A DNA stretch of 59,572 bases from Lachnospiraceae bacterium (GTDB lineage: Bacteria; Bacillota; Clostridia; Lachnospirales; Lachnospiraceae), in contig JAEEXY010000009.1 in the NCBI GenBank assembly GCA_016288005.1, positions 1 to 59,572 of the forward strand. The letters are read 5' to 3'. Below are positions 1 to 59,572 of the stretch, piece by piece. Below the pieces are notes generated by a model. That model was given only the letters and a program-made list of their open reading frames with translations, ran no database searches and had not been told where the DNA came from. Numbering within the stretch: position 1 is the first letter of the stretch; each line of letters begins with the position of its first letter. Position numbers and translations under genes: made by a program.

Positions 1-58
1 CACGCGCAAACTGTAAACGGACGGGAGCGACACTGCGTACGGAGCATGGAGGATACCG

Positions 59-697
59 ATGGAAGGAAAGATATTTGATTACGACGGACCGGTCGTACGG
101 GCGACGGAAAAGCTCGGACAGCTGATCCTGCTGAATATACTGACTATACTGTGCAGCCTGCCGGTCGTGACTTTCGGAGCGGCTTTCGCGGCGCTCGATA
201 CGGTAGTGCTGAAGATGTCCAAGAACGAGGAGAGCTATGTGGCGAGATCCTTTTTCAAAGCCTTCAAAGCCAATCTGAAGCTCGGCATAATGAGTTCGCT
301 CGCGATACTCGGGCTGCTCGCGTTCGGACTGGCCGATTACTATGCGACAACACTGGTCGAAGCCTGGTTTGTGGCCCCTGTAAGGGCACTGCTGATCGCG
401 TTCGGAGTATTTTTCGCGATCACCGTTACATTCCTGTTCCCGGTGATGGCCAAATTTGAAGCGGGCTTCGCCGATACGGTCAAAAACGCGTTTAAGTATT
501 CGGTCTCGCATATCGGGAAAACCCTGCTGAAACTGTTCCTGAACCTGCTCCCGTGGATCATCTGCTATTTCTTTTATTTCCTCGGGCCGATACTCTTTAT
601 CTTCGGACTGGCGGTACCCGCGTATCTGGGCACAGGGCTCTACCGCGACGATTTCAAAAAGCTGGAGGATGCTTATTATGCCGGGAAAGATGTTTGA
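59..697 (+). CDS. YesL-like (DUF624) integral membrane protein, copy 1
   Basis: A 212-residue hydrophobic protein with about five predicted membrane segments. It opens with the MEGKIFDYDGP motif typical of the YesL/DUF624 family, whose members sit beside carbohydrate ABC transporters and AraC or two-component regulators in Firmicutes. The biochemical role of the family is not established. A GGAGGA site at 48-53 lies 5 bases before the ATG. The next gene is a paralogue starting inside the end of this one, so the two are translationally coupled. The 58 bases upstream hold only the ribosome-binding site; the promoter is outside the window, so this may be the tail of a longer operon. Family assignment is firm; function is inferred only from context. 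Confidence 0.85.
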   Translation: MEGKIFDYDGPVVRATEKLGQLILLNILTILCSLPVVTFGAAFAALDTVVLKMSKNEESYVARSFFKAFKANLKLGIMSSLAILGLLAFGLADYYATTLVEAWFVAPVRALLIAFGVFFAITVTFLFPVMAKFEAGFADTVKNAFKYSVSHIGKTLLKLFLNLLPWIICYFFYFLGPILFIFGLAVPAYLGTGLYRDDFKKLEDAYYAGKDV

Positions 698-1394
698 TTT
701 CGACGGTCCCGTGGCGGGATTCATTTTCCTGGTAAGGGATCTGTTCGTGATAAATCTGCTGACTCTGCTGCTGATACTGCCCGTGTTCACGGTCGGGCCG
801 GCGCTGAAGGCGCTCGCATTTACGTGCCTGAAGATAGTGCGCAAAGAGGACGGCAATGTGGTATCCACATATTTTAAGAACTTTAAGCTGAACTTTAAGC
901 AGACAGTGGGCTTCGGTCTCATCTGTCTGGCGCTGTTCCTGATCATGGCCGGTGATATCGCGGCGCTCGTGATCTACTGGGACACATTTTCGATGATGAT
1001 GATCGTGCCGCTGATACTCACGCTGTTCCTGATATTCGCGACACTCCTCTATGCGATACCGATGCAGGGCCGGTTCCTGAACCCCGTCGGCACCACATTC
1101 CGGAACGCTTTCTGGGCGGCGCTGTACAAATTCCCGAAGACACTCGTGATGGTGCTGGCATTCCTGATACTTCCCTGCCTGTATCTGCTGGTCTCGGGGA
1201 ATTTCTTCCCGCTGCTGATCATGTTCGGACTGTCTCTGCCCGCATATCTGAACGCGGTGGTCTACGAGCCGTTTTTTAAGGAGACCGAGGACCGGATACG
1301 CGCTCGGGAGAAGAGGAATTCCGGGATTAATGCCGATGGAGAGGATGCTGATGGCGGCAGCGGTTTCGACGGAAACGGTTCGGGGGAAGTCTGA
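678..1394 (+). CDS. YesL-like (DUF624) integral membrane protein, copy 2
   Basis: A second DUF624 protein of 238 residues, starting MPGKMFDFDGP, clearly paralogous to the preceding gene. An ATG at 669 is also open, but GGAGG at 664-668 sits 9 bases before the ATG at 678, and the motif alignment with copy 1 also favours 678. The coding region overlaps copy 1 by 20 bases. About five membrane segments are visible, followed by a hydrophilic tail rich in Gly, Asp and Glu after about residue 210 that copy 1 lacks. The gene converges on the AraC regulator at 1403 with only 8 bases between stop codons and no clear terminator. The role is unknown; the neighbourhood points to accessory function in glycan transport. 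Confidence 0.85.
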   Translation: MPGKMFDFDGPVAGFIFLVRDLFVINLLTLLLILPVFTVGPALKALAFTCLKIVRKEDGNVVSTYFKNFKLNFKQTVGFGLICLALFLIMAGDIAALVIYWDTFSMMMIVPLILTLFLIFATLLYAIPMQGRFLNPVGTTFRNAFWAALYKFPKTLVMVLAFLILPCLYLLVSGNFFPLLIMFGLSLPAYLNAVVYEPFFKETEDRIRAREKRNSGINADGEDADGGSGFDGNGSGEV

Positions 1395-1402
1395 CAGCAG
1401 CT

Positions 1403-2524
1403 TTACAGCCGCCTGTCGTTCATCCTGTAGCGCAGCCTGTAGGTATCGGGCGTGATGCCGTACTCCTGCTTGAATATGTTCTGGAAATACGAGCGGCTCT
1501 GGTAGCCGAGATCACGGGCGAGGTCGGTGATGGTCCCGCCGTAGCCCGTACGGAGCAGGAAAACAGCTCTGTCGAGTCTTTTTTGCTTTATATAATCCGA
1601 AAAATTAACCGCATACTGAGTCTTAAAGAGCCTGCTGATGTATTCCTGCGTGAGACCGAAATGGGTCGAGAGCGTGGTGAGGGATGCATTCTGCAGGTTT
1701 TCTTCGATATATCTGATAATGTCCTCCATGTGGCGCCGTTTGCGCTCGGAGATCGCGATGTCGGCATAGCCTGACGCGTATTCGCGTATGTCCGAGATGG
1801 CGTTGCGGATAAAGCCCGCCGCGCCGTTGGTGACGGTCAGCAGGTCGAGCATAGTCATATCGGTCAGGCTGCAGTGATGCTCCCTTTCCTTAAAAAACAG
1901 CTGGAGCACGCCGAATATCGTATTGAGCTGCGCGTGCATGGAAGCGATGCTGTAGGCGTTGGCCTCGGAGAACTGGTCGGTGTATGTGCGGGAGATATCA
2001 AAGAGAATATCCTCGCAGGCGTCGTAATTTCGCGTTTTAAGATAGGAGAGCAGCCGGTTGGCATCGGGCGGAGCCGCTGTGACCGCCAGTCTGTCGCTCA
2101 TATGCATGAAAGCGGACGTGATGGTCCTGCTGCGTCCCCAGAACAGGCCGTAATCGGTCTGCCCGAGCATATAGAACAGCTCGTCGAAAATCTCGTTGTG
2201 GTCGACCAGGGCCTCGGAGTAGTATACGCAGATATGCTGGGAGGTATCGATGTTCCAGATAACCTGCCTGAACTGGCCGACGAACGCGCGGATGCTGTAG
2301 ATCTCGCGCGAATAGTTGAGGATGCAGTAGATGACCGAGCCTCTGATGTCGAGAAAGTACCTGAGGTTGGACGCGTCGAGCTGTCTCTTGCATACGAGCA
2401 GCTGATCCTCGGAGAGAGCGGCGTTTTCCTTTTCCGTGGAGGGCGTTTTCTTTTCCACCACGATAACGCAAAAGTCATTTCTGGTCGAGCCGTCAAAAAA
2501 GTCGTTGAGTGCCTTCAGATCCAT
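1403..2524 (-). CDS. AraC-family transcriptional regulator without receiver domain
   Basis: A 373-residue regulator with a C-terminal AraC-type double helix-turn-helix at about residues 265-365 (it includes LTQEYISRLFK and YQSRSYFQNIFKQEYGITP). The first 250 residues resemble the middle sensory part of YesN-like response regulators, but no phosphoacceptor receiver module is visible, so it is probably not phosphorylated directly. It is divergent from the transporter operon beginning at 2751 and shares a 226-bp AT-rich gap with it, which makes it the likely local activator. An AGGGA ribosome-binding site precedes the ATG. The ligand is unknown; an oligosaccharide or sugar derived from the imported glycan is an inference. 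Confidence 0.85.
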   Translation of the reverse strand: MDLKALNDFFDGSTRNDFCVIVVEKKTPSTEKENAALSEDQLLVCKRQLDASNLRYFLDIRGSVIYCILNYSREIYSIRAFVGQFRQVIWNIDTSQHICVYYSEALVDHNEIFDELFYMLGQTDYGLFWGRSRTITSAFMHMSDRLAVTAAPPDANRLLSYLKTRNYDACEDILFDISRTYTDQFSEANAYSIASMHAQLNTIFGVLQLFFKEREHHCSLTDMTMLDLLTVTNGAAGFIRNAISDIREYASGYADIAISERKRRHMEDIIRYIEENLQNASLTTLSTHFGLTQEYISRLFKTQYAVNFSDYIKQKRLDRAVFLLRTGYGGTITDLARDLGYQSRSYFQNIFKQEYGITPDTYRLRYRMNDRRL

Positions 2525-2672
2525 GTCAAAAAATTCCCTTCAATAATTGTCTAAATGTCAAATATTAATACAAAGGTTAAAATCACATACAAATATCAGC
2601 CGAAAACAAGAAAATGAGAATCACTGTAATTTAAAATATAGCACAAATGTCAAGAAAAAAGAATTGTACATA

Positions 2673-2701
2673 TTGACCAATCGTAGGAAAATCTAGATAG
2701 T
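2673..2701 (+). promoter_or_regulatory. Candidate sigma-A promoter of transporter operon
   Basis: TTGACC at 2673-2678 and GATAGT at 2696-2701 are 17 bases apart, 50 bases before the ATG at 2751. An imperfect inverted repeat (GAAAATC and GATTTTTC around 2688-2710) overlaps the -10 region and could be a regulator site. The whole intergenic stretch 2525-2750 is AT-rich with no open reading frame. This is a weak match judged by eye. Confidence 0.4.
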
Positions 2702-2750
2702 GATTTTTCAATAAAATCAACAAATACGTTTTCATGTTTCGGAGGGACCC

Positions 2751-5678
2751 ATGATCAGAAGATGGGAATTCGCGAGAATAATTTCGCTCATACTGGCTGT
2801 CTGTATGTTCTCGGGTGCAGTGATCCCGTACACACAGGTTTTCGCTGCTTCGGGCGCCAGACTTAAGGATAAATACGTCGGCTTCGAGGGCATCCCGGTA
2901 GAGTGGAAATACGGAGCGGACAGCGATGTATTCAGCTACAAGGATACGATGAGCAGACTGAACGCCCCTTATTATGAGGGAGAAGCGATCACGGTGAGCG
3001 CGGCGTCGATCACCGACGAGAACGGCGCGGGTTCGGTGGTTTCCTTCGAGGGCAGGGATGCGTTTTTCTCGGCGGGAAAGAGCGAGTACTGCGAGTTCGA
3101 GCTCAATGTTCCCGAGGACGCGCTCTACAGACTTGAGTTTGATTACTATCTGGACACAAACGTTTCCGATTCGGCAAAACGCGCGTTATATATTGACGGA
3201 AAATATCCCTTCACCGAGGCCGGAGATCTGGTATTCTACCGCTTCTTTATGGATGAGGGCGAGCCGATCTTAAACAGCATCGGAGACGAGACCAGACCCA
3301 AGCAGGTTGCGATAAACGGCTGGAGGACCTCAGGTCTTTCCGATACATCGGGTATCACCTCCGGAGAGTTTGATCTGTATCTCACAAAGGGTTCTCATAA
3401 GGTACGACTCGTTACGATGAAGACCGGCATGTACATCTCCGAGATCAGGGCATGCGCACCGGTTAAGATCAGGCCTTACGCGGAAGTGCTCGCGGAGTAT
3501 AAAGCCGCCGGATATACAGCAGCCGCAGCGGAGACGATCAATTTCCAGGCGGAGCTCACCGCGGTCGAGAAAAACGACCCCACCTTAAGACGCGAGAATG
3601 ACGGCGATCCGCTCGTGGTTCCGATGTCGGATACCTCGAGAAAGCTCAACGTTATGGGCGGATACCGCTGGAGAACGGGCAACCAGAGCATCACATGGGA
3701 GTTTGAAGTCGCAGCGGACGGTCTCTACAAGATCGGTCTCTATACAAAGCAGCAGTGGAACGACGGAATGCCTTCCTTCAGAAGGATAGCGATAGACGGC
3801 GCGGTTCCGTTTGCCGAGCTTGAAGAATACAAATTTGAATATGATACGACATGGAGGCTCAGAACCCTGTCCGACGCAAACGGAGAGCCCTTCAGCTTCT
3901 ACCTGACCAAGGGTGTGCACAGGCTCACGATGACGGTCAAGATGGGAGATCTCGGTGAACTCCTGACATCCGTTCAGGAAGACATCACGGTACTTTCCGA
4001 TATGCTGCTCGACATAAACCTTATCGCCGGCAGCACACCCGACCCGAACTACGATTACAGGTTCTTCGATAAGATCCCCGATATGAAGGAACGTCTGGAA
4101 TACCTGCGCGACAGCATGGAGTACAAATACCAGTACGCCAAAGGAATGGCTGAAAAGACTCCTTCGATCGCAAACCAGTTCCTTACGATCAAGGCGCAGA
4201 TACAGATGATGCTCGACGATCCGTTCAGCATCGCGAAAAAGGTCGGAGATCTGCAGAATTCGCAGACCAATCTTTCGAAATGGTATCAGTCGCTGCAGAT
4301 CGTGCCGCTCGTCATCGACAGCTTCTATGTGGGCAGTCCCGAAGAGGAATGGACGAGCAGGTCTTCGAACTTCTTCCAGAAGCTCGGGGCTACGATGAGA
4401 CAGTTCATGGTTTCGTTCTCGAAGGATTACGACAATGTCGGAGGTGTACTCGCGGAAGATGTTGTGGTTACGGATACGATCAATGTATGGATCGCGAGAG
4501 GAGCCGAGTGGGCCGAGGTTATCAAGGAAATGGCCGACGAGGATTTCACGCCCAAAACCGGCATAGCGATCAATGTTAACGTACTCCCCGCGGGACAGCT
4601 GAAAGCCGGCAACGTTAACGCGCTGATGCTCTCGATCACCTCGGGCAAGGCTCCCGATGTGGCGCTTGGCGTAGATGCCACTTCACCCGTAGAGTTTGCT
4701 ATCCGCGATCAGGTCTACGATCTGTCCGAGATGGAAGGCTTCGATGAGGTAAGAGGCAGATTCGTCGATGCCGCGCTTACTCCCTACGAATACACGGGCG
4801 GCGTATATGCGCTTCCCGAGACGATGAATTTCAACGTCATGTTCTACAGAAAGGACATCCTGAACGAGTTCGGCATCGATCTGCCGAATACATGGCAGGA
4901 TATGTACGATTACGTGCTTCCCGCCATCTATCAGCAGGGTCTCCAGTTCTACTTCGGACGTGACTTTACACAGTTCCTTTATCAGCTGGGCGGAGAGTTT
5001 TATAAGGACGGCGGTTTAAGATCGGCTCTCGATACACCCGAAGCTTACGCCGCGTTTAAGGAATACACCGAGCTGTTCACCAACTACGGTGTCCCCGAGA
5101 CGGCGAACTTCCTGCAGTATTTCAGATCGGGCATCATGCCTCTGGGCGTCGGCGATTTCAATATGTACATGCAGCTTTCTGTTGCGGCACCCGAGATCAC
5201 GGGTAAGTGGGGCATCGTTCCGCTGCCCGGACACATCGATGAAAACGGTGAGATCGACAGGACTGCGGGTGGCCTGACCGAACTGGGCGACATCATCATG
5301 AAGCAGAGCGATAAGCCCAAACAGAGCTGGGAGTTCCTTAAGTGGTGGTCGAGCGCAGAAGTGCAGACCAGATTTGCGAAGGAAGTCGAGGCGATGATCG
5401 GTGCCGAGGCCAGATGGAACACCGCAAACAAAGAAGCTTTCTTAAGCCTTTCCTGGAATGATGAAGATGTCAAAACACTTCAGGAGCAGTGGAGATGGGC
5501 GAAGGAGATCCCGACCGTGCTCGGCGGATATATGACCAACAGACATCTTACCAATGCATGGACAAGTGTGGTCATGAGCGGTATGGATATCCGTGAGGCT
5601 CTCGAGAGTGCGGTCAAGGAGATCAACCGCGAGCTCATCATGAAACAGGAAGAATACGGAGTTATCGGAAATGACTAA
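2751..5678 (+). CDS. Extracellular solute-binding protein with N-terminal carbohydrate-binding-like domains
   Basis: A 975-residue exported protein, about twice the length of a normal sugar-binding protein. Residues 1-33 form a signal peptide ending near VFAA. Two beta-rich segments, about 40-230 and 265-400, repeat features of galactose-binding-like CBM modules (for example 'YRLEFDYYLDTN' and 'YKIGLYTKQQW', each followed by '...LTKGxH(K/R)'). A helical linker spans about 400-565. From about 570 to the end it is a family 1 solute-binding protein (INVWIARGAEW, then GGVYALPETMNFNVMFYRKD and MPLGVGDFN). It is followed directly by two permease genes, overlapping the first by 8 bases. The inferred role is capture of a polysaccharide or long oligosaccharide at the cell surface and delivery to the permeases. 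A clear lipobox is not seen, so how it stays at the membrane is uncertain. GGAGGG at 2741-2746 precedes the ATG. Confidence 0.8.
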   Translation: MIRRWEFARIISLILAVCMFSGAVIPYTQVFAASGARLKDKYVGFEGIPVEWKYGADSDVFSYKDTMSRLNAPYYEGEAITVSAASITDENGAGSVVSFEGRDAFFSAGKSEYCEFELNVPEDALYRLEFDYYLDTNVSDSAKRALYIDGKYPFTEAGDLVFYRFFMDEGEPILNSIGDETRPKQVAINGWRTSGLSDTSGITSGEFDLYLTKGSHKVRLVTMKTGMYISEIRACAPVKIRPYAEVLAEYKAAGYTAAAAETINFQAELTAVEKNDPTLRRENDGDPLVVPMSDTSRKLNVMGGYRWRTGNQSITWEFEVAADGLYKIGLYTKQQWNDGMPSFRRIAIDGAVPFAELEEYKFEYDTTWRLRTLSDANGEPFSFYLTKGVHRLTMTVKMGDLGELLTSVQEDITVLSDMLLDINLIAGSTPDPNYDYRFFDKIPDMKERLEYLRDSMEYKYQYAKGMAEKTPSIANQFLTIKAQIQMMLDDPFSIAKKVGDLQNSQTNLSKWYQSLQIVPLVIDSFYVGSPEEEWTSRSSNFFQKLGATMRQFMVSFSKDYDNVGGVLAEDVVVTDTINVWIARGAEWAEVIKEMADEDFTPKTGIAINVNVLPAGQLKAGNVNALMLSITSGKAPDVALGVDATSPVEFAIRDQVYDLSEMEGFDEVRGRFVDAALTPYEYTGGVYALPETMNFNVMFYRKDILNEFGIDLPNTWQDMYDYVLPAIYQQGLQFYFGRDFTQFLYQLGGEFYKDGGLRSALDTPEAYAAFKEYTELFTNYGVPETANFLQYFRSGIMPLGVGDFNMYMQLSVAAPEITGKWGIVPLPGHIDENGEIDRTAGGLTELGDIIMKQSDKPKQSWEFLKWWSSAEVQTRFAKEVEAMIGAEARWNTANKEAFLSLSWNDEDVKTLQEQWRWAKEIPTVLGGYMTNRHLTNAWTSVVMSGMDIREALESAVKEINRELIMKQEEYGVIGND

Positions 5679-6612
5679 CGAACAGACCATTTTGAATCCC
5701 GCGCTGTCCGGTACGCGGATGGAGAGATTCAAGCGTTTTATACGGAAGAACTGGGTGGGGTACGCCTTTCTGGCTCCCTTTGTGATCCTGTTCACGATAT
5801 TCATAGTACTGCCGGTGGTAACGGCCATAGGCCTCAGCTTCACCGACTACAACATGATGCAGAAGCCGCACTTCGTGGGCGTTAACAACTACAAGCTGCT
5901 GTTCCTCGACGATAAGGTTTTCATCACATCGATCGCGAATACCGTTAAGTTCGCGCTGATCACGGGACCTCTCGGATACCTGCTCTCGTTCTTTGCGGCG
6001 TGGGTCATCAACCAGCTGAAGTTCAAGAGATTCTTCGCGCTGGCCTTCTATGCGCCCTCGATCACCTCGAGCGTTGCGATGTCCACGGTTTGGATGATAG
6101 CCTTCTCGGGCGACAGATACGGTTATATCAATGATTTCCTCTTAAATCACGGTATCATCGATGAGCCGATACTCTGGAACACGGACCCGACCTATATCAT
6201 GACCGTAGTCATGATCATCCAGCTCTGGATGAGTATGGGTACAGGATTCCTCGTTTTTCTTGCCGGTCTGCAGAACGTTGACCGTGCCATGTACGAGGCG
6301 GGCTCGATAGACGGAGTCAGGAACAAGTTCCAGGAGCTGTTCTACATCACGCTTCCCGCGATGAAGCCGCAGCTGCTGTTCGGCGCGATCAACTCGATCA
6401 CCGGAGCGTTCGGAGTATTCGAGATCGCGGTCAATGTAGCCGGCATGCCAAGTCCGAACTACGCGGCCCATACGATCGTCGCGCATCTGTACGACTACGC
6501 GTTCATACGATTCCAGATGGGCTACGCTTCCGCGGTTGCGGTCGTGCTCTTCCTGATTACCTTCATACTCGGACGCATAGTTATGAAGGCGCTCTCGTCA
6601 AAGGACGAGTGA
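5671..6612 (+). CDS. Sugar ABC transporter permease (MalF/UgpA type)
   Basis: A 313-residue inner membrane protein with six predicted membrane segments and the cytoplasmic EAA loop (YEAGSIDGV...LPAMKP, about residues 208-230) that contacts the ATPase. It starts inside the stop region of the binding-protein gene (ATGACTAA overlap), so translation is coupled, and it is followed by its MalG-type partner 27 bases later. Together with 2751 and 6640 it forms a carbohydrate uptake-1 (CUT1) importer lacking its ATPase in this window. Substrate is unproven; the neighbouring pectin genes suggest rhamnogalacturonan oligosaccharides. Confidence 0.92.
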   Translation: MTNEQTILNPALSGTRMERFKRFIRKNWVGYAFLAPFVILFTIFIVLPVVTAIGLSFTDYNMMQKPHFVGVNNYKLLFLDDKVFITSIANTVKFALITGPLGYLLSFFAAWVINQLKFKRFFALAFYAPSITSSVAMSTVWMIAFSGDRYGYINDFLLNHGIIDEPILWNTDPTYIMTVVMIIQLWMSMGTGFLVFLAGLQNVDRAMYEAGSIDGVRNKFQELFYITLPAMKPQLLFGAINSITGAFGVFEIAVNVAGMPSPNYAAHTIVAHLYDYAFIRFQMGYASAVAVVLFLITFILGRIVMKALSSKDE

Positions 6613-6639
6613 GATCAATAATTTTCAGAGGTATCTGTC

Positions 6640-7521
6640 ATGATAAAGATAAAGTGGTTCAAGGGACAATGGCTTCACATCACTTTCGGCAAGACCCTTC
6701 TGCTGATAGTGATGCTCGCCCTCGTTTGTTTTACGGCCCTTCCGCTCATATATGTTGTGGTTACGGCGTTCAAGCCGCTGGATGAGTTAAACTTATATCC
6801 CCCGAGATTCACGGTTAAGAACCCGACAGGAAAGAACTTTTCCGACCTCGTTATATCGCTCGGCAGCTCGGCGGTTCCTTTTACCAGATACGCTTTCAAC
6901 AGCGTTGTGATCACTGTCACGATCGTTTTGCTGACCGTTCTGGTCTCATCGCTCGCGGCGTATTCGCTGGTTAAGTTCAAGCCCAAGGGCGGCAATCTGA
7001 TATTTAACCTGATCCTCGTAGCGCTGATGTTCTCACCCCATGTTACGAAGATCCCGAGCTACATGGTCGTTAACGGACTGAACCTGATCAACACCTACTG
7101 GGCGATGATACTGCCGAGCATCGCGGTCGCCTATAACTGCTTCCTGATGAAACAGTTCATAGAGCAGTATCCCGATGAGCTGATCGAAGCAGCCAGGATC
7201 GACGGAGCCGGAGAGCTCAAGATATTCTGGAAGATGGTCATGCCCGCGCTCGCGCCCGCATGGTCCACACTGATAGTTTTCTCGTTCGTAAATAACTGGA
7301 ACGACTACTTCTCACCCCTGATCTATATCACGAGCCAGGCGATGAAGACCCTGCCTCTCGCGCTCCAGACGATCGCAGGAGGCGCTGCGGGTATGACGGT
7401 ACAGCGTGCGGGTGCCATGTCGGCGGCTACGCTGCTGATGACGCTGCCCACGGTCGTAATATTCACGGTAATGCAGGGAAAGGTCATGGAGACCATGGCT
7501 TATTCCGGAATAAAAGGCTAA
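6640..7521 (+). CDS. Sugar ABC transporter permease (MalG/UgpE type)
   Basis: A 293-residue permease with six predicted membrane segments and a canonical EAA loop (EAARIDGAGELKIFWKMVMP, about residues 187-206). It ends with a short MalG-like tail. It is the second transmembrane subunit of the importer built with the genes at 2751 and 5671. The next gene follows after 16 bases with its own GGAGGAGA site, so the operon continues. The annotation to family is secure; the substrate is inferred from context. Confidence 0.92.
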   Translation: MIKIKWFKGQWLHITFGKTLLLIVMLALVCFTALPLIYVVVTAFKPLDELNLYPPRFTVKNPTGKNFSDLVISLGSSAVPFTRYAFNSVVITVTIVLLTVLVSSLAAYSLVKFKPKGGNLIFNLILVALMFSPHVTKIPSYMVVNGLNLINTYWAMILPSIAVAYNCFLMKQFIEQYPDELIEAARIDGAGELKIFWKMVMPALAPAWSTLIVFSFVNNWNDYFSPLIYITSQAMKTLPLALQTIAGGAAGMTVQRAGAMSAATLLMTLPTVVIFTVMQGKVMETMAYSGIKG

Positions 7522-7537
7522 GCGGCATGGAGGAGAT

Positions 7538-9700
7538 ATGAAAAGATCAAAACGTATTGCGGTGCTGCTTCTGGCCCTGCTGATGGTGCTCGGCACCGGG
7601 GCGACGGGCGCGTCTGCCGTCGCGGCCGGATCCGGCAGCTATGTTACGGGTGATGACAACTATCGCCAGCCCGTTCCGGAATGTTACGTGGTTGCGGAGA
7701 CAATCTACAACCTGCGCGGTATCCAGGATAAGAACCTGACGTTCAAACAGCCCAAGGATCTGTTCATTGACGACAATGACATGATCTATGTTGTGGATTC
7801 CGGCAATAAGCGCGTGGTCAAGCTCGATCAGGAATTCAACGCGGTCGCGGTCTATTACGGACCCGATAAGGCTTTCGCGGATCCCCAGGGTATATTCGTG
7901 GACGCCGACGGAGATATGTACGTCGCCGATACCGAGAACAAGCGCATCGTTCACATGGACAAGGACGGAGCGCTCGTCGAGGAGTTTACGAACCCCGAGA
8001 GCGAACTGCAGACAGGCGATGTATTCACGCCTACCAAACTGATCGTTTCCCAGACCGGTTACATCTATTCGGTCAAGGGCGAAAATATAATGGCTATAGA
8101 CGGAAACAACGTTTTCCGCGGATACTACGGCCAGACCAATATCGGTTACAGTTTATCCGAGGCACTGTTCAGAATGTTCGCTTCGGAAAAGCAGAAGGCT
8201 TCCCACCTTAAGAGACTTGCCGCTTCGTACATCAACCTGACTTACGGCAAGGACGGCATGATCTACGCTACGAGCATGGAGCGTGAGGAAGGTGAGATCA
8301 AGAAGCTCAATTCGATCGGTACCAACATCTACCGCAAATACAAGACCATCGGAAACAAAATGAGAAATCCCATCAAGGATTTCATCGAGAATAAGCTGTT
8401 AAAGGCGGTCGTTGCGGGACAGAGCTTCAAGTTCGGTGAGTATTTCAACGACGAGGGCATGTACATCGAGCCTTATTTCGCGGATATCTGCGTGGATGAC
8501 AACGGAGTTGTAACGGTCATCGAGCAGCTCAACGGAAAGGTTTACCAGTACGACCAGGACGGCAGGATGCTCGTGGCATTCGGCGGACTCGGCGAGAGGA
8601 CCGGTACCTTTACCAGACCCAGCGCGATCGATGTCGACAGCAAGGGCAGGCTCTATGTACTCGACCAGATCGACAACAGTATCCAGGTCTTCGAGCCCAC
8701 CGAGTTCATCGGCTACATACATGAGGCTACATCGGCCTACAACAACGGCTATTATGAAAAGTCCTTCGAGCTCTGGCAGAAGGTACTCTCGATCGACGAG
8801 AACTACTCGCTCGCACATGTCGGCAGCGCAAGAGCGTACTACAAGCGCGGCATGTACAAGGAGGCAATGGAAGAGGCCAAGATCGTGGCCGACAGAGATG
8901 TCTACACGATGGCTTTCGATGAGTACAAATACGAGGTTCTGAGAGCCAACTTCTTCCTGATCATCATGATCGCGCTTGCGATAATCGCTGCGGTGATCAT
9001 ACTCGTCAGAGTGTTCTTAAAGCGCGGAAAGAAAAACTACTGGGATTTCATTTCCAACAAGGGCAGGAAGATGACGATACTTTCGGGCATCAGCTACAGT
9101 TTTTACGCTATGGTGCATCCGATGGATTCGCTCGAAGGCATCAAGACGAACCGTGACAGGATAAACAGGGCGGTGCCGCTGATCATATTCGCCGCTGCGT
9201 TTGCTGTCAGGATCGCGTACCTGTTCGTAGTGCATTTCCCGCTGGCCTCTATCGAGCACACGGACATCAACCCGCTGTTCGAGCTGGTCAAGCTTTTGAT
9301 AGTACCTGTTTCGTGGATACCCGCGTCGTTCATGGCGACGAGTATCTCGGGCGGTGAGAGTAAGATAAAGGAGATCACCTTTGCGAGCGCGATCTCACTT
9401 ACTCCCTTCATCGTTATCAACGTTCCGCTGATGTTCCTGTCGAACATCATGTCAAAGACGCAGAAGTCCTGGTACGGTGTTTTCCAGACTCTCGCCTACA
9501 TTGGAATGTTCCTGATCCTGTTCTTCGCGATGCTCGTGCTGAACAATTACACAGTCGGCAAAGCGATAGGCATGATGCTGGTATCGGCATTCCTCATGCT
9601 GGTACTCTGGCTGGTCATCCTCCTGTGCTACGTGCTCTCGGGCAGAGTGATCCAGTTTATACTCTCGATAATTGAGGAATTCAGATTAAATTACCTGTAA
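7538..9700 (+). CDS. Exported NHL-repeat propeller fused to TPR-like helices and YIP1-like membrane domain
   Basis: A 720-residue protein with an unusual domain order. Residues 1-30 are a signal peptide. NHL beta-propeller repeats are visible at about 65-150 (IYVVDSGNKRVVKLD, MYVADTENKRIVHMD) and again at about 315-390 (LYVLDQIDNSIQVFE), separated by a helical insert. A TPR-like pair lies at about 400-455 (NNGYYEKSFELWQKVL, YYKRGMYKEAMEEAK). A membrane segment lies near 465-488, and a YIP1-like domain with four or five membrane segments fills 535-715. The propeller should therefore be extracellular. It sits between the two permease pairs in one operon, 18 bases before the DUF5696-like gene. 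A role in assembling or gating a surface glycan-uptake complex is inference; no enzyme motif is seen. Confidence 0.75.
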   Translation: MKRSKRIAVLLLALLMVLGTGATGASAVAAGSGSYVTGDDNYRQPVPECYVVAETIYNLRGIQDKNLTFKQPKDLFIDDNDMIYVVDSGNKRVVKLDQEFNAVAVYYGPDKAFADPQGIFVDADGDMYVADTENKRIVHMDKDGALVEEFTNPESELQTGDVFTPTKLIVSQTGYIYSVKGENIMAIDGNNVFRGYYGQTNIGYSLSEALFRMFASEKQKASHLKRLAASYINLTYGKDGMIYATSMEREEGEIKKLNSIGTNIYRKYKTIGNKMRNPIKDFIENKLLKAVVAGQSFKFGEYFNDEGMYIEPYFADICVDDNGVVTVIEQLNGKVYQYDQDGRMLVAFGGLGERTGTFTRPSAIDVDSKGRLYVLDQIDNSIQVFEPTEFIGYIHEATSAYNNGYYEKSFELWQKVLSIDENYSLAHVGSARAYYKRGMYKEAMEEAKIVADRDVYTMAFDEYKYEVLRANFFLIIMIALAIIAAVIILVRVFLKRGKKNYWDFISNKGRKMTILSGISYSFYAMVHPMDSLEGIKTNRDRINRAVPLIIFAAAFAVRIAYLFVVHFPLASIEHTDINPLFELVKLLIVPVSWIPASFMATSISGGESKIKEITFASAISLTPFIVINVPLMFLSNIMSKTQKSWYGVFQTLAYIGMFLILFFAMLVLNNYTVGKAIGMMLVSAFLMLVLWLVILLCYVLSGRVIQFILSIIEEFRLNYL

Positions 9701-9718
9701 AGAAAGGAGACCCGGGAA

Positions 9719-11986
9719 ATGATCAAGGATTTTCTCTTGAGCCGTTTAGGCACCATCATTTTCTTTATCATAGTCGCGGTCTTATTTCTGGTAGGTTCCT
9801 CAAGGATCAAGAAAGCAAGACAGAACGCGATAACATACAGCAACGAATATGAGGCACCCGAGGCCGACGCCGACCTGCAGGCCGACGGAGAATACGTACC
9901 GATCGCAAATAACGGACAGCTCGAGCTCCTCTACAGCGATGTCAAGGGTGCGATACAGATAAGGGACTTAGAGAGCGGAAAGCTCTATAAGTCGATCGTG
10001 GACGAAGAGGTCTATCCGACACTCAAAAAGTCGAACAAGCAGTGGAAAGCGCATATGCAGTCCGCGATCACGATCAAGTACAACGACCTGAAAAAGAGAG
10101 ATTCGGGTGTTAAGGAGGCTTCGGCCGGCAAAGACTGCGGCAGCCTCACCTCCGAATATATCGACAACGGCGTGAGAGTTACATACGGATTCTTAACTCC
10201 AGGTATCTACGTAACCGTCGAGTATACGATCGAAGGGAACGAGCTGGTTGTCAGGGTTCCCTACGATAAGATCGAGGAAAAGTCCAAATTTGCGGTCACC
10301 ACGATAGCGGTGCTCCCGTATCTCGGAGCCTGCGGCAACGAAAACGGGGGGTATCTGTTCTATCCCGACGGCAGCGGCGCGGTAACGACCTTTGAGCGTG
10401 TCGGAGAACGCTCCGCGAACGCAAAGATGGCGATCTACTACACCTATTCCAACAAGGCGGTCAGCCTGAACAACCTGTTCTTCAATTACGAGCGTTACAC
10501 GGCCGCATTGCCTGTTTTCGGAATAAAGAACGGTGACAGTGCGGTATTCGGTTACGCGACCGTAGGCGAGTCAAATACCGGAATCGGTGTTTATCCCTCG
10601 GGAGTCGTGCTTGATCTGAACAGAGCCGGCTTTGAGGTTTACGTACGTAATGTCTACAACGTTGACATGTACAGCATTTCGAGCGGTGACGGCAATACCG
10701 CTACCGGCGGTATCGTACAGCGTGTGGATAAACAGCTCATCCCCGAGGATAAGGTCATCAGATACGCGTTCCTCGACGGCGAGGCGGCAGATTACAGCGG
10801 AATGGCGGATGTTTACAGGAACTACCTGATCTCGTCCGGACAGCTGAACAAGGCGGATAAAGTCGACAATACTGCACTGGCTCTCCAGCTCCTCATGGGA
10901 ACTACAAAAGAGGGCATCGTATTTGACGAATATGTTACGATGACGACCTTCGACCAGGCGGTTGAGATCCTCGACGCCCTCAAGATGCAGGGCATCACCG
11001 ATACGGAGCTCGTTCTCACGGGCTGGCAGAAGGACTACAACGAGTACGAATACTGGGGACCCGACAGGCATCTCGGCGGGAAATCCGGTCTGAAGGATAT
11101 GTCCGAATACGCAGCCGCCAATCCCGGAATACGGGTGTTCATCGAGAGCGATCTCGTTGCGGCTTCATCGGAGACCAACGGACTCGACCGCGAAAAGGAA
11201 GTTGCCTACAACGGTCTGAATACGGAGATCGCGATGAAGGACTTCGACGGAACCTTCAGGTACCTCAGAAATCCCGCCGCGATCAGGAATACAAATACGA
11301 AGATGCTGGGCAAGTATGACAATTATCCCGGACTCGACATCGGCTACTTCGATATCGGATACTTTGCGTATCCCGATTTCAACGAGTGGCATCCCTACAC
11401 CAAGACCGAGACGGTCGAGGAACTTAAGAACACTCTGAAAGACACGGAGGCGGCAGGAAAGGCGATCGCCGTCAAAGGCCAGAACCAGTATGTGTTCGGA
11501 TCCGCGGACTATATCTATGGCATAAGCGACGCGAATTTCGGACTGGCGATCACGGACTACGCAGTACCTTTCGTACAGATGGTCATCTCGGGACTTATCC
11601 CTTATTCCTCAGGGAATGCGGGCAATCTCTCGTATGACCTGCAGACTCAGAAACTCCAGTGGATCGAGTTCGGCTCTATGCCGATGTTCTACCTGACCTA
11701 TGAGTCGGCGCTGAAACTGCGCGATACCGACGCGGATACGCTTTTCTCCTCCACATGGAGCGACTGGAAGCCCGTACTCACCGACACCTACAGGGAGTTC
11801 AAGGAGAATTTCGGAGCGCTCGCTGGCAAGCGCATGACCGCGCATACCGTACTCAGCGAGAAGTCGAGAAAGATCGAGTACGAGGACGGAACCGCGATAT
11901 ATCTGAACTATTCGGATAAAGATGAGACCTTCGAAGGGATCACGATCCCTGCAAAGGATTATGTAGTGATCGGAGGTGGACGCTGA
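9719..11986 (+). CDS. Membrane-anchored DUF5696-like protein, possible glycosidase fold
   Basis: A 755-residue protein with one N-terminal membrane anchor (about residues 8-27, no cleavage site seen) and a large outside domain. It resembles DUF5696 proteins found beside YIP1-type proteins and sugar transporters in Paenibacillus and Lachnospiraceae; this match is from memory. The central part (about 390-640) has an alternating beta-alpha pattern with acidic strand ends (ELVLTGWQKDYNEYEYWG, IRVFIESDLV, GLDIGYFDIGYF), and the C-terminus (IYLNYSDKDETFEGITIP) resembles the small beta domain after a glycosidase barrel. A ribosome-binding site AAAGGAG lies upstream. It overlaps the next permease gene by one base (TGATGG). 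Enzyme activity is not demonstrated by any motif recognised. Confidence 0.65.
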   Translation: MIKDFLLSRLGTIIFFIIVAVLFLVGSSRIKKARQNAITYSNEYEAPEADADLQADGEYVPIANNGQLELLYSDVKGAIQIRDLESGKLYKSIVDEEVYPTLKKSNKQWKAHMQSAITIKYNDLKKRDSGVKEASAGKDCGSLTSEYIDNGVRVTYGFLTPGIYVTVEYTIEGNELVVRVPYDKIEEKSKFAVTTIAVLPYLGACGNENGGYLFYPDGSGAVTTFERVGERSANAKMAIYYTYSNKAVSLNNLFFNYERYTAALPVFGIKNGDSAVFGYATVGESNTGIGVYPSGVVLDLNRAGFEVYVRNVYNVDMYSISSGDGNTATGGIVQRVDKQLIPEDKVIRYAFLDGEAADYSGMADVYRNYLISSGQLNKADKVDNTALALQLLMGTTKEGIVFDEYVTMTTFDQAVEILDALKMQGITDTELVLTGWQKDYNEYEYWGPDRHLGGKSGLKDMSEYAAANPGIRVFIESDLVAASSETNGLDREKEVAYNGLNTEIAMKDFDGTFRYLRNPAAIRNTNTKMLGKYDNYPGLDIGYFDIGYFAYPDFNEWHPYTKTETVEELKNTLKDTEAAGKAIAVKGQNQYVFGSADYIYGISDANFGLAITDYAVPFVQMVISGLIPYSSGNAGNLSYDLQTQKLQWIEFGSMPMFYLTYESALKLRDTDADTLFSSTWSDWKPVLTDTYREFKENFGALAGKRMTAHTVLSEKSRKIEYEDGTAIYLNYSDKDETFEGITIPAKDYVVIGGGR

Positions 11987-12957
11987 TGGCTGAAAATAAC
12001 GCACCTGCTGCAAAAAAGAGAAAACGCGTCCTCTCTTTGAGAGCCAAGAACGCATTAAAGGGACTGGTTTTCGTAACTCCGTTCATTATCGGACTCATTG
12101 CCTTTTTCATCTATCCGATATTCTTCTCTTTGAGGATAAGCATTGCCGAGACCGTAGAGATCATCGGCATGAAGCTCAAGGGCATTACGTTTTACCAGTA
12201 CAAGCGCGCGTTTGTCGAGGATGTCGATTTTGTACCGACCTTCATCGACACCGTAAAATACACGCTTACGACCTTCCCGCTCACGATCATCCTTTCGCTG
12301 ATCATCGCGATCCTGCTGAACAAGGAGATCAAGGGAAGAGGACTGTTCAGAGTGATCTTCTTCATTCCTTTCCTGCTGGGAAGCGGTGAGATCATGAGAC
12401 AGCTCTTAAACCAGGGCGTTGACCGTGCCGTCTTAAACATCGCGGACGGACGCATCATCCCCTACAATGTTTTAAGTTATTTCGGAACGACGATAGTCGA
12501 TGTCGTTCAGGGACTGTTCGGAACTCTCGTTACGGTCCTGTGGCGAAGCGGCGTACAGATACTCCTGTTCCTTGCGGGACTGCAGAGCATCTCGCCCGCG
12601 CTCTACGAAGCGGCCAGGATCGACGGAGCTACAGAGTGGGAGCTTTTCTGGAAGGTTACGATCCCGATGATCTCCCCGATGATGCTGCTGACTCTCGTTT
12701 ATACGATAGTCGATTCCTTTACGAGCATCGATAACAAGCTGCTCGCGTACATCAAGACCTACGGTTTTGCGAATGCCGAATTCTCGTATGCGTCGGCACT
12801 CGGCTGGATATACTTCGTCTTTATCGGACTCCTGGTAGCGATCATATTCGGCATCATGAAGAAATACATGCATACAAGCGAAGTTGAGGAGGTAAGAAAG
12901 CGTGAGCGCAAGCACAGAGTCATTACAATTGAAAAAGCCCGCAGAACTACCTACTGA
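11986..12957 (+). CDS. Sugar ABC transporter permease (MalF/YesP type)
   Basis: A 323-residue permease with six predicted membrane segments and an EAA loop reading YEAARIDGATEWELFWKVTIP (about residues 205-225). It resembles YesP, the rhamnogalacturonan transporter subunit of B. subtilis, though this is judged from general similarity and context. Its start codon overlaps the stop of the DUF5696-like gene, so it is in the same operon. A basic cytoplasmic tail follows the last membrane segment. It pairs with the permease at 12902 and the lipoprotein at 14009 to form a second importer, again without an ATPase gene here. Confidence 0.9.
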   Translation: MAENNAPAAKKRKRVLSLRAKNALKGLVFVTPFIIGLIAFFIYPIFFSLRISIAETVEIIGMKLKGITFYQYKRAFVEDVDFVPTFIDTVKYTLTTFPLTIILSLIIAILLNKEIKGRGLFRVIFFIPFLLGSGEIMRQLLNQGVDRAVLNIADGRIIPYNVLSYFGTTIVDVVQGLFGTLVTVLWRSGVQILLFLAGLQSISPALYEAARIDGATEWELFWKVTIPMISPMMLLTLVYTIVDSFTSIDNKLLAYIKTYGFANAEFSYASALGWIYFVFIGLLVAIIFGIMKKYMHTSEVEEVRKRERKHRVITIEKARRTTY

Positions 12958-13918
12958 TAACAAGTTCAAGCTTCGCATGCGGCTCTTCGCGAGAAGATAC
13001 CTGACCGAAACCGGTATTAAAAAGCTTCTGCTGCGGATCGTAATGTATCTGCTGGTCTGCGGTCTGGCGTTCGTTTTCCTGTATCCGTTCCTTTACATGA
13101 TCGTTAAGTCGCTCATGACAAACTCAGATCTGATCAGTTCGTCCGTAGCATGGCTCCCGACAGAGCTCAAGTTCGAGAACTATGCGATCGCGCTCGATCT
13201 GATGAAGGGAAAGGTTTTCGCAAAGAACTCGGTGCTTGTTACCGTGGTTGCCTGCATAGGACACGTTTTTTCGTGCTCCTTCATAGGCTACGGTTTCGCG
13301 AGATATAACTTCCCCGGGAAAAAGCTTCTGTTCGTGTTCGTCATCCTGGCGTTCATCGTACCCACACAGACGCTGATCATCCCGTCGTACCTGACCTATT
13401 CGCGTTTCGGATGGCTCAACACCTACCTTCCGCTCACTGTTCCCGCGTTCTTCGGCTTCGGCCTGCGCGGAGCGCTGTATGTGTTCCTGTTCAGACAGTT
13501 CTTCCTTACGGTGCCGCGGAGCCTTGAGGAGGCGGCGAGGATCGACGGCTGCGGATTCTTCAGGACCTACTGGAAGATCGTATTCCCGCTGGCGCGCGCG
13601 ACCATCGTTGTAGCGCTCGTTCTCGCGGTAGTATGGCACTGGAACGATTCCTACGAGCCCGGCATCTACATCACGAGCCCGGCCAAGCAGTTCCTTCCGC
13701 CCAGGATCAGACTGATCGTTGAGGCGGCAAACGCGCTTCCCGACCAGCAGCAGGAGATGCTCCGCCAGCTCGGTCTTGAGGAAGGCGAAGATACTCTTAA
13801 CGATGCTGTTGTTATGGCGGGTGCCGCCATCATCAGCGCACCGGTACTTCTGTTCTTTGCATTTGCCCAGAGGCAGTTCATGCAGGGAATCGAGCGTTCC
13901 GGAATCACGGGCGAATAA
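12902..13918 (+). CDS. Sugar ABC transporter permease (MalG/YesQ type), GTG start
   Basis: A 338-residue permease with six predicted membrane segments and an EAA loop (LEEAARIDGCGFFRTYWKIVFP, about residues 202-223). The GTG at 12902 is chosen because GAGGAGG at 12886-12892 lies 9 bases upstream. This makes a 56-base overlap with the preceding permease gene in another frame, an arrangement that suggests translational coupling. Between the last two membrane segments there is an extended outside loop (about 265-310) longer than in typical MalG proteins. The gene is followed by 90 bases before the lipoprotein gene. Confidence 0.9.
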   Translation: MSASTESLQLKKPAELPTDNKFKLRMRLFARRYLTETGIKKLLLRIVMYLLVCGLAFVFLYPFLYMIVKSLMTNSDLISSSVAWLPTELKFENYAIALDLMKGKVFAKNSVLVTVVACIGHVFSCSFIGYGFARYNFPGKKLLFVFVILAFIVPTQTLIIPSYLTYSRFGWLNTYLPLTVPAFFGFGLRGALYVFLFRQFFLTVPRSLEEAARIDGCGFFRTYWKIVFPLARATIVVALVLAVVWHWNDSYEPGIYITSPAKQFLPPRIRLIVEAANALPDQQQEMLRQLGLEEGEDTLNDAVVMAGAAIISAPVLLFFAFAQRQFMQGIERSGITGE

Positions 13919-14008
13919 GCCCGCAACCAGGTATTTCCCGGGGGACGATCCGAGGAGACGTTTTCCGTGAGATATACAAAAATATTTTAAATTCAGGGAG
14001 GATTTACA

Positions 14009-15709
14009 ATGAGAAAACTTCACAGGATTCTCGCAGTTCTTCTGGCAGTTGCCATGATCGCAAGCCTTGCTGCATGCAACAAGAGCACAGACGATCCCAA
14101 TGCAGGCCAGAACACCACGACCACTGCGCCTACAAAGGCACCCGACAATGGTCAGACAACAACACAGGCTCCTTCGGACAACACAACACCTACCGATGAG
14201 CCCGCACAGCCCGAGCCTCCTATGGCTCTTACAATCTCACTTCCCTCCGATAACGAGCACGTTGCAAACGGAGAGAACGACGCTGAGATGCAGTACTACC
14301 AGAAGCTGATCGATGAGCTTCAGGAGAAGACCAACACAACTCTTTCGTTCGAGTGGCTTGCTCAGGCAACCTACTACGATGAAGAGCACCTTGGACTTAA
14401 GATCTCCACAAAGGACGTTGCCGATATCCTTGTAGTTGGTAAGGACGCTACTTTCCTTGCAGCAGCTGAGGAAGGCCTTTTCTGGGATCTGGCTCCCTAC
14501 ATCGATGATTATCCGAACCTTGCGACCATCCCCGAGGCTACCCGTCAGAACGCTTCCTACAACGGCAAGATGTACGGTATCCCTCGTTCGAGAACACTTG
14601 CACGTAACGGTCTCGGCTACCGTCTTGACTGGCTCAACAACCTGAACCTCGCTGAGCCTACAGACTGGGAGTCATTCCACAACATGCTCTACGCTTTCAC
14701 TTACAACGATCCCGACGGCAACGGTGTTGACGATACCGTAGGTCTCGGACTTGACCAGTGGACCGGCGTATGGAACATCATGATGGTTTGGTTCGGCGTT
14801 CCCAATGAGTGGGGTCTTACCGCTGACGACAAGCTTATCTACAAGGTTGAAACTCCCGAGTACATCACCGCTCTTAAGGCATTCCGTGACCTCTATGCAG
14901 AGGGCGTTATCAACAACGGCGCTAACGGTGTTCCGGATCTTATGGATGAGACACTTACACCCGGTAAGGCAAGAGATAACCTGTTAAGAGCAGGTCTTGC
15001 AGGCTGCGGCGTACAGGTTCTTGACGACCAGAGAAAGGTTGAGACCTATTTCGAGAGCGACGATGTCGGACTCGCTACCGCTGACGATCCCATCTACACC
15101 CTTCAGGGCTATGTAGATACCGGTAAGGGCGCATTCTGCCTTCCTACCACAGGTATGAACAACCTGATCGCAATCTCCACAAAGAACATCAAGACCGAGG
15201 ATCAGTTAAGAAGAGCTCTCCAGTTCCTTAACGACCTCAACAACGGCGAGATCCTTAACCTCATCGAGTACGGTTGGGAAGGTCTTACCTACGAGATCGA
15301 CGAAGACGGCTATGTATCACTCTTTGACGCTGAAAAGCTTGCTGAGACCGGTGTTCAGTCATCTCAGTGGAACTTCGGTTTCAACCAGATGATCCCTTAC
15401 TTCACCGCTCCCGAGAACGCACGTCCTGTTGACCGCAACCTCTACACCAGCGAGATCACCAAGCTCGAGCAGAAGCTCTATGCTGAGGATATCCAGTACT
15501 GCGTACCCAACTACGGCGCAAGCTTCACTTCGGATACTTATGTAACAGACGGCAAGACTCTTGATACCATCATTGCCGACGCTCAGCAGCAGTTCATCCT
15601 CGGCCAGATCGATGAGTCCGCTCTTCTTGAGGCTATCGCTACATGGAAGACCTCCGGCGGAGACAAGGTTACCGCGGAAATGAACGCGCTTTACCAGCAG
15701 TTCAAATAA
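14009..15709 (+). CDS. Sugar ABC transporter solute-binding lipoprotein
   Basis: A 566-residue family 1 extracellular solute-binding protein. It has a lipoprotein signal with lipobox SLAAC, the lipidated Cys near residue 23, then a Thr/Pro/Gln-rich flexible linker to about residue 70. Its size and motifs fit the LplA-like group of CUT1 binding proteins. It is last in the operon, after permeases 11986 and 12902, with AGGGAGG just upstream. Codon use differs visibly from its neighbours (CTT for Leu, GCT/GCA for Ala, GTT for Val), the pattern of a highly expressed gene, which fits a binding protein needed in excess over permeases. Substrate is inferred to be an RG-I fragment. Confidence 0.92.
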   Translation: MRKLHRILAVLLAVAMIASLAACNKSTDDPNAGQNTTTTAPTKAPDNGQTTTQAPSDNTTPTDEPAQPEPPMALTISLPSDNEHVANGENDAEMQYYQKLIDELQEKTNTTLSFEWLAQATYYDEEHLGLKISTKDVADILVVGKDATFLAAAEEGLFWDLAPYIDDYPNLATIPEATRQNASYNGKMYGIPRSRTLARNGLGYRLDWLNNLNLAEPTDWESFHNMLYAFTYNDPDGNGVDDTVGLGLDQWTGVWNIMMVWFGVPNEWGLTADDKLIYKVETPEYITALKAFRDLYAEGVINNGANGVPDLMDETLTPGKARDNLLRAGLAGCGVQVLDDQRKVETYFESDDVGLATADDPIYTLQGYVDTGKGAFCLPTTGMNNLIAISTKNIKTEDQLRRALQFLNDLNNGEILNLIEYGWEGLTYEIDEDGYVSLFDAEKLAETGVQSSQWNFGFNQMIPYFTAPENARPVDRNLYTSEITKLEQKLYAEDIQYCVPNYGASFTSDTYVTDGKTLDTIIADAQQQFILGQIDESALLEAIATWKTSGGDKVTAEMNALYQQFK

Positions 15710-15751
15710 TGTTTTAAAACGAAACGCATAGTTTTTCTATGACTATTTACA

Positions 15752-15783
15752 GGCAGCATACGTCGCTTGTATGCTGCCTTCTT
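15752..15783 (+). terminator. Rho-independent terminator of transporter operon
   Basis: A perfect 10-bp stem (GGCAGCATAC at 15752-15761 with GTATGCTGCC at 15769-15778, 7-base loop) is followed by TTCTTT. It lies 42 bases past the lipoprotein stop codon and before the start chosen for the PL11 gene. Confidence 0.85.
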
Positions 15784-15811
15784 TAAAAAAACGGGGACAG
15801 CGTGGATCTGT

Positions 15812-18241
15812 ATGAAAATAAAGATCAAAAGCATTGATAAAAAATATGTGACTGTCGGGTGGGACAGTGTGAAGGACGCGGACGGATACGCCCTGTTCTG
15901 GGCAGATTCGGACAGCCCTTCGATGGTTTATCAGAAAAGATATTCGGGGAAAGACACCGAATTCACATTACTCAAATCCACTCATATTCCGCACTGGTTT
16001 TACGCGGAAGCATATAAAGACGGAAAAATGCTCGAAAGAAGCGAAAAGCTTGCTTCCGGGATAACATATAAACTTAACCCGCGGCTTGAAAAACTGAACA
16101 GGGGACTGGTTGCGGCAGGGACCGGCGAGGGTATATTTCTGGCATGGAGGATGTTTAAGGACGAGGTTAAATCGGCCGACGCATCGGGCATGAGAGGAAC
16201 CGATTATTCGGTATATCGCAACGGCGAAAAGATCGCATTTGTCACAGATTCGACCAACTGGCTGGACCGTGACGGAAAAGAAGGCGACACCTACAGTGTG
16301 GCGCCCGTATCCGACGGATGCGAAGGCGCGAAATGCGCTCCGGTTTCGGTGATCAAAGGCGGCAAAAACTATATCGAGATACCTCTTAAAAAGCCCGAAG
16401 GCGGAGTAACTCCGGCGGGCGAGGAATATACATATTCAGCGAACGACATGAGCGTCGGCGACATCGACGGAGACGGAGACCTCGAGTTCTTCCTCAAATG
16501 GGATCCTTCGAACTCCCATGACGTTTCGCACAGAGGCTATACGGGAAACTGCTATATCGACTGCTACAAAATGGACGGACGTCTTATCTGGCGTCTCGAC
16601 ATGGGACGCAACATCCGTGCCGGCGCGCATTATACGCAGTTCATCGTATATGATTTTGACGGCGACGGAAAAGCAGAAATGTCCGTAAAGACGGCTCCGG
16701 GCACGAAAATGACCGTGTTCGGCGAGGACGGAAGAGTTGTTTCCGAGAGATTCATCACACTGCCCGACGCCGATATCAAGGCCGGCATAACCCACGAGGA
16801 CAATTATGTCTGCACCTCGGCCAATTTCTGCGAATATACGGTCAACCGCTTCATGAACTGGCGCGAACAGCCTGAGGTAAAGAGCGGACAGTGGCCCGAT
16901 ACGCTGGAAAAATGCTGGGATATACCGCAGCGCTACGAGTATCCTCTCTCCAGGAAGGACGCGAGCGCTCTGGCCGATTTCTATTTTGACGAATACGCGC
17001 CCGCCAAGGACCCCAGGAACAAGCTCAGAGAGTTCGAGGGCTTCATCTACGAAGGTCCCGAGTATCTTACGATGTTCGCGGGTGACGGCAGGGAACTCGA
17101 GACCATAGAATTCCCCGTGCTCCGCGACGATGACGGTCTGCGCTGGGGCGATTACGCATGGCGCAGGATAGAGCCCTGCAACAGAGTCGACAGGTTCCAG
17201 TCGGCCGTAGGATATCTGGACGGCGAGAACCCGTTCCTGATCATCTGCAGGGGGTATTATACCAGGACCACGATCACGACCTACCGTTTCAGGAACAGCA
17301 GGCATGAGGAGTATTTCCGCGTGGATTCGGGCTATGTTCCCATGGACAACCCGTTCGGGCATCACTGCTCGCCAGACGGCACCGATCCCGTTTACGGCTG
17401 CATCACGGGTCAGGGCGATCACAGCCTCTCCGTGGCAGATATCGACGGTGACGGCTGCCATGAGATCATTTACGGCGCGTGCGCGATCGACAACGACGGA
17501 AGCGTGCTCTATTCCTCGAAGGACAAAATGCCCGACGGCAGGATGGTAAAGCTCGGCCACGGCGATTCGATGCATGTGGCGAGGATCAATCCCGACAGGC
17601 CCGGCTTCGAGATATTCAACGTATTCGAGGGCGCTGATTCGGTGCCTTACGGATATGCGTTAAGAGACGCCGAGACCGGAGAGGTATTCTTCGGTGAGAG
17701 AGCGGCCAGAGACCTCGGCAGATGCATGATAGGAGATGTGTGCCCCGGTGTCAGGGGACTCCAGGTATGGGTCGGCAAGATCCGTGACTGCAAGGGCAAC
17801 TTCATTGACGCTCCCGTTCTCGGAACCAATGCGAATATAAAATGGGCGGCGGACCTTTCGACGCAGGTGATCGACGGCGTGGATTATGTCGGCGGACATC
17901 ATATCGGCGTGATAGGTGACAATACACACGGAGTGATGCTCGCGCCCGAGGGCTGCGCGACCAACAACGGAACAAAGGGCAATCCCTGCCTTGTTGCCGA
18001 TATCATCGGCGATTTCAGGGAAAACCTCGTTTTGCGCACCGAAGACAGCTCTGCGGTAAGGATCTACATCAATACACAGATCACGAAGCACAAGCTCTTT
18101 ACGCTGCTCCATGACACGATGTACCGCTGCGGAGTCGCATGGCAGAACAATGTTTACAACCAGCCCTGCTACACCTCGTTCTACTATGCTTCGGACATGG
18201 ATTTCAGAGACGTCCTGCCCGAGCTCGGTATCGAAAAATAA
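15812..18241 (+). CDS. Rhamnogalacturonan lyase, PL11 (YesW/YesX-like), cytoplasmic
   Basis: Cleaves the alpha-1,4 bond between rhamnose and galacturonate in the rhamnogalacturonan-I backbone by beta-elimination. The family is recognised from calcium-binding repeats such as DIDGDGDLEFFLKWDPSNSHD followed by GYTGNCYIDCYKMDG and later DFDGDGKAEMSVKTAPGT and DIDGDGCHEIIYGACAID, all characteristic of the eight-bladed PL11 propeller. An N-terminal region with fibronectin-III-like character (VTVGWDSVKDADGYALFW) precedes it. The frame is open from 15767, but that would place the start inside the terminator hairpin, so the ATG at 15812 is preferred although its ribosome-binding site is weak. No signal peptide is visible, so it probably acts on imported oligosaccharides. 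Length is about 809 residues, longer than secreted YesW. Confidence 0.9.
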   Translation: MKIKIKSIDKKYVTVGWDSVKDADGYALFWADSDSPSMVYQKRYSGKDTEFTLLKSTHIPHWFYAEAYKDGKMLERSEKLASGITYKLNPRLEKLNRGLVAAGTGEGIFLAWRMFKDEVKSADASGMRGTDYSVYRNGEKIAFVTDSTNWLDRDGKEGDTYSVAPVSDGCEGAKCAPVSVIKGGKNYIEIPLKKPEGGVTPAGEEYTYSANDMSVGDIDGDGDLEFFLKWDPSNSHDVSHRGYTGNCYIDCYKMDGRLIWRLDMGRNIRAGAHYTQFIVYDFDGDGKAEMSVKTAPGTKMTVFGEDGRVVSERFITLPDADIKAGITHEDNYVCTSANFCEYTVNRFMNWREQPEVKSGQWPDTLEKCWDIPQRYEYPLSRKDASALADFYFDEYAPAKDPRNKLREFEGFIYEGPEYLTMFAGDGRELETIEFPVLRDDDGLRWGDYAWRRIEPCNRVDRFQSAVGYLDGENPFLIICRGYYTRTTITTYRFRNSRHEEYFRVDSGYVPMDNPFGHHCSPDGTDPVYGCITGQGDHSLSVADIDGDGCHEIIYGACAIDNDGSVLYSSKDKMPDGRMVKLGHGDSMHVARINPDRPGFEIFNVFEGADSVPYGYALRDAETGEVFFGERAARDLGRCMIGDVCPGVRGLQVWVGKIRDCKGNFIDAPVLGTNANIKWAADLSTQVIDGVDYVGGHHIGVIGDNTHGVMLAPEGCATNNGTKGNPCLVADIIGDFRENLVLRTEDSSAVRIYINTQITKHKLFTLLHDTMYRCGVAWQNNVYNQPCYTSFYYASDMDFRDVLPELGIEK

Positions 18242-18263
18242 AGATGTCTGTTCATGAGTTCTG

Positions 18264-18272
18264 TGCTATACT
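18264..18272 (+). promoter_or_regulatory. Candidate extended -10 promoter for AraC regulator
   Basis: TGCTATACT at 18264-18272 is an extended -10 element. The -35 position has no good match. It lies 43 bases before the ATG at 18315, suggesting that the regulator gene has its own promoter. Confidence 0.4.
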
Positions 18273-18314
18273 ATGCTGTGACAGTATTATTCATGGCAAA
18301 GGTTGGTGCGGCAC

Positions 18315-19760
18315 ATGAGCAATGGCGATATTAACGATAAAAAGAGTACCGGAACAGCGCGCAGGAAGAACAGACTCGTTTCCCTGGCGCTGTTCATACT
18401 GCGTCGGATATCGAAAAAGGTCGAACAGCTGGAGGACGGTTCGCCCGAAAAGGAGGAATATGCCCGTCTGAGCAGCAGCTTCGGGAATTTTTCCGAGGAT
18501 CCCGGCATACTCAAGGATACGATCACGCGGCAGCAGAACAGCATTCAGCAGATGTTCGAGCTGCATCTGTTAAACGACGGTATCCGTTCGGAGGATGAGT
18601 GGGACGATTATTTCAAGACCCTGAACCTGCCGAAATACGAGTATTTCATGACGGCCGTATCGGTTATAGACGTAAGGTACAATTCACATATTCAGACCGC
18701 GATCGACGAAGACGCGATAAGCCTTCAGCTGATCGAGGATATGCCGGAGGAGCTCAAAGGTCTGCTCTGGATGCCTCCGGTATATAACTCCTGCACCATT
18801 TTCTCGCTGATCGGAGACAATGATGAGGAGGCTCTCCTCAAAAAGGTCGAGTCCTATTACGAGGGGATGCAGAAATACTGCAGCGAAAAGACCGGACTCT
18901 ATATCATCATGGGAGTCAGCGGTATTCACAGCGAGCATAAAAAGATACGTCTTGCCTACAGAGAGAGCGCCATGGCAATGATGTACAACGAGAATGTCCG
19001 GCAGGACTATCACGAGATCGAGCAGCAGGTCATCGAGAACGGAGTCGATACCTCCAACAGCCTGCGTTTTTACGTGGACAAGATGTTCTGGGACGGGCAG
19101 ACCCATCCCGACGGATACGATCCGCACTACGAGAACGATCTCTATCAGGCGCTCAAAGAGGCAGACAAGCAAAAGGCATACAAGTGCACGGACAGATTTG
19201 CGGAGTTCCTCCTCACGAAAAAGACGACGGACGAGGCGCTGTACTATATCCTGCGCTACGTGGACAAGGTAGTTATGTCCGCGGTCGAGTCGGATATCAG
19301 GCTGGAGGAGATATTCCCTTCGGGCATGCGTTTCCATTACAGGGAGCTGATCTCGGAGCTGGAGCCGCGCCGGATACGAGTGTATATCAAGCAGTTCTTC
19401 ATCGATCCGCTGATCAAATGCGTGAACGAGCGCATGGAGGACAGATCCCACCAGATCATCAAGATGATCGACGATCTGATCGACGAGACGCACGGCAACA
19501 TACTGCTGTCGGAATGCGCGGACAGGCTCGGACTCAAGCAGAACTACATCTGGAAGGTGCTCAAAAAGGAACGCGGCAAGGGCTTCACCGAATACGCCGA
19601 GAAGCGCAAGATCGACGAAGCAAAGAGGCTGCTCCTCGAAAAGCAGCTTTCGGTACAGGATATAGCTGCGACACTCGGTTATGCCAATGCACAGAATTTT
19701 ATCAGGTTTTTCAGTAAAGCTACGGGTCTGACCCCCGGCAAATACAGAAAACTGAACTGA
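18315..19760 (+). CDS. AraC-family regulator with YesN-like central domain
   Basis: A 481-residue regulator. The C-terminal 100 residues carry two AraC-type helix-turn-helix motifs (LKQNYIWKVLKKERGKGFTEY and YANAQNFIRFFSKATGLTP). The central part (about 100-230) has the degenerate GGDEF-like pattern common in YesN-type response regulators (LYIIMGVSG...IRLAYRESAMAM). No receiver domain is present; the N-terminus is a basic and then helical, possibly coiled-coil, segment. The ORF opens at a TTG at 18303, but the ATG at 18315 fits the AAAGG site at 18298-18302 better. It stands within the rhamnogalacturonan locus and only 24 bases before the GH2 gene, so it likely controls this locus. Confidence 0.85.
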   Translation: MSNGDINDKKSTGTARRKNRLVSLALFILRRISKKVEQLEDGSPEKEEYARLSSSFGNFSEDPGILKDTITRQQNSIQQMFELHLLNDGIRSEDEWDDYFKTLNLPKYEYFMTAVSVIDVRYNSHIQTAIDEDAISLQLIEDMPEELKGLLWMPPVYNSCTIFSLIGDNDEEALLKKVESYYEGMQKYCSEKTGLYIIMGVSGIHSEHKKIRLAYRESAMAMMYNENVRQDYHEIEQQVIENGVDTSNSLRFYVDKMFWDGQTHPDGYDPHYENDLYQALKEADKQKAYKCTDRFAEFLLTKKTTDEALYYILRYVDKVVMSAVESDIRLEEIFPSGMRFHYRELISELEPRRIRVYIKQFFIDPLIKCVNERMEDRSHQIIKMIDDLIDETHGNILLSECADRLGLKQNYIWKVLKKERGKGFTEYAEKRKIDEAKRLLLEKQLSVQDIAATLGYANAQNFIRFFSKATGLTPGKYRKLN

Positions 19761-19784
19761 TCAGGGAAGGACGGCATACAGGGC

Positions 19785-22700
19785 ATGGCAGTTGATCTTT
19801 CCGGAACCTGGACGGTCCGGACAAACAACGGGATCGAGAGTACGATCACGCTTCCGGGCACCCTAAACGGTGCCGGACTCGGCGACCCCGCATCACGGGA
19901 CACCGAATGGATCAGCGGCCTTCACAATCCTTTCTGGTACGAAAGAGAAGAATACAAAAGCGGCGATACGGAGGATCTCCATGCGCCCTTTCTTGCGCAG
20001 ACACGCACTCTTTACGCGGGGAAGGCGCAGTATTCACGCAGCTTTGAGACAGAGCGCGAAGGGGAGTATTATTTCTTTGCCGAGATATCCAAATGGCGTC
20101 TGACTCTTTTTGCGGACGGTGAGGAAAAGGGCAGTGACGAAAGCCTCTGCGCGCCTTTTTGCATAGGACCTTTTTATCTGAGCGCGGGTCGCCATGAAAT
20201 AAAACTTATCATCGATAATTCGATGCTGCATCCGTACAGGCCGGATTCGCACGGCATTTCGGATGCTCTTAATGCATGCTGGAACGGCATGGCGGGCAGG
20301 ATCGCGCTCATCGGCGCGGACGAACGGCAGGCGGAGTGCGCCGCACGCAGAGCGTATGCCGCAGCGCATGCACGCAGTGTCAAAGTATGCGGCAGAAACA
20401 TAACTATAGACGGTAAAGCGCAGTACATGAGGGGGACGCACTTCGGAGGGGGATTCCCCGCGACGGTGTATCCCCCTTATGAGCGTGGTTACTGGGATCA
20501 TATATTTGCGGTCATAAAGGAGTGGGGCTTTAATTTTATTCGTTTCCACTCATTCTGCCCTCCCGAAGCGGCTTTTGCCGCGGCGGACGAAGCGGGGCTG
20601 TTCCTGCAGATAGAATGCGGTATGTGGAACGCATTCTCCCCTGCCGGGGAAGAGATGTATTCGATACTGCTTCGCGAGACCCGCAAAATACTCGAGGCAT
20701 TCGGGCACCATCCTTCATTTGTGATGCTCTCGCCCACGAACGAGCCCTCGGGGAACTGGTACGAGCCGCTGAAAAAATGGGTGAGTGACGCGCACGGGAT
20801 AAACGATTCGCTCGGGTACGCCGGGCGCAGGATATTTACGGCGCAGTCGGGCTGGTATTACGATCAGGCACCCGCCGACATCACCGGGACCGATTATGTG
20901 TATTTTCACAGATCGGCGTACGGACCGATACCGGGCGGCATGATCAGGAACAGCCGGGGCTGGAGGGGAAAAGACTATTCTCCGTCGCTTGCGGGCTGCA
21001 GGCTGCCGGTGATCTCGCATGAGATGGGGCAGTGGTGCTCATATCCGGACCTCTCGGCCGCGGATAAGTTCACGGGTCCGGTACGCGGCGGCAACTATGA
21101 GATATTCAGGGAGTGCGCCCGCAAAAACGGTGTGCTCGGGCTTAACGGTGAATTTACGTATTGCTCGGGGCGCAATCAGGTGCGCCTGCTTAAAGAGGAG
21201 TTCGAGGCAAATTTCAGGACCCCCGAGATCACGGGGTATGAATACCTCGATCTGCATGATTATACCGGGCAGGGCACGGCTGTGGTCGGAGTGCTCGATC
21301 CTTTCTTTGAGAGCAAGGGCTATGTGAGCCCGGACGAGTTCAGGCAGTTTAACGATGAGGTCGTGATCCTCGCGAGGATCGCGGGCTACAATTATAAAAA
21401 TACGGACAGGCTCTCTGCCCGCACAGAGATATGTAATTTCTCCGGTGCCGATATCGCGGGAGCGGAGCTTACATGGAGGCTTGTACCCGGAACCGGGTAC
21501 GACGGCGCGGGTACCTATAGTGCAGCGGGAGCTGCCGGAACAGCGGCCGATATAGAGCGGCACACATACGGAACTGCTGCCTGCCCTGTGATAAGAGCCG
21601 GTGAAAATACTTACGTCGGCGATATCGAAGCGGATCTTGCGGATATTACGGAGAGCCGCAGCCTGGTGCTCGAGGCGGAGCTTATCGCCCGGGACGGCAG
21701 CAGGATAGCGGCCAACAGCTGGAGGATCACGGTATTTGCGGATACACAGGACGGCAGATCTGACGCAGATACAGACGGCGAAGAATGCGGCGCAGCCGGA
21801 TCCGGGACATCCGATACAGGCGGGAATATCCCGCAGGGTGAGCCGATAACGGCGCGGACGGCAGAGGAGGCCAAAAAGCTTCTGCAAGAAGGCCGCACGG
21901 TCATTTTCATGCCGTATATGTCCGACATGGATTTCGAGTGCCCGCCGATAACGCTGAGGAACGTATTCTGGAACGCGCAGATGGGCCCCTCGTGGTCGAG
22001 ACCTCTCGGACTCGTGATCGATACGGACTGCCCGCTGTTTAAATATTTCCCGACTTCAAAGTCGGGCGGATGGGAATGGGAAAACATTCTCGATACCGCG
22101 AGAGGACTGCATTTCCCCGCGAAATACGCATCGATCGTAAGACCGGTCGATGACTGGAACAGGAATTTCCCTCTCTCGCTGATATTCGAAGGCAGGGTAT
22201 TTTCCGGGAAGCTGCTTTTCTGCTCGGCCGAACTGTCGGGCACTTTTGAGAGCCGTCCCGAAGCCTATACACTGCGCAAGGCATTGTTTGCGTACGCGGC
22301 GTCGGAGGCGTTTGACCCGGCGCAGGAGCTGGACTGGGAGGATGTGACCGCCCATATCAGACCGCTGTTTAAGGGCGCGGACATCATAGCGTCCGTGGAG
22401 CCTGCGGATGGGACCGCTTCAGGGAACTTCATCGATCTTATCGATATCAATCCGAACATCCCGTTCAGATATAAGCCGGAGAGCCTGCCGGTATGCTTTG
22501 CGATCAGGCTTAAAAGGCCCGTTGCGGTGCACAGGCTGTATATGCTCCCGATACAGTCCGACAGAGATTTTCCGGGCGTTATACGTGAGTACGGGATCAG
22601 GGCCGGCATGTGTGAGATCAGAGGCGAATGGAAGAACGGTTTTGAAACGCAGTGGTCGGATACGATCGATGCCGTGACCGATACGCTGGAATTTACCGTT

Positions 22701-22967
22701 TATTCGACCTACTCGATGGGCGAGGCGGTCAGATGGTACGAGGGACCGGACGGTTTTTACAGCAGGCGCGCGACAGAGCCGCTCGCGATAACGGCGGCGT
22801 CACTCGGGATCGAGTATGATGAAGCGAAGAGCGGCGGCCCGGACGGCATACACGATCCGGAAGGCCACGGAGGCACAGACGGGAAGACAACCCCGCCCGT
22901 ACGCCGCAGCAATGAGCCATTCTGGAGGCAGGAAGCCGCGAGACGTCATATCGAGATCGACATCTGA
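19785..22967 (+). CDS. GH2-like glycoside hydrolase, cytoplasmic
   Basis: A 1060-residue glycosidase. An N-terminal sugar-binding jelly roll (about 1-190; DLSGTWTVRT...TLPGTLNGAG) precedes a GH-A barrel. The likely acid/base is E320 in SPTNEPSG and the likely nucleophile E413 in ISHEMGQW, both at positions expected for clan GH-A. The segment after E413 (YPDLS...GNYEIFRECARKNG) resembles GH2-type proteins of pectin loci in Bacteroides and Firmicutes. The C-terminal third holds an Asp/Gly-rich linker (about 660-690) and beta-rich domains without assignment. No signal peptide is seen. The start follows the AraC gene by 24 bases. The most likely substrate is a galactose-, arabinose- or uronate-bearing side chain of RG-I; the exact specificity cannot be read from sequence. 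Confidence 0.7.
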   Translation: MAVDLSGTWTVRTNNGIESTITLPGTLNGAGLGDPASRDTEWISGLHNPFWYEREEYKSGDTEDLHAPFLAQTRTLYAGKAQYSRSFETEREGEYYFFAEISKWRLTLFADGEEKGSDESLCAPFCIGPFYLSAGRHEIKLIIDNSMLHPYRPDSHGISDALNACWNGMAGRIALIGADERQAECAARRAYAAAHARSVKVCGRNITIDGKAQYMRGTHFGGGFPATVYPPYERGYWDHIFAVIKEWGFNFIRFHSFCPPEAAFAAADEAGLFLQIECGMWNAFSPAGEEMYSILLRETRKILEAFGHHPSFVMLSPTNEPSGNWYEPLKKWVSDAHGINDSLGYAGRRIFTAQSGWYYDQAPADITGTDYVYFHRSAYGPIPGGMIRNSRGWRGKDYSPSLAGCRLPVISHEMGQWCSYPDLSAADKFTGPVRGGNYEIFRECARKNGVLGLNGEFTYCSGRNQVRLLKEEFEANFRTPEITGYEYLDLHDYTGQGTAVVGVLDPFFESKGYVSPDEFRQFNDEVVILARIAGYNYKNTDRLSARTEICNFSGADIAGAELTWRLVPGTGYDGAGTYSAAGAAGTAADIERHTYGTAACPVIRAGENTYVGDIEADLADITESRSLVLEAELIARDGSRIAANSWRITVFADTQDGRSDADTDGEECGAAGSGTSDTGGNIPQGEPITARTAEEAKKLLQEGRTVIFMPYMSDMDFECPPITLRNVFWNAQMGPSWSRPLGLVIDTDCPLFKYFPTSKSGGWEWENILDTARGLHFPAKYASIVRPVDDWNRNFPLSLIFEGRVFSGKLLFCSAELSGTFESRPEAYTLRKALFAYAASEAFDPAQELDWEDVTAHIRPLFKGADIIASVEPADGTASGNFIDLIDINPNIPFRYKPESLPVCFAIRLKRPVAVHRLYMLPIQSDRDFPGVIREYGIRAGMCEIRGEWKNGFETQWSDTIDAVTDTLEFTVYSTYSMGEAVRWYEGPDGFYSRRATEPLAITAASLGIEYDEAKSGGPDGIHDPEGHGGTDGKTTPPVRRSNEPFWRQEAARRHIEIDI

Positions 22968-23039
22968 CCGGCAGATCATCAACGATAATTATTGGTATCC
23001 GCAGGAATTTTAAGGGACGCGGATGCGGAACGGAAATAT

Positions 23040-25598
23040 ATGAGATTACACAGACTTACAGGAAGAACCGGATATACAACCTTCGGGTGCATGTGGAAGC
23101 AGGGCGAGGTTAAGCCTTCGTCGGACTACGTCTGCGCGAACGAGGACGGAACGAAAGTGCCCCTGCAGTCGAGAGTGACCGCTTACTGGCCCGACGGGTC
23201 GGTAAAATGGAGCGCGCATACGGCTGATGCCGACGCGCTCTCGGACAATATCGAGGTGCTGCCCGGAGACGGCGCAAAAGCCGCGGGCAGGACAGTCAGC
23301 GTTAAGCGCGACGGAGAGGGTTACGCGGTCGACAACGGCTGCTTTACGGTTTGTATCCCGGGACCGGGCGCACAGCTCATATCGAAGATCGAGGCAGGCA
23401 GCAGGCTTGTCGCAAAGAGCTTCAGGCCCGAGCTGCTCCTTTCGGGACCCGCCGTGATAGACGGAAACCGTGCCGAGATCGTAAGAGAGTTTTCGGGACG
23501 CGTTGATTCGGTCGGGATCGAAGAACAGGGCAGTCTCATGTGCGCGGTTAAGTTCACGGGCACCCATGTTGACAGACACGGAACGGAGAGACTGCGCTTC
23601 ATCATCAGGATGAAGATCTGCGCGGGCTCTGAGAGGCTTGACTTTACCCATACTTTTATCTATGACGGCGAGCCGGATAAGGATTATCTGAAAGGACTTT
23701 CGGTATCCTTTGAGATCACCGCGGCCGGTGCGCCTTACAACAGACATATCAAATTTACGCCGGATCACGGCGTATTTCATGAGTCGTCGATGACCATGAT
23801 CAGCTGGAGGCCGAGAGTCCCCGCGGGGCTCCATGCGGCGCAGATGCGCGGCGAGCTGCTGCGGCCCGAGGGCAGAGACCTCGAAGCAGTTGATCAGATC
23901 ATGAAGGACATCCCTTTCTGGGACGAATACGATCTGTGCCAGGACAGCGACAGCCATTTCCTGATCAGGAAAAAGCTCGCAGGGGAGCATCTCTGCTATA
24001 TCGACAGCCTGCACGGAAACCGGGCGAAGGGCGCGGCTTTCGTCGGCAGCGAAGCGGGCGGAGTCATGGCCGCGATACGTGATTTCTGGGAGAAATACCC
24101 TTCGGGATATACGGTATCGGGACTGACCTCGGATACCGTGCGCATGAGCGTGCATCTGTGGTCACCTTCGGCCGGAGCTTTTGATTTCAGGCACTATGCC
24201 GACAGAGGCTACAATCAGGTCTGCTACGAGGGCTATGACTACAAGGGCGCGGACCCTTACGGCATCGCCTGCACGAATGAGTTTTCGCTTAAGTTTACCG
24301 ATGCGCTTTGCGTGAGCGACGACGATCTGCTCACATTTGCCTCGGATATCGATACCGCGACACTGTACGTCGGAGATCCGGAGTATTATCATGAACTGAG
24401 GGCTTTCGGCTACTGGTCGCTCGTAAAGAACGGCACCGGACTGGAGCGTAAGCTCGAAAAGGACCTCGAGACATCCTTTGAATTTTATAAAAACGAAGTT
24501 GAGCAGCGCAGATGGTACGGCATGTTCAATTACGGCGATTTCATGCATACCTATGATCACGATCGTCATGTCTGGAGATATGATGTGGGCGGATACGCAT
24601 GGGACAACACCGAGCTCGTGCCCACATTATGGCTGTGGTACTACTTCATGCGCACGGGACGCGCGGACGTGTTCAGGCTCGCGGAAAAGCTCTCGCGCCA
24701 TACCTCCGAGGTAGATGTTTACCATATCGGAAAGTATAAGGGTATGGGATCGCGCCACAATGTGATCCACTGGGGCTGCCCCTGCAAGGAAGCCAGGATC
24801 GCCATGGCGGGCCATCACAGATTTTACTACTACCTCACAGGCGACAGACGGCTGGAGGATATATTCGACGAATTAAAGGACAATGAGGCGACGTTCTTAA
24901 ACCGCGATCCTCTCGGGGATTTCTATCCGAAGGATAAGATGGTCGAGCCATCGCACGCGAGGACAGGCCCCGACTGGTCATCGCTCTGCTCGAACTGGAT
25001 GACAGAGTGGGAGCGCACGGGAAACACTAAGTACCGTGACAAGATACTCGTCGGCTCGCAGGACATCAAGGACGCGCCGCTGAAACTCGTTTCGGGACCG
25101 GATTTTGAGTTCAATCCCAATACGCTCCATCTGCATTACATAGGCGAGCGAACGACCGGCGGCACGCATCTGCAGATATGCATGGGCGCGCCTTCGGTAT
25201 GGCTGGAAATGGCCGATCTGCTCGGTGACGACGAATGGAAGGATATGCTCGCCGAATACGGCAGATTCTATTTCCTGCCGGACGACGAAAAACAGAAGGA
25301 ATCGAACGGACTGATCGGCGACAGGCAGTTTACGCTGCCGATGTTCGCGACAGGCATCGGAGCTTACGGCGCCGCAAAGCTGAATGATAGTGTACTCGCG
25401 CGCAGGGCGATAAAGACGCTGACCGACGCGCAGTACGGCGAATACTCTCCGAACGGCTACGAGCCCGTTGTTGTGCCCGACGCCGGCAACAACGCTGAAC
25501 TTAAGGAGATCGCGTGGATATCCACAAACCATGCGGCGCAGTTCGGACTGAACGCGATCATGCTGATGGAGTTCCTCGATCAGATCACGGAATCATAA
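23040..25598 (+). CDS. YetA/PL26-like exo-rhamnogalacturonan lyase
   Basis: An 852-residue protein resembling B. subtilis YetA (857 residues) and the fungal exo-rhamnogalacturonan lyase PcRGLX family, which releases unsaturated galacturonosyl-rhamnose units. The N-terminal beta-rich domain (to about 260) is followed by an alpha/alpha barrel-like section rich in Trp, Tyr and His (YYHELRAFGYWSL, YDVGGYAWDNTELVPTLWLW, RHNVIHWGCPCKEARIAM). The frame is open from a TTG at 22992, but the ATG at 23040 gives the family length and start (MRLHRLTGRTGYTTFGCMW). No signal peptide, so action is probably cytoplasmic. It precedes rhaB by 26 bases. Family membership is from memory of YetA; activity of the bacterial branch is not certain. 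Confidence 0.72.
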   Translation: MRLHRLTGRTGYTTFGCMWKQGEVKPSSDYVCANEDGTKVPLQSRVTAYWPDGSVKWSAHTADADALSDNIEVLPGDGAKAAGRTVSVKRDGEGYAVDNGCFTVCIPGPGAQLISKIEAGSRLVAKSFRPELLLSGPAVIDGNRAEIVREFSGRVDSVGIEEQGSLMCAVKFTGTHVDRHGTERLRFIIRMKICAGSERLDFTHTFIYDGEPDKDYLKGLSVSFEITAAGAPYNRHIKFTPDHGVFHESSMTMISWRPRVPAGLHAAQMRGELLRPEGRDLEAVDQIMKDIPFWDEYDLCQDSDSHFLIRKKLAGEHLCYIDSLHGNRAKGAAFVGSEAGGVMAAIRDFWEKYPSGYTVSGLTSDTVRMSVHLWSPSAGAFDFRHYADRGYNQVCYEGYDYKGADPYGIACTNEFSLKFTDALCVSDDDLLTFASDIDTATLYVGDPEYYHELRAFGYWSLVKNGTGLERKLEKDLETSFEFYKNEVEQRRWYGMFNYGDFMHTYDHDRHVWRYDVGGYAWDNTELVPTLWLWYYFMRTGRADVFRLAEKLSRHTSEVDVYHIGKYKGMGSRHNVIHWGCPCKEARIAMAGHHRFYYYLTGDRRLEDIFDELKDNEATFLNRDPLGDFYPKDKMVEPSHARTGPDWSSLCSNWMTEWERTGNTKYRDKILVGSQDIKDAPLKLVSGPDFEFNPNTLHLHYIGERTTGGTHLQICMGAPSVWLEMADLLGDDEWKDMLAEYGRFYFLPDDEKQKESNGLIGDRQFTLPMFATGIGAYGAAKLNDSVLARRAIKTLTDAQYGEYSPNGYEPVVVPDAGNNAELKEIAWISTNHAAQFGLNAIMLMEFLDQITES

Positions 25599-25624
25599 AA
25601 CACTAACGAACGGAGCATGGACAT

Positions 25625-27022
25625 ATGAAATACTATCTGGCGGTTGATATCGGCGCTTCGAGCGGCAGGCACATACTCGGATCGCTCGAAAACGGTAAGA
25701 TGAAGACCGAGGAGATCTACAGATTTCCCAACGGAATGACCGAGAAGGACGGGCATAAATACTGGGACGCGGACGCGCTCTTCGGTCATATTAAGGCAGG
25801 CATGAAAAAATGCGCCGAGATCGGTAAGATACCGGTCAGCATCGGCATCGACACATGGGGCGTGGATTACGCGCTGATCGACGACGCGGGAGAGCGCGTG
25901 AGTCCTGTATTCGGCTATCGCGACGGCAGGACCGAGGGCATTGACGCGGAGGTCTATAAGGTCATTCCCGAAGAGGAGCTCTACGCGAGGACCGGCATAC
26001 AGAAGCAGCCGTTCAACACGATCTACCAGCTGTGCGCGGCCCAAAAGGCGGATCCGGAGTCGCTTCGGAAAGCGTCGGCCATGCTGCTGATGCCCGATTA
26101 TTTCAATTTTCTGCTCACGGGAAAGAGGATGACCGAGTACACGAACGCGTCGACCACGCAGCTGCTCGATCCGAAGACCTATGACTGGGATTTTGAGCTT
26201 ATAGAGAGGCTCGGTCTCCCGAAAAAGATATTTACAAAGATCGCGGAACCGGGCACGATACTCGGACCGCTCAAAGCCGATGTACGCGACGAGATCGGCT
26301 ACGACTGCACCGTGGTGCTCCCTGCCACGCACGATACGGGATCCGCGGTGGCCGCGGTACCGACACAGAGCGATGAAGCGCTCTATATCAGCTCCGGAAC
26401 CTGGTCGCTGATGGGCTGTGAGCTGAAGGCGGCTGATACTTCCGCCAAGAGCAGAAAGCGCAATCTCACCAATGAGGGCGGATACGATCACCGCTTCAGA
26501 TACCTGAAGAATATCATGGGCCTGTGGATGATACAGTCGGCAAAGCAGGAGCTCACGCCCGATATGAGCTACGGTGAGCTCTGCGAGGCGGCTTCGAAGG
26601 CGGACATAGCGTCGATAATTCCCGCGAACGACGGCAGATTCTTAAGCCCCGCGAGCATGAGCGAAGAGGTGAGGGCCGCATGCCGAGAGAGCGGGCAGCA
26701 GGTACCCGAAACTCCCGCCGAAGTGGCGGCCGTCATATATAACAGCCTCGCGCGCTGCTATGCGGATACGCTTTCGGAGATCGAGGAGATCACGGGAAAG
26801 CGTTACGCGGCGGTCAATGTGATCGGCGGCGGCTCGAACGCGGACTATCTGAACAGGATCACAGCAAAAGCATGCGGCAGGACCGTTTACGCGGGACCTT
26901 CGGAGGCTACGGCGATCGGGAACCTGCTCGTGCAGATGATGGCGGACGGCGCAGTATCCGACCTTAAAGCAGGCAGGCAGCTTGTATTCGATTCGTTTGC
27001 GGTAAGGGAATACCGTCCGTAA
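25625..27022 (+). CDS. rhaB: Rhamnulokinase
   Basis: Phosphorylates L-rhamnulose to L-rhamnulose-1-phosphate with ATP in the cytoplasm. A 465-residue FGGY-family kinase: the phosphate-1 loop DIGASSGRH at residues 8-16, GIDTWGVDYAL at 74-84, FGYRDGRT at 96-103, THDTGSA at 235-241 and SSGTWSLMG at 256-264 are all typical of RhaB. It sits directly before rhaA and rhaD, giving the full kinase-isomerase-aldolase route in one run of genes. The start ATG has GGAG about 10 bases upstream. Confident assignment. Confidence 0.95.
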   Translation: MKYYLAVDIGASSGRHILGSLENGKMKTEEIYRFPNGMTEKDGHKYWDADALFGHIKAGMKKCAEIGKIPVSIGIDTWGVDYALIDDAGERVSPVFGYRDGRTEGIDAEVYKVIPEEELYARTGIQKQPFNTIYQLCAAQKADPESLRKASAMLLMPDYFNFLLTGKRMTEYTNASTTQLLDPKTYDWDFELIERLGLPKKIFTKIAEPGTILGPLKADVRDEIGYDCTVVLPATHDTGSAVAAVPTQSDEALYISSGTWSLMGCELKAADTSAKSRKRNLTNEGGYDHRFRYLKNIMGLWMIQSAKQELTPDMSYGELCEAASKADIASIIPANDGRFLSPASMSEEVRAACRESGQQVPETPAEVAAVIYNSLARCYADTLSEIEEITGKRYAAVNVIGGGSNADYLNRITAKACGRTVYAGPSEATAIGNLLVQMMADGAVSDLKAGRQLVFDSFAVREYRP

Positions 27023-27077
27023 GACGGCGCATGCATAAACACGTTTCAAAAAAGAGAACATATATGAGGAGGGCAAT

Positions 27078-28322
27078 ATGAGTTATTCGGAAGCAAAAGA
27101 AAAATACGCAAAGCTGGGTATCGATACCGACGCGGCGATCGCGAAGCTGAAAGACATCCCGGTGGCACTTCACTGCTGGCAGCTGGACGATGTTAAGGGA
27201 TTTGACCAGGACGGCCCCTTAACGGGCGGCATCCAGACCACGGGCAACTACCCCGGAAAGGCAATGACCCCCGAGCAGCTGTTCGCCGACTACGAGAAGG
27301 TCTTTGAGCTGACACCCGGCACCAAGAAGATCAACGTTCACGCAAGCTACGCGATCTTCGAAAAGGGAGAATGGGTTGACCGCGACGCGCTGGAGCCCAA
27401 GCATTTTAAGAAATGGGTCGAGCTGGCCAAGAAGCATCACGCCGGACTCGATTTCAACCCTACATTTTTCTCGAGTCCCCGCGTCAAGGACGGCCTGACG
27501 CTCACCAGTCCCGACGAGGAGACCAGACAGTTCTGGATCCGCCACGGACAGGCATGCCTGCGCATTTCGGAATATTTCGCGAAGGAGACCGGCATTCCCT
27601 GCGTCATGAACATCTGGATCGGCGATGGCTACAAGGACATTCCCGCCGACAGGCTCGGCCCGAGGCTCAGATACAAGGATTCGATCGAGCAGATCCTTTC
27701 GGTGCCTTACGACCGCGATCTTGTTAAGCCCTGCGTTGAGTCGAAGGTATTCGGCATCGGCGTTGAGGCGTATACCGCAGGCTCTGCGGAATTTACACTG
27801 AGCTTCGCTGCTACCCATGAGGGCGTTATGCCTCTGATGGACAACGGACATTACCATCCTACAGAGGTGGTTTCGGACAAGATCCCCGCGCTCATGTGCT
27901 TCTATCCCGAGTTCGCGCTGCATATCACCAGACCGATCCGCTGGGATTCCGACCATGTTGTGCTCTTTGACGACGAGACCCGCGAAATGGCAAAGGAGAT
28001 CGTTCGCTGCGGCGGCATCGGCAAGATCCATATGGCGCTCGATTATTTCGACGCGTCGATCAACAGGATCTCCGCGCTGGCCACCGGCTACAGGAGCTGG
28101 CAGAAGGCGCTCCTCGAGGCTCTTTGCATGCCTCATGCGGAACTGAAGAGATTGCAGGATTCCAACGAGCTCGGCAGAAAGATGGTGCTCCAGGAGGCCG
28201 TTAAGCTCCTGCCTCTGGGCGAGATCTGGAACGAGTACTTAAGACGTGAAGGCGTTGTGGATGACTTCGGATTCTACGATGAGATCGAAAAATACGAAAA
28301 AGACGTGCTCTCAAAGCGCTGA
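27078..28322 (+). CDS. rhaA: L-rhamnose isomerase
   Basis: Converts L-rhamnose to L-rhamnulose, a metal-dependent cytoplasmic step. The 414-residue length matches the family. Typical segments are visible: VALHCWQLDDVKGF near residue 27, GGIQTTGNYPGKA, KINVHASYAIFEKG, NPTFFSSP, FGIGVEAYTAGSAEF and the metal-site region MPLMDNGHYHPTE and HITRPIRWDSDHVV. GAGGAGGG lies just before the ATG. It lies between rhaB and rhaD with a 27-base gap to rhaD, in one operon. Confidence 0.97.
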   Translation: MSYSEAKEKYAKLGIDTDAAIAKLKDIPVALHCWQLDDVKGFDQDGPLTGGIQTTGNYPGKAMTPEQLFADYEKVFELTPGTKKINVHASYAIFEKGEWVDRDALEPKHFKKWVELAKKHHAGLDFNPTFFSSPRVKDGLTLTSPDEETRQFWIRHGQACLRISEYFAKETGIPCVMNIWIGDGYKDIPADRLGPRLRYKDSIEQILSVPYDRDLVKPCVESKVFGIGVEAYTAGSAEFTLSFAATHEGVMPLMDNGHYHPTEVVSDKIPALMCFYPEFALHITRPIRWDSDHVVLFDDETREMAKEIVRCGGIGKIHMALDYFDASINRISALATGYRSWQKALLEALCMPHAELKRLQDSNELGRKMVLQEAVKLLPLGEIWNEYLRREGVVDDFGFYDEIEKYEKDVLSKR

Positions 28323-28349
28323 GGCTTTGGAGGGAAAGGCAAAGATAAG

Positions 28350-29171
28350 ATGAAAATACTTGATGCTGAATTTGTAAAAGGCTTTATCAGAATGGCCAAC
28401 GACGGCTGGGAACAGGGCTGGCACGAAAGAAACGGAGGAAATCTCTCATACCGCATCCGTCCCGAAGAGGTCGAGAGCGTAAAGGAGAATTTCGAGCCGA
28501 AGAGCTGGACGCCGATCGGAACTAAGGTCCCGAAACTCGGCGGGGAATATTTCCTCGTTACCGGTTCGGGCAAGTTCTTCAGGAACTGCGTAATCGATCC
28601 CGCGGATTCGATGTGCGTGATCGAGCTCGATGCTGCGGGTGAGAACTACCGCATCGTCTGGGGACTCGTAAACGGCGGACGTCCCACATCAGAGCTCCCG
28701 AGCCATCTGATGAACCATGAGGTCAAGTTCCTGATCGACCCCAAGTACCGTGTTATCTACCATGCGCATACGACCAATATCATCGCGCTGACCTTTGTGC
28801 TTCCGCTCGATGACGCCGTATTTACCAGAGAGCTCTGGGAGATGGCCACGGAGTGCCCCGTTGTATTCCCCGACGGAGTCGGAGTTGTGCCGTGGATGGT
28901 TCCCGGCGGACGCGACATCGCGGTAGCCACGAGCGAACTCATGAAGAAGTACGACCTGGCGGTATGGGCACATCACGGCATGTTCGCCGCGGGAGAGAAT
29001 TTTGACATTACCTTCGGCCTGATGCACACCGCGGAGAAGTCTGCAGAGATTTTGGTCAAGGTGCTCTCGATGCGCCCCGATAAGCTGCAGACCATCACCG
29101 TACAGAATTTCAGGGACCTCGCGCGCGACTTTAACGTAACGCTTCCCGAGAAGTTCTTATACGAGAAATAA
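28350..29171 (+). CDS. rhaD: Rhamnulose-1-phosphate aldolase
   Basis: Splits L-rhamnulose-1-phosphate into dihydroxyacetone phosphate and L-lactaldehyde. A class II zinc aldolase of 273 residues, matching the E. coli enzyme (274). Zinc-binding histidines are visible in YHAHTTN (about 138-144) and in WAHHGMFAAG (about 209-218); the early motif HERNGGNLSYR (about 28-38) is also typical. No lactaldehyde reductase or dehydrogenase gene is visible in this window, so the fate of lactaldehyde is decided elsewhere. Confidence 0.95.
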   Translation: MKILDAEFVKGFIRMANDGWEQGWHERNGGNLSYRIRPEEVESVKENFEPKSWTPIGTKVPKLGGEYFLVTGSGKFFRNCVIDPADSMCVIELDAAGENYRIVWGLVNGGRPTSELPSHLMNHEVKFLIDPKYRVIYHAHTTNIIALTFVLPLDDAVFTRELWEMATECPVVFPDGVGVVPWMVPGGRDIAVATSELMKKYDLAVWAHHGMFAAGENFDITFGLMHTAEKSAEILVKVLSMRPDKLQTITVQNFRDLARDFNVTLPEKFLYEK

Positions 29172-29184
29172 AGGAGAGACAGAT

Positions 29185-30237
29185 ATGGCCGGATTTGATT
29201 TTGACCGCAAACAGATAGAAGAAACCGTCGACAGGATCGTGGAGCGTACGATGCGTATGGACCTGACCTGGGACTGGCCCTGCGGAGTTGCTTACTACGG
29301 CATCAGCAAGGCATATGAAGTTACCAAAAACGAAAAGTATCTCAAGCTTATGAAGGACAGGATCGATTTTTACATCGAGCTCGGTCTTCCTTCGGTATGG
29401 ACCGTAAATACCTGCGCGATGGGACACTGCCTTATCACGCTGTATGAGGCTACGGGCGACGAGCGCTATCACGATATCCTGATGAGCAAGATAGATTATC
29501 TGCGCAACTACGCGCTCCGTTTTGCCGACAATGTGCTCCAGCACACCGTTTCGGCAAACAATGATTTCCCCGAGCAGTGCTGGGCGGATACACTGTTTAT
29601 GGCCGCGTTCCTGATGCTGAGAGTCGGCGTAAAGGAAAAGGATGACGCGCTCATTGCAGATGCGCTCAACCAGTACTACTGGCATATCCAGTATCTCCAG
29701 AACGAGAACACGGGACTCTGGTATCACGGCTACAACAACATCACAAAGGACCATATGTCCGGCTTCTACTGGGGCAGGGCAAACTGCTGGGCAGCATTTA
29801 CGATGAGCCAGGTTGGACATATCCTTCCCGAGGCTTATCTCTACCCTCAGTTCCTCGAGATCGTGGGCTCCTTAAACGAGCAGCTCTCAGCGCTCAAGAT
29901 GTGCCAGACGGAGAACGGACTCTGGAGAACGATCCTTGACGATGAGGAGAGCTACGAGGAGATCTCGGCATCCGCGGGTATCGCGGCGGCCATGCTCGCA
30001 AAGGGCAATCCCCTTCATACTCCTTACATCAATAAATCGATAAAAGGCCTGCTCGCAAATGTTGCCGAGGACGGCCGCGTAATGAACGTTTCCGGCGGAA
30101 CTGCGGTAATGAAGGACCGCGCCGGATACATGGGCATCAGCAAAAAGTGGATCCAGGGCTGGGGCCAGGGCATGGCGCTCGCGTTCTTCGCGGGACTGCT
30201 CGATACGGCAAACCACAGAAACGACGGTGCTCTCTGA
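29185..30237 (+). CDS. Unsaturated rhamnogalacturonyl hydrolase, GH105 (YteR-like)
   Basis: Removes the 4,5-unsaturated galacturonate from the non-reducing end of rhamnogalacturonan lyase products. The 350-residue length suits the YteR/YesR group with an alpha6/alpha6 barrel. Motifs include WDWPCGVAYYGI (about 29-40) and HMSGFYWGRANCWAAF (about 190-205), matching the GFYWGRGNGW-type motif of the family; Cys replaces Gly in its middle here. No signal peptide, as for YteR, so it acts on imported oligosaccharides. It follows rhaD by 13 bases with AAAGGAGA upstream, tying lyase product turnover directly to rhamnose use. Confidence 0.9.
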   Translation: MAGFDFDRKQIEETVDRIVERTMRMDLTWDWPCGVAYYGISKAYEVTKNEKYLKLMKDRIDFYIELGLPSVWTVNTCAMGHCLITLYEATGDERYHDILMSKIDYLRNYALRFADNVLQHTVSANNDFPEQCWADTLFMAAFLMLRVGVKEKDDALIADALNQYYWHIQYLQNENTGLWYHGYNNITKDHMSGFYWGRANCWAAFTMSQVGHILPEAYLYPQFLEIVGSLNEQLSALKMCQTENGLWRTILDDEESYEEISASAGIAAAMLAKGNPLHTPYINKSIKGLLANVAEDGRVMNVSGGTAVMKDRAGYMGISKKWIQGWGQGMALAFFAGLLDTANHRNDGAL

Positions 30238-30238
30238 T

Positions 30239-31954
30239 ATGGATCCTTTAAAGTTTGAATTTGGCAAAAAAGCCGTCACTTCGGGGACTCTTTACGGGGA
30301 CCCCGGAGACGGCGGAAGCGGCGGGGAATTGGCCTTCGGCTTCGTTACGGATGAAAATGCGGACGGAAATGAGTTTTTAAGGATACCGGAGCTTAACAGC
30401 GGTTTCCTGAAAAACGACAATGCCGGCACCGCGCGTATCATAAAGCTTGCGGATACGACGCTGGGCGTAAAGAGCGTTTATGAGGGTGACGGGTCGGTTC
30501 CCGTACTGTTTAAGGCAAATGTTCCCGAAGAAGGCAATTATCTGGTAAAGGTTGTTATCAGTGCGGAAGAGGACACCGACGGACTACTGTTCATCGGAAG
30601 ACGCAGACTCGTGTTGAAGCGGCATTTTAAGAAGGGCAGCGCATTTGCGGGAGTTTATCCCGCCAATGTTGTTCCGTTCAAACCGCGAGGAAAGGCGGAG
30701 GTCTTTGAAAGCCGCGCGATCGATGTCGCGCTGGTGGGCAGAGGTCTTGTCTTAAAGAGCATTGAGATAAAAAAGTCGGGGATCCCCTGCATCTATATCG
30801 CGGGCGATTCGACCCTGACGGACCAGAGCGCGGTCTATCCTTACGATCCCGCATGGAGCTACAGCGGCTGGGGACAGATGCTGCAGTATTTTGTCGGGAC
30901 GGGAATGGCCGTTTCGAATCACGCACATTCGGGCCTTACGACCGAGAGCATGCGCGGCGAGGGTCATTACGCAATATTATTTGACAGGATAAAGGCGGGC
31001 GATCTCTGCCTGTTCCAGTTTGCGCACAACGACCAGAAGCTTGAGCATCTGAAGGCTTTTGAGGGGTATACACAGAACCTTAAGAGATATATCGATGAGA
31101 TAAAGAGCAGGGGAGCGACACCCGTGATCGTCTCGCCCCTTGCGCGCAATACCTGGAAGGGCGACGGCAGCTATAACGATCTCCTTGAGGAATATGCAGA
31201 GGCATGCCGTATCATCGCGGAAAAAGAGAATGTTCCTTACATCGATCTTCATGCCTACAGCATGGATTTTGTAGTGAAGAACGGACGCGAGGCGGCGCGG
31301 AGATGGTATTTCCCTTCGGATTACACGCATACGAACGATTATGGGGCGTACATGTACGCAGGCTTTGTTTATTCGAGGATGTGTGAGCTCGGACTTGTGC
31401 GCGGGACCACTGCCTCCGGGACGGAAGGCAGCAGGGCGGAGGACTTTGTGTCTGACTGGATACCGCCCACAGAACCGCCGGTGATCACGCTTCAGGTAGT
31501 TGGGAGCGATGAGCGCGATGCCGCATGCGAAGGCACCGGGACCGAAAAAACCGGCGAGACCGCCAAAAGGCAGATAAGTATCGACCGCCCGGACGACATT
31601 CTCACACGCGCAGAAGCCTTTGAAATGGTGATTGCGACCGTGAAATTCTTCCCCACGAACGTATATAACGATATGTTCGTTGATGTCGTCGGGCATGAGG
31701 TATATGCGGGCAGTATACAGTGCGCATGGCAGAACGGGATAATCCCGGCATCAATGTTAAACGACGCCGAAAGGCGCATCTATCCGGACAGACCGGCAAC
31801 ACTTGCCGAGTTTACCGAGATATTAAGACTCGGGTACTTGAGCCGCAGACCCGCGGGCAGGGTAATAGAAAGCCTCGATACATGCGGGCTGGCTGCCGGT
31901 GAAGTACTGACGAGAAAACAGGCCGCGTATATCTGCGGACAGGTAACGGTCTGA
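30239..31954 (+). CDS. GDSL rhamnogalacturonan acetylesterase (CE12-like) with SLH-like C-terminus
   Basis: Probably removes acetyl groups from galacturonate in RG-I. SGNH hydrolase motifs are in place: nucleophile S191 in GDSTLTDQ, N264 in FAHNDQK, and D361/H364 in SDYTHTND. A beta-rich domain of about 180 residues precedes the catalytic part, as in the two-domain RhgT/YesT type enzymes. After about residue 450 two degenerate SLH-like repeats follow (ILTRAEAFEMVI...MFVDVVGHEVYAGSIQCAW, then RIYPDRPATLAEFTEIL). SLH repeats normally bind cell wall polymer, yet no signal peptide is seen. The ATG at 30239 is one base after the GH105 stop; an in-frame GTG at 30227 is an alternative. Confidence 0.85.
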   Translation: MDPLKFEFGKKAVTSGTLYGDPGDGGSGGELAFGFVTDENADGNEFLRIPELNSGFLKNDNAGTARIIKLADTTLGVKSVYEGDGSVPVLFKANVPEEGNYLVKVVISAEEDTDGLLFIGRRRLVLKRHFKKGSAFAGVYPANVVPFKPRGKAEVFESRAIDVALVGRGLVLKSIEIKKSGIPCIYIAGDSTLTDQSAVYPYDPAWSYSGWGQMLQYFVGTGMAVSNHAHSGLTTESMRGEGHYAILFDRIKAGDLCLFQFAHNDQKLEHLKAFEGYTQNLKRYIDEIKSRGATPVIVSPLARNTWKGDGSYNDLLEEYAEACRIIAEKENVPYIDLHAYSMDFVVKNGREAARRWYFPSDYTHTNDYGAYMYAGFVYSRMCELGLVRGTTASGTEGSRAEDFVSDWIPPTEPPVITLQVVGSDERDAACEGTGTEKTGETAKRQISIDRPDDILTRAEAFEMVIATVKFFPTNVYNDMFVDVVGHEVYAGSIQCAWQNGIIPASMLNDAERRIYPDRPATLAEFTEILRLGYLSRRPAGRVIESLDTCGLAAGEVLTRKQAAYICGQVTV

Positions 31955-31988
31955 AAATATGCTGAATATAGGACAGGAGAAAAAAGAA

Positions 31989-34145
31989 ATGCGGGAAACA
32001 ACCGGATCATTTACCCTGCCGGGAGAGGCAGGCTATGAGGAGCTCACACTGAAGCTCGCGAAGAAATGGGGCGCCGATGTTATAAGAGACAGTGACGGAA
32101 CCGTCCTTTCGGATGAGATCACAAAGGCGGGATACGGGATCTATTCGACGATCTGCATCATCCGCGACCACAACGAATGGGCGAAAAAGCATCCCGACAA
32201 GCTCCAGCAGAGCTTTCTTATGTCGGATCCGGTGACCGCCGAAGGCACCGAACTGACGATTAACCTGCTCGAGGGATTTTTTGCGGAGCAGTTCAGGATC
32301 AACGATTCGCCGGCTTCGATGGATTACTGGCAGGTTTTCGACCGTACCGCCGATAAGGAGGCAGAGCGCGGAAGCTGGGTTTACGATAAGGCTTCCGGCA
32401 GCGTGACGGTAAAGAATACGGTGCCTTTCCACACATATACGGTCAATTTCCTCGCGTACCGTATCTGGGAAGAGATCTCCATGTACAACCATGTGACCAA
32501 TAACTGGAACAAGGAGCATCTGATGCCGATCGATCCGCGCACAGAGGAGTGCCGGGAATACATGACGAAGTGGTTCACGGACTGGTGCGAGGCGCATCCC
32601 GATACGACGGTTGTCAGATTTACCTCGATGTTTTACAACTTCGTATGGATCTGGGGAAGCGATGCCCGCAACAGGAACCGTTTCTCTGACTGGGGCTCGT
32701 ACGATTTCACCGTAAGCCCCGAGGCGCTTCATGATTTTGAGAAGGAATACGGCTATGCGCTGACCTCGGAGGATTTCATCAACAAGGGCAAGCTTCATGT
32801 GACACATATGCCTCCGACAAAGAGACAGCTCGATTACATGCGCTTTACCAATAAATTTGTTGCGGACTACGGCAGAGAGCTGGTTGCGATCGCCCATAAA
32901 TACGGCAAAAAGGCTTATGTTTTCTATGATGACAGCTGGATCGGCGTCGAGCCTTACAGCGATCTGTTCGAAAGCTTCGGCTTTGACGGCCTGATCAAAT
33001 GCGTATTCTCGGGCTTTGAGGTAAGGCTCTGCGCGGGCGCGAAAGTGGCGACCCATGAGCTGAGACTCCATCCGTACCTGTTCCCTGTGGGACTCGGCGG
33101 AGCACCGACTTTTTCACCCGGAGGAGACCCCGCGCTCGACGCGAAGAAATACTGGATCAGCGTAAGACGCGCGCTGCTGCGCCAGCCGGTCGACAGACTC
33201 GGACTCGGCGGATATCTGCATCTGACCGAAGGCTATCCCGATTTCGTCGAGACTATCGCTGACATCATGGACGAGTTCCGCGAGATCAAGGCCATGCATG
33301 AGGACGGCGGAGTATATACGCTGCCGCTGAAGATCGCGGTGCTGCACAGTTGGGGGTCGCTCAGGAGCTGGACTCTTTCGGGACATTTCCACGAGACATA
33401 CATGCATACGCTGATACATATCAACGAGGCGCTCTCGGGACTGCCCGTCGACGTGCGTTTTGTAAGCTTTGAGGACGTAAAGGCCGGTGCCTTAAGTGAC
33501 GTTGATGTTGTCATTAACGCCGGAAAGGCGGGAACCGCATGGAGCGGCGGAGACGCGTGGAAGGACGCTGAGCTCGTTGCCCTGCTGCAGAAATGGGTAT
33601 CGGAAGGCGGCATTTTCCTCGGCGCCGAGGAGCCCTCGGCGGTACCGGGCGGCATGACAGGCTTCGCGATGGCACAAGTGCTCGGCATCGACCTCGACGA
33701 CGGAGCCCGCGTATGTCACGGCAGATGGGCGTTCGATGTCGATAAGGAAGCGGCCGGACGCGTATTCGCTAAAGGTTCGTCCGTTCCCGGAAAAGCGGGT
33801 CTGTACCTTACCGACGGACGCGCGAAGGTGCTCGATTCTATGGACGGCATCCCGACGCTTACGATCCATGATTTCGGAAAAGGCAAGGGCATTTACATGG
33901 CAGGCTTCGAGAAGAACAATGCCAATACAAGGATGCTGCTGAACCTCCTGCTCGAGGCAAAGGGCATCACCGACAGAAAGTACCTGACGGACGATCCCGA
34001 CACCGAATGCGCTTATTATCCGGGCAGCGGCAGGCTCGTGCTGATCAACAATTCAGATTCGGAAAAGACGACAAAGGTAACGACCGCGAACGGAGTCAGG
34101 GAATTTACCCTGAAGCCGTTTGAGACACAAATAACCGCAGAGTGA
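31989..34145 (+). CDS. GH112 phosphorylase, probably beta-1,4-galactosyl-L-rhamnose phosphorylase
   Basis: A 718-residue member of GH112, which uses phosphate to split beta-galactosides into galactose-1-phosphate and the free sugar. Family-typical segments near the N-terminus (FTLPGEAGYEELTL, KWGADVIRDSDGT, YGIYSTICIIRDHNEWAKKH) and a barrel containing VRFTSMFYNFVWIWG and YVFYDDSWIGVEPY are clear. GH112 includes lacto-N-biose phosphorylases and galactosyl-rhamnose phosphorylases such as that of Clostridium phytofermentans. Its place between pectin enzymes and rhaM favours the rhamnose-specific type; the specificity is inference. Released rhamnose would feed RhaM, RhaA, RhaB and RhaD. The ATG at 31989 follows AGGAGA by 8 bases and replaces an upstream in-frame start at 31959. 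Confidence 0.88.
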   Translation: MRETTGSFTLPGEAGYEELTLKLAKKWGADVIRDSDGTVLSDEITKAGYGIYSTICIIRDHNEWAKKHPDKLQQSFLMSDPVTAEGTELTINLLEGFFAEQFRINDSPASMDYWQVFDRTADKEAERGSWVYDKASGSVTVKNTVPFHTYTVNFLAYRIWEEISMYNHVTNNWNKEHLMPIDPRTEECREYMTKWFTDWCEAHPDTTVVRFTSMFYNFVWIWGSDARNRNRFSDWGSYDFTVSPEALHDFEKEYGYALTSEDFINKGKLHVTHMPPTKRQLDYMRFTNKFVADYGRELVAIAHKYGKKAYVFYDDSWIGVEPYSDLFESFGFDGLIKCVFSGFEVRLCAGAKVATHELRLHPYLFPVGLGGAPTFSPGGDPALDAKKYWISVRRALLRQPVDRLGLGGYLHLTEGYPDFVETIADIMDEFREIKAMHEDGGVYTLPLKIAVLHSWGSLRSWTLSGHFHETYMHTLIHINEALSGLPVDVRFVSFEDVKAGALSDVDVVINAGKAGTAWSGGDAWKDAELVALLQKWVSEGGIFLGAEEPSAVPGGMTGFAMAQVLGIDLDDGARVCHGRWAFDVDKEAAGRVFAKGSSVPGKAGLYLTDGRAKVLDSMDGIPTLTIHDFGKGKGIYMAGFEKNNANTRMLLNLLLEAKGITDRKYLTDDPDTECAYYPGSGRLVLINNSDSEKTTKVTTANGVREFTLKPFETQITAE

Positions 34146-34165
34146 CCCGATAAGGAGGAAACGTT

Positions 34166-34477
34166 ATGATCAAAGGATTCAAAATGAAGCTGTATCCCGG
34201 CATGGAGGCCGAGTACGAGAAGAGACACAATGAGCTGTGGCCCGAGATGAAGGATATGATCCACGAGCACGGCGGCAGCAATTACACGATCTTTCTCGAT
34301 AAAGAGACGCTCACGCTGTTCGGCTACATAGAGATAACCGACGAGAAGCTCTGGAGTGAGAGCGCGGATACCGCGATCAACCGTAAATGGTGGGATTTCA
34401 TGGCGGATATCATGGAGACGAATCCCGACAATTCGCCCGTAGCCATCGACCTTAAGCCGCTGTTCCATCTGGACTGA
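34166..34477 (+). CDS. rhaM: L-rhamnose mutarotase
   Basis: Interconverts alpha and beta anomers of L-rhamnose, giving RhaA the form it uses. The 103-residue length and the motifs YEKRHNELWPEMKDMI (His21 probable catalytic) and INRKWWDFMADIME are typical of the RhaM/YiiL family. It is the last gene of the rhamnose operon, 20 bases after the GH112 gene, with AAGGAGG upstream. No strong terminator hairpin is seen between its stop and the promoter at 34571. Confidence 0.95.
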   Translation: MIKGFKMKLYPGMEAEYEKRHNELWPEMKDMIHEHGGSNYTIFLDKETLTLFGYIEITDEKLWSESADTAINRKWWDFMADIMETNPDNSPVAIDLKPLFHLD

Positions 34478-34570
34478 GACGGCTGTTTGGCGGGACGAAA
34501 GTGATAAACTGAAGCTGAACTCACGAAAAGCGATATTATATAAATAATTCGTTAAAACATCGAAGTTTTG

Positions 34571-34599
34571 TTGACAAAGTTCCATAAGGTCTGTATAAT
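34571..34599 (+). promoter_or_regulatory. Consensus sigma-A promoter for receiver gene
   Basis: TTGACA at 34571-34576 and TATAAT at 34594-34599 with a 17-base spacer: both hexamers match consensus fully. A start of transcription near 34606 would give a leader of about 68 bases before the ATG at 34674. The surrounding gap 34478-34673 holds no gene. Confidence 0.92.
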
Positions 34600-34673
34600 A
34601 CGTCTATAGGTGTAACTGTGTCCCATTGTGCTTTTTTGGGGACTTCACAGGATTATTAGGAGGAACTGAAACT

Positions 34674-35069
34674 ATGAAGATACTTATAGCTGAGGATGAT
34701 TTCGCGAGCAGAAAATTCATGCTTCGTTTTCTGTCCAAATACGGCGAGTGCGATATTACCGTCGACGGACTTGAGGCCGTTGATGCATTTCTTATGGCGC
34801 TCGAGGGCGGCGACGGCTACGATCTCGTATGTCTCGATATCATGATGCCCGCTCTGGACGGCTATCAGACTCTTAAGGCTATCCGTGATATTGAAAAGGA
34901 AAAGGGGATCCCGGACGATAAGCGCGCAAAGATCATCATGACCACTGCGCTGAACGAGGGCCGCAACGTTACAAAGGCCTTTGAGCTGGGCTGCGTAGCC
35001 TATGCCGGAAAGCCCATCGATGAGGAGAAATTCGAGAATGTTCTCCGTAAGCTTGAGCTCATTCAGTGA
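34674..35069 (+). CDS. Stand-alone response regulator receiver protein
   Basis: A 131-residue CheY-like receiver with no output domain. Key residues are in place: acidic pair D8/D9, phosphoacceptor D55 in CLDIMMP, T90/T91 and K113 in GKP. The frame is open from 34626, but AGGAGG at 34658-34663 and family length support the ATG at 34674. It has a consensus promoter and its own terminator, so it is a monocistronic, well-expressed gene. No histidine kinase is nearby. The partner and output are unknown; similar single receivers in Clostridia serve chemotaxis or act as phosphate relays or sinks. Confidence 0.92.
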   Translation: MKILIAEDDFASRKFMLRFLSKYGECDITVDGLEAVDAFLMALEGGDGYDLVCLDIMMPALDGYQTLKAIRDIEKEKGIPDDKRAKIIMTTALNEGRNVTKAFELGCVAYAGKPIDEEKFENVLRKLELIQ

Positions 35070-35085
35070 TCTGACGATCGACTGC

Positions 35086-35112
35086 AAGGGCCGGGGACTC
35101 CCGGCCCTTTAA
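35086..35112 (+). terminator. Rho-independent terminator of receiver gene
   Basis: A GC-rich perfect stem, AAGGGCCGGG at 35086-35095 with CCCGGCCCTT at 35100-35109, four-base loop GACT, followed by TAATT. It lies 17 bases after the receiver stop codon. Confidence 0.85.
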
Positions 35113-35122
35113 TTCATCTATT

Positions 35123-35797
35123 ATGCCCGATATTGCGAATTATCATAAACTACTCGAAAAAAGAGCCGGGGTCTGGAGGGGAGCGGGCCTGACGCCTTCC
35201 GTATTGCTGCACAGCTGCTGTGCTCCGTGCAGCAGTACCTGTCTTGAGGTTCTGACACGCTTCTGCAGAGTGACGGTCTTTTATTTCAACCCGAACATTA
35301 CTTCAAAAAGCGAATACGAATACCGATTGAACGAGCAGAAGCGCCTGATCGCCGAAATGCCGTTCACACATCCGGTGGACCTGATCGAGGGCCGCTACGA
35401 GCCGGAGGAGTTCCTTGAAACGGCCCGGGGACTCGAGAACGCGCCGGAGCGCGGACCGCGCTGCGTTAAGTGCTATACGCTGCGCCTTGGTGAGACCGCG
35501 CGGATCGCGAAGGAGCGGGGATTTGACTATTTTGCCACGACTCTTACGCTCAGCCCCTTAAAGCCCGCGCCCGTGATCAATGAGATAGGGCTCATGCTCG
35601 GAGCACAGAACTCATCCGAGACGGAGTTCGGCATATTTGTCCCGAAGGGAGCGGCGTATCTGCCGACAGATTTTAAGAAGAACGAGGGTTACAAGCGTTC
35701 CATAGAGCTTTCAAAGGAATACGGTCTTTACCGCCAGAACTATTGCGGCTGCGATTTTTCAAAACGTGCGGCGGACCGGCAGGAAACCGATGGGTGA
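35123..35797 (+). CDS. queH: Epoxyqueuosine reductase QueH
   Basis: Reduces epoxyqueuosine to queuosine in tRNA wobble position 34, the last step of queuosine synthesis. The 224-residue protein has the QueH (DUF208) cysteine pattern: HSCCAPCSSTC at residues 30-40, C114/C117 in GPRCVKCYTLR, and a final NYCGCDFS. The segment FYFNPNITSKSEYEYR is also family-typical. It replaces the unrelated QueG in many Clostridia. It starts 13 bases after the receiver terminator; no promoter of its own was recognised. The dgt gene follows after 18 bases and may be cotranscribed. Confidence 0.93.
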   Translation: MPDIANYHKLLEKRAGVWRGAGLTPSVLLHSCCAPCSSTCLEVLTRFCRVTVFYFNPNITSKSEYEYRLNEQKRLIAEMPFTHPVDLIEGRYEPEEFLETARGLENAPERGPRCVKCYTLRLGETARIAKERGFDYFATTLTLSPLKPAPVINEIGLMLGAQNSSETEFGIFVPKGAAYLPTDFKKNEGYKRSIELSKEYGLYRQNYCGCDFSKRAADRQETDG

Positions 35798-35815
35798 TAT
35801 CCGGAAAGGAGTTAT

Positions 35816-36886
35816 ATGGATTCTATCAGAAAAGAGCAGGAAGCGAGAGAGCATCAGTATCTGAGCCCCTATGCGTCATTCAGTGACTGTTCGGCCGGAA
35901 GGGATGAGTACGAGGCGCCCTGTGACATCAGGACCGAGTACCAGCGCGACCGTGACAGGATAATCCATTCAAAGGCGTTCAGACGTCTGAACGGCAAGAC
36001 GCAGGTTTTCCTTGCTCCGATGGGAGACCATTACCGCAACCGCATGACGCACACCCTCGAGGTCGCGCAGATCGCAAGGACCATAGCGAAGGCGCTGCGT
36101 CTTAACGAGGACCTGACCGAGGCCATAGCGCTCGGACATGATCTCGGACATACTCCGTTCGGACACGCGGGCGAGCGAGCGCTCAACGATATCTCGACCT
36201 GCGGTTTCGCGCATCATGAGCAGAGCATCCGCATCGTGGAGCTGCTCGAAGTGAAAAAGAACGGCAAGCATATGAACCTGACCAGAGAGGTCCGCGACGG
36301 CATATTGAACCACCAGACCGAGGGCAGACCTTCGACTCTCGAAGGCAAGGTAGTAAGGCTTGCGGATAAGATCGCGTACATCAACCATGACATCGACGAC
36401 GCGATCAGAGGCCACATAATCAATGAGGAGGACATCCCCGAGGAATATACGGAGGTACTCGGACATACGCCCAGCAAAAGGCTGAATACGATAATCCACG
36501 ACATAGTCACGTCGAGCTACGATCAGCCTGACATCATAATGACAGAGCAGGTAAGCGTCGCGATGACCGGGCTGCGCGAGTATATGTTCAAAAACGTTTA
36601 TACGAATCCCGTTGCGAAAGGCCAGGAGAAAAAGGCCGAGCAGCTGATCAAGGAGATGTTCGGCTACTATGTGACGCACGCCGAGAATCTGCCTTCCGAA
36701 TTCATAAATCAGATAGAAAACGGCGACGGAAAATGCTATAATGAGATACATCTTTATTCGGACAACGAGCTGAGGCAGCTCAGGACCGAAAAGGCGGTCT
36801 GCGACTATATCGCGGGCATGACCGACAGATTCGCGGTAGCCAAGTTCCACGAGATACTGATACCGTCGAACTGGGATGTGTACTAA
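35816..36886 (+). CDS. dgt: dGTPase-like HD-domain triphosphohydrolase
   Basis: A 356-residue HD-domain phosphohydrolase of the dGTPase family, which removes triphosphate from dNTPs. The metal-binding set is visible: H79 in RMTHTLEVAQIA and H108-D109 in LGHDLGHTPFGH, with an N-terminal RTEYQRDRDRIIHSKAFRRL signature. It precedes dnaG and rpoD, a common Clostridial order. AAAGGAG lies just upstream of the ATG. Substrate preference among dNTPs cannot be told from sequence. Confidence 0.93.
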   Translation: MDSIRKEQEAREHQYLSPYASFSDCSAGRDEYEAPCDIRTEYQRDRDRIIHSKAFRRLNGKTQVFLAPMGDHYRNRMTHTLEVAQIARTIAKALRLNEDLTEAIALGHDLGHTPFGHAGERALNDISTCGFAHHEQSIRIVELLEVKKNGKHMNLTREVRDGILNHQTEGRPSTLEGKVVRLADKIAYINHDIDDAIRGHIINEEDIPEEYTEVLGHTPSKRLNTIIHDIVTSSYDQPDIIMTEQVSVAMTGLREYMFKNVYTNPVAKGQEKKAEQLIKEMFGYYVTHAENLPSEFINQIENGDGKCYNEIHLYSDNELRQLRTEKAVCDYIAGMTDRFAVAKFHEILIPSNWDVY

Positions 36887-36934
36887 TGTGCTTTTGGACA
36901 GCTTTGAATAGTTACGTGATAAAAGGGAGACTGC

Positions 36935-38731
36935 ATGTTTTACGGAGATGACGTGATCGAGAGGGTTCGCGAGGCGAACGACATCGTCGACGTGGTAGGC
37001 ACTTATGTCAAGCTTACGCGCCGCGGTTCGAACTATGTCGGACTCTGCCCTTTCCACAATGAGAAGACGGGTTCGTTCTCGGTCAACAAAAACATGCAGA
37101 TATACAAGTGTTTCGGATGCGGCAAAGCAGGAAATGTGTTTACTTTTCTGATGGAATATGATAATCTGAACTTCATCGAAGCCGTGAAGGAGCTTGCGGA
37201 CCGCGCAGGCATAGCGCTTCCGGAGCAGGAGATGACCGAGGAGGAAAAAGAGCGCCGGGACATGAAGGAACGCCTCTTCGAGGTCAACAAAGCAGCGGCG
37301 GGCTTCTATTTCAGGCAGCTGCGCAGCGACGCGGGCAGGAAAGCATACGAGTACCTCAAAGGACGCGCGCTTTCCGACGAGACGATGAAGAAGTTCGGAC
37401 TCGGTTATGCCGGACACGGCTCGGGCAGGCTTTACGACTATCTGAAACAGCAGGGCTTTTCGGACAGGGTCCTTCATGAGAGCGGCATCTTCACCTTCAG
37501 CGAACGCGGTGTATCCGACAAATTCTGGGACCGCGTCATTTTTCCGTATATGGACAAAAACGGAAAAGTCATCGCATTCGGCGGCAGACTCATGGTTCCC
37601 TCGGAAAAGGCGCCGAAGTATCTGAATTCCCCCGAGACCGGGATATTCATAAAGGGACGAAACCTCTACGGTATGCATCTGGCCAGACATTCGCACGAGA
37701 AATATATGTTGCTGTGCGAGGGCTACATGGATACCATCGCGCTGCATCAGGCCGGATTTGACAATGCGGTCGGATCGATGGGCACGGCACTCACGCCCCA
37801 GCAGGCAAAGCTGATCTCCGCTTATGTGAGCGAGGTCGTGCTGACATACGACCAGGACGAAGCGGGGCGCAACGCGATACTGCGCGCGATCCCGATACTC
37901 AAAGACGCCGGGATAGTCACAAAGGTCGTTGACATGACGCCTTATAAGGATCCCGACGAGTTCATCAAGAATCTCGGAGCGGACGAGTACCGCAAGAGGA
38001 TCGAAGAGGCGGTCACCGCCTTTGATTTCGAGGCAAAGTCGCTGAGAAACAAAATAGACGGAGCGGATCCCGCCCAGAAAACAAAGTTCGATCACGAGCT
38101 GGCCAAAAAACTGGCCCGGATCGAGGATGAGCTGGAGCGGAACAATTATATAGAGGCGGCGGCCAGGGATTACAATATCGACATCAATGCCCTGAGACGC
38201 CAGGTAAACGAATACGGACGCCAGCTCTATAACGAGCGGGTGGCCGAAGAGACGCAGGAACGCGCCAAGGAAGAACGCAGGCGTATGGCAGGGGAGAAGG
38301 ACTCGACAGTCAGGTCAGAGCAGCTCCTTGTCTCGATGCTTGCAAACAATGCCGACCTTTATGAGTCGGTAAAGGATCTGATTACCGAGGAGGATTTTTC
38401 CGATCCCCTTTGTAATAAACTCGTTTCATTCATATTCGCTTCATACGCGAACAACGGAAGACCGGTACACGCAAATATAGTTTGCAGATTTGAAGAGGTC
38501 AGGGACCAGGAAGAGGTTGCGGGGATACTTAATTCCGCGCTGTATGAGGACAGGATAGGAGAGGACGAGAAAAAGAAAGCTTTTGCGGATCTGGTGGTCC
38601 GCGTACTTGACGACGGGCTTGAACTGCGTATGCAGCGCGCTTTGGAGGCGGACGATGCGAGACTCTATCAGGAGCTCATGAACCGCAAAAACGATTTGGA
38701 AGCGCTCCGCGGCAGGCTGTGCCGTCAATGA
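36935..38731 (+). CDS. dnaG: DNA primase
   Basis: Makes RNA primers at the replication fork. The 598-residue protein has the zinc ribbon (C38, H41, C59, C62), the RNA polymerase basic core with Toprim residues E262 and D266 in CEGYMDT, DQDEAG near 308, and a C-terminal helicase-binding region after about 440. AAGGGAG is just upstream of the ATG. It is followed by rpoD after 20 bases, the old macromolecular synthesis arrangement of Firmicutes. Length and motifs are normal. Confidence 0.97.
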
Positions 38732-38751
38732 AAAGCTCACGAGGAGAAACA

Positions 38752-40014
38752 ATGGAAGACAACAACAGCAAACAGTTATTCCAGGAGAAGCTGAAAGAGC
38801 TTCTCGAATTTGCGAAGAAAAAGAAAAACGTTCTTGAGTATCAGGAGGTCAACGATTTCTTCCCGGACCTCGAGCTCGACTCCGACAGGATCGAGCACAT
38901 CTACGAATATCTCGAGAACAACGGCGTGGATGTCTTACGCGCCCAGCCCGAGAACGATGTTGACGATATCCTTGATGTCGACGACATCGACGACCTTCCC
39001 GAGGACAGCGAAGAGGAGATCGACATTGCGAACATCGACCTTTCGATACCCGACGGCGTATCCTTAGAGGACCCTGTCAGGATGTATCTGAAAGAGATCG
39101 GTAAGGTTCCGCTGCTTTCCGCAGAAGAAGAGATCGACCTCGCCAGGACCATGGAAGAGGGCTGCAAGATCCGTGACGAGATAGACAGCCTCCGCAAGAA
39201 GGCAGAGAAGGCGGCTCCGGCCGAGAGGACCAAGCTCCTCGCGCAGGCCAGAGAGCTTCAGGAACAGAATCACGGCATACTCGACGAGGGCGACAGCGCC
39301 AAGAAGAGACTTGCCGAAGCCAACTTAAGACTCGTTGTCAGCATCGCGAAGCGCTATGTGGGACGCGGCATGCAGTTCCTCGATCTGATCCAGGAGGGCA
39401 ACTTAGGTCTTATCAAGGCTGTTGAGAAGTTCGATTACCGTAAGGGATACAAGTTCTCGACATACGCCACATGGTGGATCAGACAGGCCATCACCCGCGC
39501 GATCGCGGATCAGGCCAGAACGATCCGTATCCCCGTGCATATGGTCGAGACGATCAATAAGCTCATGCGCGTGCAGAGACAGCTGCTGCAGGAGCTCGGG
39601 CGCGAACCTACGCCCGAAGAGGTTGCAAAGGAAATGAAGCTGCCCGTTGAGCGTGTGGCAGAGATCCAGAAGATCAGCCAGGAGCCCGTTTCCCTCGAGA
39701 CACCCATCGGCGAAGAGGAAGACAGCCATCTCGGCGACTTCATCATGGACGATAAGGTTCCCGTACCCGCTGAGGCCGCTTCGGCGACCATCCTGCGCGA
39801 GGAGCTGCTGAAAGTCCTTGAGACGCTTACCGAGCGTGAGCAGAAGGTGCTCCGCCTCAGATTCGGTCTCGATGACGGCAGGACACGTACACTCGAAGAG
39901 GTCGGCAAGGAGTTCAATGTCACCCGTGAGCGTATCCGTCAGATCGAAGCCAAGGCGCTCAGAAAGCTCCGTCATCCTTCACGCAGCAAAAAGCTTAAGG
40001 ATTTCCTTGAGTGA
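38752..40014 (+). CDS. rpoD: Primary RNA polymerase sigma factor (sigma-A/RpoD)
   Basis: The housekeeping sigma factor, 420 residues. Region 1.1-like N-terminus is acidic ([19 protein letters not shown], about 78-96), followed by region 1.2 ([21 protein letters not shown]), region 2 ([18 protein letters not shown]), region 3 and region 4 ([35 protein letters not shown]). The ATG at 38752 follows GAGGAG; an in-frame upstream start at 38719 would overlap dnaG and lacks support. Promoters read by this factor are visible throughout the window as TTGACA-17-TATAAT variants. Confidence 0.97.
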
Positions 40015-40040
40015 TCATTTAAAATCGAACCATAGCGTAT

Positions 40041-40077
40041 CCTCTGCCCGTGCCGGACAAACCAGCACGGGCGGGGG
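40041..40077 (+). promoter_or_regulatory. Hairpin between rpoD and trmK covering a G-rich site
   Basis: GCCCGTGC at 40046-40053 pairs with GCACGGGC at 40065-40072 and the stem extends with G-C and G-U pairs to 40041/40077. The right arm ends in GGGGG, the only ribosome-binding-like sequence before trmK. The sequence ATATATTTCTT follows. It may be a weak terminator or a hairpin limiting trmK translation. Confidence 0.5.
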
Positions 40078-40096
40078 ATATATATTTCTTAAAAAA

Positions 40097-40840
40097 ATGC
40101 GTATAAAACTATCGGACAGGCTGATGATGTCAGCACTTATGGCCGGCCGTTCGGAGACGGTGGCCGACGTCGGCTGTGACCATGCACATACCTGTATCTG
40201 GCTGCTTGAAAACGGTATGGCCGAGCACTGCATCGGAATGGATGTGCGCTTCGGACCGCTGAAAAAAGCGGAAGAGAATCTGGCACTGTACGGGCAGCAG
40301 GAGAGGACCGAGTTAAGACTCGGTTACGGACTGGAAAAACTTCTTCCCGGGGAGGCAGACACGATCGTTATCGCCGGTATGGGCGGCGATATGATCAGGG
40401 ATATCCTTGACAAGGACAGCAAGGGGAATGCGGTAACGAAAAAGAAGCCGTATCCGTTCCTCGTGCTGCAGCCGCAGTCACATTATTTCAATGTGCGCAA
40501 ATGGCTGTTTGACAACGGCTTTGAGATCCTTAACGAGGACATCTGCGAGGAGGACGGCAAATTCTACCCCTGCATCAGGGCCAGAGCCATTTTCGGCTAT
40601 ATGGCCGAGCAGGAGCTTCAGAAAAAGCACGATCCGGTCGAAATATGTTTCGGACCCAAACTCATAGAGCGAAGGCATCCGGTTCTTATCGAATTCCTTG
40701 AGATCGAGTACCGCAAGACCCGTTACCGTCTCGAACAGATAGCAAAGAGCGGTACGGATGAGGCCAAAGCAAGAAAGGCCGAGGTGGAAAGATTTCTTGA
40801 GATAATCTGTGAGGCGCGCAGGCGCTGCGGTGTGAAATAG
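40097..40840 (+). CDS. trmK: tRNA (adenine(22)-N1)-methyltransferase TrmK
   Basis: Methylates N1 of A22 in tRNA using S-adenosylmethionine. The 247-residue protein has the SAM-binding motif TVADVGCDHAHTCI at about residues 21-34, GMDVR, and IAGMGGDMI, all characteristic of TrmK (COG2384). The frame is open from 39818, inside rpoD, but only the ATG at 40097 gives the usual MRIKLSDRL start. Its ribosome-binding site is poor and partly in a hairpin (see 40041-40077). Position after rpoD is common in Firmicutes. Confidence 0.92.
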   Translation: MRIKLSDRLMMSALMAGRSETVADVGCDHAHTCIWLLENGMAEHCIGMDVRFGPLKKAEENLALYGQQERTELRLGYGLEKLLPGEADTIVIAGMGGDMIRDILDKDSKGNAVTKKKPYPFLVLQPQSHYFNVRKWLFDNGFEILNEDICEEDGKFYPCIRARAIFGYMAEQELQKKHDPVEICFGPKLIERRHPVLIEFLEIEYRKTRYRLEQIAKSGTDEAKARKAEVERFLEIICEARRRCGVK

Positions 40841-40904
40841 CACTGCGGCCGGGATTTCGGCGCTGCGGACAGATAAATAAATATCCGAGGAGGATTATAA
40901 TGTT

Positions 40905-42566
40905 ATGGACAATGTTAAAGTAACGATCAACGGGATCACGCTGGAATATGCCTACGGGACTCCCTACGGCGAGATCGCTAAGGAGTACGCGAAGGACTAT
41001 CCCGCCGATATCATTCTGGCCAATGTGGACGGAAAGCTCGCCGAGCTTCGGCGCAAGGCGGATCATGACTGCACTCTGGGCTTTGTTACGACGGCAGAGG
41101 TACCCGGCATGTCGACCTACACCAGAGGCATGATACTTCTGATGCTCCGCGCGTTCACGCGGGTTTTCGATGCGGGACAGATCCGCAAGATCACGGTTGA
41201 CCACACACTCGGCAATGCGCTTTATTGCTCGATCAATGCCAACTTTACCCTGACCGATGAGTATCTCGAGGATGTCAAGGCGGAGATGAGGAGACTCGTT
41301 TCGCTCGATATTCCTTTTGAGAAGACTTCGGTAAAGACCAGGGACGCGCGCAAGCTTTTCAGTGAAGTCGGCATGGACGACAAAGAGAAGCTCTTCCGTT
41401 TCAGAAGAGTTTCAAACACGAATATCTACAACCTTGACGGTTATTACGATTATTTCTACGGCTACATGCCTTACAGCACCGGCGTGCTGAAGTATTTCGA
41501 CCTCAAGTGCTATTCCGAGGGCTTCCTGCTCCTGCTGCCCGATAAGTCGGCGCCGTCTGAGGTTAAGCCTTATGTGGACAGACCGAGGCTTTTCGAGACA
41601 CAGCATGAAGCGAACAAATGGGGCGAGAGCATCGGCATCGCTACCGTAGGTGACCTGAACGAGGCCATCACTACAGGCAATATCAGCGACATGATCCTCG
41701 TACAGGAGGCGTTCCAGGAGAAGAAGATCGGTGAGATCGCGGAGAAGATCAAAGAGCGCGGCGGCGTTAAGTTCGTTATGATCGCGGGCCCTTCGTCTTC
41801 GGGTAAGACGACATTCTCGCACAGACTCTCGATACAGCTCCGTACCCTCGGCTACAAGCCTCATCCGATCGAGCTCGACAACTATTTCGTAAACCGAGAG
41901 GACACTCCCAAGGACGAGAACGGAAACTACAATTTCGAGTGCCTCGAAGCGATCGACGTAGCCGGCTTCAACGACGATATGACGAGACTCCTTGCGGGTG
42001 AAGAGGTTTCGATGAGAACCTTCAACTTTAAGACCGGAAAACGCGAGTACAAGGGCAACACCCTTAAGCTCGGCGCGGACGATATCCTCGTGCTCGAGGG
42101 CATTCACGGCCTTAACGACAAGCTCAGCTACACTCTTCCCAAGGAGAGCAAGTTCAAGGTATATATCAGCGCTCTTACGCAGCTGAACATAGATGAGCAT
42201 AACCGCATGCCTACGACCGACGGACGTCTTATCAGACGTATGGTCCGTGACGCGCGCACCAGAGGAACCAGCGCCCAGAGGACCATCGCGATGTGGCCTT
42301 CGGTAAGGCGCGGCGAGGAGGAGAATATCTTCCCGTTCCAGGAGGGCGCGGATTACATGTTCAATTCGGCGCTAGTATATGAGCTGGCCGTATTAAAGCA
42401 GTTCGCGGAGCCGCTGCTCTTCGGTATCCCCGAGGACAGCCCCGAGTACGTTGAGGCAAACAGACTGCTCAAGTTCCTGGATTATTTCCAGGGCATCTCG
42501 AGCGAGAGCATCCCTCACAACTCGATCGTGAGAGAGTTCATCGGCGGCAGCGTATTCCCCGTTTAA
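40905..42566 (+). CDS. TGS-domain nucleoside (uridine) kinase-like protein
   Basis: A 553-residue protein combining a TGS/threonyl-tRNA synthetase-like N-terminal half (about 1-210, including TVDHTLGNALYCSI) with a C-terminal phosphoribulokinase/uridine kinase domain. The P-loop GPSSSGKT is at residues 295-302, followed by PIELDNYFVNREDTPKDE and a DGRLIRRMVRDARTRG motif. Such fusions are widespread in Clostridia; the substrate has not been fixed by sequence, with uridine/cytidine a guess. AGGAGG at 40888-40893 supports the start. The gene ends 16 bases before the rnpB promoter. Confidence 0.88.
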   Translation: MDNVKVTINGITLEYAYGTPYGEIAKEYAKDYPADIILANVDGKLAELRRKADHDCTLGFVTTAEVPGMSTYTRGMILLMLRAFTRVFDAGQIRKITVDHTLGNALYCSINANFTLTDEYLEDVKAEMRRLVSLDIPFEKTSVKTRDARKLFSEVGMDDKEKLFRFRRVSNTNIYNLDGYYDYFYGYMPYSTGVLKYFDLKCYSEGFLLLLPDKSAPSEVKPYVDRPRLFETQHEANKWGESIGIATVGDLNEAITTGNISDMILVQEAFQEKKIGEIAEKIKERGGVKFVMIAGPSSSGKTTFSHRLSIQLRTLGYKPHPIELDNYFVNREDTPKDENGNYNFECLEAIDVAGFNDDMTRLLAGEEVSMRTFNFKTGKREYKGNTLKLGADDILVLEGIHGLNDKLSYTLPKESKFKVYISALTQLNIDEHNRMPTTDGRLIRRMVRDARTRGTSAQRTIAMWPSVRRGEEENIFPFQEGADYMFNSALVYELAVLKQFAEPLLFGIPEDSPEYVEANRLLKFLDYFQGISSESIPHNSIVREFIGGSVFPV

Positions 42567-42582
42567 GAGCCGCAAAAAAGCA

Positions 42583-42611
42583 TTGACAAAAACGGTTGTC
42601 ATGTGAATAAT
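42583..42611 (+). promoter_or_regulatory. Promoter of RNase P RNA gene
   Basis: TTGACA at 42583-42588 and AATAAT at 42606-42611, spacer 17 bases. The expected transcription start falls close to the first paired bases of RNase P RNA at 42628. Confidence 0.7.
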
Positions 42612-42627
42612 GATAAAGCATTTTATA

Positions 42628-43013
42628 TTTGCTGTGCGAGACGATCGCGCGGTCTGCGTCGGTAGGCCGTGAGGAAAGTCCGGGCTTCACAGGGCAGGGT
42701 GCCGGATAACGTCCGGTGGGGGTGACCCCAAGGAAAGTGCAACAGAAATTAAACCGCCAAGCAGAGTTGCGTTTGCGCAACTCTGCTTGGTAAGGGTGGA
42801 ATGGCGGTGTAAGAGACCACCGGCGGCCCGGTAACGGGTCCGCGCTGTGTAAACCCCACTCGAAGCAAGACCAAACAGGAGACTGTGCGGCGGCCCGTCG
42901 CGTCTCCGGGTAGGTTGCGTTCTGTCGTCGCAAGGCGGCAGAGGAGCTGTCCGGTAACGGACAGTCAAGAAAGATGATCGTTTAATACAGAACCCGGCTT
43001 ATTGCACGGCAAA
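42628..43013 (+). ncRNA. rnpB: RNase P RNA, probably ancestral type A
   Basis: Catalytic RNA that cuts the 5' leader from pre-tRNA. Conserved blocks are seen: GAGGAAAGTCCGGGC near 42671, ACAGAAATTAAACCGCC near 42742, AAGGGTGGAATGGCGGTGTA near 42792, and ATACAGAACCCGGCTTA near 42985. The ends form helix P1: 42628-42639 pairs with 43002-43013 apart from G-U pairs. A 15-bp perfect stem at 42757-42771/42776-42790 is the likely P12 helix. Boundaries come from P1 pairing and are accurate within a few bases. Confidence 0.95.
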
Positions 43014-43020
43014 GAGCAAT

Positions 43021-43050
43021 GCGCCCTCCGTTTTTCGGAGGGCGCACTTT
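43021..43050 (+). terminator. Terminator after rnpB
   Basis: A perfect 10-bp stem, GCGCCCTCCG at 43021-43030 with CGGAGGGCGC at 43036-43045, five-T loop, followed by ACTTTGCATTT. The T-run is weak, but the position directly after rnpB fits. Confidence 0.7.
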
Positions 43051-43122
43051 GCATTTGCACAGAAAAAGGCGCGAACGTTTCAACGCGTCTTTTTCTAATG
43101 CAAAGCACGAAGTGTTGCGCCC
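43040..43122 (+). repeat. Long imperfect inverted repeat downstream of rnpB
   Basis: Three nested blocks pair: 43040-43046 with 43116-43122 (7 bp), 43047-43055 with 43097-43105 (9 bp), and 43061-43073 with 43084-43096 (13 bp with one G-U). That makes a 29-bp stem with one 5-base bulge and one 10-base side hairpin (CAC-GAA-GTG). Its left end uses the right arm of the rnpB terminator. Further hairpins follow at 43120-43148 (CCCACTTC/GAAGTGGG) and 43153-43182 (AAAGCAA/TTGCTTT then TT). No reading frame occupies 43046-43188. Function unknown. Confidence 0.7.
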
Positions 43123-43245
43123 ACTTCGAGGTATTTTCGAGAAGTGGGGAAGAAAGCAAAAAGTGACTAAACAAATTGCTTTTTACGGATGAATAAAAAC
43201 CTCCGATGCGTTATACTGAAAAAAAACGCAAGGGGGACCAAAGCC

Positions 43246-44745
43246 ATGGCAAGACAGATCAACATCGATCCGGAAAACAGAGTAAGATTCAACAACAACG
43301 TGGATTACTGCGTCGGAACGGGGCGCCTCGGACTGGCTCTTTCGGAGGAGTACCTAAAAGAGCTGGAGTATGTACAGAAAATGATCGGATTTTCGTATAT
43401 CAGGGGACACGGACTGTTTTCGGACGACGTGGCGATATACCACGAATACGAGGAAAACGGCGAGACCAAAGTCGAGTACAACTACACCTACATCGACAGG
43501 ATAATCGATTCTTACATAAGGCTCGGCATCCGTCCCTATCTGGAACTCGGGTTCATGCCCGGACAGCTGGCGTCGGGTACGCAGACCATATTCTACTGGA
43601 AGGGCAATACCACGCCGCCCAAGGATTATAAAAAATGGACCGACATGGTGGTCGCTCTCCTTGCGCATCTTAGGGAGCGTTACGGCGAAGAGACCCTCAC
43701 ATGGCCCATCGAAGTGTGGAACGAGCCTAATCTGCCCGGTTTCTGGTACAAGGCCGACATGCAGGAATATTTCAGGCTGTTCAAGGAAACCTTCCTCGCG
43801 ATCAAGGCTTATGACAGCCGCTATACAGTCGGAGGCCCCGCCATATGCGGTGTCAACGACGCGGAGTGGATCAGGTCTTTCCTTGAGTTCTGCAAAAAGG
43901 AAAACATACATCCCGACAGGATAACAAGGCATCATTATACGGTCGGGTTCCCGACCAGGGACGGGCACTACGATTATTCGAAGCTCGAAGACCAGAAGAT
44001 GCGTTTTGAAAACCTACAGTCGACCAGGGATATCATCGATTCCTTCGACGAGTTCAGGGATCTTCCGATCCATCTGACCGAGTTCAGTACATCATATACT
44101 CCCCGCGGCGTTATCCACGACACAAACCTCAATGCGGCGTATCTGGCGGGGCAGCTCGCGGGACTCGGCGACGTGAACGAAGCGTATTCCTACTGGACCT
44201 TCGGCGATGTATTCGAGGAACAGGGCGTGCAGAGCTCGCTTTTCCACGGCGGTTTCGGACTGGTGGCCGCGGGCTGTATCCCCAAGCCCACATTCTGGAC
44301 CTTCCGTTTCTTCAAACAGCTGAAAGACTTCGGCAGCGAATGCGTATACAGGGACGACACAGCGGTCATCGTAAAGAACGAAACGGGTTATGCGGGCGTG
44401 CTCTGGAACATCGGCGATGAGGAACAGAGCGTTGAACTGCGCTTTAACGGCTGCGGAGACGGTGAATATACGCTGGTCTGCGAGACGGTGGATGAAACTG
44501 TCTGCAATCCCCTGAAAATGTGGCATGATATCGGAGAACCGCAGTATCCGACAGCGGCACAGACTGAGCTTATCAGGAGCGCGTCCGCGCCGCAGGCGGG
44601 CAGCGCTGTGGTAAAGGCCGAAAACGGCGAAGCGGTGACCGGGATCGGGCTTGGCAGGAACGGAGTCGTTCATTTCACTCTCACAAAGCGCCGTTTCACT
44701 CCGGACCGCGGTTATGATTACGAAAAGGTGCTTTCGTTCCATTGA
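43246..44745 (+). CDS. GH39 beta-xylosidase-like glycosidase
   Basis: A 499-residue GH39 enzyme, expected to release xylose from the non-reducing end of xylo-oligosaccharides. The acid/base E160 lies in WNEPNLPGFW and the nucleophile E279 in HLTEFSTSYT, very close to the positions known for Thermoanaerobacterium XynB. A beta-sandwich tail follows the barrel. No signal peptide. The frame is open from 43189, but GGGGGA before the ATG at 43246 and the family start support 43246. It is isolated from the pectin locus by housekeeping genes, and no xylose genes are near. Other GH39 activities such as alpha-L-iduronidase are less likely at this length. Confidence 0.85.
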   Translation: MARQINIDPENRVRFNNNVDYCVGTGRLGLALSEEYLKELEYVQKMIGFSYIRGHGLFSDDVAIYHEYEENGETKVEYNYTYIDRIIDSYIRLGIRPYLELGFMPGQLASGTQTIFYWKGNTTPPKDYKKWTDMVVALLAHLRERYGEETLTWPIEVWNEPNLPGFWYKADMQEYFRLFKETFLAIKAYDSRYTVGGPAICGVNDAEWIRSFLEFCKKENIHPDRITRHHYTVGFPTRDGHYDYSKLEDQKMRFENLQSTRDIIDSFDEFRDLPIHLTEFSTSYTPRGVIHDTNLNAAYLAGQLAGLGDVNEAYSYWTFGDVFEEQGVQSSLFHGGFGLVAAGCIPKPTFWTFRFFKQLKDFGSECVYRDDTAVIVKNETGYAGVLWNIGDEEQSVELRFNGCGDGEYTLVCETVDETVCNPLKMWHDIGEPQYPTAAQTELIRSASAPQAGSAVVKAENGEAVTGIGLGRNGVVHFTLTKRRFTPDRGYDYEKVLSFH

Positions 44746-44770
44746 TTCTTAATTATCTGCGTTGTATAAT
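44742..44770 (+). promoter_or_regulatory. Promoter of DHH phosphoesterase gene
   Basis: TTGATT at 44742-44747, overlapping the GH39 stop codon, and consensus TATAAT at 44765-44770, spacer 17 bases. The ATG at 44840 is 70 bases past the -10. Confidence 0.72.
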
Positions 44771-44839
44771 TGAAAACAGGTCGGGACGGGGCGGATCGGA
44801 CGCCCGAAAACGGCAAAAATACAGGAAGAGGAGAATAAT

Positions 44840-45769
44840 ATGGCAAAGAGACTTGTTACGAGAAGCGATTTTGACGGACTTGTATGCGCGATGCTCCTTA
44901 AGGAGATCGGCGAGATCGAAGAGATCAAATTTGTACATCCCAAGGATGTCCAGGACGGTAAGGTTGAACTTTCCGGGAACGACATCACGACTAACCTTCC
45001 TTTCGATCCCAGAGTGGGGCTGGCGTTCGATCATCATGAGAGTGAGCTGATAAGGACTGCCAATATTCCCGGAGCCAAGGAAAAGTATATCATCGACGGC
45101 AATGCCAGGAGCGCTGCGCGCGTAGTATACGACTATTACGGCGGCAAGGAGCGTTTTGCCCGTGTTTCCGAGGAGATCATGTGGGCCGTTGACAAGGGCG
45201 ACAGCGCCGATTTCACAAAGGAAGAGATCCTCGAGCCCACAGGCTGGGTACTTCTTAACTTCCTTATGGATGCCAGAACCGGTCTCGGCAGATTCCATGA
45301 TTTCCGCATTTCCAACTACGATCTGATGATGCAGCTGATCGATTTCTGCGTAGAGCACTCCATCGACGAGGTTCTCGCGCTTCCCGACGTTAAGGAAAGA
45401 GTCGATCTCTACTTTGAGCAGCAGGAGCTCTTCAAGGCACAGCTTCAGCGCATCGCGAAGGTTCACGGCAAGGTCGTTGTCATCGACCTGCGTGCCGAGG
45501 AGACCATTTTCGCGGGCAACAGATTCTACGTATACGCAATGTTCCCCGAGACCGAGCTTTCGGTACATGTGGCATGGGGCTTTAAGAAGCAGAACACCGC
45601 AGTCATGATCGGCAAGTCGATCATCAACAGGGCTTCGAACTTCGATATCGGCGAGCTCTGCTTAAGCTACGGCGGAGGCGGCCACAAGAATGCCGGAACC
45701 TGCCAGCTCGACAACGATGTTGTTGATCGTGAGCTGCCCGTTATCATCGATAAATTAAACGGCAAATAA
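44840..45769 (+). CDS. DHH-family phosphoesterase (NrnB/exopolyphosphatase-like)
   Basis: A 309-residue DHH/DHHA1 protein. Metal-binding motifs are SDFDGL at residues 9-14 and FDHHES at 63-68; the DHHA1 substrate motif GGGGHKNAG is at 278-286. Members hydrolyse short oligoribonucleotides, 3',5'-phosphoadenosine phosphate, cyclic dinucleotides or polyphosphate; the exact substrate cannot be fixed here. The gene has its own promoter and a GAGGAG site. After the stop, GGTAAA/TTTACC (45771-45786) forms a short hairpin. Confidence 0.85.
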   Translation: MAKRLVTRSDFDGLVCAMLLKEIGEIEEIKFVHPKDVQDGKVELSGNDITTNLPFDPRVGLAFDHHESELIRTANIPGAKEKYIIDGNARSAARVVYDYYGGKERFARVSEEIMWAVDKGDSADFTKEEILEPTGWVLLNFLMDARTGLGRFHDFRISNYDLMMQLIDFCVEHSIDEVLALPDVKERVDLYFEQQELFKAQLQRIAKVHGKVVVIDLRAEETIFAGNRFYVYAMFPETELSVHVAWGFKKQNTAVMIGKSIINRASNFDIGELCLSYGGGGHKNAGTCQLDNDVVDRELPVIIDKLNGK

Positions 45770-45793
45770 GGGTAAAAATATTTACCGGTTTCC

Positions 45794-45835
45794 CCCGAAT
45801 TCGGGTTTGTAAAAAAGGGGTATCCGTGGTATAAT
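45794..45835 (+). promoter_or_regulatory. Promoter with adjacent palindrome upstream of 5'-nucleotidase gene
   Basis: TTGTAA at 45807-45812 and extended -10 TGGTATAAT ending at 45835, spacer 17 bases. A perfect 12-bp palindrome, CCCGAATTCGGG at 45794-45805, stops one base before the -35 element; it could be an operator or part of the upstream gene's terminator. Confidence 0.7.
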
Positions 45836-45882
45836 ATTTCCGGTCCCGAAAGGGACAAAAATATTTTGTGGAGGAGTATATA

Positions 45883-47499
45883 ATGAAAAAGTTTTTAGCA
45901 AGACTGTGTGCATTCGCGCTGATCATTGCTATGCTCGTTCCCGCTAACGTTTCGCGGGCAGCTGCATACGATCCCGATGCGGATTTCACAGGCAAGACCG
46001 TCATTCTTCACACAAATGACGTGCACGGAGCACTCGAAGGCTACAAGTACGCAAAGGGCCTTAAGGCTGCTTTCGAAAGAGCGGGCGCAGACGTTATCCT
46101 TGCGGACGCAGGCGATTTCTCACAGGGAGATCCCACCGTCAGCTACTACAAGGGACTCAGCGCGATCAAGACCATGAACAGAGCTCATTATGATGTAGCT
46201 ACTCTCGGAAACCATGAGTTTGACTACGGATGGGCAGTACTTAAAAAGAACCTCAAGAAGGCTAAGTTCACGGTAGTATGCGCGGACGTTCTCGAAAACG
46301 GCAAGGTTCTCGCAGGTACCAAGGCTAATACAGTTATCACCACCAAGGGCGGAGTTAAGGTCGGATTCTTCGGCCTGGAGACACCCGAGGCTCAGACAAA
46401 GACCAATCCCGCTCTGATCAAGGGACTCACATTCCTTGCAGGCAAGGATATGTTCGCCTGCGCACAGGCACAGGTTGACGAGCTCAAGGAAAAGGCTGAC
46501 GTTATCATCTGCCTCGCTCACCTCGGCATAGATGACGAGTCGATCGGAAACAGATCGATCGATCTCTGGAACAACGTTACCGGCATCGACTATATCATTG
46601 ACGGACATTCACATACCGTTATGACCGAAGGCGAAAAGGGCGAGAAGATCCAGTCTACCGGCACAAAGTTCGCTAACATCGGCGTTATCGTTATCGACAA
46701 CAAGACCAAGAAGATCGTTGACAACTATCTCATCGAGGTTGATGAGACTCTTCCCGCTTCTTACCTCGTTAAGAAGAAGGCATATAAGTACATCAACAAG
46801 ATCGAGGAGCTTTACGGAGAAGTATTCGCTAAGTCGGAAGTTGATTTAAACGGCGAGAAGGCTCCCGGCAACAGAACCGAAGAGACAAATAACGGCGATA
46901 TCATCACCGATGCCATGATCTGGACGGTTATGCAGAATAAGGAAGGCCTTACCGTAGATGACGATCATGTAGTAGCCATCACCAACGGCGGCGGTATCCG
47001 TGCGGCTATCGCGGCAGGCGATGTTACAAAGAAGGATGTATTCACTGTTCTTCCTTTCGGCAATACCGTTGCTCTTGTATATGTAACAGGCGCTGAGCTG
47101 CTTGAGGCTCTTGAGGCTTCCTGCCAGAGCTGCCCTGAGGCGGTTGGCGGATTCCCTCAGATCGCAGGCATGAAGATCACGATCGATACTTCCAAGGAGT
47201 ATCAGAAGAATGATGAGACTTATCCTAATTCGACTTACTACGGACCTAAGAAGATCACACGTGTGACCATCGATGAGGTAAACGGCAAGGCATTCAACGA
47301 GAAGGATATCTACGCTGTTATCACAAACAACTTCTGCGCGGACGGCGGCGATACATACTATGTATTCGGCAATTCCACGACCAAGTTTGATACAGGTACT
47401 CCTCTTGATGAGGCTCTTATGGCTTACATCACCGAAGAGCTCGGCGGCGTTATCGGATCTAAGTACGCTAAGCCTCAGGGACGTATCACCGTTAAATAA
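45883..47499 (+). CDS. Secreted 5'-nucleotidase/UshA-like metallophosphatase
   Basis: A 538-residue exported phosphoesterase. The signal peptide is residues 1-26. The metallophosphatase domain shows ILHTNDVHG (D46, H48) and GNHEFDYG (N110, H111), and later DGHSHT; the C-terminal 5'-nucleotidase domain carries NGGGIRA and a YVTGAELLEALE segment. It probably hydrolyses nucleotides or nucleotide sugars outside the cell. No LPXTG sequence or other C-terminal anchor is seen, so it is likely released or loosely held. GGAGGAG supports the ATG at 45883 over an upstream in-frame start at 45868. Codon use (GCT, CTT, GTT) is of the highly expressed type. Confidence 0.92.
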   Translation: MKKFLARLCAFALIIAMLVPANVSRAAAYDPDADFTGKTVILHTNDVHGALEGYKYAKGLKAAFERAGADVILADAGDFSQGDPTVSYYKGLSAIKTMNRAHYDVATLGNHEFDYGWAVLKKNLKKAKFTVVCADVLENGKVLAGTKANTVITTKGGVKVGFFGLETPEAQTKTNPALIKGLTFLAGKDMFACAQAQVDELKEKADVIICLAHLGIDDESIGNRSIDLWNNVTGIDYIIDGHSHTVMTEGEKGEKIQSTGTKFANIGVIVIDNKTKKIVDNYLIEVDETLPASYLVKKKAYKYINKIEELYGEVFAKSEVDLNGEKAPGNRTEETNNGDIITDAMIWTVMQNKEGLTVDDDHVVAITNGGGIRAAIAAGDVTKKDVFTVLPFGNTVALVYVTGAELLEALEASCQSCPEAVGGFPQIAGMKITIDTSKEYQKNDETYPNSTYYGPKKITRVTIDEVNGKAFNEKDIYAVITNNFCADGGDTYYVFGNSTTKFDTGTPLDEALMAYITEELGGVIGSKYAKPQGRITVK

Positions 47500-47523
47500 C
47501 AATCAAATAATCAAGTATGATCT

Positions 47524-47558
47524 GAGAGGCATCACCTTCGGGCGGTGCCTCTTTTTTT
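47524..47558 (+). terminator. Terminator of 5'-nucleotidase gene
   Basis: GAGG and CACC in 47526-47536 pair with GGTG and CCTC in 47544-47551, with a small bulge, and a run of seven T follows. Position 25 bases past the stop codon fits. Confidence 0.8.
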
Positions 47559-47685
47559 CACATTTTATTCACCGTTTTCACAATATTTGCTCACAAATGG
47601 CTGATATTCTACTTTACAGATCGATCGCAAGACAATAAAATCGTAGTGGCAGCAAAGCGCATTATACAGCCGGGAGGTGAGGCTT

Positions 47686-48489
47686 ATGTCAGCGCAGACA
47701 GTTTTCAAGAGATACGAAAAGAAATACCTGATGACCCGCGAGCAGGAAGAGATATTCTTAAAAAAGATCGAGGGCAGGATGAAGCTCGACAGATACGGCG
47801 AATCCACGATCTGCAATATATATTTCGATACTCCCGATTACGACCTGATCAGGAATTCCATAGAAAAACCGGTCTACAAGGAAAAGCTGAGGCTTCGCAC
47901 CTACGGCGTGCCCAGGGACGGTGAGCACAAGGCTTTCGTGGAGATCAAGAAGAAGTTTGACGGAGTGGTATATAAGCGAAGAGCGGAGATGAGCCTTAAG
48001 GAGGCTGAGGATTACCTCTACAGAGGCATTCATCCGCAGATAGATACCCAGATCATGAGGGAGCTCGACTGGTTCTTAAAGACCAATCCCGTACAGCCTG
48101 CGGTTTATCTGGCTTATGACAGACGGGCTTACGCAGGCATCCGCGAGCCTGAGTTCAGACTGACGCTCGACCGCAATATCAGGGCGAGATACAAGCAGCT
48201 CAAACTGACCGACGGCGCGGTCGGAGAGAGCGTTATTCCCGAGAACATGACGCTCATGGAGATCAAGATACCCGGCGCGATGCCGTTCTGGATGTCGAGA
48301 CTGCTCTCCGAAATGCAGCTGTTCCCGGTCAGCATTTCCAAGTACGGAACCTATTATAAAAATCACCCCGAGCTCGTCATGAGCGCGGTAAACAACCATA
48401 AAAAATACTTTGACCCCGCAAACGACGTGGTCGCGATCGACGCGGCACGCTCGAGAAAAGCACGGCATATGGACAAGGCGGGAGTATAA
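47686..48489 (+). CDS. VTC-domain polyphosphate polymerase-like protein
   Basis: A 267-residue protein of the VTC family, related to the catalytic domain of yeast polyphosphate polymerase Vtc4. It starts VFKRYEKKYLM and shows the tunnel-lining basic residues in IYFDTPDYDLIRNSIEKP, KEKLRLRTYG and EIKKKFDGVVYKRR. The GTG at 47677 is also open, but GGGAGG at 47672-47677 is 8 bases before the ATG at 47686. It precedes a DUF4956 gene by 20 bases, a common bacterial pairing, often with CotH proteins, of which none is visible here. Polyphosphate synthesis is inferred from the family. Confidence 0.88.
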   Translation: MSAQTVFKRYEKKYLMTREQEEIFLKKIEGRMKLDRYGESTICNIYFDTPDYDLIRNSIEKPVYKEKLRLRTYGVPRDGEHKAFVEIKKKFDGVVYKRRAEMSLKEAEDYLYRGIHPQIDTQIMRELDWFLKTNPVQPAVYLAYDRRAYAGIREPEFRLTLDRNIRARYKQLKLTDGAVGESVIPENMTLMEIKIPGAMPFWMSRLLSEMQLFPVSISKYGTYYKNHPELVMSAVNNHKKYFDPANDVVAIDAARSRKARHMDKAGV

Positions 48490-48509
48490 CCTGTTAGGAG
48501 GTAATCATT

Positions 48510-49178
48510 ATGTTTGACAGTATCATTTCATCCGCAGCGGGAGTTACCGCGAGCGAATTTCTCATCTGTTCCGCAATATCACTGGTGTTCGGCGCCGTTA
48601 TCGCGCTCGTGCACAGCTATAAGAACCGTTATTCAAAGAGCATGCTGCTGACTCTCGTAGTACTGCCTATCGTCATCCAGACCATTCTGATGCTCGTAAA
48701 CGGCAATATCGGCGCAGGCATAGCCGTACTCGGCGCGTTCTCACTGATCCGTTTCCGTTCGCAGCCCGGCAATTCGCGCGAGATCTCGAGCATTTTCCTC
48801 GCAACTGCGGTCGGTACCGCGATGTCGCTCGGATTTGTGGCCATAGCGGGTGTACTGCTCGCGGCAGTGGCTGTCGTGACCGTTGTCATGGTTAAGACAG
48901 GCATCGGCGAAAAGGGCGCCGACAAGCATCTGCGCATCACCATCCCCGAGAATCTCGATTACGAAGGCCTCTTCGATGATGTGTTTGACGCATTCACCGA
49001 AAGATGCGAGCTCACAAAGGTCAAGACAGTCAACATGGGCAGCCTCTACGAGCTGGACTATGAGCTCACCATGAAGAAGGACGTCAAAGAAAAGGAATTC
49101 CTCGATGCGCTCAGATGCCGCAACGGCAATCTGAACATCGTTCTGAGCAAAGTCATGACGGCGCGCGATGAGCTGTAA
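48510..49178 (+). CDS. DUF4956 membrane protein
   Basis: A 222-residue protein with four predicted membrane segments in the first 130 residues, including the conserved GAFSLIRFRSQPGNSREIS loop, and a cytoplasmic C-terminal domain. The family is routinely found next to VTC-domain proteins and may form a membrane partner for them; biochemical role unknown. TTAGGAGG precedes the ATG. A strong terminator follows. Confidence 0.88.
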   Translation: MFDSIISSAAGVTASEFLICSAISLVFGAVIALVHSYKNRYSKSMLLTLVVLPIVIQTILMLVNGNIGAGIAVLGAFSLIRFRSQPGNSREISSIFLATAVGTAMSLGFVAIAGVLLAAVAVVTVVMVKTGIGEKGADKHLRITIPENLDYEGLFDDVFDAFTERCELTKVKTVNMGSLYELDYELTMKKDVKEKEFLDALRCRNGNLNIVLSKVMTARDEL

Positions 49179-49207
49179 ACCGTAATAAACTTAAACAGAC
49201 CGTAAGT

Positions 49208-49240
49208 CCCCTCCGTATGCGCGGAGGGGCTTTTCTTTTT
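49208..49240 (+). terminator. Terminator of VTC-DUF4956 operon
   Basis: CCCCTCCG at 49208-49215 pairs with CGGAGGGG at 49222-49229 around a short loop, followed by CTTTTCTTTTT. Confidence 0.88.
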
Positions 49241-49312
49241 CGGCGCAGCGCCATGAAAACTCTTTTAAAATGCGAAATACTATTGTAAAATGATAGCAGG
49301 AGGAGAAGGACT

Positions 49313-51070
49313 ATGGATTTCGGTAAAGCATTGAAGTTTTCTGCGAACGAGACTACTGTTGAGGACTGCTATTCTTATCTCGACTGCGATGTCGTGATCA
49401 TAGACAGATATGTGCCCTCGCGCCTTGAGTCGGACAAGGCCTGCATCGCGCAGGACGAGCTGCCCGGAGGCGGGACTGTGATCCTTTTTGAAAAGGAGTA
49501 TTACGGCACGCTGGCGCTGCGCATTCCTTCACAGGAGACGATCAGGACGACCATATATATCAACGGCGAAGAGTACGAATACGCCACAGCTCCGGCCGAC
49601 GAGAACAGCCTCTACGCGCTGGTCGGCGGTCCGTTTGAGCCCGGCTGCAGACTGAAGCTCGCGATCGCGATGCCTTCAAGGACGGCCGTTATCCCTTACA
49701 ATGCGGATATGAGGATCTCGCCGGTCAGCTGCAACAACGGAACCGTACACTTAAGCGAGAGGCGCTCGCGTTTCCTCATAAGGCTCGAGACTCCCGCGGA
49801 CATGGTCACATTTAACCTGCCCGAAGGCTATGATATCGAGATTGGAGGCAAGTCGCGCGGCAATTCCGCGGAGCTGCTGATCGGTGATAATCTGTTCACG
49901 GGCTATAAGCTCAGGATATTTACCGAGGGACATTCGTCATACCGTGATTTTGACCTCGTTGTCATGCAGGCTATCGAGGAGCCGGAGCTCGACTCCTGCG
50001 CTGCCAATGCGTATACACCGATCACGGGCGCATTTGCGGGTGAGGCCTGCTATGTGCTCGACAGACGCAGCAGCAATACCGAAAATGCAACACACGGAAC
50101 CTTAGAGGACCCGATGCTTCGGATCGACCCCGTTACAGGCTACAAATGGGGCAGGATCAGCCCGGATAAGGCCGATTATTACTTTGAACTGGAAAACGGC
50201 GGCTATGAGGTCATGGCCTCGTTTACCTCAGAGGGCGCGCGCCTGATCGCGAACCCCGGCACCGAATACGAAAAGATCATGGTCAGGGATACCCGGACCG
50301 AAGAGCAGCGCAGCGGCATCAGGATCATAGACGGACAGCTCGTGCTTTCTGTCTGCGAGGGTGAGCCCGAGGCCGATATCATGACGCTTACGATACGCGC
50401 GATAGATACGATAGCAGTGGAGAGCGGCTATGAGCTCGTATATGACGGCAGGAGAGGAGATTCAGCGCCTGCGGCCGCAGACACCGCGTCGGAGGATTAC
50501 GGAGAGTCCTGCGGGGACGAGCCCGAGGATAACCGTAATATAGAGCTTGATCTGCCGACGGCGGAGGACTACGGTGAGCCTTACGTGGACGGACCCGAGG
50601 ACAACCGAAACATAGAGCTCGATCTGCCGACGGCGGAGGACTACGGGGATACCGAGCCTGCGCCCGAGCCTGTCAGCATAGAGGCGGAGAACGTCGGAGA
50701 AGCAGAGCTGAGCGCATATGCGGAGGAGGAACCCGAAGCTGAGGCAGAGCTTATGACTGAGCCTGTACAGGCATCCGGGACGGTTACCGGGCCGGCGCCC
50801 GCATTCAGGCCGGCACATGAGCCTGCAGCCGATAAGCCTCACGAGCCCGTATCCACCCGCACGGTCTCATTGAGGCCCGCAGCACCGCAGATCACGGTAT
50901 CTAAGACCGCCGCGCCTGCGGAAAAGCGGCGTGAGGCCACTCAGACATATATCAATACCAAGCTGGCCGCGAAAAAGAATTCCGATACGAAAAAAGCGCT
51001 CGGCATCGCGGCGGGCGCGCTCACGGTCGCGGGCGCCATATATGCCCTGCTCAGACGTGATAAGAAATAA
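49313..51070 (+). CDS. Unknown protein with acidic repeats and C-terminal membrane segment
   Basis: A 585-residue protein not recognised as any family. Residues 1-385 are mostly beta-rich and hydrophilic with no signal peptide. Residues about 394-440 carry a 24-residue acidic unit repeated twice and then begun a third time. A Glu/Pro/Ala-rich region to about 555 follows, then one membrane segment (GIAAGALTVAGAIYALL) and a basic end, RRDKK. The layout suggests a tail-anchored cytoplasmic protein, or, if exported by another route, a surface protein. GGAGGAGAAGG precedes the ATG, and terminators flank it on both sides, so it is probably monocistronic. Whether it works with the VTC pair upstream is not known. 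Confidence 0.6.
   Translation: MDFGKALKFSANETTVEDCYSYLDCDVVIIDRYVPSRLESDKACIAQDELPGGGTVILFEKEYYGTLALRIPSQETIRTTIYINGEEYEYATAPADENSLYALVGGPFEPGCRLKLAIAMPSRTAVIPYNADMRISPVSCNNGTVHLSERRSRFLIRLETPADMVTFNLPEGYDIEIGGKSRGNSAELLIGDNLFTGYKLRIFTEGHSSYRDFDLVVMQAIEEPELDSCAANAYTPITGAFAGEACYVLDRRSSNTENATHGTLEDPMLRIDPVTGYKWGRISPDKADYYFELENGGYEVMASFTSEGARLIANPGTEYEKIMVRDTRTEEQRSGIRIIDGQLVLSVCEGEPEADIMTLTIRAIDTIAVESGYELVYDGRRGDSAPAAADTASEDYGESCGDEPEDNRNIELDLPTAEDYGEPYVDGPEDNRNIELDLPTAEDYGDTEPAPEPVSIEAENVGEAELSAYAEEEPEAEAELMTEPVQASGTVTGPAPAFRPAHEPAADKPHEPVSTRTVSLRPAAPQITVSKTAAPAEKRREATQTYINTKLAAKKNSDTKKALGIAAGALTVAGAIYALLRRDKK
50492..50650 (+). repeat. 72-bp in-frame tandem repeat
   Basis: Two full units (50492-50563 and 50564-50635) and a third beginning at 50636. 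Each encodes ED-YGE...PEDNRNIELDLPTA. The second halves of the units are almost identical in DNA, differing at third codon positions, suggesting recent duplication. Confidence 0.85.
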
Positions 51071-51073
51071 TAC

Positions 51074-51111
51074 AAAAGAGAACTGCCGGTGAGGCAGTTC
51101 TCTTTTTCAGA
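51074..51111. terminator. Bidirectional terminator between convergent genes
   Basis: A perfect 14-bp stem, AAAAGAGAACTGCC at 51074-51087 with GGCAGTTCTCTTTT at 51093-51106, carries A-runs and T-runs on both sides. It serves the gene ending at 51070 and metH on the opposite strand ending at 51133. Confidence 0.92.
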
Positions 51112-51132
51112 TTCTTTTCCAAATCACATTTC

Positions 51133-53694
51133 TCACAGTCCGGCTTCGACCTCGGCGGCTATCTTTGCCGATCCGGCCGCATCCTTCGAGTAGTAGTCGG
51201 CTCCGATCTTTTGCGCCAGATCTGCCGTGAGTACGGCGCCGCCGACCATTATTTTGCAGCCGGGGCAGCTCTCGTGCAGCAGCGCGATCGTTTCCTCCAT
51301 ATTGTGGACGGTGGTCGTCATCAGCGCCGAGAGTCCGACGAGCCTGATATTATGCTCTTTGACGGTTTTGATGATCAGGTCGGGCTCCACATCCTTGCCC
51401 AGGTCGATAACCTCATATCCGTAGTTTTCCAGCAGCATCTTGACTATATTCTTGCCGATGTCGTGGATATCGCCTTTTACCGTAGCCAGCACGATCTGCA
51501 TGTGCTTTGACGAGGTGTCTGAAGGCAGGCCCGCCTTGATGATGTCAAAGCCGCGTTTTGCGGTCTCAGCCGCACCCATCAGCTGGGGCAGGAATATCTT
51601 GCCCTGCTCGTACAGCTCGCCCACGCGGTCGAGCGCAGGGATGAACTCATTGTTGATTATATCGAGCGCGGTCATCGAGTCCAGGAGCTCTTTTGTCTTC
51701 TCGGCAATGGCCGCTTTATTGCCGGAGATAATGATATCGGCAACGGTTTTTGTCCCGCCGGGTGCGGCGGACGAAGAACTGCCCGCACCGTCTCCTCCGA
51801 GAGCACCGATGAGACGTCCGGATGCGCTGCCCTGAGAGGGTGCGGAGGCTGCGGGCGCAGCCTGTGCGACGGTCGGATGGGCCTGCGCGTATGCAATGTA
51901 ATCAACCGAGCCTTCATCCTCCATGCTCAGAACCCTGTGCGCGTGCACGGTCTGCATATAGCGGTCCTTGGTGGGATCGATGATCGGGAGATTGAGCCCG
52001 CAGGTAAACGCTTCCGCGAGGAATACGGAGTTCAGGACCTCACGCTCGGGCAGGCCGAAGCTGATATTGCTGACTCCGAGACAGGTGTGGAGGCCGAGCT
52101 TCGCGCGGGCGAGGCCGACGGTCTTGAGGGTCTCGCGCGCCTCCTTCTGGTTGGTGGAAACGGTCATAACGAGACCGTCTATGATCAGGTTTTTCTTCGG
52201 AATGCCGTATTCGGCGGCTCGTTTCATGATCTTTTCCGCAATGGCTATCCTGTCCTCGGCCCTGTCGGGGATACCGCCTTCATCGAGAGTCAGGCAGATC
52301 AATGCCGCGCCGTATTTGGCAGCGATTGGCAGGACTGCCTTCATATTCTCCTCTTTGCCGTTTACCGAGTTAATGATCGGCTTGCCGCTGTAATGTCTGA
52401 CGGCGGCCTCGAGAGCTGCCGTGTCGGAGGTATCTATCTGCAGCGGCAGCGGACATGCGCCCTGCAGCTCCGTGATAAGGCGGACCAGGACACCTGCTTC
52501 GTCGATATCGGGAAGCCCGGCGTTAACATCGAGGATCTGCGCGCCGCATTCGTACTCGCGGATGCCCTCGGCCAGCAGCAGATCGAAATCCTGCGCGCGA
52601 AGCGCTGCGGAGATCTTCTTTTTGCCGGTTGGATTGAGACGTTCGCCGACAACGGCGGTCTTATTGTTATAGTCGATGAGCTCGCGTGCCGAGCAGACGA
52701 TCGCGTGTGAGGTCATGGCTTCGGGAGCGGCCAGATGTTCTTCGGGCTCATCGCTCCAGAAATGGGGCCCCCTGTAAGCGCCGCCGCTGAGCAGGTCCGC
52801 GAACGAATCGGAAAGAGTCTCACCCGAAGCCGCGGTCACGGTACGTACGATCTCGCGGATAAAATCAGGGTTTGTGCCGCAGCAGCCGCCGATGATCTGG
52901 ACCTTGTCGATCTCCTCGGCTCTGCAGCGGCTGAGTATCGCGTTGAGGTCGGCAGCGTATTCGGCGGGCGTAAGAGTATATACGCATTTGCCGTCAACGG
53001 TCTCGGGCAGGCCTGCGTTGGCCTGAACGATGACGGGCACCTCCGAGTAACGGCAGATCTCGGCAACAACATCCGAGAGGTCTGCGGGGCCGAGCGAGCA
53101 GTTAACGCCGACCGCGTCGACGCCGAGCCCGCAAAGAGTCACGGTGGCGGCAGCGGCATGCGCGCCGAGGAAGGTCCTGCAGTTTTTCTCGTAGGAGAGG
53201 GTCGCGATCACGGGCAGATCGGAATTCTCTTTTACCGCCAGCACCGCGGCTTTCATCTCGAGCAGATCGGTCATCGTCTCGATTATGAAAAGGTCGGCAC
53301 CTGCCTCGCAGCCGGCGATGACCTGCTCTTTAAACAGCTCGTAGGCGGCATCGAATTCGAAATCCCCGAGGGGCTTGAGCATTTTGCCGGTAGGGCCGAT
53401 ATCCTGCGCTACAAAACGGGCGCCGGAACTGCGCGCGATACGTATGCCAGCGGAAATGAGCTCGGAAGTGCGTTCGCCGAATTTCGCGGAATTGGCGCCG
53501 AAAGTATTGGCGGTGATGACATCCGAGCCGGCCTCAACGTAGGCACGGTGGATCTTCAGTATCTCTTCGGGATGAGTGAGATTCCACTCCTCAGGCAGCG
53601 TACCGGTCTCTAAGCCCGCCGCCTGCAGCATGGTCCCCATGCCGCCGTCAAAGAATATATATTTCCCGGATCTTAATGCGTCACGAAAAATCAT
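51133..53694 (-). CDS. metH: Cobalamin-dependent methionine synthase, lacking reactivation domain
   Basis: Transfers a methyl group from methyltetrahydrofolate through cobalamin to homocysteine. The 853 residues comprise a homocysteine-binding barrel (zinc Cys198 in GVNCSLGP, Cys271-272 in GGCCGT), a pterin-binding barrel from about 345 (VVGERLNPTGKKK), an Ala/Ser/Gly/Pro-rich linker at about 606-649, a helical cap, and the B12 domain with cobalt ligand H744 in DIHDIG. The C-terminal SAM-dependent activation domain of E. coli MetH is absent, as in Thermotoga. The frame is open from a TTG at 53712, but GGAGG at 53704-53708 indicates the ATG at 53694 (9-base spacing); the ATG at 53700 is too close. 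Confidence 0.95.
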   Translation of the reverse strand: MIFRDALRSGKYIFFDGGMGTMLQAAGLETGTLPEEWNLTHPEEILKIHRAYVEAGSDVITANTFGANSAKFGERTSELISAGIRIARSSGARFVAQDIGPTGKMLKPLGDFEFDAAYELFKEQVIAGCEAGADLFIIETMTDLLEMKAAVLAVKENSDLPVIATLSYEKNCRTFLGAHAAAATVTLCGLGVDAVGVNCSLGPADLSDVVAEICRYSEVPVIVQANAGLPETVDGKCVYTLTPAEYAADLNAILSRCRAEEIDKVQIIGGCCGTNPDFIREIVRTVTAASGETLSDSFADLLSGGAYRGPHFWSDEPEEHLAAPEAMTSHAIVCSARELIDYNNKTAVVGERLNPTGKKKISAALRAQDFDLLLAEGIREYECGAQILDVNAGLPDIDEAGVLVRLITELQGACPLPLQIDTSDTAALEAAVRHYSGKPIINSVNGKEENMKAVLPIAAKYGAALICLTLDEGGIPDRAEDRIAIAEKIMKRAAEYGIPKKNLIIDGLVMTVSTNQKEARETLKTVGLARAKLGLHTCLGVSNISFGLPEREVLNSVFLAEAFTCGLNLPIIDPTKDRYMQTVHAHRVLSMEDEGSVDYIAYAQAHPTVAQAAPAASAPSQGSASGRLIGALGGDGAGSSSSAAPGGTKTVADIIISGNKAAIAEKTKELLDSMTALDIINNEFIPALDRVGELYEQGKIFLPQLMGAAETAKRGFDIIKAGLPSDTSSKHMQIVLATVKGDIHDIGKNIVKMLLENYGYEVIDLGKDVEPDLIIKTVKEHNIRLVGLSALMTTTVHNMEETIALLHESCPGCKIMVGGAVLTADLAQKIGADYYSKDAAGSAKIAAEVEAGL

Positions 53695-53735
53695 TATCAT
53701 GTACCTCCCCAAAAGGTTCTGAAAACAGTGTAATC

Positions 53736-53764
53736 AGTATAGCATAGCGAAGTTTCCCCTGCAA
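53736..53764 (-). promoter_or_regulatory. Extended -10 promoter of metH
   Basis: On the minus strand, TTGCAG (53764-53759) and TGCTATACT with TATACT at 53741-53736 are 17 bases apart. The leader would be about 35 bases, too short for a SAM riboswitch. Confidence 0.55.
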
Positions 53765-53828
53765 TCCGGTTGAATAATTATGTATTTCCGCAATTATACC
53801 GCAACAAGAGCGGATTTATTCTGAAACA

Positions 53829-53873
53829 TCGGAACTGTTCCGACGAAAAAATCCGCAAATCGGATACAATCCG
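53829..53873 (+). promoter_or_regulatory. Palindromic operator-like sites over promoter of small HTH gene
   Basis: TCGGAACTGTTCCGA at 53829-53843 is a perfect 7-1-7 palindrome. CGGAT-ACA-ATCCG at 53861-53873 is a second one, which contains a -10-like TACAAT at 53865-53870. The -35 position is weak and overlaps the end of the first palindrome. The layout suggests repression, perhaps by the gene's own product. Confidence 0.45.
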
Positions 53874-53923
53874 AGCAAAAATGAATATATATCGATTAAT
53901 ATAAATTTACGGGAGGTAAGATT

Positions 53924-54265
53924 ATGGCATACAACGGTGATTACAGAAAGAGACTCAGAGAGATAGCGGATGAGGTCGGAAAGCCTCTTAACCTTATCTG
54001 TTACGATATGGACAGGAGCCACAGTTTTTTGAGCGATGTCATTAACGGCAGGCAGAACATGAAGGTGGACGATCTTGAAGTATTCTGCAGCGTGGTGGGT
54101 ATAGATCCCGCCGATTTCTTCGGTACGGACCGGAACGACCCCGACGCCGGCAGCGATTGCTCTCAGCTCTGTCTTGAAGTGGTCTATGAAGTTAAAAAAT
54201 GCGATGATGTTTTACTCCGTACGCTTCTTGCACTGCTGAAGGAAGTCAACGGGCGCAGAAGATAG
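53924..54265 (+). CDS. Small XRE-like helix-turn-helix protein
   Basis: A 113-residue protein. Residues 5-68 look like a Cro/C1-type helix-turn-helix: RLREIADEVGKPLNLICYDMDRS, HSFLSDVINGRQNMKVDDLEVFCSVVGI, then a DPADFF motif typical of XRE proteins. The last 40 residues are helical and acidic. GGGAGG precedes the ATG. Palindromes lie over its promoter, compatible with autoregulation. It is followed after 43 bases by an unknown gene in the same direction. Confidence 0.75.
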   Translation: MAYNGDYRKRLREIADEVGKPLNLICYDMDRSHSFLSDVINGRQNMKVDDLEVFCSVVGIDPADFFGTDRNDPDAGSDCSQLCLEVVYEVKKCDDVLLRTLLALLKEVNGRRR

Positions 54266-54308
54266 CCGAAACATATCCCGGTGCCGAAGGAAAAAGGGAG
54301 GTGCCGAT

Positions 54309-54782
54309 ATGGAGGTTGCAGACATTGAAAAGCTGGCGAGGAAGAACATCAAGATCCTTCAAAGGCTGTCCGAGGACTACAGGGGAGTAGTCATAGACAC
54401 GGTAAACAAAGCATTTGGCAGAAATTACTCTATAACGGATGAACTGGAAATCTTATCTTACAATTCTTTAGCAATCAGAGCCGACAGAGAGCGGGTCTAC
54501 GAATGCAAAGTCACAAGGACGTGGAGCGGGGAACTGGCTCTCTGTCTTATCGAAAGGGGACATGCGGGCGGAACGGGAAAAGCCATGCTTGAATGCAACG
54601 AGCTTTTTATCGATATGGGGAGCCTCGCACTGATCAGGACCAGGAATTCAGGTATTAATTCAGATAGAATGCGATGTATCATCGATACGCCGGGCGGCGC
54701 GATCAAATTCGCGATACCCATAGTTGAGGTGGATTATGAAAGAGGACAGATCATGAAAATGATCAAGATCTGGGCGGAATAA
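54309..54782 (+). CDS. Unknown 157-residue protein
   Basis: Not recognised. The first 40 residues are predicted helical (IEKLARKNIKILQRLSEDY); the remainder alternates short strands and turns and ends KMIKIWAE. There are no membrane segments, no signal peptide and few cysteines. GGGAGGTG precedes the ATG by a normal distance, which supports a real gene. It follows the small HTH gene, probably in the same transcript, and is followed by a terminator-like hairpin. Confidence 0.65.
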   Translation: MEVADIEKLARKNIKILQRLSEDYRGVVIDTVNKAFGRNYSITDELEILSYNSLAIRADRERVYECKVTRTWSGELALCLIERGHAGGTGKAMLECNELFIDMGSLALIRTRNSGINSDRMRCIIDTPGGAIKFAIPIVEVDYERGQIMKMIKIWAE

Positions 54783-54815
54783 CCGCAGCGGTACACCGGG
54801 ATCGGCTGAATGAAA

Positions 54816-54850
54816 CAGGGCGTGGGATCAATGTATCCCCGCCCTTTTCG
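54816..54850 (+). terminator. Terminator after unknown gene
   Basis: AGGGCGTGGGAT near 54817-54828 pairs imperfectly with ATCCCCGCCCT at 54835-54845 and is followed by TTTTCG. Confidence 0.65.
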
Positions 54851-54892
54851 ACTGCCTTTTTTCAAAAACTTGCTCATTCGGGCGAATCGCGG

Positions 54893-54921
54893 TTTACTTT
54901 TTTTATCACGTGTTATATAAT
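54893..54921 (+). promoter_or_regulatory. Promoter of rho
   Basis: TTTACT at 54893-54898 and consensus TATAAT at 54916-54921, spacer 17 bases. The untranslated leader would be about 90 bases and contains a T-rich stretch at 54966-54982. Confidence 0.78.
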
Positions 54922-55019
54922 GGGGTCATCAAATCAAGGACAATTCCGGTGTTATATCGACCATTGTTTCCCTTATTTTTTTACAACAGTATAGGAGCAC
55001 ACAGCGAAAGGATCATTTT

Positions 55020-57062
55020 ATGGATATGGAAAAAATGTCGCTTGCCGAACTTAAGGCATTGGCGAAGGAGCAGGGCGTGAAGGGATATTCTGCCCTGAAA
55101 AAGAGCGAACTGATAGAGGCTTTATCCGCGATTCAGGAGAAGGCCAAAAACGAACTGAAGCAGGCGGCGGAGAAAAAGACCGCCGGGAAGCAGCCTGCAG
55201 AGAAGAAAACTACAGAGAAAAAGCCTGCTGCGAGAAAAAACGCGAAGACGGAGGCCGCGTCCGCGGAAAAGACGGAGCCTGCGGAAAAAGCCGTAAAGCC
55301 CGCGAAAAAGGCACCTGCAAAGACCGGGGATTCCGAGCCTGCCGCGCCGGCTTCGGAAAGGCAGCCCGCGCAGGAGCCTGCGCCCGCGCACCCCGTGACC
55401 AGAGTCGAGGTTAAGAACGCGCCCGCATCGAACGCGGACGGTATCGTTCCGCAGAATTATGAGTCGGCGGGAGGTACCGGATATACCAGACCCGAGCGCC
55501 CCGAGCAGCGCGGCGCGGCACAGCCCGACAGACCTGACAGACAGGCGGGCAGGGAGCAGCGTCCCGTTCAGACCGCAGGCAGAGATGCCAGACCGGCACA
55601 GCAGCCGCAGATCCAGCGCGGCCCGCAGTATCAGAACGCATCTGTGCAGGGTGAGAGGCGCCCGGCACAGTATCAGGGACAGAGCGCTTACCAGCAGGGC
55701 AGACCTGCCGAGCAGAGGATGCGTCCCGCAGACGGCCGTCCCATGCAGCAGGCCAGACCCGCACAGCCCGGCTATGACAGACCCCAGTATCAGCGTCCGG
55801 CGCAGCCTCAGGAGCAGACTCAGCCCGCGCAGCCTTCGGCAGCCGTATCAGGCAGGATCGTTTCCACCGGCAGGATCACCGCGGAGGAGCGCGAGGCGCT
55901 CGATCCCACGATCTCTCCCGATATCGAGCAGCTCGACAGCGGCGAGACCAAGACAGGCATCTTAGAGCTTGTTGAGTCGGGATACGGATTTATCCGCTGC
56001 GATAATTTCCTTCCCGGAGAAAACGACGTATATGTATCGCCCGCGCAGATCCGCAAGTTCAACCTTAAGACCGGAGATATCATCGAGGGCAATACAAAGA
56101 TCCGCACATCGACGGAGAAGTTCAGCGCGCTGCTTTATATCAAAACGATCAACGGACTGCATCCGTCTGAGGCGATCAACCGTTATAAGTTCGAGGATAT
56201 GACGCCTATCTTCCCTAACCAGAGGATTCACCTTGAGACTCCCGGATGTACGCCGGCCATGAGGATCGTAGACCTGATCTCTCCCATCGGCAAGGGGCAG
56301 CGAGGCATGATCGTATCCCAGCCGAAGGCAGGTAAGACAACACTGCTCAAGCAGATCGCAGCCGCATGCAAGACCAACTACCCCGACCTGCACCTGATCA
56401 TTCTGCTGATCGATGAGCGTCCCGAGGAAGTTACCGACATGAAGGAGTCGATCCAGGGCCCCAATGTCGAGGTTATATATTCTACATTTGATGAGCTGCC
56501 CGAGAACCATAAGCGTGTTTCAGAGATGGTCATCGAGCGCGCAAAGCGCCTTGTAGAGCACAAAAAGGACGTTGTGGTACTGCTCGACAGCATTACGCGT
56601 CTGGCGCGCGCATACAACCTGACGGTACAGGCGAGCGGACGTACGCTCTCCGGCGGTCTCGATCCCGCGGCGCTGCACATGCCGAAAAAGTTCTTCGGCG
56701 CTGCCAGATGCATGCGCGAGGGCGGCAGCCTTACTATCCTGGCCACGGCACTCGTAGATACCGGCAGCCGTATGGATGATGTTGTATTCGAGGAGTTCAA
56801 GGGCACGGGCAATATGGAGCTGGTTCTCGACAGAAACCTGTCCGAACGCCGCATCTTCCCCGCGATCGATCTGCCCAAGTCCAGTACCAGACGCGAGGAC
56901 CTGCTGCTTACTCCCGATGAGATCGAAGCGAACAACATCCTGCGCAGAGCCTTTAATTCCAACAAATCGGAGGAGGCCGTGGAGCGCATCATCAACATGT
57001 TCGCGCACACCAGATCCAACCGTGAGTTCATCGAAGTCGTAAAGAAAACAAAACTGTATTAA
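55020..57062 (+). CDS. rho: Transcription termination factor Rho with large disordered insertion
   Basis: An ATP-dependent RNA helicase that ends transcription. The 680 residues are about 260 more than E. coli Rho. Residues 5-36 are the Rho_N/SAP-like helices (SLAELKALAKEQGVKGYSALKKSELIEAL region). Residues about 40-300 are low-complexity: first Lys/Ala/Glu/Pro, then Gln/Arg/Pro/Ala/Tyr, predicted disordered. The RNA-binding cold-shock fold starts at about 309 (GILELVESGYGFIR) and the ATPase has Walker A PKAGKT at 435-440, with RPEEVTDM and the R-loop regions intact. AAAGGA precedes the ATG. The insertion is basic in its second half. Confidence 0.96.
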   Translation: MDMEKMSLAELKALAKEQGVKGYSALKKSELIEALSAIQEKAKNELKQAAEKKTAGKQPAEKKTTEKKPAARKNAKTEAASAEKTEPAEKAVKPAKKAPAKTGDSEPAAPASERQPAQEPAPAHPVTRVEVKNAPASNADGIVPQNYESAGGTGYTRPERPEQRGAAQPDRPDRQAGREQRPVQTAGRDARPAQQPQIQRGPQYQNASVQGERRPAQYQGQSAYQQGRPAEQRMRPADGRPMQQARPAQPGYDRPQYQRPAQPQEQTQPAQPSAAVSGRIVSTGRITAEEREALDPTISPDIEQLDSGETKTGILELVESGYGFIRCDNFLPGENDVYVSPAQIRKFNLKTGDIIEGNTKIRTSTEKFSALLYIKTINGLHPSEAINRYKFEDMTPIFPNQRIHLETPGCTPAMRIVDLISPIGKGQRGMIVSQPKAGKTTLLKQIAAACKTNYPDLHLIILLIDERPEEVTDMKESIQGPNVEVIYSTFDELPENHKRVSEMVIERAKRLVEHKKDVVVLLDSITRLARAYNLTVQASGRTLSGGLDPAALHMPKKFFGAARCMREGGSLTILATALVDTGSRMDDVVFEEFKGTGNMELVLDRNLSERRIFPAIDLPKSSTRREDLLLTPDEIEANNILRRAFNSNKSEEAVERIINMFAHTRSNREFIEVVKKTKLY

Positions 57063-57078
57063 CTTAATAAAATATCTC

Positions 57079-57107
57079 TTGCATTTTTCAAACTCACATG
57101 TTATACT
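57079..57107 (+). promoter_or_regulatory. Promoter of rpmE
   Basis: TTGCAT at 57079-57084 and extended -10 TGTTATACT ending at 57107, spacer 17 bases, just downstream of the rho stop codon. Confidence 0.78.
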
Positions 57108-57120
57108 TGTCTGGCTATGT

Positions 57121-57157
57121 GCCCGTAAGTATTGACCGGAGGCTGGTGCCGGCGGGC
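57121..57157 (+). promoter_or_regulatory. Structured leader upstream of rpmE
   Basis: GCCCG at 57121-57125 can pair with CGGGC at 57153-57157, enclosing CCGG (57136-57139) with CCGG (57149-57152). The hairpin lies in the approximately 73-base leader of the L31 gene and could be an autoregulatory site for L31 protein; this is inference. Confidence 0.4.
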
Positions 57158-57186
57158 GCGATCAAATAATTGTGAGGAGAAAAGCT

Positions 57187-57393
57187 ATGAGAGAAGATAT
57201 CCAGCCTAAATATTATCAGGCTAAGGTTACCTGCAACTGCGGTAACGAATTTGTAACAGGATCAACTAAACCCGAGATTCACGTTGAAATCTGCTCAAAG
57301 TGCCATCCTTTCTACACAGGACAGCAGAAGGCAGCTCAGACTCGTGGTGCTATCGATAAGTTCAATCGTAAGTACGGTCTTGCGAACAAGTAA
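57187..57393 (+). CDS. rpmE: Ribosomal protein bL31, zinc-binding form
   Basis: A 68-residue large-subunit protein. The four cysteines of the zinc-binding form are present in TCNCGNEF and [18 protein letters not shown] just before the ATG at 57187 makes the upstream GTG at 57172 unlikely. Codon use is of the highly expressed type. Position between rho and DUF1385 is typical of Clostridia. Confidence 0.97.
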
Positions 57394-57408
57394 ATCTTTA
57401 GACTCAGG

Positions 57409-57448
57409 AAAGTGGTTGAAGTTATTAGTACTTCAACCACTTTGTTCG
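57409..57448 (+). terminator. Terminator after rpmE
   Basis: A perfect 14-bp stem, AAAGTGGTTGAAGT at 57409-57422 with ACTTCAACCACTTT at 57430-57443, seven-base loop, followed by GTTCGTTTTG. The imperfect T-run may allow some read-through into the next gene. Confidence 0.8.
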
Positions 57449-57465
57449 TTTTGAGGGGAATTGAT

Positions 57466-58914
57466 ATGAAGGGATCAGGAATCGGCGGACAGGCCGTAAT
57501 GGAAGGCGTCATGATGAAGAACGGCGACAAATACGCCGTTGCTGTCAGGAAGCCTGACGGGGAGATTATAGCTGAGACAAAAGAATATAAGTCGCTGGGC
57601 AGCAAGTCGGGACTCAATAAGATCCCGATCGTTCGCGGCGTGCTTGCTTTTATCGATTCTTTGAAGCTCGGTATAGGATCGCTTACTTATTCCGCGAGCT
57701 TTTTCGAGGAAGAGGAAGAGAAGAAGCCCGAGACCGAGGAGGAGAGATCGAAGAAGGATAAGCAGGAGAAGGCTGTGATGGCCGGAACCGTCGTGCTTTC
57801 GGTAGTTCTCGCGATCGGCATTTTCATGCTGCTCCCTTATTTCATTTCGCGCATTTTGAAGGGCCATATAGAGTCGGAAGGCCTGCTCGCGCTGATCGAA
57901 GGCGTGATCAGGGTGGGCCTGTTCATCGGCTATGTTGCGGCTATCTCGCTCATGGATGATATCAAGCGTGTGTTCAAGTATCACGGCGCCGAGCATAAAT
58001 CGATCAACTGCATCGAGAACGGTCTGGAACTGACCGTTGAGAATGTCAGGAAGCAGTCGCGCCATCATAAGAGATGCGGAACCAGCTTTTTGCTCATCGT
58101 TATGCTGATCAGCGTACTGTTCTTCATGTTCATCAGATTTGACAACGCATGGCTGAGGATAGTTGCGAGACTTATCCTCATACCGGTCATAGCGGGTATC
58201 GCCTATGAGTTCATAAAGCTTGCGGGACGCAGCAACAATAAGTTTGTTGAGATATTAAGCAAGCCCGGAATGGCGCTGCAGAACCTTACGACCGCAGAGC
58301 CCGATGATTCGATGATCGAGTGTGCCATCGCGTCCGTAGAGGCCGTATTCGACTGGAAGGATTTCCTCGCTCATTACGATGAGCCCGCGGATAATGCTGC
58401 TGCGTGCACTGCTGCCTGCGAGCCCGAGGCTGAGAAGGCTGAGCCCGAGAAGACTGAAAAGAAGGCTGAAGAGAAGCCTGAGCATAAGCCTGCAAAGGAT
58501 AAGAAGGCTAAGAATAAGCATGAGAATGTTAAGCCTGCTGCTGAAGAGAAGAAGCAGGAAGAGATAAAGGCTGAAGAAGTTAAAAAGCCCGAACCTGAGA
58601 AGGCTGAAACGAAGGTTGAGGAGAAGCCTGAGGAGAAGCCTGAGGTTAAGCCTGAAGAGAAGGAGCTTTCGATCGAAGGCGACGATGTATTCGTAGCGCG
58701 CAGGAAGGCTAAGGAAGAGGCCGACGAGGCAGCGGAGGCTAAGGAAGAGGTTAAGCCTGAGAAGCCTGCGAAGCCGAAGAACGAGGATAAGGTATTCGAG
58801 TCCAGATCCGCGAAGATCGATCTGAACACTCCCGTACCCGATCCCGAAGAGGACGACGAGATCCTTAAGGCACTTGACCAGTATTTCATTCTTAAGCAGA
58901 AGAAGGACGAATGA
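57466..58914 (+). CDS. DUF1385 membrane protein with long charged tail
   Basis: A 482-residue protein. The first 290 residues are the DUF1385 family core: GIGGQAVMEGVMMKN at the start, several membrane segments, and the motif FKYHGAEHKSINCIENG, whose His and Glu suggest metal binding. The family is common beside rpmE and prmC in Clostridia; function unknown. From about residue 310 to 460 the sequence is a Lys/Glu/Pro/Ala-rich low-complexity tail, predicted disordered, ending in an acidic helix (DEEILKALDQYFI-like). GAGGGGA precedes the ATG at 57466; the upstream in-frame start at 57412 lies inside the terminator. Confidence 0.9.
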   Translation: MKGSGIGGQAVMEGVMMKNGDKYAVAVRKPDGEIIAETKEYKSLGSKSGLNKIPIVRGVLAFIDSLKLGIGSLTYSASFFEEEEEKKPETEEERSKKDKQEKAVMAGTVVLSVVLAIGIFMLLPYFISRILKGHIESEGLLALIEGVIRVGLFIGYVAAISLMDDIKRVFKYHGAEHKSINCIENGLELTVENVRKQSRHHKRCGTSFLLIVMLISVLFFMFIRFDNAWLRIVARLILIPVIAGIAYEFIKLAGRSNNKFVEILSKPGMALQNLTTAEPDDSMIECAIASVEAVFDWKDFLAHYDEPADNAAACTAACEPEAEKAEPEKTEKKAEEKPEHKPAKDKKAKNKHENVKPAAEEKKQEEIKAEEVKKPEPEKAETKVEEKPEEKPEVKPEEKELSIEGDDVFVARRKAKEEADEAAEAKEEVKPEKPAKPKNEDKVFESRSAKIDLNTPVPDPEEDDEILKALDQYFILKQKKDE

Positions 58915-58915
58915 T

Positions 58916-59572
58916 TTGACTTACTTTGAGGCATGCAGGAAGGTGGCACGGGAACTCGAAGAGGCCGGCGTACCGGAACCTGCGTTGGATGCAAGATATT
59001 TAACGGAATATGTCGGGGATTTTACCGAGGCGCAGTATCTGCTCGCGCGTGACGAAGAGATTCCCGAAGAAACTCTCTCACGTCTGCTCGAGCTTGCGAA
59101 GAGGCGCTGCGCGAGAGAACCGATACAGTATATATTAGGCAGTCAGGAATTCATGGGACTGCCTTTTATCTGTAATAAGGATTGCCTGATACCGAGGCAG
59201 GACACCGAGATTTTGGCTGAGAGAGCACTCGAAGCTGTAAAACTTCTGAGGAAAGACAGAGAAGAATTAAGATACCTCGATCTTTGCACAGGAAGCGGCT
59301 GCGTGGTTGTATCGGTCGCGAAGCTCGGCAATATTGCCAATGCCGAAGCTGCCGACATTTCCGAGGCTGCACTTGCTGTGGCAAAGAAGAATTCCGAGCT
59401 GAACGGAACTGCGGTGAAACTGATACAGGCGGACCTGTTCGAGGGGCTTGAGGGCAAATACGACATTATCACCGCGAATCCGCCGTACATCGATACGGGA
59501 TTGATCCACGGGCTGATCCCGGAGATCTGGAAGTATGAGCCCATGACCGCGCTTGACGGCGGCGAGGACGGA
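58916..59572 (+). CDS. prmC: Release factor glutamine methyltransferase PrmC, cut by window end
   Basis: Methylates the GGQ glutamine of peptide release factors. The first 219 residues are present and the frame is open to the last base. The N-terminal helical domain is followed by the SAM-binding motif LDLCTGSGCVVVSVAK and the catalytic NPPY at 59477-59488. The start is a TTG at 58916, one base after the DUF1385 stop, because the protein then begins MTYFEACRKVARELEEAG as in relatives; no ATG is available. AAGGA lies about 10 bases upstream. The gene for release factor 1 is expected just beyond the window. Confidence 0.93.
   Translation, partial: MTYFEACRKVARELEEAGVPEPALDARYLTEYVGDFTEAQYLLARDEEIPEETLSRLLELAKRRCAREPIQYILGSQEFMGLPFICNKDCLIPRQDTEILAERALEAVKLLRKDREELRYLDLCTGSGCVVVSVAKLGNIANAEAADISEAALAVAKKNSELNGTAVKLIQADLFEGLEGKYDIITANPPYIDTGLIHGLIPEIWKYEPMTALDGGEDG

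Follow-up and report, generated by a model that had tools for sequence, protein, structure and literature searches.

The window, the whole stretch of 59,572 nucleotides analyzed here, contains a cassette of eight open reading frames (ORFs) spanning positions 2751 to 15709, each lying exactly where a first-pass annotation had placed it (Table 1). That annotation had proposed two binding proteins and four permeases, and Pfam returned two SBP_bac_1 and four BPD_transp_1 matches. The reported gene overlaps (8, 1, and 56 bases) are all borne out by the ORF coordinates; the last, between a2 and b2, depends on a GTG start codon with a GAGGAGG ribosome site immediately upstream. Likewise, the terminator expected near position 15752 corresponds to a strong hairpin (-19.9 kcal/mol, z score of -5.6 by folding) beginning at 15751, which was absent from the output of a terminator scan. 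A promoter scan of positions 1 to 18500 performed at chance level (16 sites versus 15.8 expected). The divergent AraC-type gene upstream is probably the local regulator of the cassette, and the rhamnogalacturonan lyase gene downstream, whose ATG start at 15812 was judged from the sequence (the mechanical ORF begins at 15767), is the first of a set of RG-I enzyme genes.

Table 1. Features of the cassette and its immediate flanks in the window.
Feature	Position	Strand	Assignment and remarks
AraC-type regulator, divergent	1403..2524	-	Pfam HTH_18
SBP1	2751..5678	+	Pfam SBP_bac_1
CUT1 permease a1	5671..6612	+	Pfam BPD_transp_1; EAG instead of EAA, EAA loop one residue longer
CUT1 permease b1	6640..7521	+	Pfam BPD_transp_1; separate clade
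NHL propeller and TPR-like part fused to YIP1-type membrane domain	7538..9700	+	Pfam NHL
DUF5696	9719..11986	+	Pfam PF18952, 460 bits
CUT1 permease a2	11986..12957	+	Pfam BPD_transp_1; clade 146/146
CUT1 permease b2	12902..13918	+	Pfam BPD_transp_1; GTG start; clade 148/148
SBP2, solute-binding protein	14009..15709	+	Pfam SBP_bac_1; lipobox LAAC
Rho-independent terminator hairpin, then TTCTTT	15751..15779	+	
Rhamnogalacturonan lyase family 11	15812..18241	+	Pfam RGL11_C, E 3.6e-158

SBP1 begins with a hydrophobic segment (residues 6 to 32) that may be an anchor or a cleavable signal and has no lipobox, followed by CBM6/35-like modules and a helical stalk (approximately 60 to 545) and by a CUT1 solute-binding domain (approximately 576 to 960, with the SBP_bac_1 match at 586 to 872). 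A profile of the N-terminal part matched the second module to the CBM35 of 5x7g (E value of 3.2e-9) and the first, weakly, to the CBM35 of 2vzp (E value of 0.003). This part of SBP1 has six matching places in the window's genome, which are exactly the six cassette copies that the genome carries. By crude regular expressions, a lipobox is rare among SBP1 relatives (3/122 to 7/117, the latter count leaving out ORFs outside 850 to 1100 aa), and a similarly crude pattern found a cleavage-like N-terminal motif in 78/122 SBP1 and 84/156 DUF5696 proteins, so that the N terminus of either protein may be an anchor or a cleaved signal. SBP2 is related to AlgQ-type binding proteins, with 3omb, 6fth, and AlgQ2 as PDB matches. 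A lipobox of its type was found by regular expression in 68/145 relatives, a count blurred by ORF starts that we do not rely upon.

Between the two permease pairs lie two proteins that are predicted to belong to the envelope. The NHL-YIP1 protein has hydrophobic segments at 465 to 498 and 542 to 713, and its propeller and TPR-like part, the latter scoring 24 bits and hence below the Pfam cutoff of 27, would be extracytoplasmic. The YIP1 part of the window protein had no Pfam match even at E values up to 10; three stand-alone relatives of it match PF04893 (Yip1) with E values of 4e-16, 7e-12, and 5e-11. NHL and YIP1 share a single ORF at 44 loci, and 106 NHL ORFs have no YIP1 part. At one locus (L083) the YIP1 reading continues the NHL frame after one stop, and an 1102-aa ORF there, considered as a YIP1-DUF5696 fusion, was rejected as such when Pfam at E values up to 10 gave DUF5696 and no Yip1. 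DUF5696 itself carries an N-terminal hydrophobic helix (2 to 35), which may be a membrane anchor or else be cleaved, and its AlphaFold model (pLDDT of 88.8, pTM of 0.89) predicts a body composed of a GH129-fold beta-sandwich and a barrel.

Gene order around DUF5696 is strongly conserved. Across 156 neighborhoods of DUF5696 genes, the window copy included, NHL-YIP1-DUF5696 is contiguous in 152, DUF5696 is followed by two permeases in 148, and both features occur together in 144, the window among them, so that the expectation that the middle genes belong with sugar transporters withstood this check. Eleven of the 12 loci lacking the combination stop at contig ends, and one (L215) is interior. 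The complete order SBP1-permA-permB-NHL-YIP1-DUF5696-permA-permB is present in 108/156 loci. The cassette is common: at least 569 of 591 scanned stretches encode DUF5696 relatives, and DUF5696 was found at 480 bits or more in 37 of 398 genomes of the phylum. A strong NHL-TPR match occurs in 38 genomes, including all of these 37. The 38th genome has a truncated NHL gene on a contig without other cassette genes. An arrangement of NHL without DUF5696 was also considered; six such contigs, from 61 relatives, were rechecked, with the NHL gene reaching or nearly reaching the end in five and the contig stopping 635 bases past the gene in the sixth (L260), and with SBP1-permease-permease upstream in four, a version with partial SBP1 in one, and a lone permease in one. 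Enzymes for many different glycans adjoin the cassettes. Conservation of an operon need not mean that its products form a complex.

The four cassette permeases fall into four separate clades, which indicates that the cassette is old. The tree was built from cassette permeases alone, taking those of 240 to 460 aa (a1 reduced from 118 to 114, b1 from 118 to 117, a2 from 148 to 146, and b3 from 7 to 6), and b2 showed no clean separation from a noncassette permease within the window's genome (contig C113). The EAA-loop pattern is matched by b1, a2, and b2 of the window and by 116/118, 122/148, and 138/148 of their respective relatives, with only 16/148 a2 proteins matching a stricter pattern. No a1 protein matches the first pattern (0/118, the window's included), and 113/118 carry an EAG variant with a loop longer by one residue. 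Between cassettes of one genome (17 pairs, 10 of them from the window's genome), the distances of the components correlate with Spearman coefficients of 0.76 to 0.97, fused loci supplying one ORF for both NHL and YIP1. The two arms of the cassette can nevertheless part, since the SBP1-a1b1 set is absent, fragmentary, or relocated in some loci. In 13 of 55 loci from the phylum, all in families f88 and f73, NHL-YIP1-DUF5696 lacks an adjoining SBP1-a1b1 set in the stretch seen (two of these, L136 and L148, have little upstream sequence); L170 retains mere pieces of the set, and in six loci it lies downstream rather than upstream. The SBP1-a1b1 arm is the more conserved, and DUF5696 and a2b2, which are more variable, probably set specificity.

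CUT1 importers that share MsmX or MsmK ordinarily lack a local ATPase and consist of a binding protein and two permeases, and the cassette resembles them in this respect. It departs from a single CUT1 importer by combining two importers with three accessory modules, one of its binding proteins also carrying CBM-like modules. The absence of an ATPase gene noted at first pass holds insofar as none of the 107 listed ABC_tran matches (150 of 171 first-look candidates scored) falls on the window's contig, C22. Some ABC ATPase ORF is present in 15/156 loci, and an MsmX-like ATPase scoring above 200 bits in 0/156. Elsewhere in the window's genome, OB_MalK marks three places of MalK-type ATPases, including contigs C23 (checked with Pfam) and C25.

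The same gene order has been printed for Caldicellulosiruptor bescii, where a xylan operon is given as 'xloEFG-X-GH129-axoFGE' in the available part of PMC8579813; like the window cassette, it reads SBP-permease-permease-X-'GH129'-permease-permease-SBP. The accessible text treats XloEFG and AxoFGE as two importers and leaves 'X' and 'GH129' unexplained, reports induction on xylan and cellulose, assigns the operon to XynR and AraR, and describes poorer growth on xylan, pectin, and cellulose upon msmK deletion (PMC8579813). The glycan differs, being xylan in C. bescii and probably RG-I for the window cassette. Treatment of the cassette as one unit appeared nowhere among the titles and abstracts listed outside two C. 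bescii papers, and DUF5696 is named in no paper of the collection searched. SusCD systems combine dedicated glycan-binding proteins with transport within one polysaccharide locus, and the cassette is alike in this; it would differ in working at the cytoplasmic membrane and in being ATP driven. The proposal that it forms a Gram-positive counterpart of SusCD is not supported, as none of the eight proteins has a Pfam match to the SusC or SusD family. Moreover, eight of 80 named loci, all MAGs, bear record titles that name Treponema or Spirochaetaceae. Spirochaetes possess an outer membrane, so that the cassette, if these MAGs are binned correctly, would be working at their cytoplasmic membrane, which further weakens the idea.

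On balance, we lean toward reading the eight genes as one representative of a tandem CUT1 glycan import cassette that is widespread, is inherited jointly, and has obligate accessory envelope proteins, in which two complete importers (SBP1-a1b1 and SBP2-a2b2) would work with the NHL-TPR propeller, the YIP1 domain, and DUF5696. Judging from the gene neighborhood alone, the window copy probably imports RG-I products. Extracellular lyases encoded by the adjoining genes would cut RG-I to oligosaccharides, which, from the domains and topology of the proteins, may be held at the outer face of the cytoplasmic membrane by an array of SBP1, DUF5696, and the NHL propeller. Fusion and synteny suggest that YIP1 could link this array to the membrane and probably also to the permeases; either importer might then receive oligosaccharides differing in size or type. 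Both could be powered by a shared MsmX-type ATPase, given the three MalK-type genes elsewhere in the genome and the shared MsmK shown for C. bescii in the available part of PMC8579813.

Alternatively, DUF5696 may be an active, membrane-side glycosidase of the GH129 type that trims oligosaccharides, with the importers taking two kinds of product and NHL-YIP1 holding the enzyme. We consider this unlikely, despite GH129 enzymes being the best structural and profile matches of DUF5696. Foldseek aligned the model with 5opq (E value of 3e-34, TM scores of 0.62/0.70, rmsd of 7.7) and with NagBb, 5wzn (E value of 5.5e-26, TM scores of 0.62/0.74, rmsd of 5.4). Over most of its length, DUF5696 aligns with the fold of NagBb, a GH129 alpha-N-acetylgalactosaminidase, and of the GH129-like DagB (TM scores of 0.59 to 0.62 by query and 0.68 to 0.74 by target); it differs from them in its low identity (12 to 14%), its N-terminal hydrophobic helix, and an acid/base position that appears not to be conserved. 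Pfam reported PF18952 alone for the window protein at an E value cutoff of 0.001, without Glyco_hydro_129, whereas L034, a close NagBb relative, matches both families; a PF11308 (GH129) profile gave zero matches in 149 genomes, and because its controls gave zero too, this carries no weight. The catalytic residue of NagBb, Asp435 according to the accessible part of PMC5698469, falls on D545 of the window protein by the motif YLDV/YFDI, just past model strand 539 to 543, but position 545 is Asp in only 61/100 relatives, the window included. Also in favor of an enzyme are the acidic positions 553 (D, 90/100), 613 (D, 90/100), and 650 (E, 94/100). The position aligned with NagBb Glu478, which we take to be the acid/base member of the catalytic pair, is occupied by K in the window protein and by D or E in 24/100. 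Both assignments are soft because, at the nucleophile, the hhalign alignment is four residues out of register. The C. bescii gene does carry the GH129 label in the available text (PMC8579813). The variety of glycans targeted by the enzymes adjoining the cassettes speaks against this alternative.

It is distinctly improbable that two independent importers merely share an operon, with the middle proteins as envelope helpers kept by operon inertia. The parting of the arms in some clades fits this account, but the NHL protein accompanies DUF5696 in all 37 genomes, NHL and YIP1 form one ORF at 44 loci, and the permeases are inherited as four clades. Furthermore, the six reordered loci keep SBP1-a1b1 nearby, and their relocated permeases still group in the a1 and b1 clades (6/7 and 6/6, respectively). 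Least probable, in our view, is that NHL-YIP1-DUF5696 stands outside the transport path as a sensor that signals the presence of bound glycan or the activity of transport to the regulatory machinery. In its favor are the binding folds present in it (NHL propeller, TPR, and GH-like barrel) and the AraC-type regulators that flank the window copy on both sides. However, Pfam detects neither a kinase nor a response or DNA-binding domain in any of the three modules, and regulator types vary, from AraC at the window to LacI beside L070 and, in the accessible C. bescii text (PMC8579813), XynR/AraR.

Returning to the tandem import cassette, its inheritance as a unit and the 44 single-ORF NHL-YIP1 loci suggest that its proteins likely form a physical complex, and the nearly constant order across many plant fiber degraders suggests an uptake machine larger than the textbook sugar importer. 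More tentatively, the cassette may encode one ABC import supercomplex of four CUT1 permease chains, bridged by NHL-TPR-YIP1 and a probably noncatalytic DUF5696 receptor and fed by the CBM-module binding protein. This would constitute a previously unrecognized class of ABC import machine, in which SBP1-a1b1 would serve many glycans and the DUF5696/a2b2/SBP2 arm would set specificity. Firmicutes are major fiber degraders in gut, rumen, and compost, and their uptake is mostly described in terms of single CUT1 importers. Should the cassette work as a single machine, it would represent another uptake architecture next to SusCD and the simple CUT1 importers, account for many hypothetical, YIP1, and DUF5696 annotations in fiber-degrading bacteria, and serve as a marker for oligosaccharide uptake loci. 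The C. bescii copy makes the idea directly testable. The XDL operator, as printed in the available part of PMC12285236, is present exactly in three cassette-bearing loci (L162, L163, and L164), and in L162 the SBP1 ORF follows it at a distance of 91 bases.

Comparative genomics strongly supports the proposal of the first-pass annotation that the two middle proteins belong with the sugar importers as one module, as contiguous NHL-YIP1-DUF5696 genes with two permease genes behind them were found in 144 of 156 loci. Every locus was searched with profiles of the window proteins, in three sets: the window plus 20 of the 51 further places scoring above 100 bits for DUF5696 across 61 genomes, namely this genome and its relatives (n = 21); every DUF5696 match of at least 480 bits outside this genome among 398 evenly drawn phylum genomes, where at most three candidates were scored per genome and copy numbers are thus minima (n = 55); and, as named loci, the top 80 among 569 confirmed stretches (n = 80). 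NHL-YIP1-DUF5696 was contiguous in 19/21, 54/55, and 79/80 loci, respectively, and in each of the four exceptions the contig breaks off. Two permeases followed DUF5696 in 20/21, 52/55, and 76/80 loci; seven of the eight misses fall at contig ends, and L215 is the sole interior locus in which they were not found directly behind DUF5696. The full order, SBP1-permA-permB-NHL-YIP1-DUF5696-permA-permB, was present in 16/21, 29/55, and 63/80 loci. The SBP1 set lies downstream instead in six loci (L151, L161, L165, L173, L174, and L175), occurs in pieces only in L170, and was not seen within the stretch in 13/55 phylum loci (from families f88 and f73 in every case), and the upstream part of the cassette is changed in L079. 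The remaining loci without the full order are cut by contig ends, and a few upstream sets were scored as misses through one failed profile (e.g., L196 and L208, in both of which the contig end truncates SBP1).

In the reverse direction, a profile of the NHL-TPR part matched 38 of the same 398 phylum genomes strongly (at least 190 bits), with ordinary NHL proteins at 76-85 bits in four more, and all 37 genomes with a DUF5696 match of at least 480 bits fall among those 38. In the 38th, G302, the NHL gene is truncated, has unrelated neighbours, and is probably a cassette remnant. Among the 61 relatives, six contigs with a strong NHL match and no DUF5696 were rechecked, and all six end at or soon past the NHL gene. 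These two-way genome counts indicate that the two middle genes virtually never occur without each other and that DUF5696 nearly always precedes permeases. Two phylum genomes, G122 and G195, hold at least five cassette places each, with NHL places on contigs outside the three scored DUF5696 places.

The components also appear to be inherited together. In a FastTree phylogeny of 538 cassette permeases, with no outside permeases in it, clades were formed by a2 (146/146; support, 0.90), b2 (148/148; 1.0), b1 with relocated b3 (117 plus 6; 0.97), and 113 of 114 a1 with six of seven relocated a3 (0.77). In the a1 group, EAG replaces EAA and the loop is one residue longer in 113/118. The closest relatives of a1 in this genome are the a1 permeases of its five other cassettes (268-323 bits; next best, 136), and the separation of b2 from other permeases is not clean. 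Within-genome distances between cassettes agreed among components (Spearman, 0.76 to 0.97) over 17 few and non-independent pairs from 45 complete cassettes in 35 genomes, 10 of them from this genome, with one ORF standing for both NHL and YIP1 in fused loci; species relationship cannot explain agreement inside one genome. Mean identities, computed for 110 complete cassettes among the 156 loci (a1, 0.60; b1, 0.58; SBP1 binding domain, 0.52; a2 and b2, 0.47; NHL and YIP1, 0.42, with YIP1 blurred by fused ORFs; SBP1 N-terminal part, 0.41; DUF5696, 0.35), suggest that one arm is constant and the other variable.

DUF5696 may be either an enzyme or a receptor. Its model, from an alignment with 100 relatives (pLDDT, 88.8; pTM, 0.89), has an N-terminal helix, a beta-sandwich, and a barrel, and Foldseek placed GH129-type enzymes on top (5opq, E = 3e-34; NagBb, 5wzn, E = 5.5e-26), followed by GH101, GH31, and GH36, a ranking with which profile searches agree. 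At the position corresponding by motif to the NagBb nucleophile, the window has Asp (D545), as do 61/100 relatives; at the acid/base position it has Lys, and 24/100 have an acidic residue. We therefore do not class DUF5696 as a GH129 enzyme, and a receptor role is somewhat likelier. The SBP1 N-terminal part (540 residues) matches nothing in this genome besides its six cassettes; similarity to CBM35 was found for the second module (5x7g, E = 3.2e-9) and weakly for the first (E = 0.003), and the stretch behind them matches designed coiled coils.

The annotation had further envisaged a physical complex, which we consider likely. Contact between NHL and YIP1 is argued by their fusion into a single ORF in 44 loci; a separate YIP1 gene comes next in nearly all of the 106 NHL ORFs without YIP1. 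The suggested likeness to SusCD drew no support from the parts. Cassettes in L222, L224, L228, L242, L253, L255, L257, and L259 were all found in MAGs with Treponema or Spirochaetaceae in their record titles, so that either the system works with two membranes too or some contigs are misbinned; correct binning would weaken the analogy further. The reported lack of a nearby ATPase gene held, as the window contig has no ABC ATPase among the matches listed for the genome. All three OB_MalK places lie off that contig: one, on C23, is an ABC ATPase by Pfam, around which visual inspection showed no permease, and C23 is absent among the CUT1-permease matches found in this genome; the two on C25 are a few genes away from a permease match.

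In the window, the eight cassette genes, their overlaps, and the terminator agree with the first description, and the cassette sits inside a rhamnogalacturonan-I (RG-I) locus.

Features of the window and of two other loci
Feature	Position	Remark
Two small membrane proteins	59-697 and 669-1394	overlapping; presumably YesL/DUF624 family, by eye
RGL11-type lyase	downstream of cassette	Pfam
AraC regulator, PcRGLX-type protein, FGGY kinase, RhaA isomerase	downstream of cassette	
1060-aa protein	19785-22967	between AraC regulator and PcRGLX-type gene; no Pfam match at E = 0.01
Class II aldolase, GH88-family hydrolase, GDSL esterase, lacto-N-biose-phosphorylase family member	farther 3', past RhaA isomerase	hydrolase taken to be GH105-like
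Lacto-N-biose-phosphorylase family protein	31959-34145	the family member of the row above; inside RG-I locus; in this setting probably galactosyl-rhamnose type phosphorylase
DUF5696 in two pieces	L190, ~10649-12532	one Lachnospiraceae MAG; frame break or assembly error
Truncated NHL gene	G302:C103 (L266), 7682-8536	no further cassette genes on the contig

A 1063-aa protein without a Pfam match also comes after the cassette in L073. Among 100 proteins taken randomly from 235 ORFs lying downstream of cassettes on the same strand, we found GH43 (11), GDSL esterases (5), GH26 (4), GH10 (3), and GH5 (3), as well as GH42, GH3, GH30, GH31, and GH95; the remainder were housekeeping or unrelated genes (76 families overall, with enzyme names from the first 25). 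Given these varied glycoside hydrolase families, the cassette seems to serve several plant glycans.

Cassette gene order and regulation are already known in one genus, from two papers on Caldicellulosiruptor bescii. The operon xloEFG-X-GH129-axoFGE is listed together with xylanase genes, is induced on xylan and cellulose, and is assigned to XynR and AraR, and deletion of the shared ATPase gene msmK led to poorer growth on xylan, pectin, and cellulose (PMC8579813); the operator of the xylan degradation locus (XDL) and its binding by XynR have also been described (PMC12285236). Among the titles and abstract openings listed by the literature searches, none dealt with how widely the cassette is conserved, with NHL-YIP1-DUF5696 as one unit, or with the build of SBP1. 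The exact XDL operator, as given in PMC12285236, is present in L162, L163, and L164, which have the full cassette order. A similar site with two mismatches occurs at 14796 in L131, from a relative with a 7.3-Mb genome.
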